Part shown: piece after piece, positions 1-64,000 of the stretch
Layout: the number at the start of each line of letters is the position of its first letter
Position numbering within the stretch: position 1 is the first letter of the stretch
Origin: Verrucomicrobiia bacterium
GTDB taxonomy: Bacteria > Verrucomicrobiota > Verrucomicrobiia > Limisphaerales > CAIMTB01
Length of the DNA: 64,000 nt
Reading direction: 5' to 3'
Assembly: GCA_019634625.1 (NCBI GenBank)
Contig: JAHCBA010000031.1
Coordinates: 1-64,000 of the forward strand
Program-made: the position numbers and the translations under genes
Notes under the pieces: generated by a model
Database searches by the model: none
Seen by the model: only the letters and a program-made list of their open reading frames with translations
Told to the model about the DNA's origin: nothing

Positions 1-1301
1 CCAAAAACCTTGAACCCCCTACCCAAAAGCATACCGGCTGCATACCACCAAACTGCATAGGCGTAGTGCGACGATATCATCGGTGAGGAGACCTGCAACA
101 CCGCCAACATCATCAAAACCGCGCAAGCCTCGTACGTTGCATCAATGCGCCCTCGATACTCGAAGACTCCCGCGATGCTCCACACCCCAATAGCCGCCAT
201 TCCAACAATATTCATTACAGCATAGAGCCACCCACCAATGAGGATACTATCGATGATCTGGTTGTGCGATGATAAATCCATTTCTGACAGATACCTTTCC
301 ATAGACCTACCTGACAGAATCGGGGTCTCTAAGGCAAGTTGTGTCCGCTCGTCCCACATATGTGCTCGCTCGGAATTATCCAAGACGCTCTCTGTCGCAA
401 ACCGGTCCAACCGCGTCATCAAAGCTTCGCCAATACTCTCTACACCAAAAACTGCCCATACAATAGCTGTGCCTACCACAAATACACCAATCACTTCTGC
501 GATCCTTTTCCTAATGATGACTAGGCGCGCACCCAGCAGCACTCCAACTGCCATAAGGCCGAACAAATACGTTCGCGTAGCACCGATCACAGACATAGCG
601 ATCCCGCCCAGTCCAAGCATTGCAGCTATCAAACGAACTACTAGCCCAGACTCCCGGCCAGTTAGCCACAACAATACGAAGCATCCTGCACAAGCCTCCG
701 CCACAGATACTGGCCATACCAATGCCCCCGTGATGGGGTGAATGTAGAACCTACTTCTTTCACCGACCCAATGCCCAGGTGTCAACTCTCCAACAAATGG
801 ACTCTGCACTGCAAACGCCATTGTCACTAGTCCCACCATTGCACCAGGCATGAGTCCTAAGATGGCCCAATTGCGCCCATGCGCAGAAAGCATGGCACCC
901 AGAGCGCAAAAGCAAATGGGCGTTAACGCAATATACCGAAATGTCGTGAGGCCTTCCCATACCGCATCTGCACTCAAGCCAGCACTTATTGCCGCAACAC
1001 TGAGCCAAAGCGCCGCGGGTGCTATCCATTCTTGCTGGAGGTGCCCTTTGGCGATACTGCCTGCAAATCCTAGTGCACATCCAAACAATGCGGCAATACT
1101 CGCCAATATATGGGCTGAGAATGGCAGTGTATCCGCGGGGACCACCAACAATGCGAAGGCACAGCCAGTAGGAACTGCTATCCACGCCTGACTAAAACCT
1201 TTGCCGCCACGCCCATCCAATTGCATTGGACGACTGTGCTCCGCTCTTCTTGATCTACCAAGCATAACTCGTCTCAGCACCCTCTCCCCGGGCTCCACCA
1301 T
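1..1301 (-). CDS. O-antigen ligase/polymerase (Wzy-like) membrane protein, partial (3' end off the left edge)
   Basis: An open frame runs from an ATG at 1301 to the left edge without a stop (about 433 codons). It translates into successive hydrophobic helices (for example AWIAVPTGCAFALLVV, then FALGAML-type and LLGARLVII segments). A late periplasmic segment, RAHMWDERTQLALETPILSG followed by SSHNQIIDSILIGGWLY, resembles the Wzy_C loop, where an HN motif precedes a glycine-rich helix. Such proteins polymerise or ligate lipid-linked glycan repeat units on the periplasmic face of the inner membrane. The start lies 35 nt after the stop of the MptE-like gene with a purine-rich GAGAGA just upstream, so the genes are probably co-transcribed. 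The class is inferred from topology; polymerase and ligase cannot be told apart. Confidence 0.72.
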   Translation of the reverse strand, partial: MVEPGERVLRRVMLGRSRRAEHSRPMQLDGRGGKGFSQAWIAVPTGCAFALLVVPADTLPFSAHILASIAALFGCALGFAGSIAKGHLQQEWIAPAALWLSVAAISAGLSADAVWEGLTTFRYIALTPICFCALGAMLSAHGRNWAILGLMPGAMVGLVTMAFAVQSPFVGELTPGHWVGERSRFYIHPITGALVWPVSVAEACAGCFVLLWLTGRESGLVVRLIAAMLGLGGIAMSVIGATRTYLFGLMAVGVLLGARLVIIRKRIAEVIGVFVVGTAIVWAVFGVESIGEALMTRLDRFATESVLDNSERAHMWDERTQLALETPILSGRSMERYLSEMDLSSHNQIIDSILIGGWLYAVMNIVGMAAIGVWSIAGVFEYRGRIDATYEACAVLMMLAVLQVSSPMISSHYAYAVWWYAAGMLLGRGFKVF

Positions 1302-1335
1302 TCTCTCAAGACCAACATTGCCAACACCCTTTGTC

Positions 1336-2214
1336 CTAAAATAGGCTCTCGAATTCCCGGCGTGCAAATACCTCAAGTCGGCCGCCCACAGTCGCGTTGT
1401 ATATCTTGACACCAACACTCTCTGCAGCACACTTTGCAGCCTTATACGCTGCCTCCATTCGCTCGACTTTTGGGTCGTGCCATCGGTAACCCCTTCCAAA
1501 ATACCTCGGATCAAAGTGATTTACGTCGTCTGCCTCGGATGTCCAGACAGCGCCAGCCTTCCTAATCTGAAACCTATCTGTATAGCTATGATCGACCCCA
1601 ACCAAGTAGATTTCTGAAGCACCTGCATATACCGCGATCTGAAGATTAAAATAGGTAACAGTTCCACCCCAACCAATCTCTTCTTCAAGGTTGAAGCAAA
1701 ATTTTGGGCCAGAACCACCTGTCACTCTATCGCAATACAGGAAGGAAGCCCCTACGACATCCTTCAAGCAGTAGCGCAAGTCGAGGGGGAAGACCTTCCA
1801 CTTTGCGCCATAATCGTTCGCCTCTCGTCGCCTATCCTCAGCCACGAGCCTATCCTCGATGGTATAGACGGTCGTCTGATAGCCGGTCCTATCACCAAGC
1901 AGAAATATCCCATTACTTCCTATCGTAAATTCGTCATGCAACCTATCCAAGCGAGTATGATTTAGGCTTGGACCATTCCCCATCACAAAGCAACGCCGCC
2001 CCCGACAAGCCCCTCTTAGTGTCCTCAATCTCGCTGCGGATTCCGCGAATGCAGGATTTCGCCTCCAAGCCAGGAGCTGTATCTTGCGCTTAGCCACTGC
2101 CATCGCTTGGTAAAGCTGAATCGGCAAGAGGGAGCGCACTATTCCTTTAATCTGATACATACAGTCTGGCCGCAAATATAGGAGCTTTAATGCCCGTAAG
2201 GTGTCGACCCTCAT
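1336..2214 (-). CDS. MptE-like/DUF115 glycan-associated protein
   Basis: The 292-residue protein has the signature FVMGNGPSLN at about residues 76-85, followed by a conserved acidic/aromatic core (FTIGSNGIFLL, then GGTVTYFNLQIAVYAGASEIYLVGVDHSY). This matches the 6-hydroxymethylpterin pyrophosphokinase MptE-like (DUF115) fold, which in bacteria is mostly found in glycan and flagellin-glycosylation loci and is related to sialyltransferase-like Rossmann folds. No signal peptide or membrane segment is apparent. It lies between the flippase and the Wzy-like polymerase, which suggests a role in modifying or assembling the same polysaccharide. The exact reaction is unknown. Local GC content is lower than downstream, as is common in horizontally exchanged glycan genes. 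Confidence 0.72.
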   Translation of the reverse strand: MRVDTLRALKLLYLRPDCMYQIKGIVRSLLPIQLYQAMAVAKRKIQLLAWRRNPAFAESAARLRTLRGACRGRRCFVMGNGPSLNHTRLDRLHDEFTIGSNGIFLLGDRTGYQTTVYTIEDRLVAEDRRREANDYGAKWKVFPLDLRYCLKDVVGASFLYCDRVTGGSGPKFCFNLEEEIGWGGTVTYFNLQIAVYAGASEIYLVGVDHSYTDRFQIRKAGAVWTSEADDVNHFDPRYFGRGYRWHDPKVERMEAAYKAAKCAAESVGVKIYNATVGGRLEVFARREFESLF

Positions 2215-2396
2215 GGAGTTACACTAATTTCTGAATATATGGCAAGTCGAAATTCTAAAGGGGCCCTGCCTCTTCGGTTTGAGGCAGCGCCTCGTTTGCT
2301 GGTACCGAACAGCGTATCAGTTGTAGTAGATAGTCTCTCCCTCTCGGGCGGTGCCTAGCAAACTTGCCCCAAGAATGCCTCTTCTTGCCTCCAGCA

Positions 2397-3806
2397 CTAC
2401 CTAGGTCGGATAAGGGCATCAGTCACAGATACTATGACAAGAGCAAGAAGCGCAGGAGCAGCGCAGGTTCGCTCGAATCTTGCAGGGTTAATCGCAAACC
2501 GGGAATAGGAGAGATTCGCACTGTACCAACTATAGAAGCCCAAGTAGCCGGCAAGAATGCCGGCGGGAAATGCATAGGCACCTGCTATTGGTATCAATGG
2601 TATGGTCACAGTCATCATAATCAACCCACTAACCCCTCCAGCCACGTGCCAACGTATGATATTTGTTGTACTGAAGAGCTGCAGATGCATGGCCCCGAAT
2701 CGTTCAAAAAAGAAGCCCATAGCGAGTAACCACCAAATTGCGGACGGTGTGCTGCCGGTTTCAGCTCCGGTTTGCTTCATTGCCCAAGGGAGAGCAATGC
2801 CCAGAATCGATGCACCTCCCACATAGGTCAAATGAGCAACCTGCATTCCGCGCTTGGACAACTCAACCAGTGCGTCAATCTTCTTTAGAGCCTGTAATCG
2901 TGCTAAAATAGGAAGCTTGCTATAAAATGGCGCTGATGAGAATTGACTGACGGCTCCTAGATACCTCAATGCGACGAAATAGGCCGCGACGGCCGCCGGT
3001 TCTCCAAACTGTGCGTAGATAAGCCCGGTTGCCTGGACGAAGCCGCTTGTCAGGAGCACGCCCAAGCCGCTCCGCCAGATAGCCGGCCATACCTCCCACC
3101 AGATCGCAGGCTCCAATCTCGCACGTTCGTAGGTCTGCGCACGCCCTGATTCTACTCGAAGCGCGAGAAATCGGTTGCGTACCATAGTCACGCCGATCCA
3201 CAGTTGATTCACGAGCACCAGGATCAGGAAGGATCCGTGGAGCCAAACAACTAACAATGCGGATAGGGAGGCGCCTAGGGAGCTGATAGCCTCCCAGCGG
3301 CGCACGAGGGCCACGTGATTGAGCCCCTGAAGATAGGCCCCGTATCCAAGGGCAAGGAACGTTAAGGGACTAGCTATTGCCACCGCTGCCAAGGCCATCC
3401 AGGCAGGACCGGATTGCTCGAGTCCAGACAGCGGACGGCGCATCACTATCCAGCCACCCAGTAAGGCCAGCAGCACCGCGAGAGCGCCAAGCCATCGGTA
3501 AACGATCAACATCGTCCGCCACAGGGCTTCGACGCGGGCGAAATCTGTTGATCCTGCTCCTTCCGTCCCTGCGGGTGTCACCGCTCGGGCAAATAGCCGC
3601 GCAAAGGTTGGCGACATGCCCAGGTCAAGGAAAAACAACAGCGTCGAGACCGTCACCAGGATCTGCCATATCTGCACCTCTACCGCACTGTATCGGCCCA
3701 GGGCGAGAGGCAGTACCAACACTAAGTTTAGAGACCTCGCCGCAAAGCTTGCCCAAGTCGTAAGGGTGGGTGACTGCCAGGCACGCGTGCAGAGTTGCTT
3801 CACCAT
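2397..3806 (-). CDS. Wzx-like polysaccharide flippase (MATE/MOP superfamily)
   Basis: The 469-residue protein consists almost entirely of hydrophobic helices (12-14 predicted by eye), starting with AARSLNLVLVLPLALGRYSAVEVQIWQILVTVSTLLFFLDLGMSP split into two segments. This fits the Wzx/oligosaccharide flippase family, usually 400-500 residues, which moves lipid-linked glycan units across the inner membrane. A DLGMSPTFAR segment after helix 2 resembles the DxGxxxxxxR region common in the family. The gene is upstream of the MptE-like and Wzy-like genes, with about 180 nt of non-coding sequence before the former. The start at 3806 gives a short basic N-terminus before the first helix. Confidence 0.8.
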   Translation of the reverse strand: MVKQLCTRAWQSPTLTTWASFAARSLNLVLVLPLALGRYSAVEVQIWQILVTVSTLLFFLDLGMSPTFARLFARAVTPAGTEGAGSTDFARVEALWRTMLIVYRWLGALAVLLALLGGWIVMRRPLSGLEQSGPAWMALAAVAIASPLTFLALGYGAYLQGLNHVALVRRWEAISSLGASLSALLVVWLHGSFLILVLVNQLWIGVTMVRNRFLALRVESGRAQTYERARLEPAIWWEVWPAIWRSGLGVLLTSGFVQATGLIYAQFGEPAAVAAYFVALRYLGAVSQFSSAPFYSKLPILARLQALKKIDALVELSKRGMQVAHLTYVGGASILGIALPWAMKQTGAETGSTPSAIWWLLAMGFFFERFGAMHLQLFSTTNIIRWHVAGGVSGLIMMTVTIPLIPIAGAYAFPAGILAGYLGFYSWYSANLSYSRFAINPARFERTCAAPALLALVIVSVTDALIRPR

Positions 3807-4266
3807 GGGCGGGGTATTTACGAGATGACCAACAAGTTGACTGCCGCCAGACAGTTCGGGGAATGGGCGGTCAATCGGTTGCCTACGCCTTCCCTGTTCA
3901 GCGAGGTGTCCAGCTGCGCCATTAGCTGTGAGCCAACACGCCCATGTCCCTTCGGACAGCCATCAAGTGATACTGCTCGCCACGTGCATGTGCCTCCAGT
4001 TGCTGAAATCCAAAGCCATCAAACATCCGGCGCGCATCTTCCGAGATCGATCAGAAGCTTGGGATGGACCTTTACAAAGCTCCGCCCGGAGTTCGACCAC
4101 TTCGCTGAGTATTGCTTGCGGATGTTGCATGCCTCGACGATGCCTCCACCCCGTGAAGCTCAAGGCCTCCCATCAACCTGCCATACGTGAAGTCGCTGCC
4201 TGGATGATTGCTGCTTTCCTAACACTCTTTGTTTGCTCAATAAGAAGGTCAGCTGCCGAGCTGGGG
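3807..4266. other. Gene-free stretch with a possible degraded coding remnant
   Basis: No convincing intact gene is seen between the flippase and the methyltransferase. On the minus strand, around 4055-3930, one frame reads as a plausible protein C-terminus (RRMFDGFGFQQLEAHARG, then EQYHLMAVRRDMG and a stop). A neighbouring frame shows SEVVELRAELCKGPS. The pieces lie in different frames, as expected of a frameshifted or truncated methyltransferase or acetyltransferase. The assignment is weak. Confidence 0.25.
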
Positions 4267-5190
4267 TTACTTCCTGTATGCCGGTACCTGATAGTCACTC
4301 GTATCCAGGGGCAGGATCGGACTCTGCTGCTGAAGGTTTCGCAGCTGCTCGATGACCTTGGTATTCCTTGTGGCGAAGAACAGTCTCTTGTTTGGAAAGA
4401 GCGACTGATAGAGAAGATCTGGTTTGCTGCTCCCCGGGCAGATGATCTCAAAGAAGAGCGCCGTCAGTCCGATTTGTGCAAATGCATTTGTTAGCGAACG
4501 TTCTGACCAATATGCGACATGTCCCCCTAAACTCATGTATCCGACCTTCTGTCCATCCTCGATTGGGCCACTTCCAGGATATAGGTTTGTACAGCCGGCT
4601 ATTACGCCGTCGTCTTGCAGGCATCGGTTCAACAACCGGAACCATTGCCGAGGACGATGCAGGTGCTCTATGACTTCGCATGCCGTGATGATATCAAACT
4701 TTCTCCCAACTGCCTTAAGGTCGGTGGTGTGGATGAATCTCGATCCAAATTCCTCTCTTCGAAACTGTACAACAGCCCGAGAGACATCCACTCCAAGGAC
4801 GTCGAGGCCTTCTTCGAGGAGCACTCTGAAGACTAGGGTCGTTCCTACCCCGAAGAGCATGATTCTTTTTTCAGGAAAGTGGTGGTATAGAAGCCGCACA
4901 ATATAGTCATCGCGCTCCCCGCCCCGCTCAGGGCCTCCCCAAGACCCTCTGAGTCCCATTCCCCGCTTTGCAAGCCATTCCGGGTAGTCATGGCTCCAGA
5001 TGAAGCCACATTGTCCACACTCTAGAAAGAGGCGGCCATATCCTGTTCGCGTGTTCGCGATTGCGCCGCACATGGGGCACGCGGGACGTTGCAGGGCTAG
5101 CCGCAGTCTCCACAAAGCTCGTCCACTTGCCGCAACCGCTGTTCGCAGCGTAGTCTGCATCGCGATTTGATTCATTTGAAGGCCGTTCAC
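4267..5190 (-). CDS. Class I SAM-dependent methyltransferase with N-terminal zinc ribbon
   Basis: The 307-residue protein has an N-terminal zinc-ribbon-like pair of CxxC motifs (CPMCGAIA at about residues 39-46 and ECGQCGFIW further on). A Rossmann methyltransferase core follows: a motif I-like segment IMLFGVGTTLVFRVLLEEG, then LDVLGVDVS, then the post-motif ITACEVIEHLHRPRQW, which is typical of methyltransferase type 11/12. It probably methylates a sugar or nucleotide-sugar intermediate of the polysaccharide pathway. The start codon overlaps the stop of the upstream CMP-sugar synthetase gene by 4 nt (ATGA), which supports both the start and translational coupling. The motif I glycine pattern is slightly unusual. 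The substrate is unknown. Confidence 0.8.
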   Translation of the reverse strand: MNGLQMNQIAMQTTLRTAVAASGRALWRLRLALQRPACPMCGAIANTRTGYGRLFLECGQCGFIWSHDYPEWLAKRGMGLRGSWGGPERGGERDDYIVRLLYHHFPEKRIMLFGVGTTLVFRVLLEEGLDVLGVDVSRAVVQFRREEFGSRFIHTTDLKAVGRKFDIITACEVIEHLHRPRQWFRLLNRCLQDDGVIAGCTNLYPGSGPIEDGQKVGYMSLGGHVAYWSERSLTNAFAQIGLTALFFEIICPGSSKPDLLYQSLFPNKRLFFATRNTKVIEQLRNLQQQSPILPLDTSDYQVPAYRK

Positions 5191-5894
5191 TCTCCAAGTG
5201 CCGTAGACTGTGCCTTCAACATCAGCCGGCTCAAGGCCAGAACCTCCGCGTGCATCCAGCCCGTGGCGTCATCGATGTCCGCGGACTCCAGGGGAGGCGT
5301 TTCGAACAGCACGGGTTTTCGCCCGATCCGGGCCTGGGTGGCGGCGAAGGAGGTGCGGCCGAACAGGTAGAGGTTCGAGTTTTCCTCGAACCACGGTTCG
5401 AGGTCCTGGGTGCGGATCAGGTTGTCGGGGTCATGGTTCACCGCGGAACCGTCGGCGCGATAGAACCGGGTTTGGAACTTGTTCACCGTGAACAGGCTGT
5501 CATGGGTGCCATGCCCCACCGCCTTCCAGTAGGCCTCGATGGCGCCGCGGATCGTTCCCGCGCCCAGCAGGGGATTGGTGGTATGGGTCATCAGGTAGGC
5601 ATCCGCCTCGACATTCTCCACATCGTCCGCCAGCACCTTGTTCATGGACACGAAATCCCCGCAGATCTCCGGTTTGCGGTCGCGGATCAGGATGCGGTCG
5701 GTGTCGGTGAGACCGTGTTCGGCGAGGATCTGGCGGGCATCGGTATTGATGATCACCCGGTCGATCTCGGGCAGCGACAACAGCGTATCGAGGATCCAGC
5801 GAAACAAGGGGCGCCCGGCGAAGTTCCGGAAGTTCTTGGACTTCACCCGGGCGCTGTGGGCCTTCATGGGCAGGAGTGCGACGAGGGAGGGCAT
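5187..5894 (-). CDS. Acylneuraminate cytidylyltransferase family (CMP-sugar synthetase)
   Basis: The 235-residue protein begins with MPSLVALLPMKAHSARVKSK, matching the N-terminal nucleotide-binding motif of CMP-NeuAc/CMP-Kdo/CMP-legionaminate synthetases (ALIPARxGSxRxPxKN, here with KAHSARVKSKNFR). It continues with the expected GRPLFRWILDTL and DRVIINTDARQIL strands and MTHTTNPLLGAGTIRGAIEAY. The enzyme would activate a nine- or eight-carbon acidic sugar with CTP for glycan synthesis. The first helix motif is altered (H instead of G), as in several cytidylyltransferase-like proteins of unknown substrate. It overlaps the following methyltransferase gene by 4 nt. The region just upstream of its start is a heptamer repeat array, which leaves little room for a normal promoter. 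Confidence 0.82.
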   Translation of the reverse strand: MPSLVALLPMKAHSARVKSKNFRNFAGRPLFRWILDTLLSLPEIDRVIINTDARQILAEHGLTDTDRILIRDRKPEICGDFVSMNKVLADDVENVEADAYLMTHTTNPLLGAGTIRGAIEAYWKAVGHGTHDSLFTVNKFQTRFYRADGSAVNHDPDNLIRTQDLEPWFEENSNLYLFGRTSFAATQARIGRKPVLFETPPLESADIDDATGWMHAEVLALSRLMLKAQSTALGE

Positions 5895-5897
5895 GGG

Positions 5898-6146
5898 GAG
5901 GGGTCGGAGGTCGGAGGTCGGAGGTCGGAGGTCGGAGGTCGGAGGTCGGAGGTCGGAGGTCGGAGGTCGGAGGTCGGAGGTCAGAGGTCGGAGGTCAGAG
6001 GTCGGAGGTCGGAGGTCGGAGGTCGGAGGTCGGAGGTCGGAGGTCGGAGGTCGGAGGTCGGAGGTCGGAGGTCGGAGGTCGGAGGTCGGAGGTCGGAGGT
6101 CGGAGGTCGGAGGTCGGAGGTCGGAGGTCGGAGGTCGGAGGCTAGA
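5898..6146. repeat. Tandem heptamer array (GGAGGTC), about 34 copies
   Basis: An almost uninterrupted run of the 7-mer GGAGGTC fills the space upstream of the CMP-sugar synthetase; two or three units read GGAGGTCA/GAGGTC variants. With two GG runs per unit, the plus strand could form two-tetrad G-quadruplexes. Predicted peptides such as (EVGGRRS)n are repeat translations, not proteins. Confidence 0.97.
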
Positions 6147-6159
6147 TTGCCAGGATATT

Positions 6160-6275
6160 TTGCCTTCCGCCCTCCGTCTTCGTCCTCCGTCTTCCGTCCT
6201 CCGTCTTCTGTCTTCCGTCTTCTGTCTTCCGTCTTCCGTCCTCTGTCTTCCGTCTTCCGCCCTCCGTCTTCAGTT
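6160..6275. repeat. Heptamer array of CCGTCTT/CCGTCCT units
   Basis: About 16 imperfect 7-mers of the CCGTCTT/CCGTCCT/CTGTCTT type end directly at the stop codon of the four-helix-bundle gene. The reverse complement (GGAGGAC/GGAAGAC) differs by one or two bases from the GGAGGTC array immediately to the left, so the two arrays form a large imperfect inverted repeat. Confidence 0.93.
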
Positions 6276-6655
6276 CATTTTGGGCAAAACTTCGAGGGAT
6301 TAGCCATCATGGTGCCCAGCATGCGCCCGATCTCACGGCACTCCTCGGTAAGGAGTGCATGCTGGTCCGGCGACAGGTAGTCGCAAGCCTGGGCAGTGTC
6401 GAGCCAGTGCTGAACCTCCGCCTGTTCACCATCGCAATCGCAGAGCTTGCTGAGGAAATGAGCCTCGTAACGGCGTCGCGCCCATGCCTCGGCGAGGTTC
6501 GCTCCGATGGATCGTGAGGCGCGACGCATTTGATCGCTCAGGGCGTATCGTTCCTCCCGGGGAAAGCCCTGAGTGACGCGGAATATCTCCTGCTGCAAGC
6601 GAAACGCCCGCTGATAGATCCTCAGATCCCGAAACGACCGAATGACCTCCCCCAT
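6275..6655 (-). CDS. Four helix bundle protein (S23/IVP family)
   Basis: The 126-residue protein opens with IRSFRDLRIYQRAFRLQQEI and contains RASRSIGANLAEAWAR and LSKLCDCDGEQAEVQHWLDT. These are the hallmarks of the S23 ribosomal/four helix bundle protein family (TIGR02436), often encoded in 23S rRNA intervening sequences and related in fold to the Avd accessory protein of diversity-generating retroelements. Here it stands alone, with no rRNA or reverse transcriptase in the window. It is bounded on both sides by heptamer arrays, and its stop codon lies at the edge of one. The cellular role of free-standing members is unknown. Confidence 0.88.
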   Translation of the reverse strand: MGEVIRSFRDLRIYQRAFRLQQEIFRVTQGFPREERYALSDQMRRASRSIGANLAEAWARRRYEAHFLSKLCDCDGEQAEVQHWLDTAQACDYLSPDQHALLTEECREIGRMLGTMMANPSKFCPK

Positions 6656-6679
6656 CCCACGCCTCCCCTCATCGCAAGC

Positions 6680-6905
6680 ACCCCCCTCCGTCCTCCGCCC
6701 CCCGCCTTCCGTCCTCCGCCCTCCGCCCTCCGCCCTCCGCCCTCCGCCCTCCGCCCTCCGTACTCCGTACTCCGTCCTCCGTCCTCCGCCCCCCGCCTTC
6801 CGTCCTCCGCCCTCCGTACTCCGTACTCCGTCCTCCGTCCTCCGCCCCCCGCCTTCCGTCCTCCGCCCTCCGTCCTCCGTCCTCCGCCATCAGTCCTCCG
6901 TCCTC
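6680..6905. repeat. Heptamer array of CCGCCCT/CCGTCCT/CCGTACT units
   Basis: About 30 degenerate 7-mers lie between the start of the four-helix-bundle gene and the aldolase gene. The array encroaches on the aldolase 3' end: its last few codons and TGA stop (6890-6892) lie within repeat units. A second-order pattern (blocks ending in CCGTACTCCGTACT) recurs twice, suggesting block duplication. Confidence 0.93.
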
Positions 6906-7702
6906 CCCCCCGCGGACTCCAGTTCACGGTGCGCCAGGAATCCCTTCAGTTTCGCCACGCCAGCCTGGCAGGTGTGGAGCAGCATGGTGATATCGAGGCT
7001 GTAGGCCAGGAACCGGTACCCTTCGTGTGCGCGGGCGATTAGTTCGTCCGTGTTCGGTTGCACCACATGAATTCCGGGGACCACCCCCTTCTCCTGACAG
7101 GCATGAAGGATGCGGTCGCGCGCCTGGATGTATTCCGGATGATCGAACTGGGCGGTGATCCCCATCGAGGCCGTCAGGTCGTACGGCCCGATGAAGGCGG
7201 CATCGATGCCCGGCACGGAAAGGATGTCGTGGATGTTGTGGACGCCATCGATGTGCTCGATCTGGACGGCGGTCAGGATCTCGTGGTTGGCCTGCTTGTA
7301 CTCCTCGCTGACCCGCACCCCGAACTGGTTGGCGCGGCAGAACCCGACGCCCCGACGCCCTTCGGGAGGATACTTCACGGCGCTGACGAGGAGTTCGGCG
7401 TCGGCCCGGGTGTTGATCAGCGGACAGATCACCCCGCGGGCGCCGGCATCCAGGTACCGCTTCACGAGGGCGTAATCCACGCCGTGCAACCGCACGATCG
7501 GCGCGCAGGACGAACTGCCCGCGGCGACCGCCTGAAAGAGCGTCTGGGCCTGGGGAACATCCACCGCCGAATGCTCGGCATCGACACATACGAAGTCGAA
7601 CCCGCTGGCGGACATGAGTTCGGCGATGATGGGCGAGCCCGAATTGCACCAGGTGCCGACGACGGTGTGACCGGAGCGGAGTTTGGAGCGTAGGTTTTTC
7701 AT
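6890..7702 (-). CDS. HpcH/HpaI family aldolase (2-keto-3-deoxy sugar acid aldolase type)
   Basis: From ATG 7702 the protein is 270 residues. It carries the class II HpcH/HpaI signature: GTWCNSGSPIIAELM, FDFVCVDAEHSAVD, ARGVICPLINTRADAE, AVQIEHIDG and GIDAAFIGPYDLTASMG. The EH and E-x-D residues of these motifs form the divalent-metal pyruvate-binding site. Family members cleave or form 2-keto-3-deoxy acids such as 2-keto-3-deoxy-L-rhamnonate or 4-hydroxy-2-oxoheptanedioate; the substrate here is unassigned. Its start overlaps the stop of the EpsI-like gene by 4 nt. A longer frame upstream of the ATG is antisense-like and not real coding. The C-terminus (GGRTED) is built from repeat units. Confidence 0.88.
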   Translation of the reverse strand: MKNLRSKLRSGHTVVGTWCNSGSPIIAELMSASGFDFVCVDAEHSAVDVPQAQTLFQAVAAGSSSCAPIVRLHGVDYALVKRYLDAGARGVICPLINTRADAELLVSAVKYPPEGRRGVGFCRANQFGVRVSEEYKQANHEILTAVQIEHIDGVHNIHDILSVPGIDAAFIGPYDLTASMGITAQFDHPEYIQARDRILHACQEKGVVPGIHVVQPNTDELIARAHEGYRFLAYSLDITMLLHTCQAGVAKLKGFLAHRELESAGGRTED

Positions 7703-8451
7703 TGAATTGAAGTGGAGGAATCCGTTGATCGCTGGCGGTAGCGCACCTCGATCCACCGGACCGCAAACGATTCGAGGCGCTGGAGGTCGGCGGCCCAGTC
7801 CGTCGATGCCGCCACCGAGAACCGGAGGAACTGCTTGTCGCGGGAGCCGGTGCGGCGGGCGGCCACATTGCGGAGGAGCTGGTTGGAACCAATTCGCCGG
7901 GACGCCCACACCGCAGCCTCGCGTCCCCCCAGGGCTTCGGGATCTTCCGTCTGCCACCGGTCCGATTCTTCCAGGACGGCCCCGCCCACCAGCGTGCACC
8001 ACAGGACCAGCTCCGCGGCCGGGCCTCCGGGTGCACCGAAAATGCGGCATTGGAACGGGATGACATGCCCGCCGATTGGAATATCGACCCGGCCTGGCTG
8101 GCCAAGGTCCCGCGGCGTCCATCCCACATTGACCCAGCAGACATCGGGGGTGTGATGGACGACGCTCATCGTTGCTCCGTCCTGGGCGGTCCATTCCGCC
8201 ACAAACACCGTGAACCGGTGCCCTTCCTGGGAAAGGAACACTCCATTGATGAGATTGGTGGTCGCCAGGATTCGCTGGGCGTGCTCGCCCACAGGTTCCG
8301 ATCGGAACTCGTGGTCTGGAATGTCCTGCCGGACGACGAATCGGAGGTCGTGGGATGCCGCGACGGGAAGGAAATGGAACCAGGCCCAGGCTCCGCCTAC
8401 GGCGATGGCAAAGGCGGCGACGACAGACAGAAGCGCTGTGGATTGCCTCAT
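7699..8451 (-). CDS. Exosortase-associated EpsI-like protein (DUF3485)
   Basis: The 250-residue protein has a single N-terminal membrane segment (ALLSVVAAFAIAVGGAWAW, residues 6-24) followed by a periplasmic domain. The diagnostic region VVHHTPDVCWVNVGW (about residues 97-111) matches the H(S/T)PxxCxxxxGW motif of EpsI/DUF3485 proteins, which accompany or are fused to exosortases in exopolysaccharide loci. It probably works with the exosortase encoded 7 kb upstream at 15602-16438. It follows the O-antigen ligase-like gene by 57 nt and overlaps the aldolase start by 4 nt, so it belongs to the same transcription unit. Confidence 0.83.
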   Translation of the reverse strand: MRQSTALLSVVAAFAIAVGGAWAWFHFLPVAASHDLRFVVRQDIPDHEFRSEPVGEHAQRILATTNLINGVFLSQEGHRFTVFVAEWTAQDGATMSVVHHTPDVCWVNVGWTPRDLGQPGRVDIPIGGHVIPFQCRIFGAPGGPAAELVLWCTLVGGAVLEESDRWQTEDPEALGGREAAVWASRRIGSNQLLRNVAARRTGSRDKQFLRFSVAASTDWAADLQRLESFAVRWIEVRYRQRSTDSSTSIQ

Positions 8452-8508
8452 CGTTGGAGGGCCGGCGCGGCAGTGGGAGACATGTCCATGGTGGGGATGG
8501 GGTCCAAA

Positions 8509-11148
8509 TCAAGCTGTTGCACCCGGAGCAGGGCGCACGGTGATCAAGGACATCAGAGTCGCCACCAGCACGACAAACAGGAACACCACGGAATAGATCT
8601 GAAAGGGATAATCTCCGATCGCGTTGACCAGGCATCCGGCAAGACTGACCCAGATCAGACCCACGATCAGCGAGGGCACGATGCGACTTCCAGCCGTACA
8701 GGAACGTACGGCAAAGATGGCCAGGGCAACGACCAGCAAGGCCAGTCCGAGCCATCCCATCGTGGCGCGGACTTCGAGCCAATCGTTGTGCGCGTAGGCG
8801 GCCCAACCTTCCCCGGCCTGCCGGTAGAGGCCATACATCGAGGCAAAGGATCCGGCCCCACTTCCCCACCACACGAAATCGGCAGCCAGGCGCCGGGCAT
8901 TCCGATAGACCTCAGGACGACCCGACATCCGGACAAGAAGTCCCTCCAGCGAGGCCCCCCCGTGCAACGCCAGATGGAAGACCGGAACGGCGGAAGCCAT
9001 GGAAATTCGATGAACCAAGAAGGACGTGCCCGGTTCCATGGCGACCGGCCCCTGGCCATCAGGGAAGTGCGCAACCACATCGAGGTAGCCAGGGGCTCCT
9101 GTATGCGGGATCCAGCAAATGGCAGACAATTCGTCGGCACGCCCGGGATCCAGGTCGAGCAGGGTCGGATACCCACCGTCCACCACCAGTGCCAACGTGA
9201 TCGGCTGGGAGGACGGGTTCTCAATGTCGAGATCGACCCGGACGATGCTTCGGTGCCGGGACTCGCCCGCAGGGATCATCCAGCGGAACCCCAACAATCC
9301 GTGTTCATCGACACGAGTGATCACGGCTGTCCGGCCATCGTCCGGTGACTGAAGGCTCACACCGTCGGGAACAGCAAGTGCGGCGACGAGTTCCTCACCC
9401 TCCATTTCGATAGGCGGAATGGCGCGGTAATCACGTGCGAATTCCGTCATCGAGCCTTCGGTTGCACGACGCAATTCGGCGTCGTCCAGGGATCCGCCAA
9501 ACAGGGCGACCTCGGAGATGGATGGATCGGCCAGGTAAACATTGGCACTGTCCACGTACACTTGGGGCACCCGCGGATCCGGTCGCTCGGGGGCTCCGGC
9601 AAGGAGTACGCCATCCGCATACAGCCGCAGGCCTTCATCCCGGACCGCGGCGAGAGTTACCTGACGTCCCGTGAAGCCTTCGGCAAAGCCTGGCACGACC
9701 TTCCAGCTTGCATTGGTCGAGGACGATCCACGAAGGAGCCCGATAAGCTGTCCCTGGCCATCCATGGAAATGGAAAAGTAATTCTCCAGCTGGTTGCCAC
9801 CCGGCAGGGGACCCGCGAAGTACACGAGGTTGCGCCGTTCTCCCTGCCGGACTTCGGGAATCGTAAGCCGTGTCAGCACACTGAACGGGCCGGTGCCGAC
9901 CTGTTGACCCGTCGAGTGCCGAACATCCGGCCGGACCAGTCGTTCGCGCAGCGCGCCACCCCCAACCACGAACGTGCCAAGACCCGCCAGCAGAAGACAT
10001 CCGAGTGCCAGTCCGCGAACCCGGCTCCGAAACTGATGTCGGGAGGCCAGGATCAGGACCGCAATGACACCGGCAACCATCATCACACTGACCGCTGCCG
10101 AGGCGCGGCTGCCCGACAGCGTGGGCATGGCCGCCAGCATCAGGGCGCACGGCAGCAGCACGATCTGCGGCCCGTCGTAACGCGCGACCTTGGGATCGCT
10201 CGAACGCAATGCAAGCTCCTGAACCCAGACCCAGAAGCCGATGCACAACGGCCAGAGCAGATTGAAATACTGCGCTGCGTTTGATCGATAGGGCCACGGC
10301 CCGAACACCAGTTCCGCGGGGTTGTCGCGCAGGGTCCCCATGAAGAACAGCAGCCGGTTCGAGCCCGCGGCCCGCTGCACCACACACACCAACGCCAGCG
10401 CCACCCCATTCAGGCAGAGGATCCACAGCAACTGCCGGACCCGCGGTGGAATCGGGAACTTCGCAGGTACCCTCGCCCACGCCGGGCCTGCCTCGTCCGC
10501 CCCGGATGACTCCCTTGAGGTTTCCGTGGCGCCGCTCAGCAGCCAGTCCCGAATCCCCCAGAACGCGAAGGCCAGACCCACGTACTGCGCAAAGATCCCC
10601 AGCGTCGCCGTGCGGTCGTAGGTGTGCGGCAGCCAGCGGATCGAGTCCTTCAGGTACACCATCTCGCGCGAAGACGCCCCAAAGTCGGCCCGCGCATTCA
10701 GAAGGCTCACTGCGATCATCCCGAGAAACGCGACGGTGAGAACCGCCAGCGCCCGGATCCCCCAGTCGGCCGGAGGCAACGCCACTCCCTCGCCCCGGCG
10801 TCGCAGAATCCACTTGGCAATCAGCAGTCCGCCCAGGCCGTAACACGCCACATTCGCGGTCCAGATCGACCATGTCTGGGTGGTGCCGAACGCCCAGGGC
10901 GTGAACAGGATGAGGAAGACGATCAGCCACCCGCTCACCCGGTCGCAATGGGCGTACGGCCCCTGCTCCGTCGCACGCCCGGATCCGCGACGGCGCCGTC
11001 GTCGCCGCAATCCGGATCCCTGCTCCCCGGCAACGGGGCGGGAGGGCACGGAACTCAGGTTGGAATCGGAGGGGTCCACGAGGGGGGGGACGGGCGAGTG
11101 GCGAATGGCGAATGGCGAATGGGGAATTGGGAATTGGGGGGGTGTCAC
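8509..11148 (-). CDS. O-antigen ligase/polymerase with lectin-like (LamG-type) insertion
   Basis: The 879-codon frame holds about ten transmembrane helices in its first half (from GWLIVFLILFTPWAFG onward). The Wzy_C-type signature lies near the end (GSGAGSFASMYGLYRQ, AHNDWLEVRATMGWLGLAL). Inserted between them, at about residues 400-740, is a soluble periplasmic block. It contains a LamG/concanavalin-like segment (NYFSISMDGQGQLIG, VTLAAVRDEGLRLYADGVLL, SEVALFGGSLDDAELRR) and a further beta-rich part. Such a domain is unusual for this family, normally 400-550 residues. The first about 20 codons are encoded by a GGCGAAT heptamer array, so translation may really start at a GTG near 11064 or 11031. 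Confidence 0.8.
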   Translation of the reverse strand: MTPPQFPIPHSPFAIRHSPVPPLVDPSDSNLSSVPSRPVAGEQGSGLRRRRRRRGSGRATEQGPYAHCDRVSGWLIVFLILFTPWAFGTTQTWSIWTANVACYGLGGLLIAKWILRRRGEGVALPPADWGIRALAVLTVAFLGMIAVSLLNARADFGASSREMVYLKDSIRWLPHTYDRTATLGIFAQYVGLAFAFWGIRDWLLSGATETSRESSGADEAGPAWARVPAKFPIPPRVRQLLWILCLNGVALALVCVVQRAAGSNRLLFFMGTLRDNPAELVFGPWPYRSNAAQYFNLLWPLCIGFWVWVQELALRSSDPKVARYDGPQIVLLPCALMLAAMPTLSGSRASAAVSVMMVAGVIAVLILASRHQFRSRVRGLALGCLLLAGLGTFVVGGGALRERLVRPDVRHSTGQQVGTGPFSVLTRLTIPEVRQGERRNLVYFAGPLPGGNQLENYFSISMDGQGQLIGLLRGSSSTNASWKVVPGFAEGFTGRQVTLAAVRDEGLRLYADGVLLAGAPERPDPRVPQVYVDSANVYLADPSISEVALFGGSLDDAELRRATEGSMTEFARDYRAIPPIEMEGEELVAALAVPDGVSLQSPDDGRTAVITRVDEHGLLGFRWMIPAGESRHRSIVRVDLDIENPSSQPITLALVVDGGYPTLLDLDPGRADELSAICWIPHTGAPGYLDVVAHFPDGQGPVAMEPGTSFLVHRISMASAVPVFHLALHGGASLEGLLVRMSGRPEVYRNARRLAADFVWWGSGAGSFASMYGLYRQAGEGWAAYAHNDWLEVRATMGWLGLALLVVALAIFAVRSCTAGSRIVPSLIVGLIWVSLAGCLVNAIGDYPFQIYSVVFLFVVLVATLMSLITVRPAPGATA
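11090..11141. repeat. Short heptamer array (GGCGAAT/GGGGAAT)
   Basis: Six or seven tandem 7-mers of the type GGCGAAT to TGGGAAT lie at the 5' end of the O-antigen ligase-like gene. A related run (GGCGAGT) occurs at 13602-13640. Confidence 0.85.
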
Positions 11149-11159
11149 CCGCCATTTGC

Positions 11160-11640
11160 TTCCCGCCCTGGCGTCCTGGCGTGAGGAACGGGGTCTTTCG
11201 AGTACGAGTACCGCCCTTCGGGCTGAGTACGAGTACGAGGACGACGGATGGGTGAGTTCAGTTGTGGAGTCTCACGCGAAGACGCGAAGACGCGAAGGAA
11301 TCCTGACTGGAGACAGCGAAACCTGATTTCCTTCACTCTCCATTCCCTTTGCGTCTTGGCATCTTGGCGTGAGGAACGGGGCTTTTCGAGTACGAGTACC
11401 GCCCTGCGGGCTGAGTACGAGTACGAGGACAGCGGATGGGTGGGTTCCTTTGCGGATTCTCACGCGAAGACGCGAAGGCGCGAAGGAATCCTGACCGGAG
11501 GCTGCGACACCCGATTTCCGTTACCTGCGGGCTTCTTTGCGTCCTGGCGTCCTGGCGTGGGGAACGGGGCTTTTCGAGTACGAGTACCGCCCTGCGGGCT
11601 GAGTACGAGTACGAGGACAGCGGATGGGTGGGCTTGTCCT
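11160..11640. repeat. Long inverted-repeat elements (GCGAAGACGCGAAG family), cluster A
   Basis: Successive units of about 190 bp fill this otherwise gene-free interval. Each has a left arm CTCACGCGAAGACGCGAAG, a 50-60 nt centre, and a right arm of the type GCGTCTTGGCGTGAGGAACG. The arms are near reverse complements, so each unit can fold into a long hairpin. Units are joined by a second small palindrome, GAGTACCGCCCTGCGGGCTGAGTAC. Right arms end at about 11190, 11375 and 11560; left arms start near 11271 and 11459. Confidence 0.9.
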
Positions 11641-11843
11641 TCTGTCTTCCGTCTTCTGTTCCCTGCCTTGCGTCCTTCGTCGGCGCTAGAGGGCCCTTGG
11701 GAGGTTCGCCTGGAGTTCCTCGAAAGCCGCGAGAAACCGGGGCAACTGCCCATAGAGGCGCTCGGCGAGTTCCTCATTCCGGAGGGAGTCCAAGCACCTC
11801 CCGGAGCCGGGACACCACCTTCCCAAACTCCAACCGGCGCCTT

Positions 11844-12164
11844 TCAGGGATTCCTGTCATGGTCGTGCGCGATGGGTGTGAATCGCTGCGACTTCGCCCG
11901 GAAGTCGGGGCCAACCTCCCCGAAATCCACCAGGTCCACCGGCCGTATGGTGGGGAGCCGATCGACGGCCTCCCGCAGGCGGAGGACGTCCATGGCGGTC
12001 GCTCCCGGCAACCGTTCGAAGCCGAGATCCAGATCGGAGACAGGCAGGGCATCTCCGCGGGCAAAGGAACCGAAGATGAAGAGGCGGATCCGGTCCCGGG
12101 CGGCCGCCTGGATCAAGGCGCCGATCGCGCTTTGCACGGGTTCAGGCAGATCACGGAAATGCAT
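11844..12164 (-). CDS. MNT-type nucleotidyltransferase (MntA-like), apparently unpaired
   Basis: The 106-residue protein has the minimal nucleotidyltransferase signature IFGSFARGDALPVSDLDLGF (GSx10DxD, about residues 30-49). This is the active site of MntA-type antitoxins, which modify HEPN toxins with AMP. No full HEPN partner is adjacent. Downstream on the same strand, about 11860-11690, only short pieces are seen in two frames (RRLEFGKVVSRLREVLG and ELAERLYGQLPRFLAAFEEL), which could be the remains of a partner. The gene is surrounded on both sides by long inverted-repeat elements. The family assignment is good; antitoxin activity is inferred. Confidence 0.75.
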   Translation of the reverse strand: MHFRDLPEPVQSAIGALIQAAARDRIRLFIFGSFARGDALPVSDLDLGFERLPGATAMDVLRLREAVDRLPTIRPVDLVDFGEVGPDFRAKSQRFTPIAHDHDRNP

Positions 12165-12214
12165 CGGGTGACGGGAGGCGGAGAATCGCGAATCGGCGGG
12201 GTGTCATCCGCCAT

Positions 12215-12615
12215 TCGCTTTGCCTCCTGGCGTGAGGAACGGGGCCTTTCGAGTACGAGTACGACGTGTGGGTGAGTTCCCTTGCGGTTTCTCACGCGAA
12301 GACGCGAAGACGCCAAGGAATGCAGACCGGAGGCTGCAACACCCGATTTCCGTTATCTGCCATCTCCTTTGCGTCTTGGCATCTTGGCGTGAGGAACGGG
12401 GCCTTTCGAGTACGAGGACGGCGGATGGGTGAGTTCAATTGCGGATTCTCACGCGAAGACGCGAAGACGCCAAGGAATCCTGACCGGAGGCTCCGACACC
12501 CGATTTCAGTTACCTGCCATCTCCTTTGCGTCTTGGCGCCTTGGCGTGAGGAACGGGGCTCTTCGAGTACGAGTACCGCCCTACGGGCTGAGTACGAGTA
12601 CGAGTACGATGCATG
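12215..12615. repeat. Long inverted-repeat elements (GCGAAGACGCGAAG family), cluster B
   Basis: Two further complete units, with left arms at about 12292 and 12451 and right arms ending near 12250, 12405 and 12560. They have the same architecture as the cluster at 11160-11640 and the same GAGTACCGCCC...GGGCTGAGTAC joint. Nothing else is recognised between the lone MNT gene and the HEPN gene apart from the heptamer array that follows. Confidence 0.9.
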
Positions 12616-12644
12616 GATGAATTCCGTCTTCTGCCTTCCGCCTT

Positions 12645-12722
12645 CAGGTTTCAGGTTTCAGGTTTCAGGTTTCAGGTTTCAGGTCTCAGGTCTCAGGTCT
12701 CAGGTCTCAGGTCTCAGGTTTC
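12645..12722. repeat. Heptamer array (TTTCAGG/TCTCAGG)
   Basis: About eleven 7-mers of TTTCAGG and TCTCAGG run into the 3' end of the HEPN gene; the gene's TGA stop (12714-12716) is one of the units. On the minus strand the unit reads CCTGAAA, so TGA recurs every 7 nt. Confidence 0.95.
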
Positions 12723-13217
12723 AGCTTCGCCCCGGTTCGATAGCTCTCGAAGGAATGCCGCGAAGCGGTCCAGGTCTGCGCTGAGGAGGGGCAGGGCCTG
12801 TTCGAATTTGCGCCGGACGAATTCGAGACGGTCCCAGTCGTAATGGAACTCGAAGTAGTACCGCTTGAAGTGCCGGAAGCGCAGGAGTTCGTCCAGGAGT
12901 TCACGGGTGGCCGGGCCAATGGCCCGGGCACGGATGCCGGGCACTTCCAGGCTCATGCGGTCCAGCAGTTCCCGGTGCCACTTTTCACGGGCCAGGGAGT
13001 TCTCGAAGTGCTGGGAGATACGGACAAAGACGGTCTCCAGGCAGGTGTAGAAGGTCACCAGGACATCCGCGAGGACGATGGCCTGCTCGGTGGTTCTGGA
13101 TTCGATCGTGCCCCAACGCGCGGCCTGCTCACGATAAAACGCCGCGATCCGTTCCATGACGGACCGGCCCTGATCGATCTCAGCCAGCAGCAGGGCGATC
13201 CGTGGTTCCGCGCTCAT
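12714..13217 (-). CDS. HEPN domain (HepT-like) protein with degenerate active site
   Basis: The 167-residue all-helical protein contains HFENSLAREKWHRELLDRM and LLDELLRFRHFKRYYFEF, the layout of HepT-like HEPN toxins. In this family the RNase motif is Rx4HxY. Here the aligned positions read R115-HFKR-Y120-Y-F122, so the catalytic His is Tyr and the final Tyr (the residue AMPylated by MntA) is Phe. The protein is probably inactive as an RNase, or has a changed role. It overlaps its MNT partner gene by 38 nt. It resembles the second HEPN protein at 14648-15145 over the segment FENxxxxxxxWHRELLD, so the two pairs are related. Confidence 0.78.
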   Translation of the reverse strand: MSAEPRIALLLAEIDQGRSVMERIAAFYREQAARWGTIESRTTEQAIVLADVLVTFYTCLETVFVRISQHFENSLAREKWHRELLDRMSLEVPGIRARAIGPATRELLDELLRFRHFKRYYFEFHYDWDRLEFVRRKFEQALPLLSADLDRFAAFLRELSNRGEAET

Positions 13218-13575
13218 ACACCAGCACCCCTTTTCTTCGAATCAGCCCGGCGAACTCCGGCTCGATCCGTTCCAATGCCACCAGGTCCAGCGGCAGATCC
13301 GTGAGGCGGTCGGCCATCCCGAACATCGCCGAGAACGTCGCCGGATCGGTGACTCCCTCGACGGCGAGGTCGATGTCGGAACGCTCCGAGAACCGGGACC
13401 GGTCCAGCAGCGAGCCCCACTGGTAGAGCCGCAGCGGCCGGTAGTCGGCAAGGATCCGATCCACGATGCGCCGGAAGTCCGTCCATGCCCGTTCAAAGCG
13501 CCGGTCGAGTCCCTCCTGACGCTGTCGTTCCTTCGCCTCAAGGAACGCGCGGGCCTGCTTCGTGCTGACGGGCAT
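13180..13575 (-). CDS. MNT-type nucleotidyltransferase, partner of HEPN protein
   Basis: The 131-residue protein carries the nucleotidyltransferase signature YQWGSLLDRSRFSERSDIDL (GS...SDID) at about residues 49-68. Beta strands typical of MntA antitoxins follow (LPLDLVALERIEPEF, RKGVLVYE). It is the first gene of the pair and overlaps the HEPN gene. By analogy with HepT-MntA of Shewanella it would neutralise the toxin by AMPylation; this particular HEPN protein lacks the target tyrosine, so that function may be lost. A short GGCGAGT heptamer run lies 30 nt upstream. Confidence 0.78.
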   Translation of the reverse strand: MPVSTKQARAFLEAKERQRQEGLDRRFERAWTDFRRIVDRILADYRPLRLYQWGSLLDRSRFSERSDIDLAVEGVTDPATFSAMFGMADRLTDLPLDLVALERIEPEFAGLIRRKGVLVYERGTTDRPAAG

Positions 13576-13601
13576 GATGAAAACGGACGACGGCGGCTAT
13601 C

Positions 13602-14580
13602 GGGCGAGTGGCGAGTGGCGAGTGGCGAAATGGGGGGGCTGTCATCCGCCAGCTTCTTTGCGTCCTGGTGTCCGGTGCATCCCGGAGTTGTAGGTGAGGA
13701 GGGAGCCAATCGGAGGGACGAGCTCCGCGAGTCCTCAATCCCATTGCACCCCCCCTTTCCTCATCCTCGGGACTCGTACTCAGCCCGAAGGGCGGTACTC
13801 GTACTCGTTCTCGTCCTTGAACCCGCAGGCACACCGTTTCAGCGTCGCCTCATGGCGGGTCCGATGGGTGCGATCGTGTTCGGACCTCCCATTCCGCATG
13901 CGAACAAGGCAGGGAGATTAAGATTAAGATTAAGATTAAGATTAAGATTAAGATTAAGAGGACGAGGCCTGCTGCGAATCGCTGAGATGCACTGGCAGCA
14001 GGGCGGGGATGTGGGGGGCGGGGCAGAGGCTGGGTCGGACTCTGTTGGGTGTGCACGCTTTAGCGTGTCGGGGGCAGGTTTGGGAGGCTCACGCTGAAGC
14101 GTGGACACCCAACGCTCCCTCTGATCCCACCCCTCCGCTTCACCCTTCAGAGGGACGAGCTCTGCGAGTCCGCAGTCCATTGCTCCACTCCCTTGCGGCC
14201 TCGTGGAACTCGGCCCTCCGATTTCACCACCCCGTTTCACCTTTCGGAGGGACGAGCTCCGCGAGGCCGCAATCCATTGCTCCACACTTTTTCCCCCTCC
14301 TCGGGACTCGTACTCAGCCCGAAGGGCGGTACTCGTACTCGTTCTCGAACCCGCAGGCACACCGTTTCAGCGTCGCCTCATGGCGGGTCCGATGGGTGCG
14401 ATCGTGTTCGGACCTCCCATTCCGCATGCGAACCGGGCAGGGAGATTAAGATTAAGATTAAGATTAAGATTAAGAGGACGAGGCCGGCGGATGGGTGGGT
14501 TCCGTCTTCCGCCTTCTGCCCTCAGGTTTCAGGTCTCAGGTTTCAGGCTTCAGGCTTCAGGCTTCAGCCTTCAGCCTTCC
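13602..14580. repeat. Mosaic repeat island: heptamers, REP-like units, hexamer arrays, hairpins
   Basis: There is no gene between the two HEPN/MNT pairs. In order the stretch holds: GGCGAGT heptamers (13602-13640); one half REP-like unit GGAGGGACGAGCTCCGCGAG (near 13717); a composite element starting GGGACTCGTACTCAGCCCG at about 13770 with a seven-copy AGATTA array (13915-13957) and a palindromic CACGCTTTAGCGTG segment; two REP-like units (14146-14285); a second composite element (14301-14490) with a five-copy AGATTA array; and a TCAGG heptamer array (14521-14580). Confidence 0.9.
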
Positions 14581-14591
14581 CTCCACGAACC

Positions 14592-14632
14592 CTGGCACTT
14601 CCAGGCTCATGCGGTCCAGCAATTCCCGGTGG
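14592..14632 (-). pseudogene. Fragment duplicated from the first HEPN gene
   Basis: The segment GGCACTTCCAGGCTCATGCG followed by GTCCAGCA(A/G)TTCCCGGTG, about 38 bp, is nearly identical to 12945-12982 inside the first HEPN gene. Here it lies just 3' of the second HEPN gene and is not part of a readable frame. It looks like a relic of recombination or of an earlier HEPN copy. Confidence 0.7.
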
Positions 14633-14647
14633 GTGGGTTCCTTTGCA

Positions 14648-15145
14648 TCAAGGTGGCTTGGGTGCGTCGCCGATAAGAAACTCGCAGAAGCGTTCGAGGG
14701 CCTCCTCGAATGCCCGGACGTCGCCCAGCCATCGTTCGGCGAGCTGGATCACACGACCGGGATCCAAAGTGAAATCGTAGCTGTGACGAAAGATGTGCCG
14801 GAAGCCGCGGAGATCGTTGGCGAGTCCTCGATGCCCCTCGGGAAGTACCGCGGGCCGCCACCCGTCGATGGGCAGGAACATTTTGTCGAGGAGTTCTCGA
14901 TGCCATCGGCCGCGATCCACCACGTGATTCTCGAAGGTGCGTGAGACCTGTTCGAACGAGTTTTCGAGCGCGTTGTAGAGGTTGTGCAACAGGTAGGCGG
15001 CGGCCGCGCAGTTCCGGAACTCCCGCGGGTCCGCTTTCAGAGCCGCCACGGACGTTCGCAATTCCTCCGACAACCGCCCGATCGATTCGATATCGTGCCT
15101 CAGGACCGCACACAGGCCTGCGCGGGCGGCGGGATCAGGCTTCAT
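14648..15145 (-). CDS. HEPN domain toxin (HepT-like) with intact Rx4HxY motif
   Basis: From ATG 15145 the protein is 165 residues, all helical, with FENHVVDRGRWHRELLDKMF and the RNase motif R116-HIFR-H121-S-Y123. This satisfies the HepT consensus Rx4HxY, so it should be a functional RNase-type toxin whose Tyr123 can be AMPylated by its partner. The start overlaps the end of the nucleotidyltransferase gene by 11 nt. A longer frame upstream of this ATG is read through antisense to the partner gene and is not used here. Stop 14648 is about 15 nt from a duplicated HEPN fragment. Confidence 0.82.
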   Translation of the reverse strand: MKPDPAARAGLCAVLRHDIESIGRLSEELRTSVAALKADPREFRNCAAAAYLLHNLYNALENSFEQVSRTFENHVVDRGRWHRELLDKMFLPIDGWRPAVLPEGHRGLANDLRGFRHIFRHSYDFTLDPGRVIQLAERWLGDVRAFEEALERFCEFLIGDAPKPP

Positions 15146-15449
15146 AGAGCAACCGTCCGTGATCGAGGATCTGACTGCGGAGGAGGGGCGAGGCGTCCTC
15201 GATACGGACCAGATCGACCGGACCGCGCAGGAGAGAGTCCAGCCGCGACCAACCCCCGTACAGGGCATCGGGAGCCAGCCCCGCCACGGCAAAGTCGAGA
15301 TCGGATCGCCAGTCGAGGCGCCATCCCCGGACCGCCGATCCGAAGAGCCATACCTGTCGGACACCGGGCTGGGCCGAGAGGAATTGCACCGCCCGCGCGA
15401 TCTCCTCCTCCAGTTCGCCCGGGGATAGCAGACCGAGATCCTCTTTCAT
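15135..15449 (-). CDS. MNT-type nucleotidyltransferase antitoxin (MntA-like)
   Basis: From ATG 15449 the protein is 104 residues with the motif VWLFGSAVRGWRLDWRSDLD (GS...SDLD, about residues 34-53). It ends with VDLVRIEDASPLLRSQILDHG, a common C-terminus of MntA-type antitoxins. It should inactivate the neighbouring HEPN RNase by AMPylation. Gene order antitoxin-toxin with a short overlap is typical. An ATG further upstream would add a proline- and arginine-rich tail with no family similarity, so the internal start with CTCTTTC(ATG) spacing is preferred. Confidence 0.82.
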   Translation of the reverse strand: MKEDLGLLSPGELEEEIARAVQFLSAQPGVRQVWLFGSAVRGWRLDWRSDLDFAVAGLAPDALYGGWSRLDSLLRGPVDLVRIEDASPLLRSQILDHGRLLYEA

Positions 15450-15601
15450 GGAGGGTCCGTGTGACTGCCGCTTTGGGTGGCCAGGATTCCATCCTCCGTG
15501 CCCCGGTGTCTCCGTGTGAGGCACAGCCTCCGAAGGGAAACTCGTTCTGCTCCAGGCCAGGTCGGTCGGGCCGATTCGCCCTGCCAGCTCCAGCACCCGT
15601 C

Positions 15602-16438
15602 TCACGCCTCGGCCAGGCGCCGTTCCGCCCTGAGGATGAGCCAGGCCAGCGCGGCGAGCCCGGCGGCGGTGAACATCAGCACGCTCCAGCCCGCGGCGTC
15701 ATGGACCACGTCAATGGCATCCACCCCGCGTCGCGCCGCGGTGATGGAGAGGTAGAGGGACCGCCCGAAGTTGCCGACCACCGCCAGGGCCACGCCGACC
15801 ACCAGGAACAGCACCTTGGCGCCGCCGCGCCGGAAGGTGAGATCGGCAATGAACAGGGCGGCCATGATGCTGGCCTGCAGACTGCGAATCCCGCTGCACG
15901 CTTCGTCCACACCGACGGCGCCCTGGGGCAGTTGAATGACGTTGCCGGTTCGGAAGGCGGGAATGCCGAGGAGATTGAGGGCCTCGACGTTGAGCACGGT
16001 GATGAAGCCCTGGAGTCCGAGCACCACGGGGTTCCAGAGCAGCCGCGGAATGGGCACCGCGACGAAAAGGAAGAGGATCGGAAAAGCGAAGCGGCGCGCC
16101 ATGGGCGCGCCGTGCTGGAGCCAGATCAGTGCGAGCAGGAACCCGGTACAACCCAGACTGAGGGCGAAGCTCGATGCGGCCGTGCTGGCCACCGCGTGTT
16201 TGTGCAGTTCGGCCACGAGGACCAGCGGCATCGAGAACAGTGCCAGGAGGAGCGGCCCCCAGGCGGAAGCGGGCGGCTCGGACGCCGGCCGGGTGGGCCA
16301 TCGTTCCCAGGCGAGATAGGCGGCCAGGGGCACGACCAGCCAGCCGTGCTGGAATTCGACCAGCGCACGCCAGTGAACCTGGAGATCGAGCACCCACCAG
16401 CCCAGGACCAGGGCAATTGGCAAATGGCGCAAAAACAT
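15602..16438 (-). CDS. Exosortase
   Basis: From ATG 16438 the protein is 278 residues with about eight membrane helices. The exosortase catalytic residues are visible: EACSGIRSLQAS (Cys181), GNFGRSLYL (Arg226) and VVHDAAGW (His246). Exosortases cut PEP-CTERM-type sorting signals at the inner membrane and pass the proteins to exopolysaccharide-linked surface display. The matching EpsI-like protein (7699-8451) and a CPBP/CAAX-type protease (28220-28927) are in the same locus. No substrate with a PEP-CTERM tail was found in the window. The gene is flanked by the antitoxin gene (150 nt gap) and a REP-like array. Confidence 0.9.
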   Translation of the reverse strand: MFLRHLPIALVLGWWVLDLQVHWRALVEFQHGWLVVPLAAYLAWERWPTRPASEPPASAWGPLLLALFSMPLVLVAELHKHAVASTAASSFALSLGCTGFLLALIWLQHGAPMARRFAFPILFLFVAVPIPRLLWNPVVLGLQGFITVLNVEALNLLGIPAFRTGNVIQLPQGAVGVDEACSGIRSLQASIMAALFIADLTFRRGGAKVLFLVVGVALAVVGNFGRSLYLSITAARRGVDAIDVVHDAAGWSVLMFTAAGLAALAWLILRAERRLAEA

Positions 16439-16487
16439 TTCTGAATGTGTCGAATCGTGAATCGGGGATCGGAGCGGCTCCTCTTTT

Positions 16488-17138
16488 CGGAGGGACGAGC
16501 TCCGAGAGGCTGCAATCCATTGCACCACTCCCCTGTGGCCTCGTGGAACTCGGCCCTCCGATTTCACCACCCCGCTTCACCCTTCGGAGGGACGAGCTCC
16601 GCGAGTCCTCAATCCATTGCTCCACTCCCTTGCGGCCTCGTGGAACTCGGCCCTCCGATTTCACCATCCCGTTTCACCCTTCGGAGGGACGAGCTCCGCG
16701 AGTCCTCAATCCATCGCACCCCTCTCCTGCGGCCTCGTGGAACTCGGCCCTCCGATTTCACCACCCCGCTTCACCCTTCGGAGGGACGAGCTCTGCGAGT
16801 CCTCATCCCACCGCTCCACTCCCTTGCGGCCTCGTGGAACTCGGCCCTCCGATTTCACCACCCCGCTTCACCCTTCGGAGGGACGAGCTCTGCGAGTCCT
16901 CAATCCATTGCTCCACTCCCTTGCGGCCTCGTGGAACTCGGCCCTCCGATTTCACACCCCCGCTTCACCTTTCGGAGGGACGAGATCTGCGAGTCCTCAT
17001 CCCACCGCTCCACTCTCCTGCGGCCTCGTGGAACTCGGCCCTCCGATTTCACCACCCCGCTTCACCTTTCGGAGGGACGAGCTCTGCGAGTCCTCATCCC
17101 ACCGCTCCACTCTCCTGCGGCCTCGTGGAACTCGGCCC
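16488..17138. repeat. 97-bp tandem REP-like array, seven units
   Basis: Unit starts (CGGAGGGACGAGCTC) fall at 16488, 16585, 16682, 16779, 16876, 16973 and 17070, exactly 97 bp apart. Each unit contains an imperfect hairpin: CTCGTGGAACTCGGCCCTCCGA, a 22-nt spacer, and TCGGAGGGACGAGCTCTGCGAG as its near reverse complement. This is the organisation of a REP/BIME cluster. The last unit stops at 17138, where the RAYT module begins. Confidence 0.96.
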
Positions 17139-17147
17139 GGAACTCCG

Positions 17148-17648
17148 CTATGAAGCATCGTGCCACATCAGCGGATGCACCTCACCCTTCCATTGCCAAG
17201 AGTCGACATCCTTCACCAATCCAGCCCGAACAGGATTCTCCATCACATAGAGCCACTTCTGTGAGTAGCTCTCACCACTGCGGAGTTGCCTATCGAAGAA
17301 ATCCTTCTGCCAGATGGGCTTATCCTCCGGCCAAGGCCAGCTCCGAGTTACACCAGAGCGCCACCATTGCATCCACGACTTGAGGGGTGCGGATGGCAAT
17401 CGTTTGGGCGCACAAAAGAAGTGCATATGGTCGGGCATCAAGAGGTACCTGCCGACCAGCCATTCCCCATCACCCGACCACACCCGCATAATCGCCTCGG
17501 CTGCCTGCTGTCGTGCGAGCAAGGGACGTCGGTTCCGGACAACCTGGGTGACATAGATGAGTATCGTCTGGTTGTGAAACCCCAGCGGCGCAAGGTGCGG
17601 AAGCGCAATGCGCCTGTTCGCATCCGACGGTTGAGCGTCCGACTGCAC
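17148..17648 (-). CDS. REP-associated tyrosine transposase (RAYT, Y1/HUH family)
   Basis: The 166-residue protein carries the HUH motif LMPDHMHFF (His74 and His76) and the RAYT C-terminal signature YVMENPVRAGLV (residues 134-145), preceded by IWQKDFFDRQLRSGESYSQK. The nucleophilic tyrosine is Tyr128 or Tyr134. RAYTs are single-copy, domesticated IS200/IS605-like enzymes that recognise and process REP hairpins. The gene lies inside an array of 97-bp hairpin repeats: seven units to its left and four complete units plus two partial ones to its right. The segment CTGCGGCCTCGTGGAACTCG occurs directly at both module borders. It is intact and of normal family length. Confidence 0.9.
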   Translation of the reverse strand: MQSDAQPSDANRRIALPHLAPLGFHNQTILIYVTQVVRNRRPLLARQQAAEAIMRVWSGDGEWLVGRYLLMPDHMHFFCAPKRLPSAPLKSWMQWWRSGVTRSWPWPEDKPIWQKDFFDRQLRSGESYSQKWLYVMENPVRAGLVKDVDSWQWKGEVHPLMWHDAS

Positions 17649-17671
17649 TTGCTTGGATTATTCAGTACTGT

Positions 17672-18134
17672 GCACCCCTCCCCTGCGGCCTCGTGGAACT
17701 CGGCCCTCCGATTTCACACCCCCGCTTCACCCTTCGGAGGGACGAGCTCTGCGAGTCCTCAATCCATTGCTCCACTCTCCTGCGGCCTCGTGGAACTCGG
17801 CCCTCCGATTTCACCACCCCGCTTCACCTTTCGGAGGGACGAGCTCCGCGAGTCCTCATCCCACCGCTCCACTCTCCTGCGGCCTCGTGGAACTCGGCCC
17901 TCCGATTTCACCATCCCGTTTCACCCTTCGGAGGGACGAGCTCCGCGAGTCCTCAATCCATCGCACCCCTCTCCTGCGGCCTCGTGGAACTCGGCCCTCC
18001 GATTTCACCACCCCGCTTCACCTTTCGGAGGGACGAGCTCTGCGAGTCCTCATCCCACCGCACCCCTCTCCTGCGGCCTCGTGGAACTCGGCCCTCCGAT
18101 TTCACCACGCCACTTCACCCTTCGGAGGGACGAA
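17672..18134. repeat. 97-bp tandem REP-like array, right part
   Basis: Unit starts at 17735, 17832, 17929, 18026 and 18123 keep the exact 97-bp spacing seen on the other side of the RAYT gene. The array runs up to the stop codon of the glycosidase gene (18141). Variation between units is limited to a few alternating bases (CTCT/CTCC, CCTT/TTTC). Confidence 0.96.
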
Positions 18135-18140
18135 CCGGGC

Positions 18141-20336
18141 CTATTCCATCCGCCGCAGGGCGGGTTCCTCGAGTTCGACCAATTGGCCGGGAGCCAATCC
18201 CTGGAACCGGATGGCCAGCCAGCGGGCTTCGGCCATCGCAGGGGCTCCGAAATCACGGTGCCGGGACCAGATGGTCGGCGCGAATTCGCCGAGGCCGGCC
18301 CGGATGGCCAGGCCATCCGCTGGAACCGATTCCAGTTCGCCGTGACGCCATACCTCGCCATGGGCGGTGAACAGAAACGCCTGCGCAAAGGTCGGTGTCG
18401 GCCCCGGCTCGGCGTGGATTCGCGTGGTGAAGACGTCCGATCCCCGCACGATCCCGGGCAGGGCCAGGTAAAACATGGCGTCCCGGTGGGCATCGCCCGG
18501 TTGGCGCACCTCGATGGCCACCCGGTCGGGTTCGATCTGAAAGATCTGGGTGGCGCCGTGCTGTCCCGCACGCGGCACGAGATCCCGCGCGGTGTACCGT
18601 CGCCAGATGGGCGGCGGAGGCAGATCCGGCTCGAATCGCACCGAGGCCGCATCCACCCGGCCCGCCTCGTCCCGCCAGGTGAGGCGCACCCGCCGCGGCT
18701 CCGACGGGAGATCCGGGCGGCGGGTAAATCGGACGGGAATGTCCAGGCGCGCCAGGGGAGCGACTTCCACGGAACCTCCCAGGCTTGGGCCAGGTTCCCG
18801 GTCTGGTCGGGCCTCCCCGCCGGTCGCGGGTCCGGCGCTCCAGCCTTCGGGGGCGTCGATGCGCCAGGTGCCCCGAACCGGACGGTCGGTGAAGTTGCGC
18901 AGTTCGAGACGCGCATCCCCCTTCGTTTCCGCCGCCAGGCGCAGGGACTGACGCGGCTTGTCCTCGGTCCAGGCGTCGCTCATCCGGAGGCGCAGGACGA
19001 CGGGCGACGGTTCCCGGCGGGGCGGCAGGGAGTCGAGTTCGCGTTCGAGGTCGGGCGCGATGCGGGGAGGGGCGCCGAGTTCCCTCCGAAACGGTTCCCA
19101 CCGTACCTCGGCAAGCTGGTAGGGCGCCGGTCCGGTCCGCAGATGGAAGGTTCGTTCCGGGGCCAGATCGATGGCCGGCAATTGGGCGGGATCGAGTAGC
19201 ACCCCGGAATCGAGGCCGAAATGCACAAAGGGCGTGCCTTCCGGCCACGTGACCTCGAGGCGCAGACGTTCGGGAACCGGGGGGTCCATGACCCTCCCCG
19301 GCGGTGCGAGTTCCCTGGGCCTGCCCGGAGACCACAGGACGGACCACCATGCGCCGTCGGGTTCCTCGATCACCAACCCGATGCGGGCACCGGTGGGTTC
19401 ATGGACCAGTGACCAGAGCGGACGACAGCCCGGAATCCGGCCGGCCAGTTGCACGATCGCCAGCAGTGCCGGACGCCATCGTCCTTCGGGATCGGTGAGA
19501 CCGAAGTCGGAGATGACTTCAACGTAGTGGGTGAGAAGAAAGGGGAAGTGTCGCTCCACACCTTCCGCCCAGGACTCGACCAGGGTCCGCTCATGAAACG
19601 CGGCCTGACGATCCAGGTGCCCGGGGTCGGAGGCCAGGGTGACGGGCAACTGGAAATACCCTATCTCGGTGAGCCACCACGGCCCCTCGATCCCGGCAGC
19701 CCGGGCAAAGACGCGATGATGCGCGAGGAAGTCGGTGAAGTCCGCCGCCCAACCGTAGTAGTGGAGGTTGAGTCCGTCGGTCCATGAGGCCAGACCGTTG
19801 TGGGCCAGTTCCAGGGCGTAACGGGCGGGTCGAAAGGCCAGGGACGGCATCAGGACGGGGACCTCGGGACGATCGGTCTTGATGGCCCACCAGGCGGCCT
19901 TGAGGACCGCCGCCATGTCCGCGGCGCTGTTCTCGACGAAGTAGAAGTCCGGTTCGTTGTAGACCTCCCAGGCGTCGGGGGAACGCGGGGCCGGAGGGAG
20001 ATTCGTCCGGCAGGTCCAATACACCGAAAACAGGTCCTGCGGCAGCCGCTCGGGAGGTCGTTGCCGACCGGGTTGGTAATTGCGGACGTCGGCCAGCCAT
20101 CGGAATCCGTTCTCCTTTCCCAGCGGCGACGCCCCGCGGGTCCAATGAAGCCCGGGCCGGCCCGACAGCGACCGGAGCACCTCGAGGGTGTTGGATCCCG
20201 ATCCGCTGATGTGCCCGCCCCACTCAAAGTCAGCACCCGATGCCGCCAGGCCGAACGCCGCGATCAGGGCGCCCGGGACGCGACGCCAAGGAACCCAGAC
20301 CGAAGGCAGAGACGCCCGATTTCCTTCACCCTCCAT
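18141..20336 (-). CDS. Secreted clan GH-A glycoside hydrolase-like protein
   Basis: The 731-residue protein has a hydrophobic N-terminal segment GALIAAFGLAASGADF suggesting a signal peptide. A catalytic barrel has the acid/base glutamate in WEVYNEPDFYF (about residue 129) and a candidate nucleophile in WWLTEIGYF (about residue 215), the usual beta-4/beta-7 pair of clan GH-A enzymes such as GH39/GH5. The C-terminal half is beta-rich. It probably trims or degrades a polysaccharide outside the cytoplasm. The only ATG in frame lies inside a long inverted-repeat element, so the first 15-20 residues (MEGEGNRASLPSVW) are repeat-encoded. The gene also ends 7 nt from the REP array. Confidence 0.72.
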   Translation of the reverse strand: MEGEGNRASLPSVWVPWRRVPGALIAAFGLAASGADFEWGGHISGSGSNTLEVLRSLSGRPGLHWTRGASPLGKENGFRWLADVRNYQPGRQRPPERLPQDLFSVYWTCRTNLPPAPRSPDAWEVYNEPDFYFVENSAADMAAVLKAAWWAIKTDRPEVPVLMPSLAFRPARYALELAHNGLASWTDGLNLHYYGWAADFTDFLAHHRVFARAAGIEGPWWLTEIGYFQLPVTLASDPGHLDRQAAFHERTLVESWAEGVERHFPFLLTHYVEVISDFGLTDPEGRWRPALLAIVQLAGRIPGCRPLWSLVHEPTGARIGLVIEEPDGAWWSVLWSPGRPRELAPPGRVMDPPVPERLRLEVTWPEGTPFVHFGLDSGVLLDPAQLPAIDLAPERTFHLRTGPAPYQLAEVRWEPFRRELGAPPRIAPDLERELDSLPPRREPSPVVLRLRMSDAWTEDKPRQSLRLAAETKGDARLELRNFTDRPVRGTWRIDAPEGWSAGPATGGEARPDREPGPSLGGSVEVAPLARLDIPVRFTRRPDLPSEPRRVRLTWRDEAGRVDAASVRFEPDLPPPPIWRRYTARDLVPRAGQHGATQIFQIEPDRVAIEVRQPGDAHRDAMFYLALPGIVRGSDVFTTRIHAEPGPTPTFAQAFLFTAHGEVWRHGELESVPADGLAIRAGLGEFAPTIWSRHRDFGAPAMAEARWLAIRFQGLAPGQLVELEEPALRRME

Positions 20337-21105
20337 TCTCTTTGCGTCTTTGCGTCTTGGCGTGAGGAACGGGGGCTTTCGAGGTCGAGTACCGCCCTGC
20401 GGGCTGAGTACGAGTACGAGTACGACGCATGGGTGAGTTCAGTTGTGGAGTCTCACGCGAAGACGCGAAGACGCCAAGGAATCCAGACCGAAGGCAGCGA
20501 TGCCGGGCTTCTTTCACCAGGCATTCCCTTTGCGTCTTTGCGTCTTGGCGTGAGGAACGGGGCCTTTCGAGGTCGAGTACCGCCCTGCAGGCTGAGTACG
20601 AGTACGACGCATGGGTGAGTTGGTTTGCGGATTCTCACGCGAAGACGCGAAGACGCGAAGGAATCCAGACCGAAGGCAGCGATGCCGGGCTTCTTTTACC
20701 CGGCATTCCCTTTGCGTCTTTGCGTCTTGGCGTGAGGAACGGGGTCTTTCGAGAACGAGTACGACGCATGGGTGAGTTGGTTTGCGGATTCTCACGCGAA
20801 GACGCGAAGACGCCAAGGAACCCAGACCGAAGGCAGCGATGCCGGGCTTCTCTTACCCGGCATTCCCTTTGCGTCTTTGCGTCTTGGCGTGAGGAACGGG
20901 GGCTTTCGAGGTCGAGTACCGCCCTTCGGGCTGAGTACGAGTACGAGTACGAGTACGACGCATGGGTGGGTGAGTTCAGTTGGGGAGTCTCACGCGAAGA
21001 CGCGAAGACGCGAAGGAATCCAGAACGGAGGCTGCGCCACCCGATTTCCTTCACCCGCCAACTCCTTTGCGTCGTGGGGTCCCGGCGTGAGCCCCAGGCG
21101 CCACG
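20280..21105. repeat. Long inverted-repeat elements (GCGAAGACGCGAAG family), cluster C
   Basis: About five units of 155-185 bp, with left arms near 20454, 20635, 20792 and 20991 and right arms ending near 20368, 20557, 20740 and 20898. Each ends with GAGTACCGCCC(T)GCGGGCTGAGTAC-type joints except the third, where the joint is reduced to GAGAACGAGTACGACGC. The first unit is truncated by, or fused to, the start of the glycosidase gene. Confidence 0.92.
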
Positions 21106-21144
21106 CGGCACCCTTCAGGGTGCATCCCGACGCACCGCCCACCT

Positions 21145-21285
21145 TCAGTCCTCAGTCCTCAGTCCTCAGTCCTCAGTCCTCAGTCCTCAGTCCTCAGTCC
21201 TCAGTCCTCAGTCCTCAGGCTTCAGGCTTCAGGCTTCAGGCTTCAGGTTTCCGGTTTCAGGCTTCAGCCTTCAGCCTTCAGGCCC
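21145..21285. repeat. Heptamer array (CAGTCCT then TTCAGGC)
   Basis: Ten tandem CAGTCCT units are followed by about nine TTCAGGC/TTTCAGG/TTCAGCC units. The last units supply the TGA stop (21278-21280) of the YhcH-family gene read on the minus strand. Confidence 0.95.
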
Positions 21286-21754
21286 CACGCACCAGTTCCC
21301 AGGCGACCTTGATCACCAGTTTGGAGACGGATGGATTCAGGCCGTCGGCGCGCTTGGGACGGTGGGCGTCGCTGGGATGGAAGATGGCGTAGCTCCCGGG
21401 GACCATGTGGAGGGTGGTGATGGAATCCCCGGGTTCATAGAACTGGAGATCCTTTGCCTCGTCGAAGGGGCCGGCGGGCCGGAGCGTGGACGCAAGCTGC
21501 CAGTCGATGCGTTCTCCGCCGGCGATGCAGTATTGGAGATCGACGTACTTCCGATGGCTTTCGTACCGGCACTGCTCCGGCGGCAGGGTTTCGTAGCCAT
21601 GGACGTTGACGTACATGGCGTCGCCGCGAAGGGGCCGGATGCCGGGCTCGGGGTTGGGTGGCAGTTGACGCAGCCAATCGAATGCGAAGCGCCAGGCCTC
21701 ATGGGCCAGCAGGTGGGAATAGGCGTCCGGAGCGGAGAGGTGTCCGTAGATCAT
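21278..21754 (-). CDS. YhcH/YjgK/YiaL family protein (DUF386)
   Basis: The 158-residue protein starts MIYGHLSAPDAYSHLLAHEA. It has the family core HRKYVDLQYCIAGGERIDW, FYEPGDSITTLHM and SYAIFHPSDAHRPKRADG, whose His and Glu residues bind a metal in the cupin-like fold. Members are linked to sialic acid or other sugar-acid metabolism, and YhcH is proposed to handle N-glycolyl sialic acid. The CMP-acylneuraminate-type synthetase in the same locus makes a role with an acidic sugar plausible, but the reaction is unproven. The stop codon is part of a heptamer array. Confidence 0.87.
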   Translation of the reverse strand: MIYGHLSAPDAYSHLLAHEAWRFAFDWLRQLPPNPEPGIRPLRGDAMYVNVHGYETLPPEQCRYESHRKYVDLQYCIAGGERIDWQLASTLRPAGPFDEAKDLQFYEPGDSITTLHMVPGSYAIFHPSDAHRPKRADGLNPSVSKLVIKVAWELVRGA

Positions 21755-21769
21755 GGAATCGGGGTGGGG

Positions 21770-22453
21770 TCAGGGGATCAACTGAAGGCCGCGGGCCGCA
21801 CAGGCTTCGCGGTGATCCGTGCCGGCGGCCAGCATCACGAACACACCGTCCACCGTCTTGTCCGGATGCAGGTGCCGCATCAGGGCCACCTTGTCGGCGA
21901 GGTTGTCGATGTCATCGATCTTTGCGGGCGTTTTGACCTCGAAGACGATCACGGTCGGCCCCAGGACAATGAGGTCGAATTCGCGGGTCTTGCCCGGACG
22001 AAAAACCACACCGGCCTCGTCGGTGATCTTGCGCCGCAACTGGACGTGCTCGGGCTGGATGTCGGAACGTTGCAACCCATAGCGAAAGGCGCCCGCCACC
22101 ACGTCCTCGAGGCGATGGCCCGCCTTGTCCAGAAACCCGCCGACGTTGAGGTGCATCCAGTCCCGCACCCCGGCCAGGTCCTGACGGACCTCCTTCACGC
22201 CCTGCTCCAGGGCATCCATGCGGTGGTCCACGGCATCGAACCGCTGGTCCAAGGCCTCGAACCGGGCCTCGTTTTCACGGCGGGAAGCCTGCACCTCGTC
22301 GAGCAATCGGGCGAACTCGTCACGGCGCGGAAAGTGCTCCGCCAGGATGCCTTCGAGGACCAGCGCCAGTTCGCGATCCTCCACGAGCGCCCGGGGAAGC
22401 TCGCGGATCACGTACCGCTTGATCTCTTCACGTTCCTCAAGAGTCAGGCTCAT
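21770..22453 (-). CDS. DUF3782-type PD-(D/E)XK nuclease-fold protein with coiled coil
   Basis: In the 227-residue protein, residues 45-100 are heptad-rich (DEVQASRRENEARFEALDQR, DAVDHRMDALEQGVKEV) and should form a coiled coil. The C-terminal half shows the nuclease-fold core EFDLIVLGPTVIVFEVKT, that is E/D...D...ExK, as in DUF3782 proteins. The same arrangement is common in cyanobacteria and archaea, where the function is unknown. No partner gene is evident. It lies 15 nt upstream of the YhcH-family gene and 80 nt downstream of GDP-fucose synthase. Confidence 0.75.
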   Translation of the reverse strand: MSLTLEEREEIKRYVIRELPRALVEDRELALVLEGILAEHFPRRDEFARLLDEVQASRRENEARFEALDQRFDAVDHRMDALEQGVKEVRQDLAGVRDWMHLNVGGFLDKAGHRLEDVVAGAFRYGLQRSDIQPEHVQLRRKITDEAGVVFRPGKTREFDLIVLGPTVIVFEVKTPAKIDDIDNLADKVALMRHLHPDKTVDGVFVMLAAGTDHREACAARGLQLIP

Positions 22454-22533
22454 CGCGGTATCGGATGGAATCGGTTCGGGCGACGCGGGAGCTATCAGCC
22501 CATCCCTTTCCCTGCGCTCCTGTCATCCTGTTA

Positions 22534-23532
22534 CTACTCCCGCAGACGCCCTTCGGCCAGTTCACACTGGAAATCCGCGTAGGTGCGTCGAAGTCCCTCG
22601 GACAATGAAATGGAGGGCTGCCAGCCCGTGGCCCGGAGGCGGTCGATGTTCAGCAGCTTGCGCGGAGTGCCGTCCGGCTGAGCCGCATCCCAGCGCAGTT
22701 CCCCTTCGTACCCCACCACCTCCCGCACGCTTTCCGCAAGTTCCCGGATGGTCACGTCGGTGCCGGTCCCCACGTTGACCCAATCCGGCGGCTCGTCGAG
22801 GCCGAGCAGATGGATGCAGGCCCCGGCCAGATCGTCCACGTGCAGGAATTCGCGGCGGGGACTTCCGCTGCCCCAGAGCGTGACATGCGGCAGGCCATCG
22901 CGCCGGGCCTCATGAAACCGGCGGATCATCGCGGGCACCACGTGGGAATGGGTCGGGTGATAGAAGTCCCCCGGCCCGTAGAGATTGGTCGGCATGGCCG
23001 AATGAAACAGCACGCCATGCTGGCGCCGGTAAGACTGCGCGAGCTTGAGTCCGGCGATCTTGGCGATGGCGTAGGCTTCGTTGGTCGGTTCCAGCGGACC
23101 GGTGAGCAGGCAGTCCTCGGTCATGGGCTGCGGCGCGTGCCTCGGATAGATGCAGGAACTCCCGAGGAAGAGGAGGCGCCCGACCCCGTGCCGCCAGGCG
23201 GCATGAATGACATTCAGCGCGATGGCGAGGTTCTCCTGGAGGAACTCGGCGGGAAAGGTGCGGTTGGCGTGGATCCCACCCACCCGCGCCGCCGCAACCA
23301 GCACGATGTCCGGTCGTTCCCGACGGTAGTACGCCTCGACCGCGGCCCCGTCGCACAGATCCAGTTCCGATCGGGACGGCAGCAGCAACCGGTTGGCACC
23401 ACGCCGTTCGAGGCAGCGCACCAACGCCGAACCCACCATGCCGCGATGCCCCGCCACGTGGATGAGGGCGTCGGGATTCAAGGCGGGGGACGATCGATCC
23501 ACAGGCGACGAAGCGGGGTTCGAGTCAGTCAT
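22534..23532 (-). CDS. fcl: GDP-L-fucose synthase
   Basis: This NAD(P)-dependent SDR epimerase-reductase turns GDP-4-keto-6-deoxymannose into GDP-L-fucose. Visible features are the Rossmann motif [18 protein letters not shown], the family-specific [15 protein letters not shown], the catalytic serine in [12 protein letters not shown] and the YxxxK in [13 protein letters not shown]. Length is normal (332 residues from ATG 23532). An ATG 21 nt upstream is possible, but AGGA lies 5-9 nt before 23532. The preceding gene in the operon is GDP-mannose 4,6-dehydratase, which makes its substrate. Confidence 0.95.
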
Positions 23533-23562
23533 GGATTGTCCTGCACCCTCCAAGCCGTGGTA

Positions 23563-24576
23563 CTAGCCCCGGGCCTGCTGGACGGCCAGCTCGTGCCTGG
23601 CCAGGGCCAGATCGGCGTCCACCATGATGCGGACCAGTTCCTTGAAGCGGACCCTGGGTTCCCAGCCGAGCTGGCGTCGGGCCTTCCCGGGATTGCCGAT
23701 GAGAAGATCCACCTCCGCGGGCCGCTCGTAGCGCGGGTCGTGACGGACGTACTGTTTCCAATCCAGGTCCAGAAGACCGAAGGTCTCCTGGCAGAATTCC
23801 TGGACGGAATGGGTCTCGTTGGTCGCCACGACGTAGTCGTCCGGGCGTTCCTGCTGGAGCATCAACCACATCATCTCGACGTATTCCTTCGCGTAGCCCC
23901 AGTCGCGCCGGGCGTCGAGATTGCCCAGATAGAGGGCATCCTGGAGGCCCATTTTGATGCGGGTGGCGGCGCGGGTGATCTTGCGGGTCACAAACGTCTC
24001 GCCCCTTCGCGGCGATTCGTGGTTGAAGAGGATGCCGTTGCTGGCATGGACCCCGTAGGATTCCCGGAAGTTCACGGTCAGCCAGTAGGCATAGACCTTG
24101 GCGCAGGCATACGGGGAGCGGGGCCAGAACGGGGTGGTCTCCGTCTGCGGCACCGCCTGGACCTTGCCGTACATCTCGGAGGAACTGGCCTGGTAGAAAC
24201 GGACTTTGCCGGACAGACCGCTTTCACGGATGGCCTCGAGGATGCGGATGGTGCCCAGGCCGACGACATCGCCGGTGTATTCCGGGATGTCGAAGGACAC
24301 GCGGACATGGCTCTGGGCGCCGAGGTTGTAGATCTCGTCGGGTTCGAGTTCGTACAGGAGCCGCACCATCTGCACCGAGTCCGCAAGGTCACCGTAGTGC
24401 AACCGCAAACGCTGCCCCTGGGCATGGGGATCCTGATAGAGGTGGTCGATCCGCTGGGTGTTGAACGACGACGAACGCCGGATGATGCCGTGGACCTCGT
24501 AGCCCTTTTCCAGAAGGAGTTCCGCCAGGTAGGAGCCGTCCTGTCCCGTGATGCCCGTGATGAGTGCCTTTTTCAT
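23563..24576 (-). CDS. gmd: GDP-mannose 4,6-dehydratase
   Basis: The 337-residue SDR enzyme opens with [20 protein letters not shown] (NAD(P)-binding GxxGxxG), continues with the Gmd-specific [16 protein letters not shown], and has the catalytic [12 protein letters not shown] and [11 protein letters not shown] (YxxxK). It converts GDP-D-mannose to GDP-4-keto-6-deoxy-D-mannose, the first step to GDP-L-fucose. It overlaps the upstream epimerase gene by 4 nt and is followed 30 nt later by GDP-fucose synthase, so the fucose pathway is complete within one transcription unit. Confidence 0.96.
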
Positions 24577-25634
24577 CGAGAATTCGCCGTGCCGGCGATC
24601 GCGCCGGGCGGGTCGTCCGCCTGGGAGCGCCCGAACCAGCGGGTGGTGGCCGCCAGGCCGGTGCGGATGTCGCGGGTATCCGCCAGGCCGAGAATCTCCC
24701 GGGCGCGCCGCATGTCCGCCTGGGAATGCCGGATGTCGCCCGGGCGCGCCTCGCGATGGGTCGCTTTCACCCCGGCGGCTTCGGGTCGCAGCCTGACGGC
24801 CTCGCCGGCGAGGATCTCGAAGAGGGCATTGAGAGTGGTCGCCTGCCCCAACCCGACATTGAACACACGGGGCTCGCCCGGCCGCAGTTGGGCGGTCGCG
24901 GCCAGAAGGTTGGCACGGGCGACGTGTTCAACCGGACAGAAGTCGCGGCTGGTTTCCCCATCGCCGTAGATCTCGACAGGCCGTCCGGTCAGCAGGGCAT
25001 CGATCCAGCGCGGGATCACCGCGGCATAGGCACCGTTGGGGTCCTGGCGGGGTCCGAACACATTGAAATACCGGAGCCCGACCGAGATCAGGCCGTAGCA
25101 ACGCTCGAAGACGGCCGCGTACTGTTCGTTGATCGACTTCGAGACGGCATACGGGGACAGCGGGCGCCCGATGCGATCCTCGACCGCCGGCAGATCGGTG
25201 GCGTCGCCGTACACGGCACTGCTCGACGCGTACACCACCCGGCGCACCCCGGCCTGACGGGCGGCCTCGAGCATGTGCAGGAAGCCGGTGACGTTGATGG
25301 CATGGGTGGTGACGGGGTCCTCGATGGACTGGGGCACCGAACCGAGGGCGGCCTGGTGCAGCACATAGGTCACACCCCCCATCAACCCGGCCAGGTCCGC
25401 CCGGTGGAGGATGTCGCCCTCGCAGAAACGGAACCGCGCCCACTGCGCGCCTCGAACCCGGCGGCGCACGTCCTCGAGGTTCTCGCGGTGCCCGGTTCGG
25501 AAATTGTCGAGGCCGACGACCTCCTGATCCTGGGTCAGGAGCGTCTCGAGCAGGTGGGACCCAATGAACCCCGCCACGCCGGTCACCAGCCAGCGGTGGG
25601 GATGTTCCAGTCCGGGAATCGGCGCAACACTCAT
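24573..25634 (-). CDS. NAD-dependent UDP-sugar 4-epimerase (WbpP/TviC type)
   Basis: The 353-residue SDR protein has [19 protein letters not shown] at its N-terminus, [15 protein letters not shown], and [17 protein letters not shown] (YxxxK). It also has the extended-SDR features [17 protein letters not shown] and [19 protein letters not shown]. The combination points to the UDP-GlcNAc/UDP-GlcNAcA 4-epimerase group (WbpP, TviC, Gne) rather than GalE. It would supply an N-acetylated hexose or hexuronic acid for the glycan. It overlaps gmd by 4 nt, indicating coupling. Confidence 0.9.
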
Positions 25635-25653
25635 AGGATCATCCCCCGCCCCG

Positions 25654-26754
25654 TCAGTCCGCGCGAGCCAGGGCCGACCGGTCCCACGCCGGCTGGCCGC
25701 ACGCCGACGCGATGGCGTCGAACGCGTCCATTTCGGAGTCGGTGAAGAGAAGGCCCCCCGCCCGGGCGCAGCGTTGCGCCGCTTCGTGCTCGAGTTGCCC
25801 CGGCAGCAGGGCCCCTTCGTTGCCCGGCCCGAGAATGTCCGACACCACCGCCTTCACATTCGCGTCCCGGTCGAGCCCCGCCTCCCAGCGTCCTCCCGAC
25901 ACGGCCTCGGGATGGATCGCCATGAAATGGAAACTGGGGGTCCGCTTGGAAGCGTCGCTGGACGGGAACCGGCCCCTCACCGTCGGCCGGCCGCCGCCGA
26001 TGAACGCTGCGAACAGTTCGTCCACCAGCCCCAGGCCGTACCCCTTGTGTCCGCCGAACGGAAGCAGCGCCGATGCCCGGGCCGGATCCCGGGTCTCGTT
26101 GCCATCCGCATCGACCGCCCAACCGGACGGCAGCGGCCGTCCTTCCCGGCCGAGTTGCTGGACGCGTCCCATGGCCGCCGACGAGGTGGCGAAGTCGATC
26201 AACACGGGGAACCCGATCGACGTCCGGGTGGGAAAGGCCCAGGAATGCGGGTTGGTGCCGAGCGCCGGCCGCCTTCCGCCAAAGGGCACCACCTCGGCCA
26301 GCATCGCCGTGCAGTTGGTGTACCCGATGAATCCCTGCCGCGCCGCCTCGAGGACATACGCCCCGCCCCACAGGTAATGCCACGCCTCATCCACGCTCAC
26401 CATCCCCACCCCCTGCTCCCGCGCGATCGCCACGCACGTGTCCATGGCGGCATAGGCAACCCCGGGACCCAGCTTGCGATGCGCGTTCCACACCCGCGCG
26501 GCGGGAAATCGCACCGGCAGGACCTCGACCGCCGCCCCCGGCACACACCCGCCCACCCTCGACCCGAACAGGTCATCGAGATGCAGCGCCTTGATGGCGT
26601 TGTGGGTCCGGATCCCGTGCCGCGCCGCCTCGCCGCAGACCTTCACCATGGCGGCCACTTCGTCCGGCTCGAACCCCCGGGCCGCGAAGGCCGCCGTCAC
26701 CAGGGCATCGTGCGCCGCCTGCGGCACCACCCAATGGGCATTCCCGGCGCTCAT
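25654..26754 (-). CDS. Ldh family (malate/L-lactate/ureidoglycolate) NAD(P)-dependent dehydrogenase
   Basis: From ATG 26754 the protein has 366 residues with the type-2 malate/lactate dehydrogenase fold: [17 protein letters not shown] near the N-terminus, then [38 protein letters not shown] and [19 protein letters not shown]. These enzymes reduce 2-keto acids or imino acids without the classical Rossmann fold. In glycan loci they are found with DegT aminotransferases and probably act on a sugar-acid precursor. Start and upstream stop overlap by 4 nt (ATGA). The frame continues upstream antisense-like but has no family similarity there. Confidence 0.85.
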
Positions 26755-27959
26755 CGGGAAATCGCCGGCTCGCCCTCGAGAAACGTGGCCACGCCGGCCA
26801 CCACCTCGTCCCGCTGCTCCGCGGTCAGTTCCGGATACACCGGCACACTCAGCACCTCGCCCGCCAGCCGTTCCGACACCGGCAACTCCGGCGGCACCCC
26901 GGTGGCGGGACGGAAGCACGCCTGGGCATGAAGCGGGATCGGATAGTAGATCTCCGTCCCGATGCCCCGCCCGGCCAGATGATCCCGGAGTGCCTCCCGC
27001 CGCCCGGGTCCGGGCACGCGGAGCGTGTACTGGTTCCAGATGGAATCGTTGTGCGGATAGGCCACCGGCAGAATCAGCCGCGCTCCGTCGCCCGTCCCCC
27101 CGCCGGCGACCGGTTCCTGGCAACCGCACCGCGCCGGTTCCGCCACCCGGACTCCGGGCAGGGCCGCCAACCGCCGCGTGTATTCCCCGGCGTGAGCGCT
27201 CCGGGCGGCGTTGTACGACCCGGCATGCGGGAGTTTCACCGCCAGCAACGCGGCCTGGAGCGGGTCCATGCGGAAATTCGCCCCGACCACCTGGTGGTGA
27301 TACTTCGGTCGCCCCCCATGCACTCGCAGCAACCTCGCCCGGTCCGCCAGGGCATCGTCCTGCGTCACCAACAACCCTGCATCGCCGAACCCGCCAAGGT
27401 TCTTGCTCGGAAAGAAACTGAACGTCCCGAAATCCCCCAGCCCTCCCACAGGGCGACCCCGGTACCGCGCCCCCAGCGCCTGCGCGGCATCCTCGATCAC
27501 CCGCAATCCTTCCCGTCGCGCCCAGGCCAGAATCGGATCCATGTCCGCCGACTGCCCGAAGAGATGCACCGGGATCACCGCCTTGCACCGGGCGGTCCGG
27601 CGCCGCACCGCATCGGCAACGTCGAGATTGAAGCAGACCGGACAGACATCGACGAACACCGGCGTGGCCCCCAACCGCGCCACGCACCCGGCGGTGGCGA
27701 AGAAGGTGAACGACGGCACCAGCACCTCGTCCCCCGGCCCAATGCCCAGCGCCATCAGGGCCAGCAGAATCGCGTCCGTCCCCGACGACACCCCCAGCGC
27801 GTGCCGCACCTCCAGTCGCGCCGCCAGGTCCGCCTCGAACGCCTCGAGTTCCGGGCCCATGATGAACTGCCCCGACCGCAGCACCCGGTCGAACGCCGCC
27901 CGCAGTTCCCCTTCCAGGGCCAGGTTCTGACCCTTCAAATCCAGCAACGGTACCGGCAT
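26751..27959 (-). CDS. DegT/DnrJ/EryC1/StrS sugar aminotransferase
   Basis: From ATG 27959 the protein has 402 residues. It shows the PLP lysine in FSFFPSKNLGGFGDAG (Lys186), VIEDAAQALGARYRG with the cofactor-binding Asp, VPVHLFGQSADMD-like and VGANFRMDPLQAALLAVKL. It transfers an amino group to a keto-sugar nucleotide, the usual step in making amino-deoxy sugars. The central insertion at about residues 265-290 (GCQEPVAGGGTGDGARL) is an unusual low-complexity loop. It is followed directly by the Ldh-family gene. Confidence 0.93.
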   Translation of the reverse strand: MPVPLLDLKGQNLALEGELRAAFDRVLRSGQFIMGPELEAFEADLAARLEVRHALGVSSGTDAILLALMALGIGPGDEVLVPSFTFFATAGCVARLGATPVFVDVCPVCFNLDVADAVRRRTARCKAVIPVHLFGQSADMDPILAWARREGLRVIEDAAQALGARYRGRPVGGLGDFGTFSFFPSKNLGGFGDAGLLVTQDDALADRARLLRVHGGRPKYHHQVVGANFRMDPLQAALLAVKLPHAGSYNAARSAHAGEYTRRLAALPGVRVAEPARCGCQEPVAGGGTGDGARLILPVAYPHNDSIWNQYTLRVPGPGRREALRDHLAGRGIGTEIYYPIPLHAQACFRPATGVPPELPVSERLAGEVLSVPVYPELTAEQRDEVVAGVATFLEGEPAISR

Positions 27960-28219
27960 GATCTTACGTCTCCCACCCACGCGCACCCCTGCCCTCAACC
28001 CGCCTCAAGTCCCTCGGGATCTGCGGCTTCGCGGGCACACTTCGTGCCCGTCGGTTCGCCTGCAAATGCCCCTCCAGCGCCCCTCCGGCAGACCGATCTG
28101 ACACTCGGGAATCCCCCTCCCAACGCCCTCCAGACCAGCAGATCGGGGAAAGCCGAACAAGAGCAATTCCCCGCGGTGCGGTGCATCCCGCGCATCCCGG
28201 AGTTCAGGGAACAGCCCGC
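27960..28219. other. Intergenic stretch without a recognised gene
   Basis: This 260-nt stretch lies between the aminotransferase and the CPBP protease. No convincing coding frame, repeat or hairpin was seen. It may hold the promoter for the aminotransferase unit. Confidence 0.4.
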
Positions 28220-28927
28220 CTACCAGAACTTCCAGTCGTCCTGGAACACCACCCACAGGCCCAGCAGGAAATTGGTGATCGCATGCGCCGTCATGGCGTC
28301 CCCGATCCGGTTCTTCCGAAACACCAGCCAGTGGTAGGCCAGCCCGCACAGGATTCCCGCCAGCCACTGCTGATGCGTGAACCCGAAGATCAGGCAGGTG
28401 AGCCCCAGCGATACCCAGTGCACCCGGTTCAATGCCACCTTCTCGAACTCCGGACTGATCAGGTACCGGTACACGAACGACCGATAAAACACCTCCTCCA
28501 GCATCGGCACCACCAGCGACGATCCCGCCAGCCGGACCACCACAAAGAGCCACGCCATCGCCCCCACACCGAAATGCTCGAACGGATTCCAAACCGACGC
28601 CGGCTTCTCCGCCGGGTCGTCCCCCATTCCCAACCGGAACCACAACACGTCCTGACCCGGGTACCACGAATCGATCCCCACCCACATCACGCACACTCCC
28701 ACTCCGACCACCGCCGCCTCCCAGCTCCACGCCCACTTCATCTCGGCGATGACGCCGCGCAATTCCCACAGCATCCACGCCGCCACCACCGTCTTGGCGA
28801 GGTACAGCCAGTAGCGCCCGCCCTCGCCGAACCATCCCTGCGCCGAAGTCAGCACCAGGAACACCACAAACGGCACCACCCGCGCCAGCACCGGCGATTT
28901 CCGGACATTGTCCATCAGGGAACTCAT
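28220..28927 (-). CDS. CPBP-family intramembrane protease (CAAX protease-related, exosortase-linked)
   Basis: The 235-residue protein has eight or so membrane helices. It shows the CPBP catalytic motifs MLEEVFYRSFVYRYL (EExxxR, about residue 140), CLIFGFTHQQW (FxxxH) and HAITNFLLGLW (HxxxN). This arrangement and length fit the CAAX prenyl protease-related proteins found with exosortases. It could process a component of the exosortase/exopolysaccharide pathway. It overlaps the end of hisC by 4 nt, so it is translated with the histidine genes although the function is unrelated. Confidence 0.85.
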   Translation of the reverse strand: MSSLMDNVRKSPVLARVVPFVVFLVLTSAQGWFGEGGRYWLYLAKTVVAAWMLWELRGVIAEMKWAWSWEAAVVGVGVCVMWVGIDSWYPGQDVLWFRLGMGDDPAEKPASVWNPFEHFGVGAMAWLFVVVRLAGSSLVVPMLEEVFYRSFVYRYLISPEFEKVALNRVHWVSLGLTCLIFGFTHQQWLAGILCGLAYHWLVFRKNRIGDAMTAHAITNFLLGLWVVFQDDWKFW

Positions 28928-30093
28928 TTGCCTCCTTTGCGCTCCGTGGCCCCGTCCTCCCGACGCCGTTCCCGCAGGATGCCACGCACCGCCCGCAGAA
29001 ACCGGTCCGCCTCCCCGTCCGTGCCCACCGTCACCCGCAGGTGCCGGTTCAGCCCGGTTCCCGAAAACCAGCGCACCACCATCCGCCGCTCCCGCAGCCG
29101 GTCACGCCACTGTTCCGCCGGCGGCCCCGGAGGTTCCATCCACAGGAAATTCGTCTGGCTCGGTGCCACCCGGAAGCCCAGACCCGCCAGTTCCCGCGCC
29201 AACCGCTCCCGTGTGGCCACCACCCGCTGCTGGGTCCGCCGGTAATACTCCGGGTCCTCCAGTGTCGCCTCCGCCGCCACCTGGCCCAGCCCGTTCACGT
29301 TGTAACTGTCGCGGATCTTGTGCAGCGCCCCGATCAGAACCGGGTGCCCCACGAAATACCCGACCCGCTGAAAACACAGCGAGTACGCCTTGGAGAACGT
29401 CCGCGCCACCAGGACGTGCGGGTGCTTCAAGGCCAGCCCCATGGCATGCTCGTCGGCAAAGTCCACATAGGCTTCGTCCAGCACAACCACCCCGCGCATC
29501 GCCCCGCACAACCGATCCAGCGCCCCGGTCGCATAACCGCGCCCGCTCGGCGCATTCGGCGTCGTCACCAAGGTCAGCGCCGCCCCCGCCTCGAGCCTTG
29601 CCGGGCCGCGCCCGACCGCCGGCTCGGGCAATCCGAAATCCGCCTCCAAGGGCACCTCCCGCCGCACCGCTCCATGGGCGTCCGCCAGCACCGGGTACAG
29701 CGAATAGCTGGGCGTGAAGTACTGCACCGTGGCCCGCGCGGCGGCCTTCGCACCGGTGGACGCCACCGCATCCGCGGGTTCCACGAAGCACCGCACCGCC
29801 AGCGCCAGCAGTTCGTCGCTGCCATTGCCCACGATGACGTTCTCCACCGCGCATCCGTGCCGTCGCGCCAGCTTTTCCCGCAGCCGCTCCGCCGTCGGCG
29901 ACGGATACAACCGCAACCGCCAGTCGGTCGCCGCCCGGATCGCCCGCAAGACCCGCGGGGACGGCGGGTACGGGTTCTCGTTGGTGTTCAACTTCACCAG
30001 CCCGCCGGTCCTGGGCTGCTCCCCCGGCGTGTAGGCGTGCAACCGGCGCACCAGCGGACGCACCAGGCGGTTCGGATCGAGGGGGCGGGCCAT
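28924..30093 (-). CDS. hisC: Histidinol-phosphate aminotransferase
   Basis: This class I/II PLP aminotransferase of histidine biosynthesis converts imidazole-acetol phosphate to histidinol phosphate. The sequence shows VKLNTNENPYPPSPRVLRAI, VIVGNGSDELLALA, VVLDEAYVDFADEHA and the PLP-lysine segment VARTFSKAYSLCFQRVGYF. The length is about 389 residues from ATG 30093 (a second ATG lies two codons upstream). It follows hisD by about 40 nt. Such a pair could also serve other aminotransferase needs, but the sequence is ordinary HisC. Confidence 0.94.
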   Translation of the reverse strand: MARPLDPNRLVRPLVRRLHAYTPGEQPRTGGLVKLNTNENPYPPSPRVLRAIRAATDWRLRLYPSPTAERLREKLARRHGCAVENVIVGNGSDELLALAVRCFVEPADAVASTGAKAAARATVQYFTPSYSLYPVLADAHGAVRREVPLEADFGLPEPAVGRGPARLEAGAALTLVTTPNAPSGRGYATGALDRLCGAMRGVVVLDEAYVDFADEHAMGLALKHPHVLVARTFSKAYSLCFQRVGYFVGHPVLIGALHKIRDSYNVNGLGQVAAEATLEDPEYYRRTQQRVVATRERLARELAGLGFRVAPSQTNFLWMEPPGPPAEQWRDRLRERRMVVRWFSGTGLNRHLRVTVGTDGEADRFLRAVRGILRERRREDGATERKGGK

Positions 30094-30132
30094 GTTCAAT
30101 CGGCGGGATGCGAAGACTCGGACCCATTCCCC

Positions 30133-31431
30133 TCAACGTCGGCTCAACCGGATCGAGGCCGACGCGCCGTGCGCATCGAGCCCTTCGATGGCGGCAAAGG
30201 TCCGCACCGCCGCCTCCGCCTTCTTCACCGACGCCTTGCCGTACTCGACCACGCTGGTCCGGTGTTGGAACTGGTCCACCGTGAGACCCGCGAACGACCG
30301 GCCCGCGCCCCCGGTGGGCAGCGTATGACTCGGTCCCGCCACGTAATCCCCCAGCACGGTCGGGGACCATGAGCCGATGAAGATCGCCCCTGCCGTCACG
30401 ATGCCATCGGCCCAGCGGGCGGCGCGGCGCGCGTGAATCTCGCAATGCTCGGGCGCCAGTTGGTTCGCCACCCGCACCCCGTGGTCCATCGATTTCACGT
30501 GGATCAGCCAGCCGCCCGCCTCGAGGGCACGCACGATGTAGTCCCGTCGCGCCAGGCCCGCCAGTTGCCGGTCCACCTCCCGCCGAACCGCCGTGAGCAA
30601 CCGGCTCGAGGGCGTCACCAGCCATACCCGCTCGTCCCCCGATCCATGTTCCGCCTGGGCCAGCAGATCCGCCGCCACCCACGCCGGGTTGGCCGTCTCG
30701 TCCGCCAGCACCAGCACCTCGCTCGGACCCGGCAGCAAATCCACCGCCACGCGCCCGAATAGGAGCCGCTTCGCCGCCACCACGTACGCATTGCCGGGCC
30801 CGAACACCTTGTCCACCGCCCGGATCGTCCCGGTTCCCACCGCCATCGCCGCGATGGCCTGCGCCCCGCCCACCTTGTAGATCTCCGTCGCCCCCGCCGT
30901 CGCCGCCGCGAACAGCAGTGCCGGATTCACCGTGCCGTCCCGCCCGGGCGGCGTGCAGACCACGATCTCAGGACACCCCGCCACACGCGCCAGGGTCACC
31001 GTCATCAGCGCCGTGGACACCAGCGGCGCCGTCCCCCCGGGGATGTACAACCCCACCCGCCGGAACGGGTCGAACTTCTCCCCCACCTTCGCCCCGTGCC
31101 GGTTCACCCCGGTCCAGCGGCGCCGCAGGGAACGACGGGCGAATGCCGCGATGTTGCGCTCCGCCTCCTTCACCGCCGCCCGCAATTCCGCGCTCACCCG
31201 CACCGAGGCCCCCAGCCGCTCGGCCACGCTCACCGCAAAACGGTCCGGCTCCAACCGCACCCCGTCGAACCGCTCGGTCAGCTCCGTCAACGCCTCGTCC
31301 CCCCGGCCCATCACCGCCTCGATCGTCTCCCGGGCCCGCAGTTCCACCATCGGATCGAACAGACTCGAACTCGCCGCCGCCCCCGCCAGGCGCGCCTCGA
31401 AATCGTCGTCCGTGTGCCGCAGCAATCGCAT
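30133..31431 (-). CDS. hisD: Histidinol dehydrogenase
   Basis: The 432-residue zinc enzyme oxidises histidinol twice to histidine. The family signature is complete: RVGLYIPGGTAPLVSTALM, IYKVGGAQAIAAMAVG, DKVFGPGNAYVVAAKR, LLPGPSEVLVLADE, DLLAQAEHGSGD (zinc Gln/His) and LAPEHCEIHA plus GDYVAGPSHTLPTGG. It is the first gene of the hisD-hisC-CPBP transcription unit. The 177-nt gap to the divergent SBP56 gene must hold promoters for both directions. Confidence 0.97.
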   Translation of the reverse strand: MRLLRHTDDDFEARLAGAAASSSLFDPMVELRARETIEAVMGRGDEALTELTERFDGVRLEPDRFAVSVAERLGASVRVSAELRAAVKEAERNIAAFARRSLRRRWTGVNRHGAKVGEKFDPFRRVGLYIPGGTAPLVSTALMTVTLARVAGCPEIVVCTPPGRDGTVNPALLFAAATAGATEIYKVGGAQAIAAMAVGTGTIRAVDKVFGPGNAYVVAAKRLLFGRVAVDLLPGPSEVLVLADETANPAWVAADLLAQAEHGSGDERVWLVTPSSRLLTAVRREVDRQLAGLARRDYIVRALEAGGWLIHVKSMDHGVRVANQLAPEHCEIHARRAARWADGIVTAGAIFIGSWSPTVLGDYVAGPSHTLPTGGAGRSFAGLTVDQFQHRTSVVEYGKASVKKAEAAVRTFAAIEGLDAHGASASIRLSRR

Positions 31432-31608
31432 GAGGCCGCGACGCTAGTGAGATTGCCCGCCCAAGTCAAAACGACCTCCCGCCATGACCTGAGTTTCCAT
31501 GGCACGATTCGTCCGCGCCTTGCGCACTTCCCCAACGGAACGCCGTTCCCTGCCCCCCCATGAACGGGGCAGGACGGCCCAAACCCATCCACTAACCCTC
31601 ATTCGATC

Positions 31609-32934
31609 ATGCAATCCATCCTCAATGACCCCCATCCCCACCGCATCCCGTCCCTTCCGGCCCTCGTCGCCGGTCTCGGCCTGCTCGCCTTCCCGGCCCG
31701 CGCCGACGAAACCTGCATGTCCCCCTACATGCCCCGCATCACCGGCCAGGAGGAGTTCGTCTATGTCTGGACCCTCGGCGATGAATCCATCGGCGACGGC
31801 TCCGACAAGCTGGTCACCGTCGGGGTCAAACCCGGACGCACCTACGGTCAGGTCCTCCACTCCGTCTCCGTCGGCTCCCGCAACGAGGCGCACCACGGCG
31901 GCTTCACCGACGATCGCCGCCAGCTCTGGCTCGCCGGCCTCGAAACCAGCCGCATCTTCATCTTCGATGTCCATACCGACCCGGCCCGGCCCAGCCTGAT
32001 CCGCATCATCGATGACTTCGCCGAGAAGACCGGCGGTGCCGTCGGACCCCACGGCGCCTACGCCCTCCCGGGACGCGTCCTGATCCCCTGCCTGTCCAAC
32101 ACCTCCGACCTCGGCGGCCGCACCGCCCTCGTCGAGTACAGCAACGAGGGCAACTTCATCGCCACCCACTGGATGCCCACCCAGTCGGACCCCCGCGGCG
32201 CCGCGATCGAGTCGGTGGCCGACGGCTACGGCTACGACGCCCGGGTCCTGCCCCGGAAGAACGTCATGCTCAGCTCGTCCTTCACCGGCTGGTCCAACTA
32301 CACCATGGACTTCGCCCAGATGGTCCAGGACCCCGAGGCCATGAAGCGCTTCGGTCAAACCATGGTCCTCTGGGATTTCCACGCCCGCCAGCCGCGCAAG
32401 GTCTTCCATGTCCCGGGCGCCCCCCTCGAGATCCGCTGGGCCTGGGGTCCCACCCACAACTACGCCTTCACCGCCTCCGCCCTCACCTCGAAGCTCTGGC
32501 TCGTGTACGAGGATGCCGACACCCGCGAATGGCAGGCCAGGGAGGTTGCCGACATCGGCGATCCGTCCCAGCTCCCGCTCCCCGTGGACATCAGCCTCAG
32601 CTCGGACGATTCCACCCTCTTCGTAAGCTGCTTCGGCGACGGCAAGGTCCGTGTCTTCGATGTCTCCAACCCCCACCGGCCCCGCCAGACCTACGAGGAA
32701 TCCATCGGGCGCCAGGTCAACATGGTGTCGCAGAGCTGGGACGGCCGGCGCCTCTACTTCACCAGCTCGCTCCTCGCCCGCTGGGACAAGAAGGGCGAAG
32801 ACAACGAACAGTACTTCAAGGCCTACCGCTGGAACGGACGCCGCCTCCGCCACCAGTTCACCCTCGACTTCGCCAAACTCGAACTCGGACGGCCCCACCA
32901 CATGCTCTTCGGCTCGACCCAGCTCTTCAAGTAA
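31609..32934 (+). CDS. Selenium-binding protein 56 family (methanethiol oxidase-like), exported
   Basis: The 441-residue protein has a signal peptide (SLPALVAGLGLLAFPARADE, residues 14-33). The SBP56 fold follows: HHGGFTDDRRQLWLAGLETSR, VGPHGAYALPGRVLI, SSFTGWSNYTMDFAQM, VLWDFHARQPRKVFHVPG and NYAFTASALTSKLWLVYED. In this family, methanethiol oxidase MtoX is periplasmic, copper-containing, and encoded beside a SCO1/SenC gene. The next gene here is a SCO1-like protein, which makes a methanethiol oxidase or related copper enzyme role likely. A cysteine near the mature N-terminus (TCMSPYMPR) fits the family. Confidence 0.88.
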   Translation: MQSILNDPHPHRIPSLPALVAGLGLLAFPARADETCMSPYMPRITGQEEFVYVWTLGDESIGDGSDKLVTVGVKPGRTYGQVLHSVSVGSRNEAHHGGFTDDRRQLWLAGLETSRIFIFDVHTDPARPSLIRIIDDFAEKTGGAVGPHGAYALPGRVLIPCLSNTSDLGGRTALVEYSNEGNFIATHWMPTQSDPRGAAIESVADGYGYDARVLPRKNVMLSSSFTGWSNYTMDFAQMVQDPEAMKRFGQTMVLWDFHARQPRKVFHVPGAPLEIRWAWGPTHNYAFTASALTSKLWLVYEDADTREWQAREVADIGDPSQLPLPVDISLSSDDSTLFVSCFGDGKVRVFDVSNPHRPRQTYEESIGRQVNMVSQSWDGRRLYFTSSLLARWDKKGEDNEQYFKAYRWNGRRLRHQFTLDFAKLELGRPHHMLFGSTQLFK

Positions 32935-32972
32935 CCGCCCCCACCAACCCCAATCCCGAAACCCATCCTCGC

Positions 32973-33707
32973 ATGCCCCACGTCCATCCTCCGCACCCGG
33001 CCGGGCTCCATGTCCGAACCCGCCTCCTCGCCGCCCGGATCGCCCTCGCCCTGTTGGCCCTGCCGCCGGCTCTCCCCGCCGACGACGGCCTCGCCGCCCT
33101 GGAAGGATTCTCCTACCAGCCGCCGCAGCCCGGCACCTACACCCTGCCCGTCATCAAACCCGCCGCCGACGGCCAGGTCATCGACCACACCGGCCAGACC
33201 CGCTCCCTGCACGACCTGACCCGCGGCGCGGTCACGGTGATGAGCTTCATCTACACCCGCTGCGCCTCGCCCCGGGCCTGTCCCTTCGCCACCGGGGTGC
33301 TCAACCAGATCCATGAGGTGGCCGGCGCCCGGCCCGAGTTCGCCGGGCGCCTGCGCCTCATCAGCATGAGCTTCGACCCGGAGAACGACACCGCCCGCCG
33401 CATGTCGGACTACTCCCGCTGGGCCCGCGAACGCAGCGTCCCCGTGGACTGGCACTTCCTCACCACCCGCTCCGCCACGGAACTCAACCCGATCCTCGAC
33501 GCCTACGGTCAGGCGGTGAACCGGCGTTCCAATCCCCGCGATCCGCAGGGGCCCCTCCACCACACCCTCCGCGTCTTCCTCATCGACGCCGAAGGCCGCA
33601 TCCGGAACATCTACAGCTCCGACACCCTCGACCCCAGGCTGGTGCTGACCGACATCCGTACCCTCCTCATCGAGTCCGGCACCGCAGCCTCCCCCACGGC
33701 CGGTTGA
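32973..33707 (+). CDS. SCO1/SenC-like copper chaperone, exported
   Basis: From ATG 32973 the protein has 244 residues: a signal peptide (LLAARIALALLALPPALPA), then a thioredoxin-like domain. The metal-binding segment is FIYTRCASPRACPFATG, a CX5C variant of the usual CX3C of SCO proteins. The distal histidine lies in GPLHHTLRVFLIDAEGRI, and LISMSFDPENDTA is also typical. It would load copper into a partner enzyme, here most likely the SBP56 protein encoded 38 nt upstream. The spacing implies a bicistronic unit. Longer upstream frames are antisense or out of frame with the SBP56 gene and are not used. Confidence 0.88.
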   Translation: MPHVHPPHPAGLHVRTRLLAARIALALLALPPALPADDGLAALEGFSYQPPQPGTYTLPVIKPAADGQVIDHTGQTRSLHDLTRGAVTVMSFIYTRCASPRACPFATGVLNQIHEVAGARPEFAGRLRLISMSFDPENDTARRMSDYSRWARERSVPVDWHFLTTRSATELNPILDAYGQAVNRRSNPRDPQGPLHHTLRVFLIDAEGRIRNIYSSDTLDPRLVLTDIRTLLIESGTAASPTAG

Positions 33708-33739
33708 CCCCGCCCCGCCCATGCCTCCACGAGGTGTCG

Positions 33740-34510
33740 GCTGGGGAGACAGCGATTCGGAGGGACTGCACCCTTCGGAGGGACTGCACCCTTCGGAGGG
33801 ACGAGCTCCGCGAGTCCTCAATCCAATGCTCCACTCCCCTGCGGCCTCGTGGAACTCGGCCCTCCGATTTCATCCCCTCGCTTCAATTCGGAGGGACGAG
33901 CTCCGCGAGTCCTCAATCCAATGCTCCCCTCCCCTGCCGGCCTCGTGGAACTCGGCCCTCCGATTTCGCCACCCTGCTTCACCCTTCGGATGGACGAGCT
34001 CCGCGAGTCCGCAATCCATTGCACCATTCCGTTTTCCCATCCCCGGGGACTCGTACTCAGCCCGAAGGGCGGTACTCGTACTCGTCATCGTCCTCGACTC
34101 GCAGGCACACCGTTTCAGCGTCGCCTCATGGCTGGCCCGATGGGTGCGATCGGGTTCGGACCTTTCATTCCGCATGCGAACTGGGCGGGGCGATTAAGAT
34201 TAAGATTAAGATTAAGATTAAGATTAAGATTAAGATTAAGATTAGGATTACGAGTACGGGTACGTGTACGAGGTCTGCTGCAAAACGCTGAGATGCACTG
34301 GCAGCAGGGCGGACACGCGGGGGGGGCAGAGGCTGGGTCGAACTCTGTTCGGTATGCACGCTTCAGCGTTGTCGAGGGCGGAGATGGAAGGCTCACGCTG
34401 AAGCCTGGACACCCAACGGACCCTCCGATCCCACCCCTCCGCTTCACCCTTCGGAGGGACGAGCTCTGCGAGTCCGCAATCCATTGCTCCCCTCCCCTGG
34501 CGGCCTCGTG
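33740..34510. repeat. Mosaic repeat island with REP-like units and hexamer array
   Basis: The gene-free interval is filled by repeats. REP-like units related to the 97-bp family occur at about 33755-34030, some partial; GGACTGCACCCTTCGGAG is repeated at the left end. A composite element follows (34047-34440) starting GGGGACTCGTACTCAGCCCG with an eight- to nine-copy GATTAA array (34193-34245) and a palindromic CACGCTTCAGCG/CACGCTGAAGC segment. A last REP-like unit lies at about 34449-34510. The layout copies the island at 13.7-14.2 kb. Confidence 0.92.
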
Positions 34511-34553
34511 GATCCCGCACCCCATCCGCCGCCTTGAACCCGCCCCGACCCCG

Positions 34554-35192
34554 ATGGCATCCATAGACATGGCATCTTCCGATCCGCACCCGGCCCCGGA
34601 TCCGCTGGGTGTCCCCGGCGAGGTCACCCGCCTGATGACCGCGATCGAATCCGGGGATCCGTCGGCGTCGGAACAGCTCCTGCCCCTCGTCTATCGCGAA
34701 CTCCGCGGCCTCGCCGCCGCCCGGCTCGCCCGCGAGCAACCCGGCCAGACCCTTCAGGCCACCGCCCTCGTCCACGAAGCCTGGCTCCGCCTCGTCGGCG
34801 GCGAACCCCGCCACTGGAACAGCCGCGGCCACTTCTTCGGCGCCGCCGCCGAGGCCATGCGCCGCCTCCTCATCGAGAACGCCCGCCGCAAACGCAGCCT
34901 CAAACGCGGCGGCGACCTCGAACGCGTCAACTGGTCCCAGGTCCGGCTTGCCGTCGAAACCGACGACGACCGCCTCATCGCCCTCCACGAAGCCCTGGAA
35001 CGACTCGAAGCCGACGACCCCCAGGCCGCCCAACTGGTCAAGCTCCGCTTCTTCGCCGGCCTCACCGGTCCCCAGACCGCCCAGGCCCTCGGCCTCGCCG
35101 AACGCACCGCCGCCCGCCTCTGGGCCTATGCCCGCGCCTGGCTCCTCCGCGAACTCCAGGCTGACGCCCCCACCCAGTGGCCCCGCGACTGA
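34554..35192 (+). CDS. ECF-subfamily RNA polymerase sigma factor (TIGR02999 type)
   Basis: From ATG 34554 the protein has 212 residues. It carries sigma region 2-like VTRLMTAIESGDPSASEQLL and LVYRELRGLAAARLAREQPG, the group-specific LQATALVHEAWLRLVGG and FFGAAAEAMRRLLIENARRK, and a region 4 helix-turn-helix (TGPQTAQALGLAERTAARLW). This subfamily is abundant in Planctomycetes and Verrucomicrobia and usually sits next to a Ser/Thr kinase gene, as here. The next gene begins 30 nt downstream. The sigma factor probably directs a response triggered through that kinase. An alternative ATG is at 34569. Confidence 0.92.
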   Translation: MASIDMASSDPHPAPDPLGVPGEVTRLMTAIESGDPSASEQLLPLVYRELRGLAAARLAREQPGQTLQATALVHEAWLRLVGGEPRHWNSRGHFFGAAAEAMRRLLIENARRKRSLKRGGDLERVNWSQVRLAVETDDDRLIALHEALERLEADDPQAAQLVKLRFFAGLTGPQTAQALGLAERTAARLWAYARAWLLRELQADAPTQWPRD

Positions 35193-35221
35193 CCCGCCGT
35201 CGCTTCCCCCCCAACCCGCCG

Positions 35222-37903
35222 ATGCCCGCCCCCGAACGCGACCTCTTCCTCCAGGCCCTCGAACTCGGGACGCCCGCCGACCGCCTGGCCTTCCTCGACC
35301 GCGCCTGCCGCGATCAACCCGCCCTCCGCGAACGCGTCGAGGGACTCCTCCACTGCCATCTCCAGGCCGGCGACTTCCTCGATGGCGCCTCCTCCGAGGC
35401 CCCGCCACCGCCCGATCCCCTCTCCGAGGGACCCGGCACCGTCATCGGCCGCTACAAGCTCCTCGAAAAAATCGGCGAAGGCGGCTTCGGCGTCGTGTAC
35501 ATGGCCGAACAGCGCGAGCCCGTGAAACGCCGCGTCGCCCTCAAGATCATCAAGCTCGGCATGGACACCCGCCAGGTGGTGGGCCGCTTCGAGGCCGAAC
35601 GTCAGGCCCTCGCCCTCATGGACCATCCGAATATCGCGCGGGTCCTCGACGGCGGCGCCACCGCCACCGGCCGCCCCTACTTCGTCATGGAACTCGTCCG
35701 CGGCGTCCCCATCACCCAGTTCTGCGACGAACAACGCCTCGACCCCGCCGACCGCCTCGAACTCTTCATCGAGGTCTGCGCCGCCCTCCAGCACGCCCAC
35801 CAGAAGGGCATCATCCATCGCGACATCAAACCCTCCAACGTCCTCGTCACCCTCCACGACGACCGCCCCGTCCCCAAGGTCATCGACTTCGGCATCGCCA
35901 AGGCCATGCAGGGCGAACTCACCGACAAGACGGTCTTCACCCGCTTCCACGAGTTCCTCGGCACCCCGGCCTACATGAGCCCCGAGCAAACCCAGCTCAG
36001 CGGCCTCGATGTCGATACCCGCACCGACATCTACGCCCTCGGCGTCCTGCTCTACGAACTGCTCACCGGCCGCACGCCCTTCGATGCCCGCGAACTCCTC
36101 ACCGCCAGCCTCGAGGAAATCCGCCGCCGCATCCGGGACGAGGAACCCGCCCGCCCTTCCACCCGTCTCCGCGCCCTGCCCCCGCCCGACGCCGACACCG
36201 TCGCCCGCAATCGCCGTTCCTATCCCGCCCGCCTCGCCCTTTCCCTCCGCGGCGACCTCGACTGGATCGTTCTCAAGTGCCTCGAGAAGGATCGCGCCCG
36301 CCGCTACGACTCCACAGGCGCCCTCGTCCTCGATCTTCGCCGCCATCTCCGCGACGAACCCGTGACCGCCGTCAAGCCGAGCTTCTCCTACCGCGCCTCC
36401 AAACTCCTCCGCCGCCATCGCACCGCCTTCGCCGTGGCCGCCGGGTTCCTCCTCCTCCTCGTCGCAGCCACCGTCGTCAGCAGCGCCTTCGCCCTCCGCG
36501 CCTTCCGCGCCGAACGCGCCACCCGGCAGGAGGCCGCCGTCAAGGACGCCGTCCACCGCTTCCTCAACGACGACCTCTTCAACCACGGCGACATCGTCCC
36601 CGGCTCCGACCGTCAGGTGACCCTCCGCACCCTCCTCGATCGCGCCAGCGACCAGCTCAACCCCCGTCTCGGCGATCAACCCGCCATCGAGGCCGCCATC
36701 CGCTCCACCCTCGGACGCACCTACTACAATCTCGGCGAATACGCCGCCGCCGAGGCCCAGTGGCGCGCCGCCCTCGAACTCCACCTCCAGCTCGCCGGAG
36801 AACGCGACCGCCGCACCCTCCTCGCCCGGAGTGACCTCTCCCGGGCCCTCATCTCCCTCGACCGGCGCACAGAGGCCCTCGAAGCCGCCCAGCAGGTCCT
36901 CGCCCTCGCCCGCTCCCAGTTCCGCCCCCGCGACCCGCTCCTCGTGAAGTTCCTCAGCCGTCTCGCCTCCGCCTGCTACCGGATCGGTGACGCCGACGGC
37001 GCCCGCGCCGCCGCCGCCGAAGCGATCGCCCTCGCCGAGGCCTCACCCGGAGTCGAGGTCGCCGACGTCGCCAACGCCCTCGACATCCTCGGCCGCATGA
37101 TCGGTCGCACCGGCGACCTCGAAGGCGGCGAACGTTACGTCCGCCAGGCCCTCGAACGCGTCCGCACCGCCCTCGGCGATTCCCATCCCCTCACCATCCG
37201 CTACTCCAACCGCCTCGGCGCCTACCTCTACAACGTCGGCATCAAGACCGGGGAGGCCGAATCCCTCTACCGCACCTCCCTGACCCGGCAGCAACAGGCG
37301 TTCGGCGACGCCCACCCCATCACCCACGTCGTCCGTGCCAACCTCGCCCTTCTCTACGCCTACCGGGAACCTCACCGCCCCCATCTCGCCCTCGACCAGT
37401 GGCTCGCCATCCTCGCCCATCACCCTCCCGACCAGCCTGACACCAATCTCCTCGCCCGGATCCGCACCGTCCTCGACCGGCTGCCTCCCGACACCCTCGC
37501 CCCGCCTCCCGGCTGGCACTCCCAACCCTGGCGCCTCCAAACCTACCCGCCACCCCCCGGCTGGTCCCATCGCGACTTCGATGACCGCTACTGGTCCCCC
37601 CATCCCCCAACCGGCCGGTCCGAAGTCTGGATGCGACAGACCCTCACCCTGGATGAACCCCCGGGCACCACCCCCTTCCTCGTCCTCCGCAGCCCCGGCA
37701 CCTTCGACATCTTCCTCAATGGCATCCCCGTCGTCGCCGGCGCCGTGGTCCCCGAATCCGCCTTCCGCCTCATCCCCTTCCCCGACACCGCCCGCGCCAC
37801 CCTCCGTCCCGGACGCAACCTCCTCGCCCTCCACGTCCGCGATCGATCCCTCGACGGCCCCGTCCACCTCGACATCCTCCACACCCCGGGATCGGATCTC
37901 TGA
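35222..37903 (+). CDS. Membrane Ser/Thr protein kinase with TPR repeats and C-terminal beta-sandwich
   Basis: From ATG 35222 the protein has 893 residues. The Hanks kinase domain spans about residues 73-375: IGEGGFGVVYMAE, VALKIIKLGMD, IIHRDIKPSNVLV, VIDFGIAKAM and GTPAYMSPEQTQLSG. One membrane helix follows (AFAVAAGFLLLLVAATVVSS, about 402-421). An extracytoplasmic TPR-like helical region with YYNLGEYAAAEAQWRAALEL comes next. At the C-terminus (about 770-890) a jelly-roll-like segment contains RSPGTFDIFLNGIPV and RNLLALHVRD, resembling carbohydrate-binding folds. The neighbouring sigma factor gene suggests a signalling pair. The last 134 nt overlap the Phd-type antitoxin frame on the opposite strand. 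Confidence 0.93.
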   Translation: MPAPERDLFLQALELGTPADRLAFLDRACRDQPALRERVEGLLHCHLQAGDFLDGASSEAPPPPDPLSEGPGTVIGRYKLLEKIGEGGFGVVYMAEQREPVKRRVALKIIKLGMDTRQVVGRFEAERQALALMDHPNIARVLDGGATATGRPYFVMELVRGVPITQFCDEQRLDPADRLELFIEVCAALQHAHQKGIIHRDIKPSNVLVTLHDDRPVPKVIDFGIAKAMQGELTDKTVFTRFHEFLGTPAYMSPEQTQLSGLDVDTRTDIYALGVLLYELLTGRTPFDARELLTASLEEIRRRIRDEEPARPSTRLRALPPPDADTVARNRRSYPARLALSLRGDLDWIVLKCLEKDRARRYDSTGALVLDLRRHLRDEPVTAVKPSFSYRASKLLRRHRTAFAVAAGFLLLLVAATVVSSAFALRAFRAERATRQEAAVKDAVHRFLNDDLFNHGDIVPGSDRQVTLRTLLDRASDQLNPRLGDQPAIEAAIRSTLGRTYYNLGEYAAAEAQWRAALELHLQLAGERDRRTLLARSDLSRALISLDRRTEALEAAQQVLALARSQFRPRDPLLVKFLSRLASACYRIGDADGARAAAAEAIALAEASPGVEVADVANALDILGRMIGRTGDLEGGERYVRQALERVRTALGDSHPLTIRYSNRLGAYLYNVGIKTGEAESLYRTSLTRQQQAFGDAHPITHVVRANLALLYAYREPHRPHLALDQWLAILAHHPPDQPDTNLLARIRTVLDRLPPDTLAPPPGWHSQPWRLQTYPPPPGWSHRDFDDRYWSPHPPTGRSEVWMRQTLTLDEPPGTTPFLVLRSPGTFDIFLNGIPVVAGAVVPESAFRLIPFPDTARATLRPGRNLLALHVRDRSLDGPVHLDILHTPGSDL

Positions 37904-38126
37904 CCTCGTCTTCCCTCGATTCGCGAACTGCATCCATAATCGCTTCGTCCGTCAGCGCTGCGTCCTCCAGTTCGGACAGATCGTGAACAACTCGCGTCGG
38001 CGAGAACGGAACCATGATCGCGACCGGCCGACCGTGATCGGTCAAAATGACATGCTCGCCCCGCTCGATCACGGCTCTCGCCAGTCTGCGGGTGGATCGA
38101 TGCAACTCGGTCAAGGTCGCTTCCAT
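37770..38126 (-). CDS. Phd/YefM-type antitoxin, orphan, with read-through C-terminus
   Basis: From ATG 38126 the first 75 residues match Phd/YefM antitoxins: TELHRSTRRLARAVIERGEH, VILTDHGRPVAIMVPFSPTR, then an acidic tail EDAALTDEAIMDAVRESRED. After that the frame enters the 3' end of the convergent kinase gene and reads a Gly/Arg-rich tail (GCGGCRGGRGRRG) with no family similarity. No toxin gene follows, so the partner seems to have been lost and the antitoxin's normal stop with it. The N-terminal assignment is good; the functional state is uncertain. Confidence 0.65.
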   Translation of the reverse strand: MEATLTELHRSTRRLARAVIERGEHVILTDHGRPVAIMVPFSPTRVVHDLSELEDAALTDEAIMDAVRESREDEVRDPIPGCGGCRGGRGRRGIDRGRGGRGGCVRDGGWRGRCRGRG

Positions 38127-38184
38127 CCGGAGAAAGTATGAATTATGCAAATTCCAACAAGCCGCGATTCGGTGCCGCCAGGCG

Positions 38185-38275
38185 TCGCGGTGCATCCCGG
38201 TATTGTGGGTGAGGAGACAGCGCCTCGGAGGGACGAGCTCCGCGAGTCCTCCTTCCATTGCACCCTTCGATGACA
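38185..38275. repeat. Single REP-like unit
   Basis: GGTGCATCCCGGTATTGTGG, then CGGAGGGACGAGCTCCGCGA and CCATTGCACCC, is a solitary copy of the element also seen at 13670-13760. It lies between the antitoxin and the end of the redox operon. Confidence 0.8.
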
Positions 38276-38299
38276 GCCCGCCGCGCGTCTCCCGAAAGC

Positions 38300-39889
38300 T
38301 CATGAATCCGCCCCCGCCCCGTCCTCCACCCGGATGGCCCCGGTGGGGCAGGCCTCGGCGCATTCCACGGCCGCCTTCTGCAAGCCCCGGTCGAATCCCT
38401 CACCCATGGGCGCGGCGACGCGCACTTCGAAGCCCCGCCCGACGAAGGTCAGGCCCAGCGGTTCCGCCGCCCGTTCCGCCAGCACCACGCAGATGCCGCA
38501 CAGGATGCACTTGCCGGGTTCGAACAGCACCCGGGCCGGGTGACGCTGCTGCTCGAACGCCCGCCTCTGCCTGGGGAACCGACCGAATTCCGCGCCGTAC
38601 AGCGCCGAGTACCGTTGCAGCCGGCAGTTCCCCGCGGCCCGGCAGTCGCAATGAAGGCAGCGCGCCGATTCGCGACGCGCCTCGTCCGCGCCATAGACCG
38701 CGCTGGCGTCCACCGGAATCCGCTTCTCGGCGCTGGCTCCTTCCAGGAACAACTGCAACTCCGCCGCCTCCAGCCTGCCCATCACGCTGCTGAATACCCG
38801 CCCCCCGCCGGCAGACGCCCGACCCGCCAGGGCCGCGTCGATGGCGTCCGCCGCCCGGCGCCCTTCGGCCATCGCCCGCACCACCTGCGGAATCCCCTTC
38901 ACCGCGCTCCCCGCCGCAAACACACCCGGCACGCACGTCCGGTATCCTTCGCCTTCCAACAGCCGGATCCCCCCCGCCCCGCACCCCACCCCCCAGCCTT
39001 CCGCCGCCTCCCGGGTCGGCGTGCCCACGGTCAGGAGCACCGCGTCATGATCCGACTTCAAATCGCTCAGGGTCGCCTCCCGCCCCAGTTCCCAGCCGGT
39101 CCGGAACCGCACCCCCAACCGTTCCAAATCCGCCACGTCCCGGCGCAACACCGCTTCGGGCAACTTTCCCCGCTCGACGGCCTCCCATAACGTCCCGCCC
39201 ACCCGGCTGCCACGGTCGAACACCTCGCAGGCATGGCCCGCCCGGACCAGGCGCCAGGCAGCCGCCAATCCCGCCGGCCCCGCCCCCACCACCGCCACCC
39301 GCCGCCCGCTCGCCGGACGGCAGACCGGCAGCGCGTCCGCCCCCGGATCCCGTGGCGCCTCGGCCACAAACCGCTCCACATCGCGAATGGCCGCCGCCCC
39401 GTCGCACGACGACCGACGGCACCCGTTCTCGCAGGGATGATGACACAACCGTCCCAGCACCCCCGGCAGCGGCAGGGTCTCACGCACCGTGGCCAGGGCC
39501 CGCGGCAGGGCGTCATCCCGCACCTCGCGAAGCATCCGCGGTATGTCGAGGCCGAGCGGGCAGATCCGGCTGCACGGCGAAAGGCAGTCCCCGACGTGAT
39601 CGCTCAACAGCAGTTCCAGGGCGGACCGCCGGAGTTCCCGGACCTCGGCGGTCTCGCTCTGCACCCGCAGACCCTCGGTTGCCCGCGTGGCGCAGGAAGG
39701 GACGATCCGCGAGCCCGACTCGCCCACCACCTTCACCACGCAGGCGAGGCAGGTGGTCAGCGGGCCGCACCGTTCGAGATGGCACAGCGTCGGGATGTCC
39801 ACCCCCGCCCGCCGCGCCCCGTCGAGCACGGTCTGGCCCTCCTCAACCTCCACCTCGCGGTCGTCGATGCTGAATCGGATCGTCGCCAT
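38300..39889 (-). CDS. 2Fe-2S / GltD-like FAD-NAD(P) oxidoreductase with C-terminal 4Fe-4S domain
   Basis: From ATG 39889 the protein has 529 residues. The N-terminus is a NuoG/HydA-type [2Fe-2S] ferredoxin (Cys36, Cys47, Cys50, Cys66; LCHLERCGPLTTCLACVVKV). Next is the GltD/NfnB Fe-S helix (DCLSPCSRICPLGLDIPRML). A flavin domain follows with RVAVVGAGPAGLAAAWRLV and AAGSAVKGIPQVVRAMAEGR. The C-terminal 4Fe-4S part has CILCGICVVLAE and CAEACPTGAIRVE. There is no H-cluster or molybdopterin domain, so it is an electron-transfer flavoprotein, not a hydrogenase or formate dehydrogenase. It lies 14 nt after the NuoEF fusion gene and is the last gene of the operon. Confidence 0.85.
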   Translation of the reverse strand: MATIRFSIDDREVEVEEGQTVLDGARRAGVDIPTLCHLERCGPLTTCLACVVKVVGESGSRIVPSCATRATEGLRVQSETAEVRELRRSALELLLSDHVGDCLSPCSRICPLGLDIPRMLREVRDDALPRALATVRETLPLPGVLGRLCHHPCENGCRRSSCDGAAAIRDVERFVAEAPRDPGADALPVCRPASGRRVAVVGAGPAGLAAAWRLVRAGHACEVFDRGSRVGGTLWEAVERGKLPEAVLRRDVADLERLGVRFRTGWELGREATLSDLKSDHDAVLLTVGTPTREAAEGWGVGCGAGGIRLLEGEGYRTCVPGVFAAGSAVKGIPQVVRAMAEGRRAADAIDAALAGRASAGGGRVFSSVMGRLEAAELQLFLEGASAEKRIPVDASAVYGADEARRESARCLHCDCRAAGNCRLQRYSALYGAEFGRFPRQRRAFEQQRHPARVLFEPGKCILCGICVVLAERAAEPLGLTFVGRGFEVRVAAPMGEGFDRGLQKAAVECAEACPTGAIRVEDGAGADS

Positions 39890-39903
39890 GGGTCGTTCCT
39901 GTC

Positions 39904-42264
39904 TCAGGTGACTTCCACCGCATCGTACGGGCAGACGCGGCGGCAGGTGTCGCACCGGGTGCAGTCCTCCTGCCGGATGGTGTGCGTTGCGTAGGGCGTG
40001 ACGGGAATGGCGTTCACCGGGCACTGCTGCGCGCACAGCGTGCAGCCGGTGCATCGGTCGGTGATCCGGTACCGGATCAGTGCATGGCATTTCCCCGCCG
40101 GACATCGCCCGTCCAGGTGCGCCTCGTATTCCGACCGGAAATGGCGCAGCGTGGTGATCACCGGGTTCGGCGCGGTCTTCCCCAGCCCGCACAAACTCCC
40201 CTGCCCCACGGACCGCGCCAGCCGTTCCAGTTCATCGAGATGCTCGCGCCGCCCCTTACCCGCGCAGATCGCCTCGAGGATGTCCAGCATCCGCCGCGTC
40301 CCCACCCGGCAGAAGGTGCATTTCCCGCACGACTGATCCTGGGTGAACCGCAGGAAGTACCGGGCGATATCGACCATGCAGTCGGTGTCATCCAGCACCA
40401 CCAGCCCCCCGGATCCCATGATCGCCCCGGCCTGCCGCAGCGATTCGTAATCGACCCGCGTGTCCGCCAGTTCCGCCGGCACGCACCCGCCCGAGGGACC
40501 CCCGATCTGCACCGCCTTGAACCGCCGCCCCGGTGTCACCCCGCCCCCGATCTCATCCACAATCTCCCGCAACGTCGTCCCCATCGGCACCTCGATCAGA
40601 CCCCCGCGCCGCACCTTACCCGCCAGCGCAAACACCTTGGTCCCCTTGCTCGCCTCCGTGCCCAACGCCGCAAACGCCTCCCAGCCCCGCCGCAAAATCC
40701 ATGGCACGCAGGCCAGTGTCTCCACGTTGTTGATCAGCGTCGGCCTGCCCCACAAACCCGACTCCACCGGGAAGGGCGGACGCAACCGCGGCATCCCCCG
40801 ACGCCCCTCGAGTGACGCAATCAGCGCCGTCTCCTCCCCGCACACGAATGCCCCCGCCCCTTCCGCAATCCGCACCCGGAACGGATACGGGGTTCCCATC
40901 AGCCGATCCCCCAGCCAGCCCCGCCGTTCCATCGCTTCAATGGCCTCCCCCACCCGGCGCACCGCCAGCGGATACTCGCGCCGGATGTAGAAAATCCCCT
41001 CGTGCGCCCCCGTCGCATACCCGGCAATCGCCAGCCCCTCCAGGATCCGGTACGGAAACGATTCCAGCAGCATCCGGTCCATGAACGCTCCCGGATCCCC
41101 CTCGTCCCCGTTGCAAACGACGTACTTCGTCTCCCCGGCCTGACGTCGCATCGCCGCCCATTTCGGCCCCGTCGGGTAGCCCGCCCCGCCCCGCCCCCGC
41201 AGCCCGCTCCGCACGATCCGGTCGATCGCCTGCTCGGGATCGCGCTCGATCAGACACCGCCGCAGCGCCTCGAAGCCCTCGTTCCCGAGATACTCGTCGA
41301 GATCCAGCGGGTCCAGCTTCCCGAAGTGCTCGGTGGCCACATGCACCTGGCGCCCCAGAAACGCCCGCGTCCCCCCGTCGTCCGGCGGCAGGGCGCACCG
41401 ATGGGCCGGGTCGTCGTCCTCCTCGAGAAACACCCGGTCCACCACCCGCGCCGCGCCCCTCGCCAGCCGCCGCCACAGGCTCGGCGGACGAAAGTGTTCG
41501 AGCACCATCTGGCGCGCCTCGTTGGGCTTCAGGCCGGCATAGAACCGCGACGGTTGCCCCGGGCGCATCACCTCGACCAGCGGCGTCCGGTGGCACATGC
41601 CCACACATCCCACCCGCTTCAGTCGCACCCGGGCCCCCACCAGGCGCGCCGCCCGGTCCAGCTCCACGAACAGCCGGTCGCTCCCCTTGGCCTGGCAGCA
41701 CGAACCCAGTCCGACCCGGATCTCCGGCAGTTCCAACCCGTCCCCCGCCCCACGATGAACCCCGCCCGCCTCGTGGGTCTCATGCCCGGCAACCCCCATC
41801 TCCAGGAACTCCTCGATCACCGCCGGCACCCGCTCGGTATCCACCATCCCGCTGGTCAGCGCGTCGAGCCGGATCACCGGCGCCAGCGTGCAGCAGCCCA
41901 GACACGCCACCGGTTCCAACGTGAACTTCCCCTCGGGATCGGTATCCGATCCCGCCGGAATCCGCAGGTGCCGCCGCAACGCGTCCTCAACCCGGTCCGC
42001 ACCGGTCACATGGCACGCGGTCCCATGACACACATGGATGATGTGCTTGCCGACCGGTTGATGCCGGAACTGGTCGTAGAAGGTGGCGATGCCCCAGATC
42101 TGCGACGGGGTGATCGCACTGATCTCGCACACCCGCCGCAAGGCCTCCTCCGGCAGATACCGGTACTCCTCCTGCACCGCCTGCAGGATGGGAATGACCG
42201 CCTCCCGCCCTCGCCCCAACCGGGCCACGGTGGCCTCGACGAAATGTTCAACGTCCGTTCGCAT
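39904..42264 (-). CDS. Fused NuoE-NuoF (HydC-HydB-like) NADH-binding Fe-S flavoprotein
   Basis: From ATG 42264 the protein has 786 residues. Domain order: a NuoE/HydC thioredoxin-like [2Fe-2S] domain (IHVCHGTACHVTGA and VACLGCCTLAPV); a second thioredoxin-like ferredoxin (GLGSCCQAKGSD and GCVGMCHRTPLVEV); NuoF with the NADH/FMN loops (GLRGRGGAGYPTGPKW, CNGDEGDPGAFMDRM, GAGAFVCGEETALIASLEG) and its 4Fe-4S site (DQSCGKCTFCRVGTRRM); and a C-terminal 2[4Fe-4S] ferredoxin (CTGCTLCAQQCPVNAI, CTRCDTCRRVCPYDAV). HydB of electron-bifurcating hydrogenases has the last three parts; here HydC is fused in front. It would exchange electrons between NAD(H) and a chain of Fe-S centres. It overlaps the propeller gene by 17 nt. 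Confidence 0.92.
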   Translation of the reverse strand: MRTDVEHFVEATVARLGRGREAVIPILQAVQEEYRYLPEEALRRVCEISAITPSQIWGIATFYDQFRHQPVGKHIIHVCHGTACHVTGADRVEDALRRHLRIPAGSDTDPEGKFTLEPVACLGCCTLAPVIRLDALTSGMVDTERVPAVIEEFLEMGVAGHETHEAGGVHRGAGDGLELPEIRVGLGSCCQAKGSDRLFVELDRAARLVGARVRLKRVGCVGMCHRTPLVEVMRPGQPSRFYAGLKPNEARQMVLEHFRPPSLWRRLARGAARVVDRVFLEEDDDPAHRCALPPDDGGTRAFLGRQVHVATEHFGKLDPLDLDEYLGNEGFEALRRCLIERDPEQAIDRIVRSGLRGRGGAGYPTGPKWAAMRRQAGETKYVVCNGDEGDPGAFMDRMLLESFPYRILEGLAIAGYATGAHEGIFYIRREYPLAVRRVGEAIEAMERRGWLGDRLMGTPYPFRVRIAEGAGAFVCGEETALIASLEGRRGMPRLRPPFPVESGLWGRPTLINNVETLACVPWILRRGWEAFAALGTEASKGTKVFALAGKVRRGGLIEVPMGTTLREIVDEIGGGVTPGRRFKAVQIGGPSGGCVPAELADTRVDYESLRQAGAIMGSGGLVVLDDTDCMVDIARYFLRFTQDQSCGKCTFCRVGTRRMLDILEAICAGKGRREHLDELERLARSVGQGSLCGLGKTAPNPVITTLRHFRSEYEAHLDGRCPAGKCHALIRYRITDRCTGCTLCAQQCPVNAIPVTPYATHTIRQEDCTRCDTCRRVCPYDAVEVT

Positions 42265-44092
42265 GCGTCCCCTCCACGCTCTCTGCCGGTCCTTCGATGC
42301 AGGCCAGGGTCCGATGGGTCCGCACATACAGCCGCCCCCCCGCCAACGCCGGTGTCGCGCTTACTTCCTCCCCCGCCTCAAACGTGGCGAGTTCCTGGAA
42401 GACCGCCGCCGCCTGAATGACAATCCCCTTCCCCGAATGCGCGAGCAGCAGGATGCGATCCCCCATCCGCACCGGGGAGGCCTGGAATTCCATTCGGTAC
42501 GCATGCTCCCACAACACCTTCCCGGTCGCCGCCTCCCGGCACATCACCAGCCCGTGCGAATCCACCGAGAACAACCAGTCCCCCGCCGCCAGCGGCGTCG
42601 GCACATCCGGCACATCCCGCTCCTCCCGCCACACAACGTGGCTCTCCGTCACGTCGCCGCTCCCGTCCGCCCGCACCGCCGCCATCATCCGTTCCGGCGA
42701 CACCACCACAATGCGGTCCCCGGAGAGGACCGGAGACGGCGCCAGTTCATTGCCAAGCAACCGCGCCCGCCACCACTCCTGGCCGCTCGAGGGCGCATAG
42801 GCGATCACCCAGGGATCCCCGGCCAGCACCAGTTGTTCCCGCCCGCCCACCTCCACCACCACCGGGGTGGTCCAGCCCGACGCCACCGGACGCCCGGCGA
42901 CCCACCGCTCCTCCCCCGTCCGCGTGTCGAGCGCCAGCAGCCGCGACAACCCGTCCGCCGCCCGCCCCTGATCCGCCTGCACAAACAGCAGGTCGCGCCA
43001 CACCACCAGCGACGCCGCATGCCCATAGGCGTTCTCCTCGAGATCCAGTCGTCGGAACCACACCAGATTCCCGTCGCGATCCAGCGCCCCCAGCTCGCCC
43101 GTCGCGAAAATCGCATAGACCCGCATCCCGTCCGTCGCCGCCGTGCTCGCCGCCGCCCCGCTCATGTCCGGGGGTTCGATCGATTCCGCAGGCCGGTCCC
43201 GGGGTGTCACCGGCCGTTGCCAGAGAAGTTCCCCGGTGTCGGCATGGTACGCGAAAACCAGCCGCTGACGCCGGTTGCCCCCGGTCAGATACACCCGGTC
43301 GCCCCACACCACCGGCGAGTTGAAACCGGCCAGCGGAACCGGGGCCTTCCAGCGCACCCCCTCGCTGCCCGCCAGATCCCAGCGCAACGGCACCCGCTCG
43401 CCCGAACCCGTCAACGCCCCGCCCGGCCCCAGAAATCGTGGCCAGTTCCCATCCTCGCTTCCCACCGCCAATCCCTCCGCCTCGCCCGAATCCGGAACGC
43501 CCGGTGAGACCGCTCCTCCAGCCAGCTCCACACCCTGCCCCTCCAGAGTCACCCGGGCCGTTTCCTCCGCCACCCCGGAATGCCACCATCCCGCCATCGC
43601 CAGAATCGATGCCACCCCGGCGCCCGCCCAGAGAACGGCCCGCTCCGACCCTCGCCGTTCCCGTTCCCGTTCGGACCCCGGCGTCACCAGGCGCAACGGC
43701 ATGGCCCGGGCGCTCCGTTTCCAACCCAGCCGCGCCGCCAGCACCCAGATCACCCCGCCCGCCAGCAACAAACCCGTCCCCATCCGGTTCCGTTCGATGC
43801 GCCGGAAGTACGCGGCCCGGCGCTGCGCATCCAGCTCCCGGATCCGCTCCTTCAACGCCTCGTTCCTGGGCTCCTCCTCGAGCCGGATCAGGGCGGCGGC
43901 GAGTTCCCCGGAACTCCACGGTTCCTCCCGTGGCTGTACCCATTGCCCAAGAAACATCGCCGCCGCGATAGTCAGCACAAAACCTCCCGCCACCCACGCG
44001 ATCCGCCCCCAGACGTCTCCAGATCCGGAAACGTCGCGGCTCTCCCCGGAAACCGCCTCGATCGGCTCGCGCAGCGGGGTCCCGGTCTTCAT
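42248..44092 (-). CDS. Membrane-anchored PQQ-like beta-propeller protein
   Basis: From ATG 44092 the protein has 614 residues. Two or three membrane helices lie near the N-terminus (AWVAGGFVLTIAAAMFLGQW, GTGLLLAGGVIWVLAARLGW, AVLWAGAGVASILAMAGW). A periplasmic domain follows with repeated propeller blades (WGDRVYLTGGNRRQRLVFAY, LLALDTRTGEERWVAG, MCREAATGKVLWEHAYRMEF). The blade motif matches PQQ-like/BamB repeats. No PQQ-ligand pattern is evident, so it may be structural or bind a partner rather than a quinone. Its start overlaps the stop of the NosR-like gene by 4 nt. It is the link between the membrane and cytoplasmic parts of the operon. Confidence 0.82.
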   Translation of the reverse strand: MKTGTPLREPIEAVSGESRDVSGSGDVWGRIAWVAGGFVLTIAAAMFLGQWVQPREEPWSSGELAAALIRLEEEPRNEALKERIRELDAQRRAAYFRRIERNRMGTGLLLAGGVIWVLAARLGWKRSARAMPLRLVTPGSERERERRGSERAVLWAGAGVASILAMAGWWHSGVAEETARVTLEGQGVELAGGAVSPGVPDSGEAEGLAVGSEDGNWPRFLGPGGALTGSGERVPLRWDLAGSEGVRWKAPVPLAGFNSPVVWGDRVYLTGGNRRQRLVFAYHADTGELLWQRPVTPRDRPAESIEPPDMSGAAASTAATDGMRVYAIFATGELGALDRDGNLVWFRRLDLEENAYGHAASLVVWRDLLFVQADQGRAADGLSRLLALDTRTGEERWVAGRPVASGWTTPVVVEVGGREQLVLAGDPWVIAYAPSSGQEWWRARLLGNELAPSPVLSGDRIVVVSPERMMAAVRADGSGDVTESHVVWREERDVPDVPTPLAAGDWLFSVDSHGLVMCREAATGKVLWEHAYRMEFQASPVRMGDRILLLAHSGKGIVIQAAAVFQELATFEAGEEVSATPALAGGRLYVRTHRTLACIEGPAESVEGTHANGR

Positions 44093-45471
44093 GGCGTTCC
44101 TCCGCATCCGCACCCGCCCGCTTTCGACCCCGGCACCACCGATCCCGGCAACACCCGCGGCGTCATCGCCACCGACACCGGTTCCGGAGCCAGTCCCAGC
44201 CGGATCCGCTCCTGCGGACAGCTCTCGAAACAGCGGGCGCATGCCACACACGCCGCCCGGTCCGGCTCGAATTCGGTGCGCCGCCGCACCATCCCCAGGC
44301 TGATCAGCCGCCATCCCACCACCAGCCCGCTCCACACCCCGAACCCGATCCCCGCCGTCCGGAAACGCTCCCGGGTTTGCGCCGCCTGCAAGTTGAGTTC
44401 GTCCGCCTCACGGTCCGCCCGCTCCAGCGCCAGCCGATCCGAATGCCGCCAGCCGTCCGTCGTCCCGCCGCCCAGCACCTCCGCCCGCAGGGCCATCAGG
44501 CGAACGGTCGGATCCAACCGGGATGCCGCCCCGCCCGCCCATCCGCCCAGCAGCGCCCCCGCCGCCATCAACAGGGGCAGTCCAACCAGCCACCCCACCA
44601 CCCGCCGCCGCGCCTGCCCCAGCACCGCCGGCCGCGCCGGGACCGGATCGGCCTCGCGAATCGCATCGTACGGACACGCCTCCGGACACAGCCGGCAGGA
44701 CGTGCAGACATCGGGCGTCACCCGGACCCGCCACTTGGACAGCGCCGACACCACACGCAGCAGCGCTCCGTACGGACACAGAAATCGGCAGTACGGGCGC
44801 CCCACAAACATCCCCACCGCCAGCAGGACGCCCCCCGTCACCACCATTCCCATCCCCCCGCTGGTCCGGAAGATCGGGATGAACGGGTCCAGCCGGCAGA
44901 TCACAAACGCCGCCCCCGTCGCTGCAAAGGCCACCCCCGCCCCCAGGAAGAGATACGGAACGAGGCCCAGCCCGCTCTCGAGCCAGCGTGGCACCCGAAC
45001 GGGCCGGACCAGCACCAGATCCTGCAGGGCCCCGTGCGGACACACCGCCGCGCAAAACGTCCGCCCGAAAAACAGGGCGAACACCAGCGGCGCCGCAAAA
45101 AACATCCCCACCGTGACCGGCAAGGCGTACCCGTGTCCCCCGAGGGCCAGCGCCACATTCTGCACCGACCCGATCGCACACACGCATCCCTCGCGGAAAA
45201 ATCCGAAGTACAACACCGAGAACACCGACACCCACACCACCCCGCGTCGCGACCGCCCCCGATGCACCAGCCAGGTGGCCCATCCCAGCGCGCCCAGCAG
45301 CACCGCCACATCCACCCAGGCCCACGCCGCCGCCCGCGCCGACGGATACTCGGTCTCCGGCATCACGTGCCCGCTCTCGAAATCCGGCGGCGGAAACCGC
45401 AGTTCCCCCGCGCCGCATTCCAACGCCGCCCATCCCCCCAGCAGCACCGCCATGAGCAGGATCGCGCGCAT
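44089..45471 (-). CDS. NosR/NapH-like polytopic 4Fe-4S membrane protein
   Basis: The 460-residue protein has a signal-like first helix and at least five further helices. Conserved cysteine motifs are GCVCAIGSVQN and FCAAVCPHGALQDLVL (CxxxCP), YCRFLCPYGALLRV (CxxxCP), CTSCRLCPEACPYDAI and CVACARCFESCPQERI, the last two being 4Fe-4S clusters. This is the C-terminal plan of NosR, NapH and CcoG, without the N-terminal FMN domain of NosR. It should carry electrons across or along the membrane between cytoplasmic donors and periplasmic partners. It is preceded 3 nt upstream by the exported Fe-S protein gene. Confidence 0.87.
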   Translation of the reverse strand: MRAILLMAVLLGGWAALECGAGELRFPPPDFESGHVMPETEYPSARAAAWAWVDVAVLLGALGWATWLVHRGRSRRGVVWVSVFSVLYFGFFREGCVCAIGSVQNVALALGGHGYALPVTVGMFFAAPLVFALFFGRTFCAAVCPHGALQDLVLVRPVRVPRWLESGLGLVPYLFLGAGVAFAATGAAFVICRLDPFIPIFRTSGGMGMVVTGGVLLAVGMFVGRPYCRFLCPYGALLRVVSALSKWRVRVTPDVCTSCRLCPEACPYDAIREADPVPARPAVLGQARRRVVGWLVGLPLLMAAGALLGGWAGGAASRLDPTVRLMALRAEVLGGGTTDGWRHSDRLALERADREADELNLQAAQTRERFRTAGIGFGVWSGLVVGWRLISLGMVRRRTEFEPDRAACVACARCFESCPQERIRLGLAPEPVSVAMTPRVLPGSVVPGSKAGGCGCGGTP

Positions 45472-45474
45472 GGC

Positions 45475-46056
45475 TCAGCCGGTGAATCGATGGTGCGGCG
45501 CACTGGCCGGCGCCCGGTAAAACGCATCGCCCGGACACACCCGCGCGATGGCGCACTCATTGCAGTTCACGCACCGGTCGTGCCGCACCTGGAGATGGAA
45601 GGAACCGTTTCCAAACAACCGGCATCCCTCCACGCACTTGGCGCACCCGATGCACAGGGGCTCGTCGATGGTGTACTCGAAGTAGGGATCCTCGATGAAC
45701 CGCCGCACGATCGCCCCGGTCGGGCAAAGCTGGTTCTCCGCCCCGGTGTTCAGGGAGTTGGGCTGCGGCTCGAAATAGCCCGTGCACAGGTCGCAGTACC
45801 CGCAGATCGGGAACCAGTTCACACACTTCACCGCCGAGGGCTCCAGCACGCAGTCCGTCGCACACCGGCTGCAGCACACGCACTTCCGCGGATCAATCTG
45901 CCAGACGGTCTCCTCCTTCGCGCTGCCATGACTGAGATATCCCGCCACCCCCGCCGCCCCGGTCAACCCCGCCACCCGCACCCCGGTGCGCAAAACCTCC
46001 CGCCGCGTGGGCGTCCATCCACCCCCGGGACCCGCCGGCAAAGTGGCCCCATTCAT
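45475..46056 (-). CDS. Exported 4Fe-4S ferredoxin-like protein with Tat-type signal
   Basis: From ATG 46056 the protein has 193 residues. The N-terminus TPTRREVLRTGVRVAGLTGA resembles a twin-arginine signal (RR-x-V-L). The mature part has three or four cluster sites: CVCCSRCATDC, CGYCDLCTGYF, LCIGCAKCVEGCRLFG and CVNCNECAIARVCP. It resembles the NrfC/DmsB-type electron-transfer subunits of periplasmic oxidoreductases, but no catalytic partner is encoded nearby. It overlaps the NHL-propeller gene by 4 nt and lies 3 nt before the membrane Fe-S gene. Confidence 0.87.
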   Translation of the reverse strand: MNGATLPAGPGGGWTPTRREVLRTGVRVAGLTGAAGVAGYLSHGSAKEETVWQIDPRKCVCCSRCATDCVLEPSAVKCVNWFPICGYCDLCTGYFEPQPNSLNTGAENQLCPTGAIVRRFIEDPYFEYTIDEPLCIGCAKCVEGCRLFGNGSFHLQVRHDRCVNCNECAIARVCPGDAFYRAPASAPHHRFTG

Positions 46057-47093
46057 GCCGCCTCCCCTGCCGCCGCCCGGCGTTGAAAGATCTGAAGGGT
46101 CCCCCCCACCCGGTCCAGCACCGCCACCCGCCCCTGACCGTCCACCGCCACATCCACCCCGTCGTCCCCGTCGCTCCGCATTCCCACCCCCAGGCCGTCC
46201 CCCTCGCCCCCCGCAAACGTATCCGGCCCCGCCACCACCGACTCCAGGTCCCCCTCCGGTCCGTACACCTTCACCCGCGCCAATCCCTTCTCCCCCGTGA
46301 CACACCGGCCGCCCGGCAGTCGCGCCAAAGCCACCGGATTGCAGCAACCGCAGAACGACGCCAGGGCCACCCCCGGCCGTCCCCACGCCCGCTCCAACCC
46401 GCCGTCCCGCCGGTACACCTCCACCCGGTGCCGACCCGGATTGTTCACCCACACCCCGCCCTCGTCGCCGGCCTCGACCACCAGACACGGACTCGGCACC
46501 ACCAGTCCGGGGATCCCCGCCTCCGGCTTTCGCTCCCCCACGCGCAACGTCACCCGCCCGTCCCGGTCGCACCGGTACACCACCCGGTTCCCTGCGTCCG
46601 CCACCCAGACATCCTGTTCGGTCACCGCCAAACCCGTAAGAAACGGCTTCCCGGCCACCGGCGCCCAACGCGCCACCCGCAGCCCACGGTCGCTCCAGAC
46701 TTCAACCCGGTCCCGCAACCCCACCCAGCGCGTTCCGTCCGCTTCCACCCGCACACACCGCACCAACTCCTCCATCGCCAGACGTTCCAACCGCCGGCCC
46801 TCCACCGAATACACGTCCACCGATCGCCCCGTCGCCACGTGAAACCGCCCATCCGGTCCCCAGGCAAACCGCCGCGCCGGCCCCTGCTCCAGCCGGAACC
46901 CCGACACCCGCTCGTAATGAATCCACGCCGGATCCACCCGGCGCCAACGGTCCACATCATACCGCAGCGGATCCGAACCCGTCCGCGCCCCGGCCTGCGC
47001 CGCCGTCGCCCGGCTCGCCGCACCCACCACCGCCGCCCCCTTCCACCCGCGCCCAAGAAAGTCCCGTCGCGATTCGCCTCGCCGCCGTTTCAT
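46053..47093 (-). CDS. NHL-repeat beta-propeller protein with Tat-type signal
   Basis: From ATG 47093 the protein has 346 residues. The signal MKRRRGESRRDFLGRG, followed by an alanine-rich stretch, is a canonical twin-arginine signal (RRDFLG). The rest is repeated NHL-type blades: ARRFAWGPDGRFHVATG, LTGLAVTEQDVWVADAG, CLVVEAGDEGGVWVNNPG and GVDVAVDGQGRVAVLDRVGG. A CGCC motif (ALASFCGCCNPVALARLPGG) in one blade could bind metal. It may be a structural or sensing subunit of the redox complex. Start and stop overlaps with both neighbours are 4 nt. Confidence 0.84.
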   Translation of the reverse strand: MKRRRGESRRDFLGRGWKGAAVVGAASRATAAQAGARTGSDPLRYDVDRWRRVDPAWIHYERVSGFRLEQGPARRFAWGPDGRFHVATGRSVDVYSVEGRRLERLAMEELVRCVRVEADGTRWVGLRDRVEVWSDRGLRVARWAPVAGKPFLTGLAVTEQDVWVADAGNRVVYRCDRDGRVTLRVGERKPEAGIPGLVVPSPCLVVEAGDEGGVWVNNPGRHRVEVYRRDGGLERAWGRPGVALASFCGCCNPVALARLPGGRCVTGEKGLARVKVYGPEGDLESVVAGPDTFAGGEGDGLGVGMRSDGDDGVDVAVDGQGRVAVLDRVGGTLQIFQRRAAAGEAA

Positions 47094-47374
47094 GGGGTTC
47101 CTCCTTCCCTTCCGTCTCCACGCCAGTGCCGGGCCTCCGGCAGCTCGCAGCCCGCCGAAACCGGGCAGAAGCCACACACCGCCCGTCGCTCACACGCGCC
47201 CGCCCCGGTGCCCCGCCAGGCCATCATGGTAACCCCCAGCAGCGCCACCCCCGCCACCGGTCGCGCCACCCGGAACAAAAAGCCCCGCCGATCTTCCGGC
47301 GGACTCCCCGCCGCACCCTCCCCAACCTCGGCCTTCGCCGCCGACATGGGCTCTCGTGGAAAAGGATCGTTCAT
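47090..47374 (-). CDS. Small Cys-rich membrane protein, first gene of the redox operon
   Basis: From ATG 47374 the protein has 94 residues. PEDRRGFLFRVARPVAGVALLGVTMMAW is split here as a Tat-like motif (RRGFLF) plus a membrane helix (VARPVAGVALLGVTMMAW). The C-terminal tail CERRAVCGFCPVSAGCELPE holds four cysteines that could bind an Fe-S cluster or zinc. No family is recognised. It overlaps the next gene by 4 nt and heads the minus-strand operon that ends at 38300. Confidence 0.65.
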   Translation of the reverse strand: MNDPFPREPMSAAKAEVGEGAAGSPPEDRRGFLFRVARPVAGVALLGVTMMAWRGTGAGACERRAVCGFCPVSAGCELPEARHWRGDGREGGTP

Positions 47375-47673
47375 CGTCGGGTACAGTTCGTCTGTTCGCT
47401 CGACCGGGCTCGCTCCCGGCCACGGATCATACCCCGTCACCCTTCCGGCCCCCCGACCCCATCGCTTCCCGTTTCTAGCCCAAGCCTGCCCGTTTCTTGC
47501 TGCAAACCGCCAACGCTGCCTCCTCCCCCACCATTCCAGGATGCACCGCCCCCGCTCATGGTTCCGCCTTCAGGCCTCAGGTTTCAGTCTTCAGGTCTCA
47601 GGTTTCAGCCTTCAGGTTTCAGCCTTCAGGTTTCCCCCCTTGCCACCCCCCGCCCCGGGATCAACCTCAGCCC
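47375..47673. other. Divergent intergenic region with heptamer array
   Basis: This 299-nt stretch separates the start of the redox operon (minus) from the prepilin-like gene (plus) and must contain promoters for one or both. Its right third (47572-47640) is a degenerate TCAGG-type heptamer array (CTTCAGG, TCTCAGG, TTTCAGC). No sigma-70-like boxes could be assigned with confidence. Confidence 0.7.
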
Positions 47674-48345
47674 ATGCACCCGAGGTCGCCCAACCCCGCA
47701 CTCCGCGGCTTCACCCTCATCGAACTCCTCGTGGTGATCGCCATCATCGCCATCCTGGCGTCGATGCTGCTGCCCACGCTGGCCCGCTCCAAGGAAATGG
47801 CCCGGCGCATGCACTGCACCGGCAACCTGCGCCAGGTCGGAATCGGCATCCGGCTCTACCAGGACGATCACAACGAAAAGCCCCCCCTCTTTCTCGTGTA
47901 TCCCGGACGCCGCAGCGGCTTTGCAGGCGTCCTCGCCAGCAACTACCTCGAAGGCCCCCGCTACCTCGGCACCACCAACGTCTTCATCTGCCTCTCGGAT
48001 CGCACCCGGGGCCACATCCCCTTCAATCTCGGCTGGGAATACTTCGGTGCCCCCGGCGACTTCACCACCAGCTACGCCTACCACATGGGCCCCGCGCAGC
48101 AGCTTCTCCCCGAAGGACAACGCTGGCTGGCCGATCAAATCGCCCGCTGGGGACCCCGCTTCATCGTCGCCGCCTGTCCCTGGCACCGCCATCTCTTCAG
48201 CGGATGGACCAGCCGGGCCGGATCCTTCACCCGCCGCACCAATGTGCGCGACCTCGCCCTCCGGCATGATGGCTCGGTGGACAGCTTCTTCTGGCCCGCC
48301 AACAACTGGGAGGAGGAACCCTACACCCGCACCCGGCCGCCCTGA
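47674..48345 (+). CDS. Prepilin-type N-terminal domain protein (type II pseudopilin-like)
   Basis: From ATG 47674 the protein has 223 residues. It begins with the prepilin peptidase site [20 protein letters not shown] (cleavage after Gly, methylated Phe and Glu5). [20 protein letters not shown] and a late [14 protein letters not shown] follow. This is the DUF1559/xcpG-like group greatly expanded in Planctomycetes and Verrucomicrobia, thought to be secreted or surface-displayed through a type II/IV-like system. It stands alone between two minus-strand operons, and its 3' end overlaps the end of the cyclase gene by 25 nt. Confidence 0.9.
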
Positions 48346-50159
48346 TCCCCGCTGAAACCCGGACGCTCGGGCGTCCCCGGCCCCGCCAATCCGCATCGCA
48401 GCGCGTCCACCGCGAAAATCACCGGGTAAAGCCGTTCCCAGTACCAGAGCCTGGCGAAATACAGCCCGATCGGACTCGCCTCCGGCATGGCATCCCCGGC
48501 CAGTCGCCCGACCAGCCACGCCATGCCCCGCTCAACCTCCCCCCGCCCCTCCCCCAACCCGCTCAAGGCCCGCACCGCCAGGGCCGTCTCCTCGATCGTG
48601 GAAGGTCCCCCCGGCGCCCCACCCCAACCGCCATCCCCGCCCTGCGCCGCCACCAGAAACGCACGACCCCGTTGCACCATCCCGGCCACGCCCTCCCCCT
48701 GCTCCCTCCCGGAACCCAGCACTGTCAGCACCTGCGACGTCCCGTACACCGGATTCGCATCGCCCGGCGCATGCTCATTGCCAAACCACAACGGCAACCA
48801 TGCGCCATCCTCGCGCTGGGACCGGACGAGATACCGCAGCGCCCGCCGCCGGGCCCGCGCCACCCGCGCCGCCATGGCCGGACCCAGACATCCTTCCCAA
48901 CACCCCCACGCCCGCAGCGCATGGGCCGTCAACTCCGGCGCGCTCCGGTCAAACGGCAGCGCCCCCCAGCCGCGGCAAAACGTCGGGATCCCGCCATCCC
49001 GGTTTTGCAGATCCAGCAACCACCCCACCCCACGCTCCGCCGCCTCCCGCGTCGCCCGGTCATCGGCCCCCAACCGGTGCAGCGCCACCAGCGCCCCCGC
49101 CGTGTCGTCCGCATCCGGCACACCGCCCGGCAGATCCGTCCATGCCCACCCGCCCGGTGCCGCGCCGGTGTAAGGATGCTCCCGCCGATACTGCTGCCCC
49201 AACAGCCATGCCCGCAGACGCTCGCGCCGCGCCTCCGGCAGCCAGTCGCCCAGGGCCGGCAACGCCTTGACCGACAGCGTGCTCACCCACGTCGCCAGAT
49301 TCGTGTCGATGGGCCAGCTCCCGTCGGCCCGCACCGAGGCCCGCAGAAATTCCGCCGCCCGCCTCGCCACCGGATGATCCGGCCGGTCCATCGAGGCGAG
49401 ACTCAGGGTCACGAACGCCGTCAGCGGCGTGGCCTCGAGAAATCCCCCGTTCTCCGGCTGCAATCCCTCCAGGCGCCGCAGGGTCCCGTTCACCGCCGCC
49501 TGACGCAGCCATCGCACCGGTAACCATCGGCTGGGTGCGTGATGGTGGATCGCCTGACCCAGGGCGATCAAAGCCGGCAGGGCGTAGCTGACCACCGGCA
49601 GTTGCAGCGCCCCGAACCATGACCGTGGCAGGGACGCCAGCTCGAACGGCAGCGGACGCACCCGCCTCCACCCGCCGGCCCCCAGCCGCCCCGACAACGC
49701 CAGCGTCAGCACGATCGGCACCGAGAAGGTGCGGTCCTTCCCGTAACGCCCCTCGATCGCCGGCACCAGCCCGTCCAGCCCGCCCGCCGCCCGTTCCAGC
49801 CATCCGTGCGCCGCCCGGATCACCGCCGGATACCGGGCATCCGCCCCGGCCGCCCCGAAGGCCGCCCACCCCAGCGCCGTGGTGGACAGGTTGCTGCGGC
49901 TGCGCAGGGTGTCGCCCCAGCCCCCATCGGCATGAACATGGTCCGCCAGCCAGCGAAGCCCGTTCTCCACCAGACCCGCGTGCCCGGTGCGACCGGTCCG
50001 CCGATCGATTTCGCCCAACGCAATGGTGGCCACCGCCGTGGACAAGGCGCTGCCGGAAAGTTCCCCCACCCAGTGGTCCCGCTGCCCCAGCTCACCCACC
50101 AGCACCCGGCACAGCCGGTCCAGCACCCCTTCCGCCCGCTCCCGCAGCGCGGCCGTCAC
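48321..50159 (-). CDS. Squalene-hopene cyclase-like terpene cyclase
   Basis: From a GTG at 50159 the protein has 612 residues. It has QW-type repeats throughout ([54 protein letters not shown]). The acid motif [10 protein letters not shown] (Asp349-Ala-Asp351-Asp352) corresponds to the DxDDTA that protonates the substrate in hopene cyclases. Preceding [12 protein letters not shown] matches the usual PGGWAF context. It would cyclise squalene or another long isoprenoid at the membrane. The GTG start overlaps the upstream stop by 4 nt (GTGA). Sequence outside the motifs is divergent from classical Shc, so the product may differ. Confidence 0.85.
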
Positions 50160-51043
50160 AGGCTCAAATGCCCCAGGGCCAGCAGCCCGTAAAAGGTGTA
50201 CTCCGAATCGAGATGATCGTCGGCCCAGTGCCCGTGAAATCCACCCTCCGCCGACCACAGCGTGTCCAGAAAGTCCAGGCAGCCCTCGTGCAACCGTGCC
50301 GTCAGCCGCCGATCCATCGACGCCAGCGCATGCAGCACCGTCGCCGTCGAGAGCAGATCCGGAATCGGCGCCCCGGGAACCGCCACGAACCCGCCCTGCG
50401 GATGACACCTCTGCAGCAGCCAGTCCCCGATCCGGTCAGGCACCGGCAACCCCAGGTGCCGGATCAACGTGACCGCCCCGGCCGTCGCATTGGTCGCCCC
50501 CACCGCCGCACCCGGCACATTGCTCCACGCGCCGTCCTTCGATTCCAGCGCTCGCAGTCCCTGGATCAGGCGCAGGGGCTGGGGCGGCGTCCCGCCAAGA
50601 TCCTGATACGCCCCCAACGCCACAAAGGCTCCGTACGCCGTTCCGTGCCCCAGACGCGCATCCCCCTCGTACCCGCCGTCCGGCTTGCGAAACCCTTCGA
50701 TCCGTTCCAACAGCGCCCCCGCCCGATCCTTCGGCAACCGCTCCAATCCCACCGCCGCCCAGCACCGCGCCAGCGCCCCCAGATGCACGAAGTCCAACCC
50801 CTCCCCATCCCCATGCCCTTCCAGATACCCGGTCACCCGGTCCCGCGGAATCTCCGCCTGCAACGCCTCCAATCCCGCCAGCGTGAAGATGGTGTAATAC
50901 AGATCCGCCCGCCCCGCCCGGTCCCTTGCACCCCCTTCCGCAGTCCACTGGCTCTCCAGAAACGCCCGCACCAAGTCCGTCCCCTCGCCCAGCAGTCGGG
51001 GGGCCAGCCGCGCCACCTGAAGCAGTTGAAGCCGGAGACTCAA
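50156..51043 (-). CDS. Prenyltransferase/squalene oxidase-repeat (single alpha-barrel) protein
   Basis: From a TTG at 51043, whose A overlaps the upstream TGA, the protein has 295 residues. It is an alpha/alpha barrel with repeats typical of prenyltransferase beta subunits and cyclase QW units: LYYTIFTLAGLEALQAEI, GFRKPDGGYEGDARLGHGTA, ALESKDGAWSNVPG, LQRCHPQGGFVAVPG and TLWSAEGGFHGHWADD. There is no DxDD motif. It may be a half-cyclase partner or a prenyl-binding subunit for the next gene product. An in-frame ATG lies further upstream inside the synthase gene but gives a Gly-rich tail with no similarity. Confidence 0.78.
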   Translation of the reverse strand: MSLRLQLLQVARLAPRLLGEGTDLVRAFLESQWTAEGGARDRAGRADLYYTIFTLAGLEALQAEIPRDRVTGYLEGHGDGEGLDFVHLGALARCWAAVGLERLPKDRAGALLERIEGFRKPDGGYEGDARLGHGTAYGAFVALGAYQDLGGTPPQPLRLIQGLRALESKDGAWSNVPGAAVGATNATAGAVTLIRHLGLPVPDRIGDWLLQRCHPQGGFVAVPGAPIPDLLSTATVLHALASMDRRLTARLHEGCLDFLDTLWSAEGGFHGHWADDHLDSEYTFYGLLALGHLSL

Positions 51044-52794
51044 GCGCGGACCGGTTCCGTCGCCGCCACCGCCGCCGCTGTCGTCGGCTCCGACCCCGGC
51101 GCCGCCGCCCCGCCGGCGCCCTGCTGATGCTCCTTGCACCACCCCTTGATCTCAACGTCGTTGAAGATCTTCCCGAGCGTCCGCCGCAGCAGCCCCTTCA
51201 GACTCGCATGCTCCAGCGCGGCCAGCGACCGCACCGCCTCCTCCTTGTAGCTCTCGAGCAGATGACGGCACCGCTCATCGGCCTTCAATGACCGCACCCG
51301 TTCCAACACCCCCGCCGGATCGTGGTCCGGCGACCGCCGCCAGTGCCGGTCCAGAATCTCGCGGTCCTCCCCCTGCGCCCGGTCCCGCGCCACCGCCAGC
51401 ACCAGGCTCGGACGCAACCCCGTCACATCCGTCCCTTCCAGGCCATCGAGATCCTCGAGGTCGTCCCGCACCTGGTAGGCGATGCCGAGCGAGCGGCTGT
51501 ACTTGCCCAGCACTTCCGACACCTCCTCGTGATGCCCCGCGTACAACGCCCCAAGCCGCAACGCCACTTCGAAGGCCGGCGCCGTCTTCCGACGGAAAAT
51601 GTCCACCACCTGCACCGGGGTCAGTGGCTCCGGAGACCGCGCCCACGCCAGTTCCGCCCCCTGCCCCCGGCACAACTCGCGCTGCGCCTCCGCCGCCACC
51701 CGGACCATCTCCAACCGGGCCGCCGGCGCCGCATCACACGCCGCCAGCAGACGATACCCCTCGCCGATCAGCAGATCCCCCACGTTCAACGCCTGCGCCA
51801 CCCCGTACTCCGCATGCAGCGTCGGCTGTCCGTACCGCACCAGATCGCCGTCCTCGATGTCGTCGTGGATCAGCGAGGCCTTGTGAAAGCACTCGACCGC
51901 CACCGCCACGCTGCGCAGGTCGCCCGGTAACGCCTCGCCCGGATTGTCCCGCAACGCCTGGTACGTCGCCGCCGTCAGGAACGGACGCCACCGCTTGCCC
52001 GCCCGCATCAGCCACTCGCGGGCCACCCGCTCCGTCTCGCCCTGGGCCGGCCCCATCAGAATCTCCAGCGATCCCGGCGTGAACCAGAAGTCCACCTCCT
52101 CCCGCAACGCCCCTAGGTCCATCCGCATCGTCTTGTCGTCGTCGGTCAGATGGATGTACTCCCACACCCAGTCGAGATCGACGTTCGTGTCGATGCAGTC
52201 GTCCTGCAGCAACGGCACCGCCACTCCGGGAACCGCCGCCGCCTCCATGTACGGGAACGCCCGCTCCAGCACGCTCAGGCAGCTCACCCCGACGATCGCC
52301 TCGATCTTCCCCGTCTGGATCAGGCTCATCACGATCGCCGACCCCTCCGCCACCAGCACCGCGTAACCCAGCTTCTCCGCCTCGATCGTCAGATCCTGGA
52401 TCGAACACAACCCGCACTGCTTGCACAACAGACCGAACTCATCGAACGGCGCCGGACACTTGCTCTCGACCCGCAGGCACTTCGGCAACAGCAGGAGCCG
52501 CCGCTCGAACGGCACCCGCGCCAGTTGCTCCCGCCACATCTCGTTGTTGATCAGCACCCCGATGAAATCCCGGTAGATCGGGTCGCATTGAAGCAGCGAC
52601 ACCACCCGCTCCGCATGCACCGCCAGCTCCTTCACCGGCATCGGCGGCACCGGCTGGAACTCGGCCACATAATGCCGCACCCCCTGCAGGATCCGCTGCC
52701 GCAGCATCGGCGTCGGCGGGATGTTCTTCTTCGGCGGACGCCAGGTCTGCAAGGGGACGAGACGGGGCAGCAGGGCGGGCGTGGTCTGGGACAT
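51040..52794 (-). CDS. DUF116 domain fused to polyprenyl diphosphate synthase
   Basis: The 584-residue protein has two parts. Residues 30-230 match DUF116: LLLLPKCLRVESKCPAPF, then FGLLCKQCGLCSIQDL (Cys124, 127, 130), VLVAEGSAIVM and IVGVSCLSVLERAFPYM. These cysteines could bind an Fe-S cluster. Residues 255-550 are a trans-isoprenyl diphosphate synthase with first aspartate-rich motif LIHDDIEDGD (Asp311-Asp315), second motif YQVRDDLEDLDG, and GKRWRPFLTAATYQAL near the start. It would condense IPP into a prenyl chain, probably the precursor for the cyclase encoded next. The fusion of these two families is unusual. Confidence 0.85.
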   Translation of the reverse strand: MSQTTPALLPRLVPLQTWRPPKKNIPPTPMLRQRILQGVRHYVAEFQPVPPMPVKELAVHAERVVSLLQCDPIYRDFIGVLINNEMWREQLARVPFERRLLLLPKCLRVESKCPAPFDEFGLLCKQCGLCSIQDLTIEAEKLGYAVLVAEGSAIVMSLIQTGKIEAIVGVSCLSVLERAFPYMEAAAVPGVAVPLLQDDCIDTNVDLDWVWEYIHLTDDDKTMRMDLGALREEVDFWFTPGSLEILMGPAQGETERVAREWLMRAGKRWRPFLTAATYQALRDNPGEALPGDLRSVAVAVECFHKASLIHDDIEDGDLVRYGQPTLHAEYGVAQALNVGDLLIGEGYRLLAACDAAPAARLEMVRVAAEAQRELCRGQGAELAWARSPEPLTPVQVVDIFRRKTAPAFEVALRLGALYAGHHEEVSEVLGKYSRSLGIAYQVRDDLEDLDGLEGTDVTGLRPSLVLAVARDRAQGEDREILDRHWRRSPDHDPAGVLERVRSLKADERCRHLLESYKEEAVRSLAALEHASLKGLLRRTLGKIFNDVEIKGWCKEHQQGAGGAAAPGSEPTTAAAVAATEPVRA

Positions 52795-52817
52795 GGCAAC
52801 GACAGGGTCTTGGGGTT

Positions 52818-54113
52818 TCAGGAGACGAGCGGGGCCCCTTCCGGTTCCTTTCGGGAACCCGGCGGCCCGTTCAATCGGTCCCGCAGGGCGCGCGCCTTGT
52901 CGGCGGCGTCATGCCGGACATTCCGGTACGCATTGAAATCAGAAAACCAGTACCGCTTCGCCAGCCGGTACATCCAGTGCCCCTCCGGCACCTCCTCCCC
53001 CGGCAGCCACTGGCTGAACCGCGGCTCCATCGCCTCCAGCTCGGCCATCGCCGTCCCCCGCAACGTGGTGTCCCGCGCCCCGTGCCGGCGCACCAGCTCC
53101 TTCACCAGGTCCGGACGTTCCAGCACCACGCAGCCGCGCGTGTGCTCCCCGCTGACCTCCCGGAAATCCCGCAGAAACGCCGAATCGCGAAACGTCGCGT
53201 ACAACCCCCGCCCATCCCGCACATCCTCCACCGCAAATTGAAGGATCGGACACGGCTCGATGTCGCCCCGCGGACTGACATGATGGCTGATGCCGGTCAC
53301 CATCGGGCACAACGCCTGCCCCCGGTCGTCGTAGTACGCATCCACAATGGCAATCGGAACCCGCGACCGCATCGCCACCACGAACTTCCGCACCTCCACC
53401 AACTGCTCGGGTCGCAGCGCCAGTTGCGGGTTCATCACCGGCCCCACCGGCCGGTAGGTGTGGTACCACACGTAATGCACCCCCCGCCGGACCAGATCCC
53501 TCAACCATGCCTCCGACAGCAGATCGTCGATGTTCGACTGGCACACGCTGGTGGCCACCCCGGTCAGCAGCCCCGCCTCGACGCAATGTTCCAGTCCCCG
53601 CAGCGTCCGGCGGAACACGTCCGCCTTGCCCCGCCGCTCGTCGCTCACCGTCTCGTTGCCCTCGATCGACACCAGCGGCGTCGCGTTCCCCAGCGCCCGC
53701 AGACGCCGCGCCGTCTTCTCGGTGATCAACTGCCCGTTCGTAAACAACTGGAAATAGCAGTCGGGATGCGCCGCCAGCAGATCCAGCAGTTCCGGGTGCA
53801 GAAACGGCTCGCCCCCCAGGATCCCGAAGAACGCATTCCCGTGCGCCTTCGCCTCCCGGATCGTCCGGTTCAGCGTCTCCAGATCCAGGGCGGTCCGCGG
53901 CGCTTCAACATCCACCCAGCACCCCTGGCACCGCAGATTGCAGGAGTTGATGATCGACAGATACAGGAACGGCGGGAAGTACTCCCCCCGCCGCAACCGC
54001 CGCTTGAACCGTTCGACCGACAGCATCCCCTTCAACCCGAAGTTCCACGCGAACTTCCACAGGCACCAGGGGGAGGCGCTCCGGACCGTGCGATAAACCA
54101 GCGCAGGCAGCAT
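52818..54113 (-). CDS. Radical SAM protein
   Basis: The 431-residue protein has the 4Fe-4S/SAM motif SIINSCNLRCQGCWVD (CX3CX2C: Cys58, 62, 65), GILGGEPFLHPELLDLL (the GGE loop), and NGQLITEKTARRLRALGN. Later cysteines (ALCPMVTGISHHVSPRGD, IEPCPILQFA, TRGCVVLERP) form a SPASM/twitch-like auxiliary region. The layout resembles radical SAM enzymes of lipid and hopanoid modification or peptide maturation. The substrate is unknown; the adjacent prenyl synthase and cyclase suggest an isoprenoid. It lies between the ferredoxin (13 nt) and synthase (23 nt) genes. Confidence 0.87.
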   Translation of the reverse strand: MLPALVYRTVRSASPWCLWKFAWNFGLKGMLSVERFKRRLRRGEYFPPFLYLSIINSCNLRCQGCWVDVEAPRTALDLETLNRTIREAKAHGNAFFGILGGEPFLHPELLDLLAAHPDCYFQLFTNGQLITEKTARRLRALGNATPLVSIEGNETVSDERRGKADVFRRTLRGLEHCVEAGLLTGVATSVCQSNIDDLLSEAWLRDLVRRGVHYVWYHTYRPVGPVMNPQLALRPEQLVEVRKFVVAMRSRVPIAIVDAYYDDRGQALCPMVTGISHHVSPRGDIEPCPILQFAVEDVRDGRGLYATFRDSAFLRDFREVSGEHTRGCVVLERPDLVKELVRRHGARDTTLRGTAMAELEAMEPRFSQWLPGEEVPEGHWMYRLAKRYWFSDFNAYRNVRHDAADKARALRDRLNGPPGSRKEPEGAPLVS

Positions 54114-54126
54114 GGCGTCGTTCCTG

Positions 54127-54990
54127 TCAGGTCGTGCCGGTCATCCCCCCGCCGCCGCCGGCCGCCCGGGCCTTCGCCTCCTCGACCCGCCGCCGCGCCT
54201 CCTCGGCCCGCTGCGCAATCTGTTCGGGACTCGGCAGACTCGACAACACCTCCGGCGGCAGATCCGCCACCAGTTCCCCCAGCTTGGTCAGGCACTTGGT
54301 CCGTTCCGCCAATGCCTTGTCCGAATCCCGCTCCTTGCTGAACCGGCTCCGCGCCCGCTCGCTCCGGTCCCGCAACAGCGAATACACGTCCCCTCCCAGC
54401 AGCGCCGAGATGTCCACCTTCATCTTCTCCCGCTGCAAGTCCGCGTCGCTCACCGCATCGCCGTTGATCGGACCCCCCTTGTACTTCGGGAACATGATCG
54501 CCGCTTCCGGGCACACCCGCGAACACGCCGGGCAATGGGTCTTGCAGTTGTCCTGTTGCTGCGCCTGGATCCGCCCCCCGCCGTCCACGCCGTACACCCC
54601 GAACAGACAAAACGACAGACACTGCATGCAGTTCGTGCAGCGATCGTAATCAATCACCGGAAACCATGGCAGCCACGCCCCCGGCGCCGGCGCCTGATAC
54701 CGCGCCCGCACCGCCTCCGCCTCCGCCACCAATGCCACCGGCCCGTCCGCCCCCGCCGGCCAGCCCCGCCGTTCCCCTCCGTCCCCGCTCCCCTCAACCG
54801 CCTCCGCCCATCGCCCGGCCACCAACTCGGGACCCGTCCCGAACGTCACCCCCCCCGTCCGGTTCGACCGCACCGCGAACCCCCCTTCCAGCAGGGCCCG
54901 CACCGCCGCATGCCGCTCGTCCGCACCCACCGGCGAGGCACCCTCCCCTTCGTGAAGCACCACCCGCATCGTCGCATCGTGTAACGCCAT
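54127..54990 (-). CDS. 2[4Fe-4S] ferredoxin-domain protein
   Basis: The 287-residue protein has a ferredoxin core at residues 112-165: CTNCMQCLSFCLFGVYGVDG (Cys118, 121, 124, 128) and CKTHCPACSRVCPEAAIMFP (Cys149, 153, 156, 160). The N-terminal third is of unknown fold, and the C-terminal part is charged and helical. It probably supplies electrons to the radical SAM protein or moves them between the HdrA-like and lipoyl proteins. It is 35 nt after the HdrA-like gene. Confidence 0.85.
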   Translation of the reverse strand: MALHDATMRVVLHEGEGASPVGADERHAAVRALLEGGFAVRSNRTGGVTFGTGPELVAGRWAEAVEGSGDGGERRGWPAGADGPVALVAEAEAVRARYQAPAPGAWLPWFPVIDYDRCTNCMQCLSFCLFGVYGVDGGGRIQAQQQDNCKTHCPACSRVCPEAAIMFPKYKGGPINGDAVSDADLQREKMKVDISALLGGDVYSLLRDRSERARSRFSKERDSDKALAERTKCLTKLGELVADLPPEVLSSLPSPEQIAQRAEEARRRVEEAKARAAGGGGGMTGTT

Positions 54991-55025
54991 GATCAGGAAT
55001 TCTCTGCCGTCGGTTACTCCATCGG

Positions 55026-55460
55026 TTATTCCGTCGATGACTCCGTCGGTTGCCCTGTCGGTTGCCCCGTCGGTTGCCCATCCGGACCCGCCGTAGGACG
55101 ACCGGCCGGAAGATTCGGTTTCAACTCTCCAGACTCAAGCCCGGCCACCACTTCCTCCGCCGGTTGCGTCCTCATGTTCAACACCTCCGTCGCCGCCGCA
55201 TCCAGCGGCGCCCCCGCGTTCGCAAACAACCACTTCACCGCCCGCGGATAACACGCCGCAATCTTCAACGGCCCGCCCCCCGCCAGTCGCGCCAGCCCGG
55301 GATCCCGCCGCGCCGACCACTCGCAAAGGTCCGGCACCGCCTCGAATTCCGCCCCCGACTCGCACAATCTCCTCAAGACCTCGTCCTTCACCGCCGCCGG
55401 CACCACCTGGGCATACCGGCACCGGCAATACAAAATGCGTGGCGCGCCTTCGGAACTCAT
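55026..55460 (-). CDS. Short protein resembling the HdrA N-terminal domain
   Basis: The 144-residue protein has no family that I recognise with certainty. The pattern ILYCRCRYAQVV, then AVPDLCEWSARRDPGLARLA, then LKIAACYPRAVKWLFANAG parallels the N-terminus of heterodisulfide reductase HdrA (CHCG..., CS..G, VASCSPRxHExxF). Cysteines are at 12, 14, 33, 46 and 70, so an Fe-S site is possible. The last 30 residues are a Pro/Gly/Thr-rich repeat (QPTGQPTGQPT). It overlaps the lipoyl-protein gene by 4 nt. The HdrA-like reading is inference from eye alignment only. Confidence 0.6.
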   Translation of the reverse strand: MSSEGAPRILYCRCRYAQVVPAAVKDEVLRRLCESGAEFEAVPDLCEWSARRDPGLARLAGGGPLKIAACYPRAVKWLFANAGAPLDAAATEVLNMRTQPAEEVVAGLESGELKPNLPAGRPTAGPDGQPTGQPTGQPTESSTE

Positions 55461-55948
55461 GACGTAGTCGCGCTCCCCTTCGTGGACGCCGCCTCTTCCG
55501 CCTGCTGCTTCGCCAGCATCCGGTCAATCGTGTCGTCCAGCACCCCGATGTAGCCGGTCACATCCAGCACCCGCGGATCCGGTTCACCCTTCACTTGGTA
55601 CACCCAGGTATGATGAACACCACGCGTCAACGGTTCCAGCCCGTCCGCCAACTCCGGATTGCCCCCCTCGAACCGCCCCTCCACCACACAGAAAAGGTCG
55701 CTCACCGCCTTGAACCCCTCGATGTTTCCCACCACATCCCCCAACCCCACCGCCGCCCCAGCCTCCACCTCGTACCGCACTTCCACCAGCTCCCCCAGCA
55801 TTCGCTGCGCAAACTTCGTCAACCCCACCCGCCATACCCCTTCCAACCCCTCCGCCGGCGCCAGCCACGCATGCGACGCCGTGTACCGATGCCCCACCGG
55901 CAGATGGGCCACAAAGGTCGCGCGCTTGTAGAAGATCGTCTCGCTCAC
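55457..55948 (-). CDS. GcvH-like lipoyl-carrier protein
   Basis: The 163-residue protein follows the glycine cleavage H-protein fold: YTASHAWLAPAEGLEGVWRV, GLTKFAQRMLGELVEV, GDVVGNIEGFKAVSDLFCVV. Lys80 is at the lipoylation position. There is no glycine cleavage P or T gene, nor a lipoyl ligase, nearby. In sulfur-oxidising Hdr systems a similar lipoate-binding protein (LbpA) works with Hdr-like proteins, and the next gene here resembles part of HdrA. It is the first gene of the seven-gene operon ending at 48321. The divergent cysteine desulfurase gene starts 91 nt upstream. Confidence 0.88.
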   Translation of the reverse strand: MSETIFYKRATFVAHLPVGHRYTASHAWLAPAEGLEGVWRVGLTKFAQRMLGELVEVRYEVEAGAAVGLGDVVGNIEGFKAVSDLFCVVEGRFEGGNPELADGLEPLTRGVHHTWVYQVKGEPDPRVLDVTGYIGVLDDTIDRMLAKQQAEEAASTKGSATTS

Positions 55949-56039
55949 GTCGGATGTCGGGATCGCACCGTAGCGACGATTCCCCCGCCTTACAGGAGAA
56001 TTCTCGTCGGATCGCCAATTCCTGCCACCCTCTCCCCCC

Positions 56040-57311
56040 GTGCGGTACTTCGATCACAACGCCTCCTCGCCCCTCATCGAAGCCGCCCGCCTCGCCTGGC
56101 TCGATTCCGCCCACCGTACCCCCGGCAATCCCTCCAGCCCCCATCGCCCCGGCGCCCGCGCTGATCATGCCCTCCAACTCGCCCGCGAGACCCTCGCCAC
56201 CCGCCTCGGCGCCCCCGCCCACCGCCTCGTCTGGACCTCCGGTGCCACCGAGGCCAATAACACCGCCCTCCATCATGTCGCCCACACCTCGACCGGCGAC
56301 GTCTGGATCTCCGCCCTCGAACATCCCTGCGTCCTCGCCGCCGCCACCCGCTGGTTCCCCGGCCGTGTTCAACTCATCCCCGCCCGCCCGTCCGGCGTGA
56401 CCGACCTCGACTGGATCGCCGATCGCCTCCCACACCATCGCCCTGCCCTGATTGCGGTCATGGCCGCCAACAACGAAACCGGCGTTCTCCAGCCCTGGCC
56501 CGACCTCCTCCGCCTCTGCCTTCACCATGGCGTCCCCTTCCTCTGCGATGCCGCCCAGTGGCTCGGCAAACTCCCCGCCGCCGGTCTCGGTGACTGCGAC
56601 TTCGTCTCCGGCTGCGCCCACAAGTTCGGTGGCCCGCCCGGTACCGGCTTCCTCCTCGCCCCGCCCAACCTGAAACCTCTCCTCGTCGGCGGTCTCCAGG
56701 AGGACGGACGCCGCGCCGGTACCGAAAATGTCCCCGGCGCCGCCGGCTGCGCCGCCGCCCTCCTCGATCGCGAAGACGCCCTCGCCCGTATCCCCCACGA
56801 ACTGCGCCAGCGCGACCGCGACGCCTTCGAAGCCCGCATCGCCAACGCCATTCCCGGTCTCCAGATCGTCGGCCGCAACGCCCCGCGCCTCTGGAACACC
56901 TCCGCCCTGCTCCTGCCCCCCGTCGATTGCCGCCGGCGCTGGGTGGTCCGTCTCGACAAACTCGGCTTCGCCGTCTCCACCGGCTCCGCCTGTTCCAGCG
57001 GCCGCGAAAAGCCCTCCCATGTCCTCCAGGCCCTCGGTCTCGACGCCACCGGCGACCGCCTCGTCCGCGTCAGTGCCGGCTGGGAAACGTCCGCAGACGA
57101 CTGGTCGGCCCTGGCCGATGCCCTCCTGACCGTGGCCGCCGAGTTCGGCGTCCTTCAGGACCCGGCGCCCGCGCCAAATCCCGCCCGGAGCAACAGCGAC
57201 TCCACCTCCTCCGCCGTCGCTCCGACCTTGTCCCTCCCGGCCCGCAGATCGTCCGCCCGCACCGGGTACCACGGCCGGCGCGCGCCATCGCCAAGTCCGC
57301 CCAGATCGTAG
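56040..57311 (+). CDS. Cysteine desulfurase (NifS/IscS family)
   Basis: From a GTG at 56040 the protein has 423 residues with YFDHNASSPLIEAARLAWL, LVWTSGATEANNTALHH, ALEHPCVLAAATRWF, the PLP lysine in SGCAHKFGGPPGTGFLL, and the active cysteine in STGSACSSGREKPSHVL. It releases sulfur from cysteine for Fe-S clusters or lipoate. Its position, divergent from an operon of Fe-S, radical SAM and lipoyl proteins, suggests a dedicated sulfur supply. The last 50 or so residues (PARSNSDSTSS...) lie antisense to the FAD oxidoreductase gene and are probably an unstructured tail. Confidence 0.9.
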   Translation: MRYFDHNASSPLIEAARLAWLDSAHRTPGNPSSPHRPGARADHALQLARETLATRLGAPAHRLVWTSGATEANNTALHHVAHTSTGDVWISALEHPCVLAAATRWFPGRVQLIPARPSGVTDLDWIADRLPHHRPALIAVMAANNETGVLQPWPDLLRLCLHHGVPFLCDAAQWLGKLPAAGLGDCDFVSGCAHKFGGPPGTGFLLAPPNLKPLLVGGLQEDGRRAGTENVPGAAGCAAALLDREDALARIPHELRQRDRDAFEARIANAIPGLQIVGRNAPRLWNTSALLLPPVDCRRRWVVRLDKLGFAVSTGSACSSGREKPSHVLQALGLDATGDRLVRVSAGWETSADDWSALADALLTVAAEFGVLQDPAPAPNPARSNSDSTSSAVAPTLSLPARRSSARTGYHGRRAPSPSPPRS

Positions 57312-58708
57312 GGCCCGATCGCCGCCTCGACCTGGCGCCGCAACACCTCCGCGGGGGCCCCGGACACCGCCGCATCGAGGCAGGCGCGCGCCGGTCCCGC
57401 AAATCCCGGGTGCTCCCGCATCAGGAATCCCCCGGCCACCTCCGGCCGCCCCAGGCGCCGCACCGTTTCCCCAAAGATCACCGCCGTGAAATAAAGGCGG
57501 GCGATCTCGGTGAACGCCTCGAAATCGCCCAAGCGCCGGTACAACGCCCCAATGAAATGTTCCAGCACCCCCCACTCCGCCGCCGTGGTCTCCGCATACG
57601 ACCGCATCGCCGCCTCCCAGGCCGCCGGCCTTGCCCACGCCTGTTCCAACGCCGACGCCAGGCGTTCAATGCCCAGCAACGTGAGGGTGAACCCCGACGA
57701 CAACAGCGGATCCACAAACCCGGCCGCACTCGGCAGCAACGCCCAGCCCGGTCCCGCCGCCGGTCCGGTGCGGAAGGCCATCCGGCCCGCATGCACGAAC
57801 GGACGCACAGCCGTCGCCCCCGCGAACTGCCGCTTCACCGTCGGCAACGCCTCGATCAGCCGTCCCCAGGCCGCCTCGCCCTCCGCAAACCCAAACCGCC
57901 CCGCCACCGCGTCCGTCGCGGAAACGCCCGCACTGACCACGCCGTTCACGAATCGCAACACCCAGATCCACCCGCCCTCGAAGACGTGATGCACCGCCGC
58001 ATCGTCCACCGGGTACGGGGCGGCCCCCATGCCCTCGTGCAAAGGCAGATCCCCCAGCCGCAGAACATCCCGGAAATGCGAATACAACGCCTGCGTCCCC
58101 GGCAGGTGCGGCACCGCCAGCTCCGGCAGCCCCAACGAGCGCGAGACCGGCCCACGACGATTCCCCGCATCCACCACCCAAATCGCCCGCACCTCGCCAT
58201 TCCACCCGTTCTCCCGCACCCGCAACCGGCACGAACCCGCCTCGAAATCCACCCCCAACACCTCGCAACCCTCCCGGTACTCCACCCCCAACCGCATCGC
58301 CTCCCGCACCAGGAAATGGTCGAACTCAGGACGGTACCAGTGCGTGTCCGCCACCTCGTCATTCGGACTCGCCGCCACCAGCAACTGATCGGCACGCCCT
58401 GCCGCCCCGGCAAACGGCTGGCCCATCCGGTGGCCATAAAACGAAAACCCCCGCTTCAATCCGCAGCTCACCTCGGGATGCGCCCGCCGCCAGCTCCCCC
58501 AATGCGCGAAGGGCGTCAGCGCCGCCAGATCGTACCGCGCCGTCAATTCGCTCCAGATCAGGTCCGCCAGCGGAGTCGAGGATTCGCCGATCGCAAACCG
58601 CGGATGACTCCCCTTCTCCAGCAGCACCACCGTCCGCCCCAGGCGCCGCGCCACCATCGCCAGCAGCGCCCCCCCGAACCCCGACCCGACAATCGCCACA
58701 TCCAACAT
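57155..58708 (-). CDS. FAD-dependent oxidoreductase (halogenase/geranylgeranyl-reductase-like)
   Basis: From ATG 58708 the protein has 517 residues with MLDVAIVGSGFGGALLAMVA (Rossmann GxGxxG) and HPRFAIGESSTPLADLIW, the GES(T/S)TP loop of tryptophan-halogenase-like and geranylgeranyl-reductase-like flavoproteins. LVREAMRLGVEYREGCEVLG and AAGFVDPLLSSGFTLTLLGIE follow. It may reduce or oxidise the isoprenoid made by the neighbouring operon. Its 3' 157 nt overlap the cysteine desulfurase gene on the opposite strand. The substrate is unassigned. Confidence 0.84.
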   Translation of the reverse strand: MLDVAIVGSGFGGALLAMVARRLGRTVVLLEKGSHPRFAIGESSTPLADLIWSELTARYDLAALTPFAHWGSWRRAHPEVSCGLKRGFSFYGHRMGQPFAGAAGRADQLLVAASPNDEVADTHWYRPEFDHFLVREAMRLGVEYREGCEVLGVDFEAGSCRLRVRENGWNGEVRAIWVVDAGNRRGPVSRSLGLPELAVPHLPGTQALYSHFRDVLRLGDLPLHEGMGAAPYPVDDAAVHHVFEGGWIWVLRFVNGVVSAGVSATDAVAGRFGFAEGEAAWGRLIEALPTVKRQFAGATAVRPFVHAGRMAFRTGPAAGPGWALLPSAAGFVDPLLSSGFTLTLLGIERLASALEQAWARPAAWEAAMRSYAETTAAEWGVLEHFIGALYRRLGDFEAFTEIARLYFTAVIFGETVRRLGRPEVAGGFLMREHPGFAGPARACLDAAVSGAPAEVLRRQVEAAIGPYDLGGLGDGARRPWYPVRADDLRAGRDKVGATAEEVESLLLRAGFGAGAGS

Positions 58709-58944
58709 CGCCCCTTCATCGCACCCCCCAGGCAATGGGGTCAAATCACTACATTTACATGGTGTCGGCAATGCGATCGATCGAGGGATGCGCGAAGCGT
58801 CGTTGCTCCTGTCGATACCGATTCCGATACCGCCCCCGATTCCGGTGCACCTTCCGACAACTCGCCGATACGCCCGAGTATAAAGGGCCTCGCAACTTCC
58901 CCTTCGATCGGGTTCCGGAAACCCGGAGGGTTTCCAGAGATTAG

Positions 58945-58982
58945 CCGGGGGTCGGACCCGGCTCCGCGGGTTCGACCCCCGG
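58945..58982. repeat. Near-perfect 16-bp inverted repeat (hairpin)
   Basis: CCGGGGGTCGGACCCG (58945-58960), a 6-nt loop, and CGGGTTCGACCCCCGG (58967-58982) pair at 15 of 16 positions. There is no U-tract, so it is not a typical terminator. The GGGTTCGACCCCC segment looks like a tRNA T-arm, but no other tRNA arm is present. Confidence 0.85.
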
Positions 58983-59045
58983 GCGGAAGCCCCACCTCGC
59001 CCACGACCCCGCCAGGGGTCGCACCACCCATCCGTGGGGGCCGAG

Positions 59046-59345
59046 GCGACTCGTACTCAGCCCGAAGGGCGGTACTCGTCCTCGTCCTCGATCCCGCAGG
59101 TGCACCCTTTCGAGCGTTGCCTTGTGGCGGGTGCGATGGGCTCGATCTTGCCCGGCCCTCCCATTCCGCGTGGGAACTGGATCTCAGATTTCACGTTTCA
59201 GGCTTCAGGTCTCAGGCTTCAGGTTTCAGGCTTCAGGTTTCAGGCTTCAGGTCTCAGGCTTCAGGTTTCAGGCTTCAGTTCCCGCCCCTCCCATTCCGCG
59301 TGCGAGCTGGGCTGGGCGATCACGATCACGATCACGAGTACGAGT
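59046..59345. repeat. Composite repeat element with heptamer and hexamer arrays
   Basis: The block begins GACTCGTACTCAGCCCGAAG and carries the same landmarks as the elements at 13770, 14301 and 34047 (GGCGGTACTCGTCCTCG, CCCTTTCGAGCGTTGCCTTG, TGGCGGGTGCGATGGG, CCCATTCCGCGTG). The heptamer array TTTCAGG/CTTCAGG/TCTCAGG (59190-59282) is inserted here, and the hexamer array is GATCAC then GAGTAC (59318-59350). Nothing else is recognised in this part of the 1-kb gap before the dikinase gene. Confidence 0.9.
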
Positions 59346-59499
59346 ACGAGTGCAAGGCCTGCCGCAACAACGGAGACGCACCCGCCTCCAGGCCCGGCGA
59401 CCCTCCTGCGCCACGCGGCGCCACGCCCGCCCCCAGCAGAAGCATTACTGATTTGATCCGAGGATGGAGCCTTCCTTTCCAGTCTCCCGAATTACGGTG

Positions 59500-59724
59500 T
59501 CCGACTTACCCCTCATTCTGGACCGCCCGGACGGTGACTTTTATATCTTGTTATTCTTCAATGGCTTATAGTTTCAAACAAGCTGCCAAATCCGTCCTGC
59601 AGGACATCAGGATTGCGTTGACATCAGTGGCCGTATTGTTAGCGTTCCTTCACGACGTCAAGGGATGATCCCCTCGATCGAGATCCGTTCTCCGGTCTTC
59701 CGGAAGGATACCAACCGCAACATT
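59500..59724 (+). promoter_or_regulatory. AT-rich leader of the dikinase gene
   Basis: The stretch is markedly richer in A+T than its surroundings (CTTTTATATCTTGTTATTC near 59538; TTGACATCAGTGGCCG at 59618). The TTGACA is followed by a weak -10 candidate. A GGAAGG lies about 20 nt before the ATG at 59725. A promoter here is likely, but exact boxes are uncertain. Confidence 0.35.
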
Positions 59725-62499
<2,775 letters not shown>

Positions 62500-62519
62500 C
62501 CGCTTCCCGCCCCACTCCA

Positions 62520-62563
62520 GGGCCGATGTCCGCTCCCGTGCGGACATCGGCCCTTCTGTTTTT
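62520..62563 (+). terminator. Intrinsic terminator after ppdK
   Basis: A perfect 14-bp stem GGGCCGATGTCCGC (62520-62533) / GCGGACATCGGCCC (62540-62553) with loop TCCCGT is followed by TTCTGTTTTT. It lies 20 nt downstream of the ppdK stop and is the clearest rho-independent terminator in the window. Confidence 0.95.
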
Positions 62564-62752
62564 CCAATTCGCCCGGTCGCGGCCGACCCTCAACGCATCG
62601 GGTCGGCCCCCTCGCCCTGGAGTCCGGCGCCAACACACCCACAAAGCGGGGGCGGCTCGAAATTTCCCGAGGGATTCGATCACCACCGGCGTAGGCATGG
62701 ATGTGAACGCCGCGGAATCACCCGCGACCGCCAAAGCAGAAAGGCATACACC

Positions 62753-63100
62753 ATGAAGCCCACTCGAATCGCCGTCCTCGCCGTCGCCCTCGCGATGGGT
62801 TCCGTCACCCTGACGTCCGCCGCGGTGTCGCCCCTTTGGTCGCCCAAAGCGCAAGCCCTTGCGGACTCGGTTCGCGTTGTGCCCGCACCAGGCAATGCCG
62901 CCAGCCGACACATGGAACGGCCCATAGGCAATGCCAAGGCGTGGACGCTCGCAAGATCGCTGCGACAGGTCGCCGCCACGGGTCCGACCGTTGACCTGGT
63001 CCGGGCGCAACGCCCGTCCCTGCCCCTCAAGCACCCACGTTATGCCGAAGCCCTGCGGGAACTGCGCACCCATCAGCATGCGTCCCCTCCATCGCACTAA
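62753..63100 (+). CDS. Small exported protein of unknown function
   Basis: The 115-residue protein has a signal peptide MKPTRIAVLAVALAMGSVTL with a cleavage site near LTSAA-VSP. The mature part is basic and Ala/Pro/Arg-rich (HPRYAEALRELRTHQHASPP), without cysteines or a recognised domain. AAAGG lies about 9 nt before the ATG. It is followed by an anti-sigma-like gene and a CpxP-like gene on the same strand, with which it may act in envelope stress. A promoter probably lies in the 190 nt after the ppdK terminator. Confidence 0.6.
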   Translation: MKPTRIAVLAVALAMGSVTLTSAAVSPLWSPKAQALADSVRVVPAPGNAASRHMERPIGNAKAWTLARSLRQVAATGPTVDLVRAQRPSLPLKHPRYAEALRELRTHQHASPPSH

Positions 63101-63191
63101 TCCGCCTGAACTCGCTGCAACCCGAACCCACGCTTGATGAACGCGTCGTTACGTTGAAGTGGCACCGGTCCTTCGCAGAACCTCGCATCCG

Positions 63192-63536
63192 ATGAAAGCG
63201 TCCGACCAGGAAAGCGACGACAGGAAGCTCAAGGTCCTCCTGAGTGCCTGGAATCCATCCCCCCCGCTGCCACCCCGCTTCCGGGAGCGGGTCTGGCAGG
63301 GGATAGCCCGATTCGAGGCCCACGATCGGGACACCCGGACATTTCTGATGAAGTGCCGAGCTTGGATCGCGAATCACTTTGCACGGCCCGGCCTGGCCTG
63401 GGCATGCGCCTCCCTGCTACTGGCCTTCGGCATCGGTCTGGGGTGGTTCCAGGCCCGTCAGCACACGACAACCGTCACCGCGGAACTGGCCGTTCGCTAT
63501 GCCCGCTCCGTGGATCCCTATCTAACCCTCCCGTGA
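63192..63536 (+). CDS. Small single-pass membrane protein, anti-sigma-like
   Basis: From ATG 63192 the protein has 114 residues. A cytoplasmic N-terminus includes AWNPSPPLPPRFRERVWQGIARFEAHD, reminiscent of anti-sigma factor proteins found with CpxP/CnrX-like sensors. One membrane helix follows (PGLAWACASLLLAFGIGLGW), then a short periplasmic tail. No zinc-anti-sigma HxxxCxxC motif is seen. It lies 3 nt before the CpxP-like gene, so the two are co-translated. The anti-sigma role is suggested by architecture and neighbours only. Confidence 0.6.
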   Translation: MKASDQESDDRKLKVLLSAWNPSPPLPPRFRERVWQGIARFEAHDRDTRTFLMKCRAWIANHFARPGLAWACASLLLAFGIGLGWFQARQHTTTVTAELAVRYARSVDPYLTLP

Positions 63537-63539
63537 ACC

Positions 63540-64000
63540 ATGCGCCGCACCCTGCCCATCCTGATCCTGGGACTCCTCGGTGCCGTCGGCACCTACTGCC
63601 TCGCCTATTTCGCCGGTACGTTCTCGTCCCGGGCCCTCCTCCACAGCCCCCAACCCGAACTGGCCTGGCTCCAGCATGAGTTCAAGCTCACCGGCCAGGA
63701 CCTCGCCCGGATCACCGAACTCCATGCCGGCTACCTGCCCCGATGCATGGAACGGTGTGCCCGGATCGACGAACTCAACACCCTCCTGGCCGCCGCCCTC
63801 CACGCCGACATGCCCGTCCCGGCGGAGATCGATTCCCTTCTGCGGGAACGCGCGGACATGCGCGTCCTCTGCCAGTCCGAGATGATCGATCACTTTCTCC
63901 AGGTGAGCCGAACCATGCCGCCCGATCAGGGTCGGCGCTATCTGGCCTGGGTCTGGGACAACACCTCCCTCCGTGAACGACCCATGGATCACAGCTTCCG
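63540..64000 (+). CDS. CpxP/CnrX-like periplasmic metal-stress protein, partial (right edge)
   Basis: The frame is open to the right edge (153 codons seen). A membrane anchor or signal ILILGLLGAVGTYCLAYFAG is followed by a helical domain: HEFKLTGQDLARITELHAGY, RIDELNTLLAAALHADMPVP and IDSLLRERADMRVLCQSEMI. The LTxxQ-like start and helix-hairpin layout fit the heavy-metal resistance/CpxP family of periplasmic sensors. The cysteines in LPRCMERCARID could bind metal. The small anti-sigma-like gene immediately upstream supports an envelope-stress module. Confidence 0.7.
   Translation, partial: MRRTLPILILGLLGAVGTYCLAYFAGTFSSRALLHSPQPELAWLQHEFKLTGQDLARITELHAGYLPRCMERCARIDELNTLLAAALHADMPVPAEIDSLLRERADMRVLCQSEMIDHFLQVSRTMPPDQGRRYLAWVWDNTSLRERPMDHSF

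Follow-up and report, generated by a model that had tools for sequence, protein, structure and literature searches.

The window analysed here, a stretch of 64,000 nucleotides, contains a RAYT gene that lies between two blocks of a 97-bp tandem repeat. Do the gene and the repeats belong together, and is it the enzyme that has multiplied the repeats, both around its own gene and across the genome? The subject bears on how RAYTs choose REPs and on whether a RAYT moves REPs at all. Our favoured reading, to which we assign a probability of about 0.85, is a REPtron, a single-copy RAYT with its cognate GGAG-tagged REPs, in which the REPs were amplified in tandem around the gene; a REP dimer was captured separately as the core of an ISKra4-type MITE.

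The RAYT gene and its product

The span 16488-18134 of the preliminary description comprises the gene together with its arrays; the gene proper occupies 17148-17648 on the minus strand and encodes 166 residues, with a GTG start and a TAG stop. The identification as a RAYT, a TnpAREP-like HUH Y1 nuclease, was borne out by sequence, fold and key residues. The NCBIfam RAYT model NF047646 matches the protein over almost its full length with 72.2 bits, slightly below the curated cut-off of 80, and Pfam Y1_Tnp scores 15.1 against a cut-off of 23. In a phmmer search of the PDB, TnpAREP (4er8) was the only confident match (1.2e-6). The AlphaFold model of the protein (pLDDT 83.9) also has 4er8 as its top Foldseek match (E=3.5e-8), with IS200/IS605 transposases next. 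The HUH motif H74-x-H76 and the single catalytic tyrosine Y134 are both present. The further key residues are Q114, D119, R120, Q121 and R123, and no variation was seen at H74, H76, Q114, R123 and Y134 in an alignment of RAYT relatives (24 rows). The nearest named relatives are from Verrucomicrobia (subdivision 3) MAGs.

One close copy of the RAYT is found in the genome, a 6.74-Mb draft of 88 contigs in which the window belongs to contig 31. The same genome has about 15-18 copies, 90-93% identical, of a ~990-bp element (L007-L017 and further places) that encodes a longer, RAYT-related Y1-type protein; unlike the RAYT, this element is multi-copy. Next to the left array lies an exosortase EpsH-family gene (15602-16444, minus strand), and the arrays sit between co-directional genes. 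Two neighbouring HepT-like/nucleotidyltransferase (Polbeta) gene pairs of the toxin-antitoxin type are located at 12714-13575 and 14648-15449, also on the minus strand.

Tandem arrays on both sides of the gene

The left array (16486-17138, plus strand) consists of six complete 97-bp units, which start at 16486, 16583, 16680, 16777, 16874 and 16971, and of a seventh unit from 17068 that is cut after 71 bp. The array ends 9 bp from the RAYT stop codon. On the other side, 22 bp upstream of the RAYT start, there is a half-unit made of the second REP arm and the spacer (17671-17732, plus strand). It is followed by the right array (17733-18133, plus strand), with four complete units from 17733, 17830, 17927 and 18024 and a 13-bp stub (18121-18133). 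Tandem Repeats Finder reports the left array at 16486-17138 (period 97, 6.7 copies, 92% matches) and the right one at 17672-18133 (period 97, 4.8 copies). The layout described from the sequence, with seven units on one side and four complete plus two partial units on the other, is therefore correct once the seventh unit is counted as cut and the partial ones as half-unit and stub. The claim that a segment of the unit borders the module on both sides also holds, the segment being CTGCGGCCTCGTGGAACTCG. A 20-nt arm has 24 matches in the window at up to 3 mismatches, compared with 0.03 expected from shuffles, which places the RAYT inside a 97-bp array far above chance. The array length is that of a draft assembly, in which contig C60 starts inside such an array.

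The repeat unit and its hairpins

The 97-bp unit is composed of a 75-bp inverted pair and a 22-bp spacer. In the example at 16584-16658 (plus strand), a REPIN-like dimer of 75 bp, arm R (TC-GGAG-GGACGAGCTCCGCGAGTCC) is connected by a 25-nt linker to the inverted arm L, after which the 22-bp spacer follows. Each arm has TC-GGAG and then a 19-nt hairpin, GGAC-GA-GC-TCC-GC-GA-GTCC in one arm type and GGCC-GA-GT-TCC-AC-GA-GGCC in the other. The REP is thus an imperfect hairpin with a GGNC/GNCC stem, a tandem G-A mismatch, a 2-bp upper stem and a 3-nt loop, and the GGAG tag stands directly 5' of the stem. The tandem GA/GA mismatch is invariant between two covarying stems, as in imperfect palindromes with a conserved mismatch (group 2 type). 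In the window, 28 arms of the three main types carry the GGAG tag in place of the classical GT(A/G)G.

The hairpin is supported by covariation. In 11 distinct verified arms from seven genomes, all 66 cells of the six stem pairs are paired, and three of the six pairs have changed on both sides. The covariation score was 0.479 versus 0.168 +/- 0.044, a value reached by 0 of 500 shuffles and by no slid version. In 64 arms found by pattern in three other genomes, the pair that the pattern leaves free is paired in 59, with 37 expected. A nearest-neighbour DNA model gives strong folding of the 75-nt dimer (z = -4.2), and the "long imperfect hairpin" of the preliminary description is the right term for this dimer. 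In the same model a lone arm folds no better than shuffled sequence (z about -0.2), so the support for the single hairpin comes from covariation and not from energy. Inverted pairs have the common 51-bp arm offset in 65 of 73 cases. The repeats share with REPINs the inverted REPs, the fixed spacing and a dispersed population, and many of the pairs lie inside MITEs.

Gene and repeats in relatives

Arms of this family flank the RAYT, within tens of bases, in its four nearest named relatives (61, 55, 52 and 47% identity). Naked REP dimers flank the gene at loci L108-L111, in the order arm-gene-arm and at similar distances; at L109 the contig ends inside the 3' arm. GGAG hairpins are found at all RAYTs at least 47% identical to that of the window. 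RAYT-bearing relatives contain 40 (G103), 85 (G218), 78 (G207), 41 (G237) and 66 (G251) REP arms, with 0 in the reversed control. Other families of the order likewise have the REP dimer on its own, both at the flanks of RAYTs and in populations. Since one repeat family adjoins the window RAYT and its relatives of 47-61% identity, the gene and the repeats belong together. The earlier claim that the array is made of the RAYT's own cognate REPs is supported, because the same family with covarying hairpins flanks the relatives and the tag class follows the RAYT tree.

Repeats in relatives that lack the RAYT gene had been named as an observation that would speak against this association. The outcome was divided. 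The congeners G001-G004 have neither the RAYT nor repeats above noise (0-3 arms each). Genomes G020, G006, G057 and G012 have 14-57 arms each, with no GGAG-type RAYT found in their draft assemblies; G020 and G006 have instead a GTAG-type RAYT with its own GTAG REPs. We read the repeats in these four genomes as the result of gene loss or of gaps in the drafts.

The locus resembles the REPtrons of E. coli, Pseudomonas, Stenotrophomonas and Marinomonas (PMC2817692, PMC3116915, PMC8266576, PMC6006769) in its single-copy HUH Y1 gene, its flanking REP hairpins, the 4-nt tag 5' of the stem and the inverted doublets of ~71 bp (here 71-75 bp). It differs from them in its tag, which is GGAG rather than GT(A/G)G, and in having Arg/Thr at the H101 position. 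A RAYT-like gene flanked by repeats is also the hallmark of the TIRYT/TIRtron (Di Nocera et al., 2013; PMC3733652), whose flanking repeats are long, have no GTAG tag, are in some cases self-complementary and occur in dimers or clusters. The repeats of the present locus are instead REP-like hairpins of very high copy number, and where classical REPs have GTAG they carry GGAG as a defined 4-nt tag; this places the locus outside that class. Some of the TIRs in that paper may be GGAG REPs.

Growth of the array

How could the array have formed? By homology to TnpAREP, the RAYT would bind the folded strand and would nick it beside the hairpin. The GGAG tag would be read by the segment Q114-D119-R120-Q121-R123, equivalent to Q95-E100-H101-A102-R104 in TnpAREP. 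The array may then have been built by repeated cycles of nicking and re-joining beside the RAYT gene, in combination with replication slippage or unequal recombination. Slippage alone could also have sufficed for its growth.

The strongest rival takes up this last point. It holds that the array is an ordinary minisatellite that arose by replication slippage and unequal crossing-over, with the RAYT inside since REP dimers flanked it and with no part played by the enzyme; we give it slightly less than an even chance. The units are indeed arranged head-to-tail and include the 22-bp spacer, which is not part of a REP. Near-identical units occupy distant positions in the array (L3/R3, 99%), and L6/L7 are also 99% identical. 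Elsewhere in the genome this spacer recurs in arrays of 2-3 units that have no RAYT. However, among the matches listed no array in the genome exceeds the one at the RAYT, with twelve units against about 3 elsewhere, and RAYTs beside tandem REP arrays of other periods recur. Tandem repeats that hold REPs lie close to the RAYTs at L208 (6.4 x 60 bp), L116 (4.8 x 43 and 4.6 x 44 on the two sides), L256, L085, L095, L074, L084 and L214. In P. fluorescens SBW25, REPIN clusters adjoin each RAYT, and tandem REPINs there include flanking sequence (Bertels and Rainey; PMC3116915). The present array is longer, with 12 units in total against four plus one REP in the largest SBW25 cluster, and it lies on both sides of the gene. 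In Marinomonas, REPs concentrate at the RAYT (PMC8266576). Given the tandem REPs near other RAYTs, the SBW25 clusters and the concentration in Marinomonas, local growth at the RAYT is a recurrent pattern, with enzyme-driven repeated nicking or slippage at hairpins as possible drivers. The recurring tandem arrays point to local amplification as a general by-product at RAYT genes.

The GGAG tag and the residue at position 101

The flanks of 102 RAYT loci, a few of which are the same locus twice, were searched for tagged hairpins by a rule that combines tag and stem. When no tag was prescribed, GTAG came out among the commonest four-mers before hairpins on both sides of the gene, and the others near the top were mostly its frame-shifts. 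Most of the labelled RAYTs outside the GGAG class have a GTAG or GTGG tag. The switch between G and T at the second tag base requires two changes on a tree of 85 RAYTs. Across trees, the tag changes 2-4 times, with only 2-3 independent switches.

A single alignment column fully separates the two classes, with Arg or Thr in 20/20 GGAG rows and His in 34/34 GT rows, and it is the sole column to do so. It corresponds to H101 of E. coli TnpAREP, a residue that has been discussed, along with Q95, E100 and R104, as interacting with the GTAG guide (PMC6006769; PMC8266576). When 69 RAYTs from across the phylum were held out and their tags labelled by a fixed rule, Thr, Arg or Val stood in 36/36 GGAG rows and His in 12/13 GT rows. 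The exception, L352, has on inspection repeated GGAG-AT-GTGCTCGGCCTCGAGCAC hairpins, although this is a post hoc re-reading. Over both sets, 46/47 GT-tagged RAYTs have His in this column, and 56/56 GGAG-tagged ones have Thr, Arg or Val. According to a published survey (PMC6006769), Arg sometimes replaces H101 in subclasses whose REPs are given as GT[AG]G.

We tentatively propose, at just under even odds, that RAYTs read the second tag base through TnpAREP position 101, with His for T (GTAG/GTGG) and Arg, Thr or Val for G (GGAG). GGAG REPs would then make up a large class, so far overlooked, in Verrucomicrobiota and Kiritimatiellota, and one substitution could switch tag specificity. The competing explanation, only somewhat short of an even chance, is phylogenetic hitch-hiking, in which the residue at H101 would be the signature of a clade whose REPs happen to be GGAG-tagged. 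As the tree has only 2-3 independent switches, a pair test of tag against residue cannot reach significance, and common descent is statistically compatible with the tag-residue link. The neighbouring column 121 also separates the tag classes fairly well (balanced accuracy 0.945). Column 120, the one aligned with H101, is on the other hand the best of all alignment columns over both sets (0.989), corresponds to one of the residues reported to contact the tag in E. coli TnpAREP, and predicted the held-out set.

A literature search for GGAG, RAYT and REP as words together found no paper in the literature searched. RAYTs have been described in REP clusters before, and a MITE with a REP inside it is also on record; what is new, as far as searched, is the GGAG tag together with the residue that covaries with it. 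With a tag switch coupled to one covarying contact residue, recognition can be framed as a two-by-two exchange of His and Arg enzymes with GTAG and GGAG hairpins.

Position of the gene in the array

It had been suggested that the gene was inserted with, or captured by, a repeat. In one form of this idea, the RAYT module moved by peel-and-paste insertion into a pre-existing array, which we consider unlikely. The register of the units is interrupted by the gene, with the left unit cut at base 71 and the right side beginning at base 36. However, arm-gene-arm at similar distances is already the layout in relatives, and no gene insertion is needed to explain it. A common unit order on the left and right of the gene was not significant (496/5000 permutations). 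Growth of the dimers that flanked the RAYT is the better reading of the array.

Dispersed copies and the MITE

A genome-wide count, as proposed in the preliminary description, found 970 arms at up to 2 mismatches, versus 2 for the reversed control. Dispersed copies were sampled in 1.38 Mb (five contigs, C1-C5). This sample has 99 copies; 52 of them have the full core and both ends of a 163-bp MITE (CGGTGCATCCCGGAGTTGTGGGTGAGG...CTCTCCCCACAACTCCGGGATGCACGG), and nine full cores are without MITE ends. The MITE is flanked by 9-bp target-site duplications, with a mean match of 76% versus 29% for mismatched pairs; the duplication is exact in 14 of 34 full MITE copies and matches at 7 or more of 9 positions in 26 of 34. 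A plain spread of array units by the RAYT does not account for the scattered copies. Most of them lie in the 163-bp MITE with 9-bp duplications, the mark of a DDE transposase, and an ISKra4-family route appears responsible.

A 2.2-kb IS in the congener G004 (C12:93-2289; L274+L268) has the same ends as the MITE with few mismatches. It encodes a DruA-like protein (DUF4338, PF14236) and an ISKra4-family transposase, the latter with 154 bits, under the curated ISKra4 cut-off of 205. A 59%-identical copy with matching ends lies on contig C21 of the genome itself (L296, G000:C21), and its transposase frame has one internal TGA. The "long" TIR pairs of the 1.38-Mb sample have no transposase inside. 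Elsewhere in this genome the REP dimer appears to have been captured as the core of the 163-bp MITE, and the ISKra4-family DDE transposase would have multiplied this element into hundreds of copies independently of the RAYT. A precedent for a MITE with TIRs and direct repeats that contains a REP is QMITE2 of Coxiella burnetii, which is ~150-190 bp long with 7-11-bp direct repeats and whose small copies are REP-only (PMC5896051). Unlike QMITE2, the present element is 163 bp long, has 9-bp duplications and a GGAG REP dimer core, and has an ISKra4-family partner with matching ends.

Among 58 relatives searched, the full 163-bp MITE is found only in the genome of the window (G000); in the others the matches are confined to the REP core or to the IS ends. 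Of the two, the REP dimer is therefore the older and is linked to the RAYT, and within the sample searched its capture by a MITE is peculiar to this lineage. It is very improbable that all repeats of the genome, the array included, descend from the MITE with the RAYT as a chance neighbour. In favour of this idea, full MITEs contain most of the dispersed copies, and MITE ends border some of the short arrays (C23:3685, C57:16701). Against it, the array units at the RAYT have no MITE ends, the full element was found in only one of the genomes searched, and naked dimers flank the RAYTs at L108-L111, with REP dimer populations also present in other families of the order. Capture by a MITE thus allows an unrelated DDE transposase to spread hundreds of REPs, and REP copy number alone is no evidence of RAYT activity.

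Within the window, the scattered copies reported at 13.7, 14.15-14.3, 33.75-34.5 and 38.2 kb do exist, though not all are array units. Those at 13675-13758 (nhmmer, model positions 1-83) and 38190-38267 are truncated MITE copies with the left end and one REP arm. A dispersed short array of 1.5 units lies at 14146-14297, a degenerate MITE left end followed by ~2.5 REP units at 33723-34062, and a single dispersed REP unit at 34451-34517; all five are on the plus strand. The exact 97-bp spacing claimed for the units holds in the arrays at the gene, and at 33.8-34.0 kb the spacing is 95-98 bp. REP arrays at C3:185236, C9:46920 and C26:79957 and at 13.75 and 34.0 kb of the window end in the same other repeat (...CTCGTACTCAGCCCGAAGGGCGGTACTCGTACTCG...). 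Another repeat family, with a period of 157-188 bp (GGCGTGAGGAACGGGGC...), forms tandem pairs at 11167-11632, 12228-12573 and 20282-20919. Heptamer satellites (GGTCGGA x34, TTCAGGT, TCAGTCC and others) are located at 5902-6910, 12643-12724, 14522-14579, 21145-21284, 47555-47634 and 59190-59278.

Follow-up and report, generated by a model that had tools for sequence, protein, structure and literature searches.

A probable HdrA-type iron-sulfur domain and a GcvH-like lipoyl carrier at the head of an isoprenoid-type gene cluster in a verrucomicrobial genome

In a Verrucomicrobiia genome, a gene encoding a GcvH-like lipoyl-carrier protein (GcvHL) overlaps by 4 nt a gene encoding a small four-cysteine protein (HdrAN), and the pair raises the question of which pathway these two proteins serve. 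Both genes lie in the window, by which we mean the whole 64,000-nucleotide stretch of DNA that was analysed (GenBank assembly GCA_019634625.1, contig JAHCBA010000031.1, positions 1 to 64,000). A sequence-only reading of the window had noted the overlap and had suggested a minimal or repurposed version of sHdr-LbpA sulfur oxidation. The overlap itself is confirmed, with both genes found at the expected positions on the minus strand and the plus-strand letters TCAT reading ATGA on the coding strand. It is not a general feature of the locus, however, as a gene for a CobW-type GTPase intervenes in 34 of the 39 loci that have both genes in a scan of GTDB species genomes. The features discussed here are collected in Table 1.

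Table 1. Features of the locus, with positions in the window and the basis of each assignment.
Feature	Position	Strand	Basis
Membrane-anchored PQQ-like beta-propeller protein	42248-44335	minus	Similar propeller immediately follows cycB in four distant loci
NapH/NosR-like membrane 4Fe-4S protein	44089-45471	minus	Homologues near the cluster in 7/20 distant loci, 6 of them strong
4Fe-4S protein downstream of cycB	45493-46050	minus	Homologues cluster-linked in 7/20 distant loci
cycB, squalene-hopene-cyclase-like protein, start uncertain	48321-50408	minus	SQHop_cyclase_C, E 7.9e-26
cycA, prenyltransferase/alpha-alpha-toroid protein	50156-51142	minus	Pfam Prenyltrans, E 3.7e-9; conserved position
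DUF116 fused to E-type polyprenyl diphosphate synthase	51040-52794	minus	Pfam DUF116, E 1.5e-36; polyprenyl_synt, E 2.2e-44
Radical SAM protein, CxxxCxxC and C-terminal C269, C288, C328	52818-54113	minus	Pfam Radical_SAM, E 2.6e-16
Fer, 2x[4Fe-4S] ferredoxin-type protein	54127-54990	minus	Fer4 Pfam matches, cysteine conservation, fusions
HdrAN, four-cysteine protein like the HdrA N-terminal [4Fe-4S] domain, low-complexity tail	55026-55460	minus	Invariant cysteines, AF2 model, VIA-align, cysteine spacing
ATGA overlap of 4 nt, GcvHL stop and HdrAN start	55457-55460	minus	Sequence
GcvHL, GcvH-like lipoyl-carrier protein	55457-55948	minus	Pfam GCV_H, alignment to PDB GcvH, Lys80 conservation
NifS-type cysteine desulfurase, divergent neighbour of GcvHL	56040-57311	plus	TIGR03402, E 5.4e-61, below the curated cut-off

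HdrAN is 144 aa long, with an ATG start. Its cysteines C12, C14, C46 and C70 were invariant in a first set of 32/32 sequences and then in 81/81. Among 121 distinct sequences, including that of the window, C46 and C70 are cysteine throughout, and C12 and C14 are cysteine in 120; the remaining sequence, L025, has gaps at these two positions. Judged from these alignments, the four-cysteine motif exceeds what chance would produce. The CxC-C-CxP pattern by itself is too common to prove anything; it was matched by 146 of 8,641 six-frame ORFs. The DLC typical of the family was present in 141 of these matches; of the five without it, four look spurious and one (L163) belongs to the family. The region is covered by no Pfam or NCBIfam model, and a Pfam scan of 32 members returned nothing significant for the domain, the matches to Se_S_carrier in 6/32 members (best E 0.031) being weak and non-significant. 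HdrAN is present in 37/58 genomes searched at the level of the own genome, the genus and the order, and was matched in 54/387 genomes drawn from the phylum. The GTDB species scan confirmed 469 relatives, and 80 loci from among them were retained for the locus counts given below; their labels are mostly verrucomicrobial where a group is named, apart from a handful of odd ones on MAGs (Klebsiella, Proteobacteria).

The cysteine pattern of HdrAN had been likened to the N-terminus of HdrA, with model and profile comparisons proposed as a check, and this parallel is upheld in part. The cysteines are spaced 1-31-23 in HdrAN and 1-32-24 in three PDB HdrA chains and the HdrA of the same genome. An N-M-R motif follows the last cysteine by 24 residues in HdrAN, where the compared HdrAs have N-I-R at 26, and AAC-x-PR at the last cysteine is common to the window protein and archaeal HdrA chains. 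An AlphaFold2 model of HdrAN based on 81 sequences (mean pLDDT 84.4, pTM 0.74) retrieved HdrA chains at VIA-align ranks 1, 3, 5, 6, 8, 10 and 14, with Z from 6.9 to 5.7. Between these seven HdrA chains of the top 14 stand other folds, among them a designed Rossmann protein at Z 6.6 and receiver domains at 6.3 or less. Foldseek gave no match to the model at E <= 0.001, with HdrA 5odc appearing only at rank 34 (E 0.30, query TM-score 0.43), and a first hhalign comparison, made with the N-domains of ten verrucomicrobial HdrA proteins, yielded a weak match (probability 1%). A larger comparison of 121 HdrAN with 14 HdrA sequences aligned residues 4-102 onto 2-104 (P 0.002, probability 13.7%); its score of 23.22 exceeded those of 150/150 column-shuffled decoys, narrowly (maximum 22.88), and that of the reversed profile (20.59). 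A PDB sequence search with the HdrAN profile returned no HdrA; its matches were to designed proteins and a viral polyprotein, none with an E value better than 0.2.

Homology between HdrAN and the HdrA N-terminal domain is likely but not proven, because Rossmann-like folds of designed and receiver proteins come close to HdrA in score and the profile-profile comparison gives a marginal result. The same overlap of VIA Z scores with unrelated folds, together with the low profile-profile probability and the negative PDB search, would suit a convergent likeness, in which HdrAN is an unrelated Rossmann-like protein of the same pathway whose cysteines bind zinc, or a cluster for some other purpose. 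We consider convergence unlikely, given the near-identical cysteine spacing, the AAC-x-PR and N-[MI]-R motifs at matching places, the crowding of HdrA N-domains at the top of the VIA-align list and a linkage to [4Fe-4S] ferredoxin as in HdrA. In any case HdrAN is not an HdrA, since it has only 144 aa and lacks the FAD-binding thioredoxin-reductase-like domain, its distant relatives being fused to a Fer4-type domain only; it is at most a detached HdrA-type domain. The N-terminal cluster of HdrA takes one ligand, Cys197, from a partner subunit, according to the accessible part of the source (PMC9012536), and the four cysteines of HdrAN are for that reason candidate ligands only.

The ferredoxin linkage is seen in gene fusions. 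In six same-order relatives with the locus (L029 and L042 to L046) a single open frame encodes HdrAN and the Fer domain, and the two share a frame in all of 20 phylum-level loci except L156, L168 and L169, judging by where the frames begin and end. In these fusions HdrAN comes to lie beside ferredoxin clusters, an arrangement shared with HdrA except that the FAD domain is missing. The eight ligand cysteines of Fer are conserved in 103 aligned sequences. In the window, GcvHL and HdrAN head a same-strand run that continues with Fer, the radical SAM protein, the DUF116-synthase, cycA and cycB. The order that recurs elsewhere is GcvHL, CobW-type GTPase, HdrAN, Fer, radical SAM, DUF116-synthase, cycA and cycB. 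Among the 80 GTDB-scan loci, many of which are short, matches were found to Fer in 72, the radical SAM protein in 46, the GTPase in 41, GcvHL in 39, the DUF116-synthase in 37, NifS in 31, cycA in 30 and cycB in 20. The GTPase belongs to Pfam cobW and has a CFCC motif; in the genome studied here its gene sits on another contig (C3:49350-50447). The NifS-type gene is often kept upstream of GcvHL.

The frequency of these last two genes (NifS-type 31/80, GTPase 41/80) speaks for a sulfur- or Fe-S-handling role, in which HdrAN would be a scaffold or persulfide carrier that, with NifS and the GTPase, supplies the radical SAM enzyme and the lipoyl carrier. The four invariant cysteines and the Se_S_carrier matches fit such a role as well, although those matches are below significance. 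However, among 20 distant loci, most of them carrying the core, NifS occurs in only 2 and the GTPase in 4, and fusion to a 2x[4Fe-4S] ferredoxin suits electron transfer better; we regard this role as unlikely.

Two further observations concern the surroundings of the cluster. Beside the HdrAN cluster of one other locus (L158 2751-8022) lie genes for a methyltransferase, three 2-hydroxyglutaryl-CoA-dehydratase-D-type proteins and a BadF-type ATPase, and the assignment of these neighbours suggests further low-potential chemistry. In the window, a gene for an FAD-dependent halogenase/geranylgeranyl-reductase-like protein (57155-58771, minus) overlaps the 3' end of the opposite-strand NifS gene; no such gene was found near the HdrAN cluster in 87 other loci.

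The genes that follow Fer encode isoprenoid-type and radical SAM enzymes whose catalytic motifs are intact. The CxxxCxxC motif and the three C-terminal cysteines of the radical SAM protein are conserved in 67 aligned sequences, and its closest solved structures, distant only, are SkfB and cytosylglucuronate decarboxylase. Similarly, seven cysteines of the DUF116 domain and both Asp-rich motifs of the synthase are conserved in 59 aligned sequences; the structure model of the DUF116 domain is poor (mean pLDDT 60). The product of cycB is matched by a PDB squalene-hopene cyclase (E 3e-18), and its acid motif DXDD, present as DADD at 432, occurs in 29/29 aligned sequences. The longest frames of the DUF116-synthase, cycA and cycB (50156-52794, minus) overlap by about 100 and 250 nt. 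The true starts are probably downstream, because homologues align from inside these frames, those of cycA from about residue 34. Replacement of menaquinone by the cluster product was considered and is not supported, futalosine genes being found in the own genome and in seven same-genus or same-order genomes tested; with respect to the futalosine route only, such genes are missing in 17/30 HdrAN-positive genomes tested.

The association of HdrAN with these genes extends to whole genomes. Within the order, 27 of the 37 HdrAN-positive genomes were compared with all 21 HdrAN-negative genomes, ten positives having been left out before the result was seen. DUF116 was found in 27/27 positive and 1/21 negative genomes (Fisher p 1e-12), GcvHL in 22/27 and 0/21 (p 3e-9), and the CobW-type GTPase, at E < 1e-70, in 22/27 and 1/21 (p 6e-8), although these p values overstate independence because genomes of one order share ancestry. 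A single HdrAN-negative genome (G020) accounts for both the DUF116 and the GTPase exceptions, and its DUF116 lies at a contig edge. GcvHL is distributed differently from the rest. In 46 genomes in which the form of HdrAN was read, it accompanies 23/24 standalone HdrAN proteins versus 3/22 fused HdrAN-Fer proteins, and 25/32 class- and phylum-level HdrAN genomes have no GcvHL. Its absence from most genomes with the fused form places GcvHL outside the core, as an accessory that goes with standalone HdrAN.

GcvHL itself (163 aa, GTG start) is a member of the GCV_H family (Pfam E 2.9e-13, 50.2 bits against a curated cut-off of 22.2) and aligns with PDB GcvH (E 1.6e-13), and it scores 48 against the NCBIfam gcvH equivalog cut-off of 115.85. 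Its predicted lipoyl site is Lys80, in the motif E77-G-F-K80-A, which aligns with the lipoyl lysine of Escherichia coli GcvH and of the canonical GcvH of the same genome. This position is lysine in 57/59 aligned GcvHL sequences, the remaining two being gapped at that column. Profile scores separate GcvHL (at least 173.6 bits) from canonical GcvH (at most 82.9 bits), so that in sequence terms it clearly forms a class apart, and the genome encodes both. A search of the genome for lipoate ligases linked to Hdr systems had been suggested. Two LplA/LipM-like proteins are encoded (L177 9381-10100 and L147 261-971), beside two biotin-ligase-like proteins, and in the stretches read neither of the LplA-like pair is linked to Hdr genes or to the cluster; either of them might lipoylate GcvHL.

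Taken together, these observations are best explained, in our view, if HdrAN and Fer form a detached electron module of HdrA type that serves an isoprenoid pathway, to which the lipoyl carrier is an accessory; we give this explanation an even chance of being correct. HdrAN would be a [4Fe-4S] protein consisting of one domain like that at the HdrA N-terminus, and with Fer it would make up an electron-transfer module of three clusters; in most of the distant relatives fetched, the two are joined in one polypeptide. The DUF116-linked prenyl diphosphate synthase would supply an isoprenoid chain, the DXDD-bearing squalene-cyclase-like enzyme would cyclise it, and the radical SAM enzyme would modify it. 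Low-potential electrons for the radical SAM protein, and perhaps also for the cysteine-rich DUF116 domain, would come from HdrAN-Fer. What the sequences themselves show is the conservation, the order of the genes, their fusions and co-occurrence, the intact motifs and a predicted fold; cluster binding, electron transfer and its direction, lipoylation and the product are inferred. The lipoyl disulfide predicted on Lys80 of GcvHL would most likely exchange electrons or thiols with the HdrAN cluster.

The genes downstream of cycB offer a possible destination for the product. Homologues of the 4Fe-4S protein and of the NapH/NosR-like protein occur near the cluster in some distant loci (Table 1), and in none of 20 same-order loci and none of 47 GTDB-scan loci longer than 15 kb. 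Since the linkage is confined to some distant loci, it is a hint of a role in membrane redox chemistry that only some lineages would have, and the NapH/NosR-like protein is a possible user of the cluster product. The minus-strand run 38300-47177, to which these genes belong, encodes an NHL-like propeller protein together with the 4Fe-4S, NapH/NosR-like and PQQ-like propeller proteins, and it also holds a NuoE-NuoF fusion with a ferredoxin tail and a 2Fe-2S/GltD-like protein. These neighbours have a place in another arrangement, in which HdrAN would be a ferredoxin-dependent reductase of the lipoyl carrier. The dithiol arm of the carrier would then feed the radical SAM, DUF116 and cyclase route to a new membrane isoprenoid redox cofactor, which in some lineages, including that of the own genome, would serve the adjacent NapH-like, 4Fe-4S and PQQ-propeller proteins. 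We hold this more elaborate scheme to be unlikely.

The sulfur oxidation suggested at the outset is very improbable. A lipoyl-type protein and an HdrA-like domain are indeed encoded together, and a cysteine at position 127 in 41/59 aligned GcvHL sequences, though absent in the window protein, recalls the C-terminal cysteine of LbpA. In the accessible text of PMC6067878, LbpA proteins, some archaeal ones excepted, are described as having two strictly conserved cysteines, one near each terminus. The strictly conserved lipoyl lysine of the LbpA type is shared by GcvHL, but the N-terminal cysteine is missing from the family, 36/59 sequences having no cysteine in the part aligned to window residues 1-40. 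The core is accompanied by isoprenoid and radical SAM genes (DUF116-prenyl synthase and cyclase-like enzymes among them) and not by sulfur genes, and most of the more distant HdrAN genomes, as noted, do without GcvHL. The sequence-only reading was right that no HdrB, HdrC or full HdrA gene accompanies the pair, and no hdrA-hdrB-hdrC-like or sHdr genes were found in the cluster, either in the window or in the loci compared. The HdrA and HdrB that were read lie on another contig (C18; L176 6163-13070), where HdrC, HdrB and HdrA, named from sequence as are all genes there, are followed by MvhD-, hydrogenase-small- and hydrogenase-large-subunit-like genes; further CCG-domain matches on C4, C55 and C73 fall outside this Hdr reading. 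The C18 locus probably encodes a hydrogenase-heterodisulfide-reductase complex. Given the neighbours, the missing LbpA cysteine and the hydrogenase linkage of the HdrCBA genes, the link to sHdr-LbpA is not supported. It is very improbable that GcvHL is a spare glycine-cleavage or lipoyl-relay protein in an incidental neighbourhood, as its GCV_H membership and conserved lipoyl lysine might suggest, given that it stands well apart from the canonical GcvH that the genome also has and that within the order it occurs in HdrAN-positive genomes only.

All components of the cluster, as far as their assignments go, belong to or resemble known families, and the isoprenoid-type cluster as a whole looks widely conserved in Verrucomicrobiota and undescribed. 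In a literature search outside which most subscription papers lay, no report was found that pairs DUF116 with radical SAM proteins or joins GcvH with radical SAM proteins and a polyprenyl synthetase, and nothing on DUF116, COG1852 or verrucomicrobial isoprenoids described the cluster. Terpene clusters of Verrucomicrobiota have been reported, one of them with a squalene-hopene cyclase, and the accessible part of that report does not mention the HdrAN-type gene set (PMC8692599). The interest of the pair lies in this pathway more than in sulfur oxidation, and in the combination of a probable detached HdrA-type Fe-S domain with a lipoyl-carrier paralogue. If the preferred explanation is true, the HdrA N-terminal Fe-S domain is a mobile module that also operates outside heterodisulfide reductases, and lipoyl carriers may have a function other than those in 2-oxoacid dehydrogenases, glycine cleavage and sulfur oxidation. 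Further, Verrucomicrobiota at large would make an unknown isoprenoid, with the uncharacterised DUF116 family among the enzymes involved.

Compared with known systems, the cluster shares parts with several. With the HdrA N-terminal domain (PDB 5odc, 7bkb and 8rvy) HdrAN has in common the CxC...C...CxP pattern and the N-[MI]-R that follows it, a Rossmann-like fold (predicted for HdrAN) and an association with ferredoxin domains; it differs in being a separate 144-aa protein or a ferredoxin-type fusion, and the sequence similarity is marginal. GcvHL has the fold family and lipoyl-lysine motif of the GcvH of glycine cleavage, whereas the lysine is preceded by G-F in GcvHL and by S-V in GcvH, and GcvHL has an N-terminal extension, a profile-score class of its own and a tie to HdrAN rather than to the canonical gcvH of the genome. 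The sHdr-LbpA systems, as described in the accessible parts of PMC6067878 and PMC10332631, likewise encode a GcvH-like lipoyl-type protein with an Hdr-like protein, but here the partners are isoprenoid and radical SAM enzymes and the N-terminal LbpA cysteine is missing. Lastly, a DXDD cyclase-like protein and a synthase with both Asp-rich motifs are also found in squalene-hopene cyclase and prenyl diphosphate synthase pathways; unlike in those pathways, the synthase of this cluster is fused to DUF116 and is co-inherited with HdrAN, Fer and the radical SAM protein.
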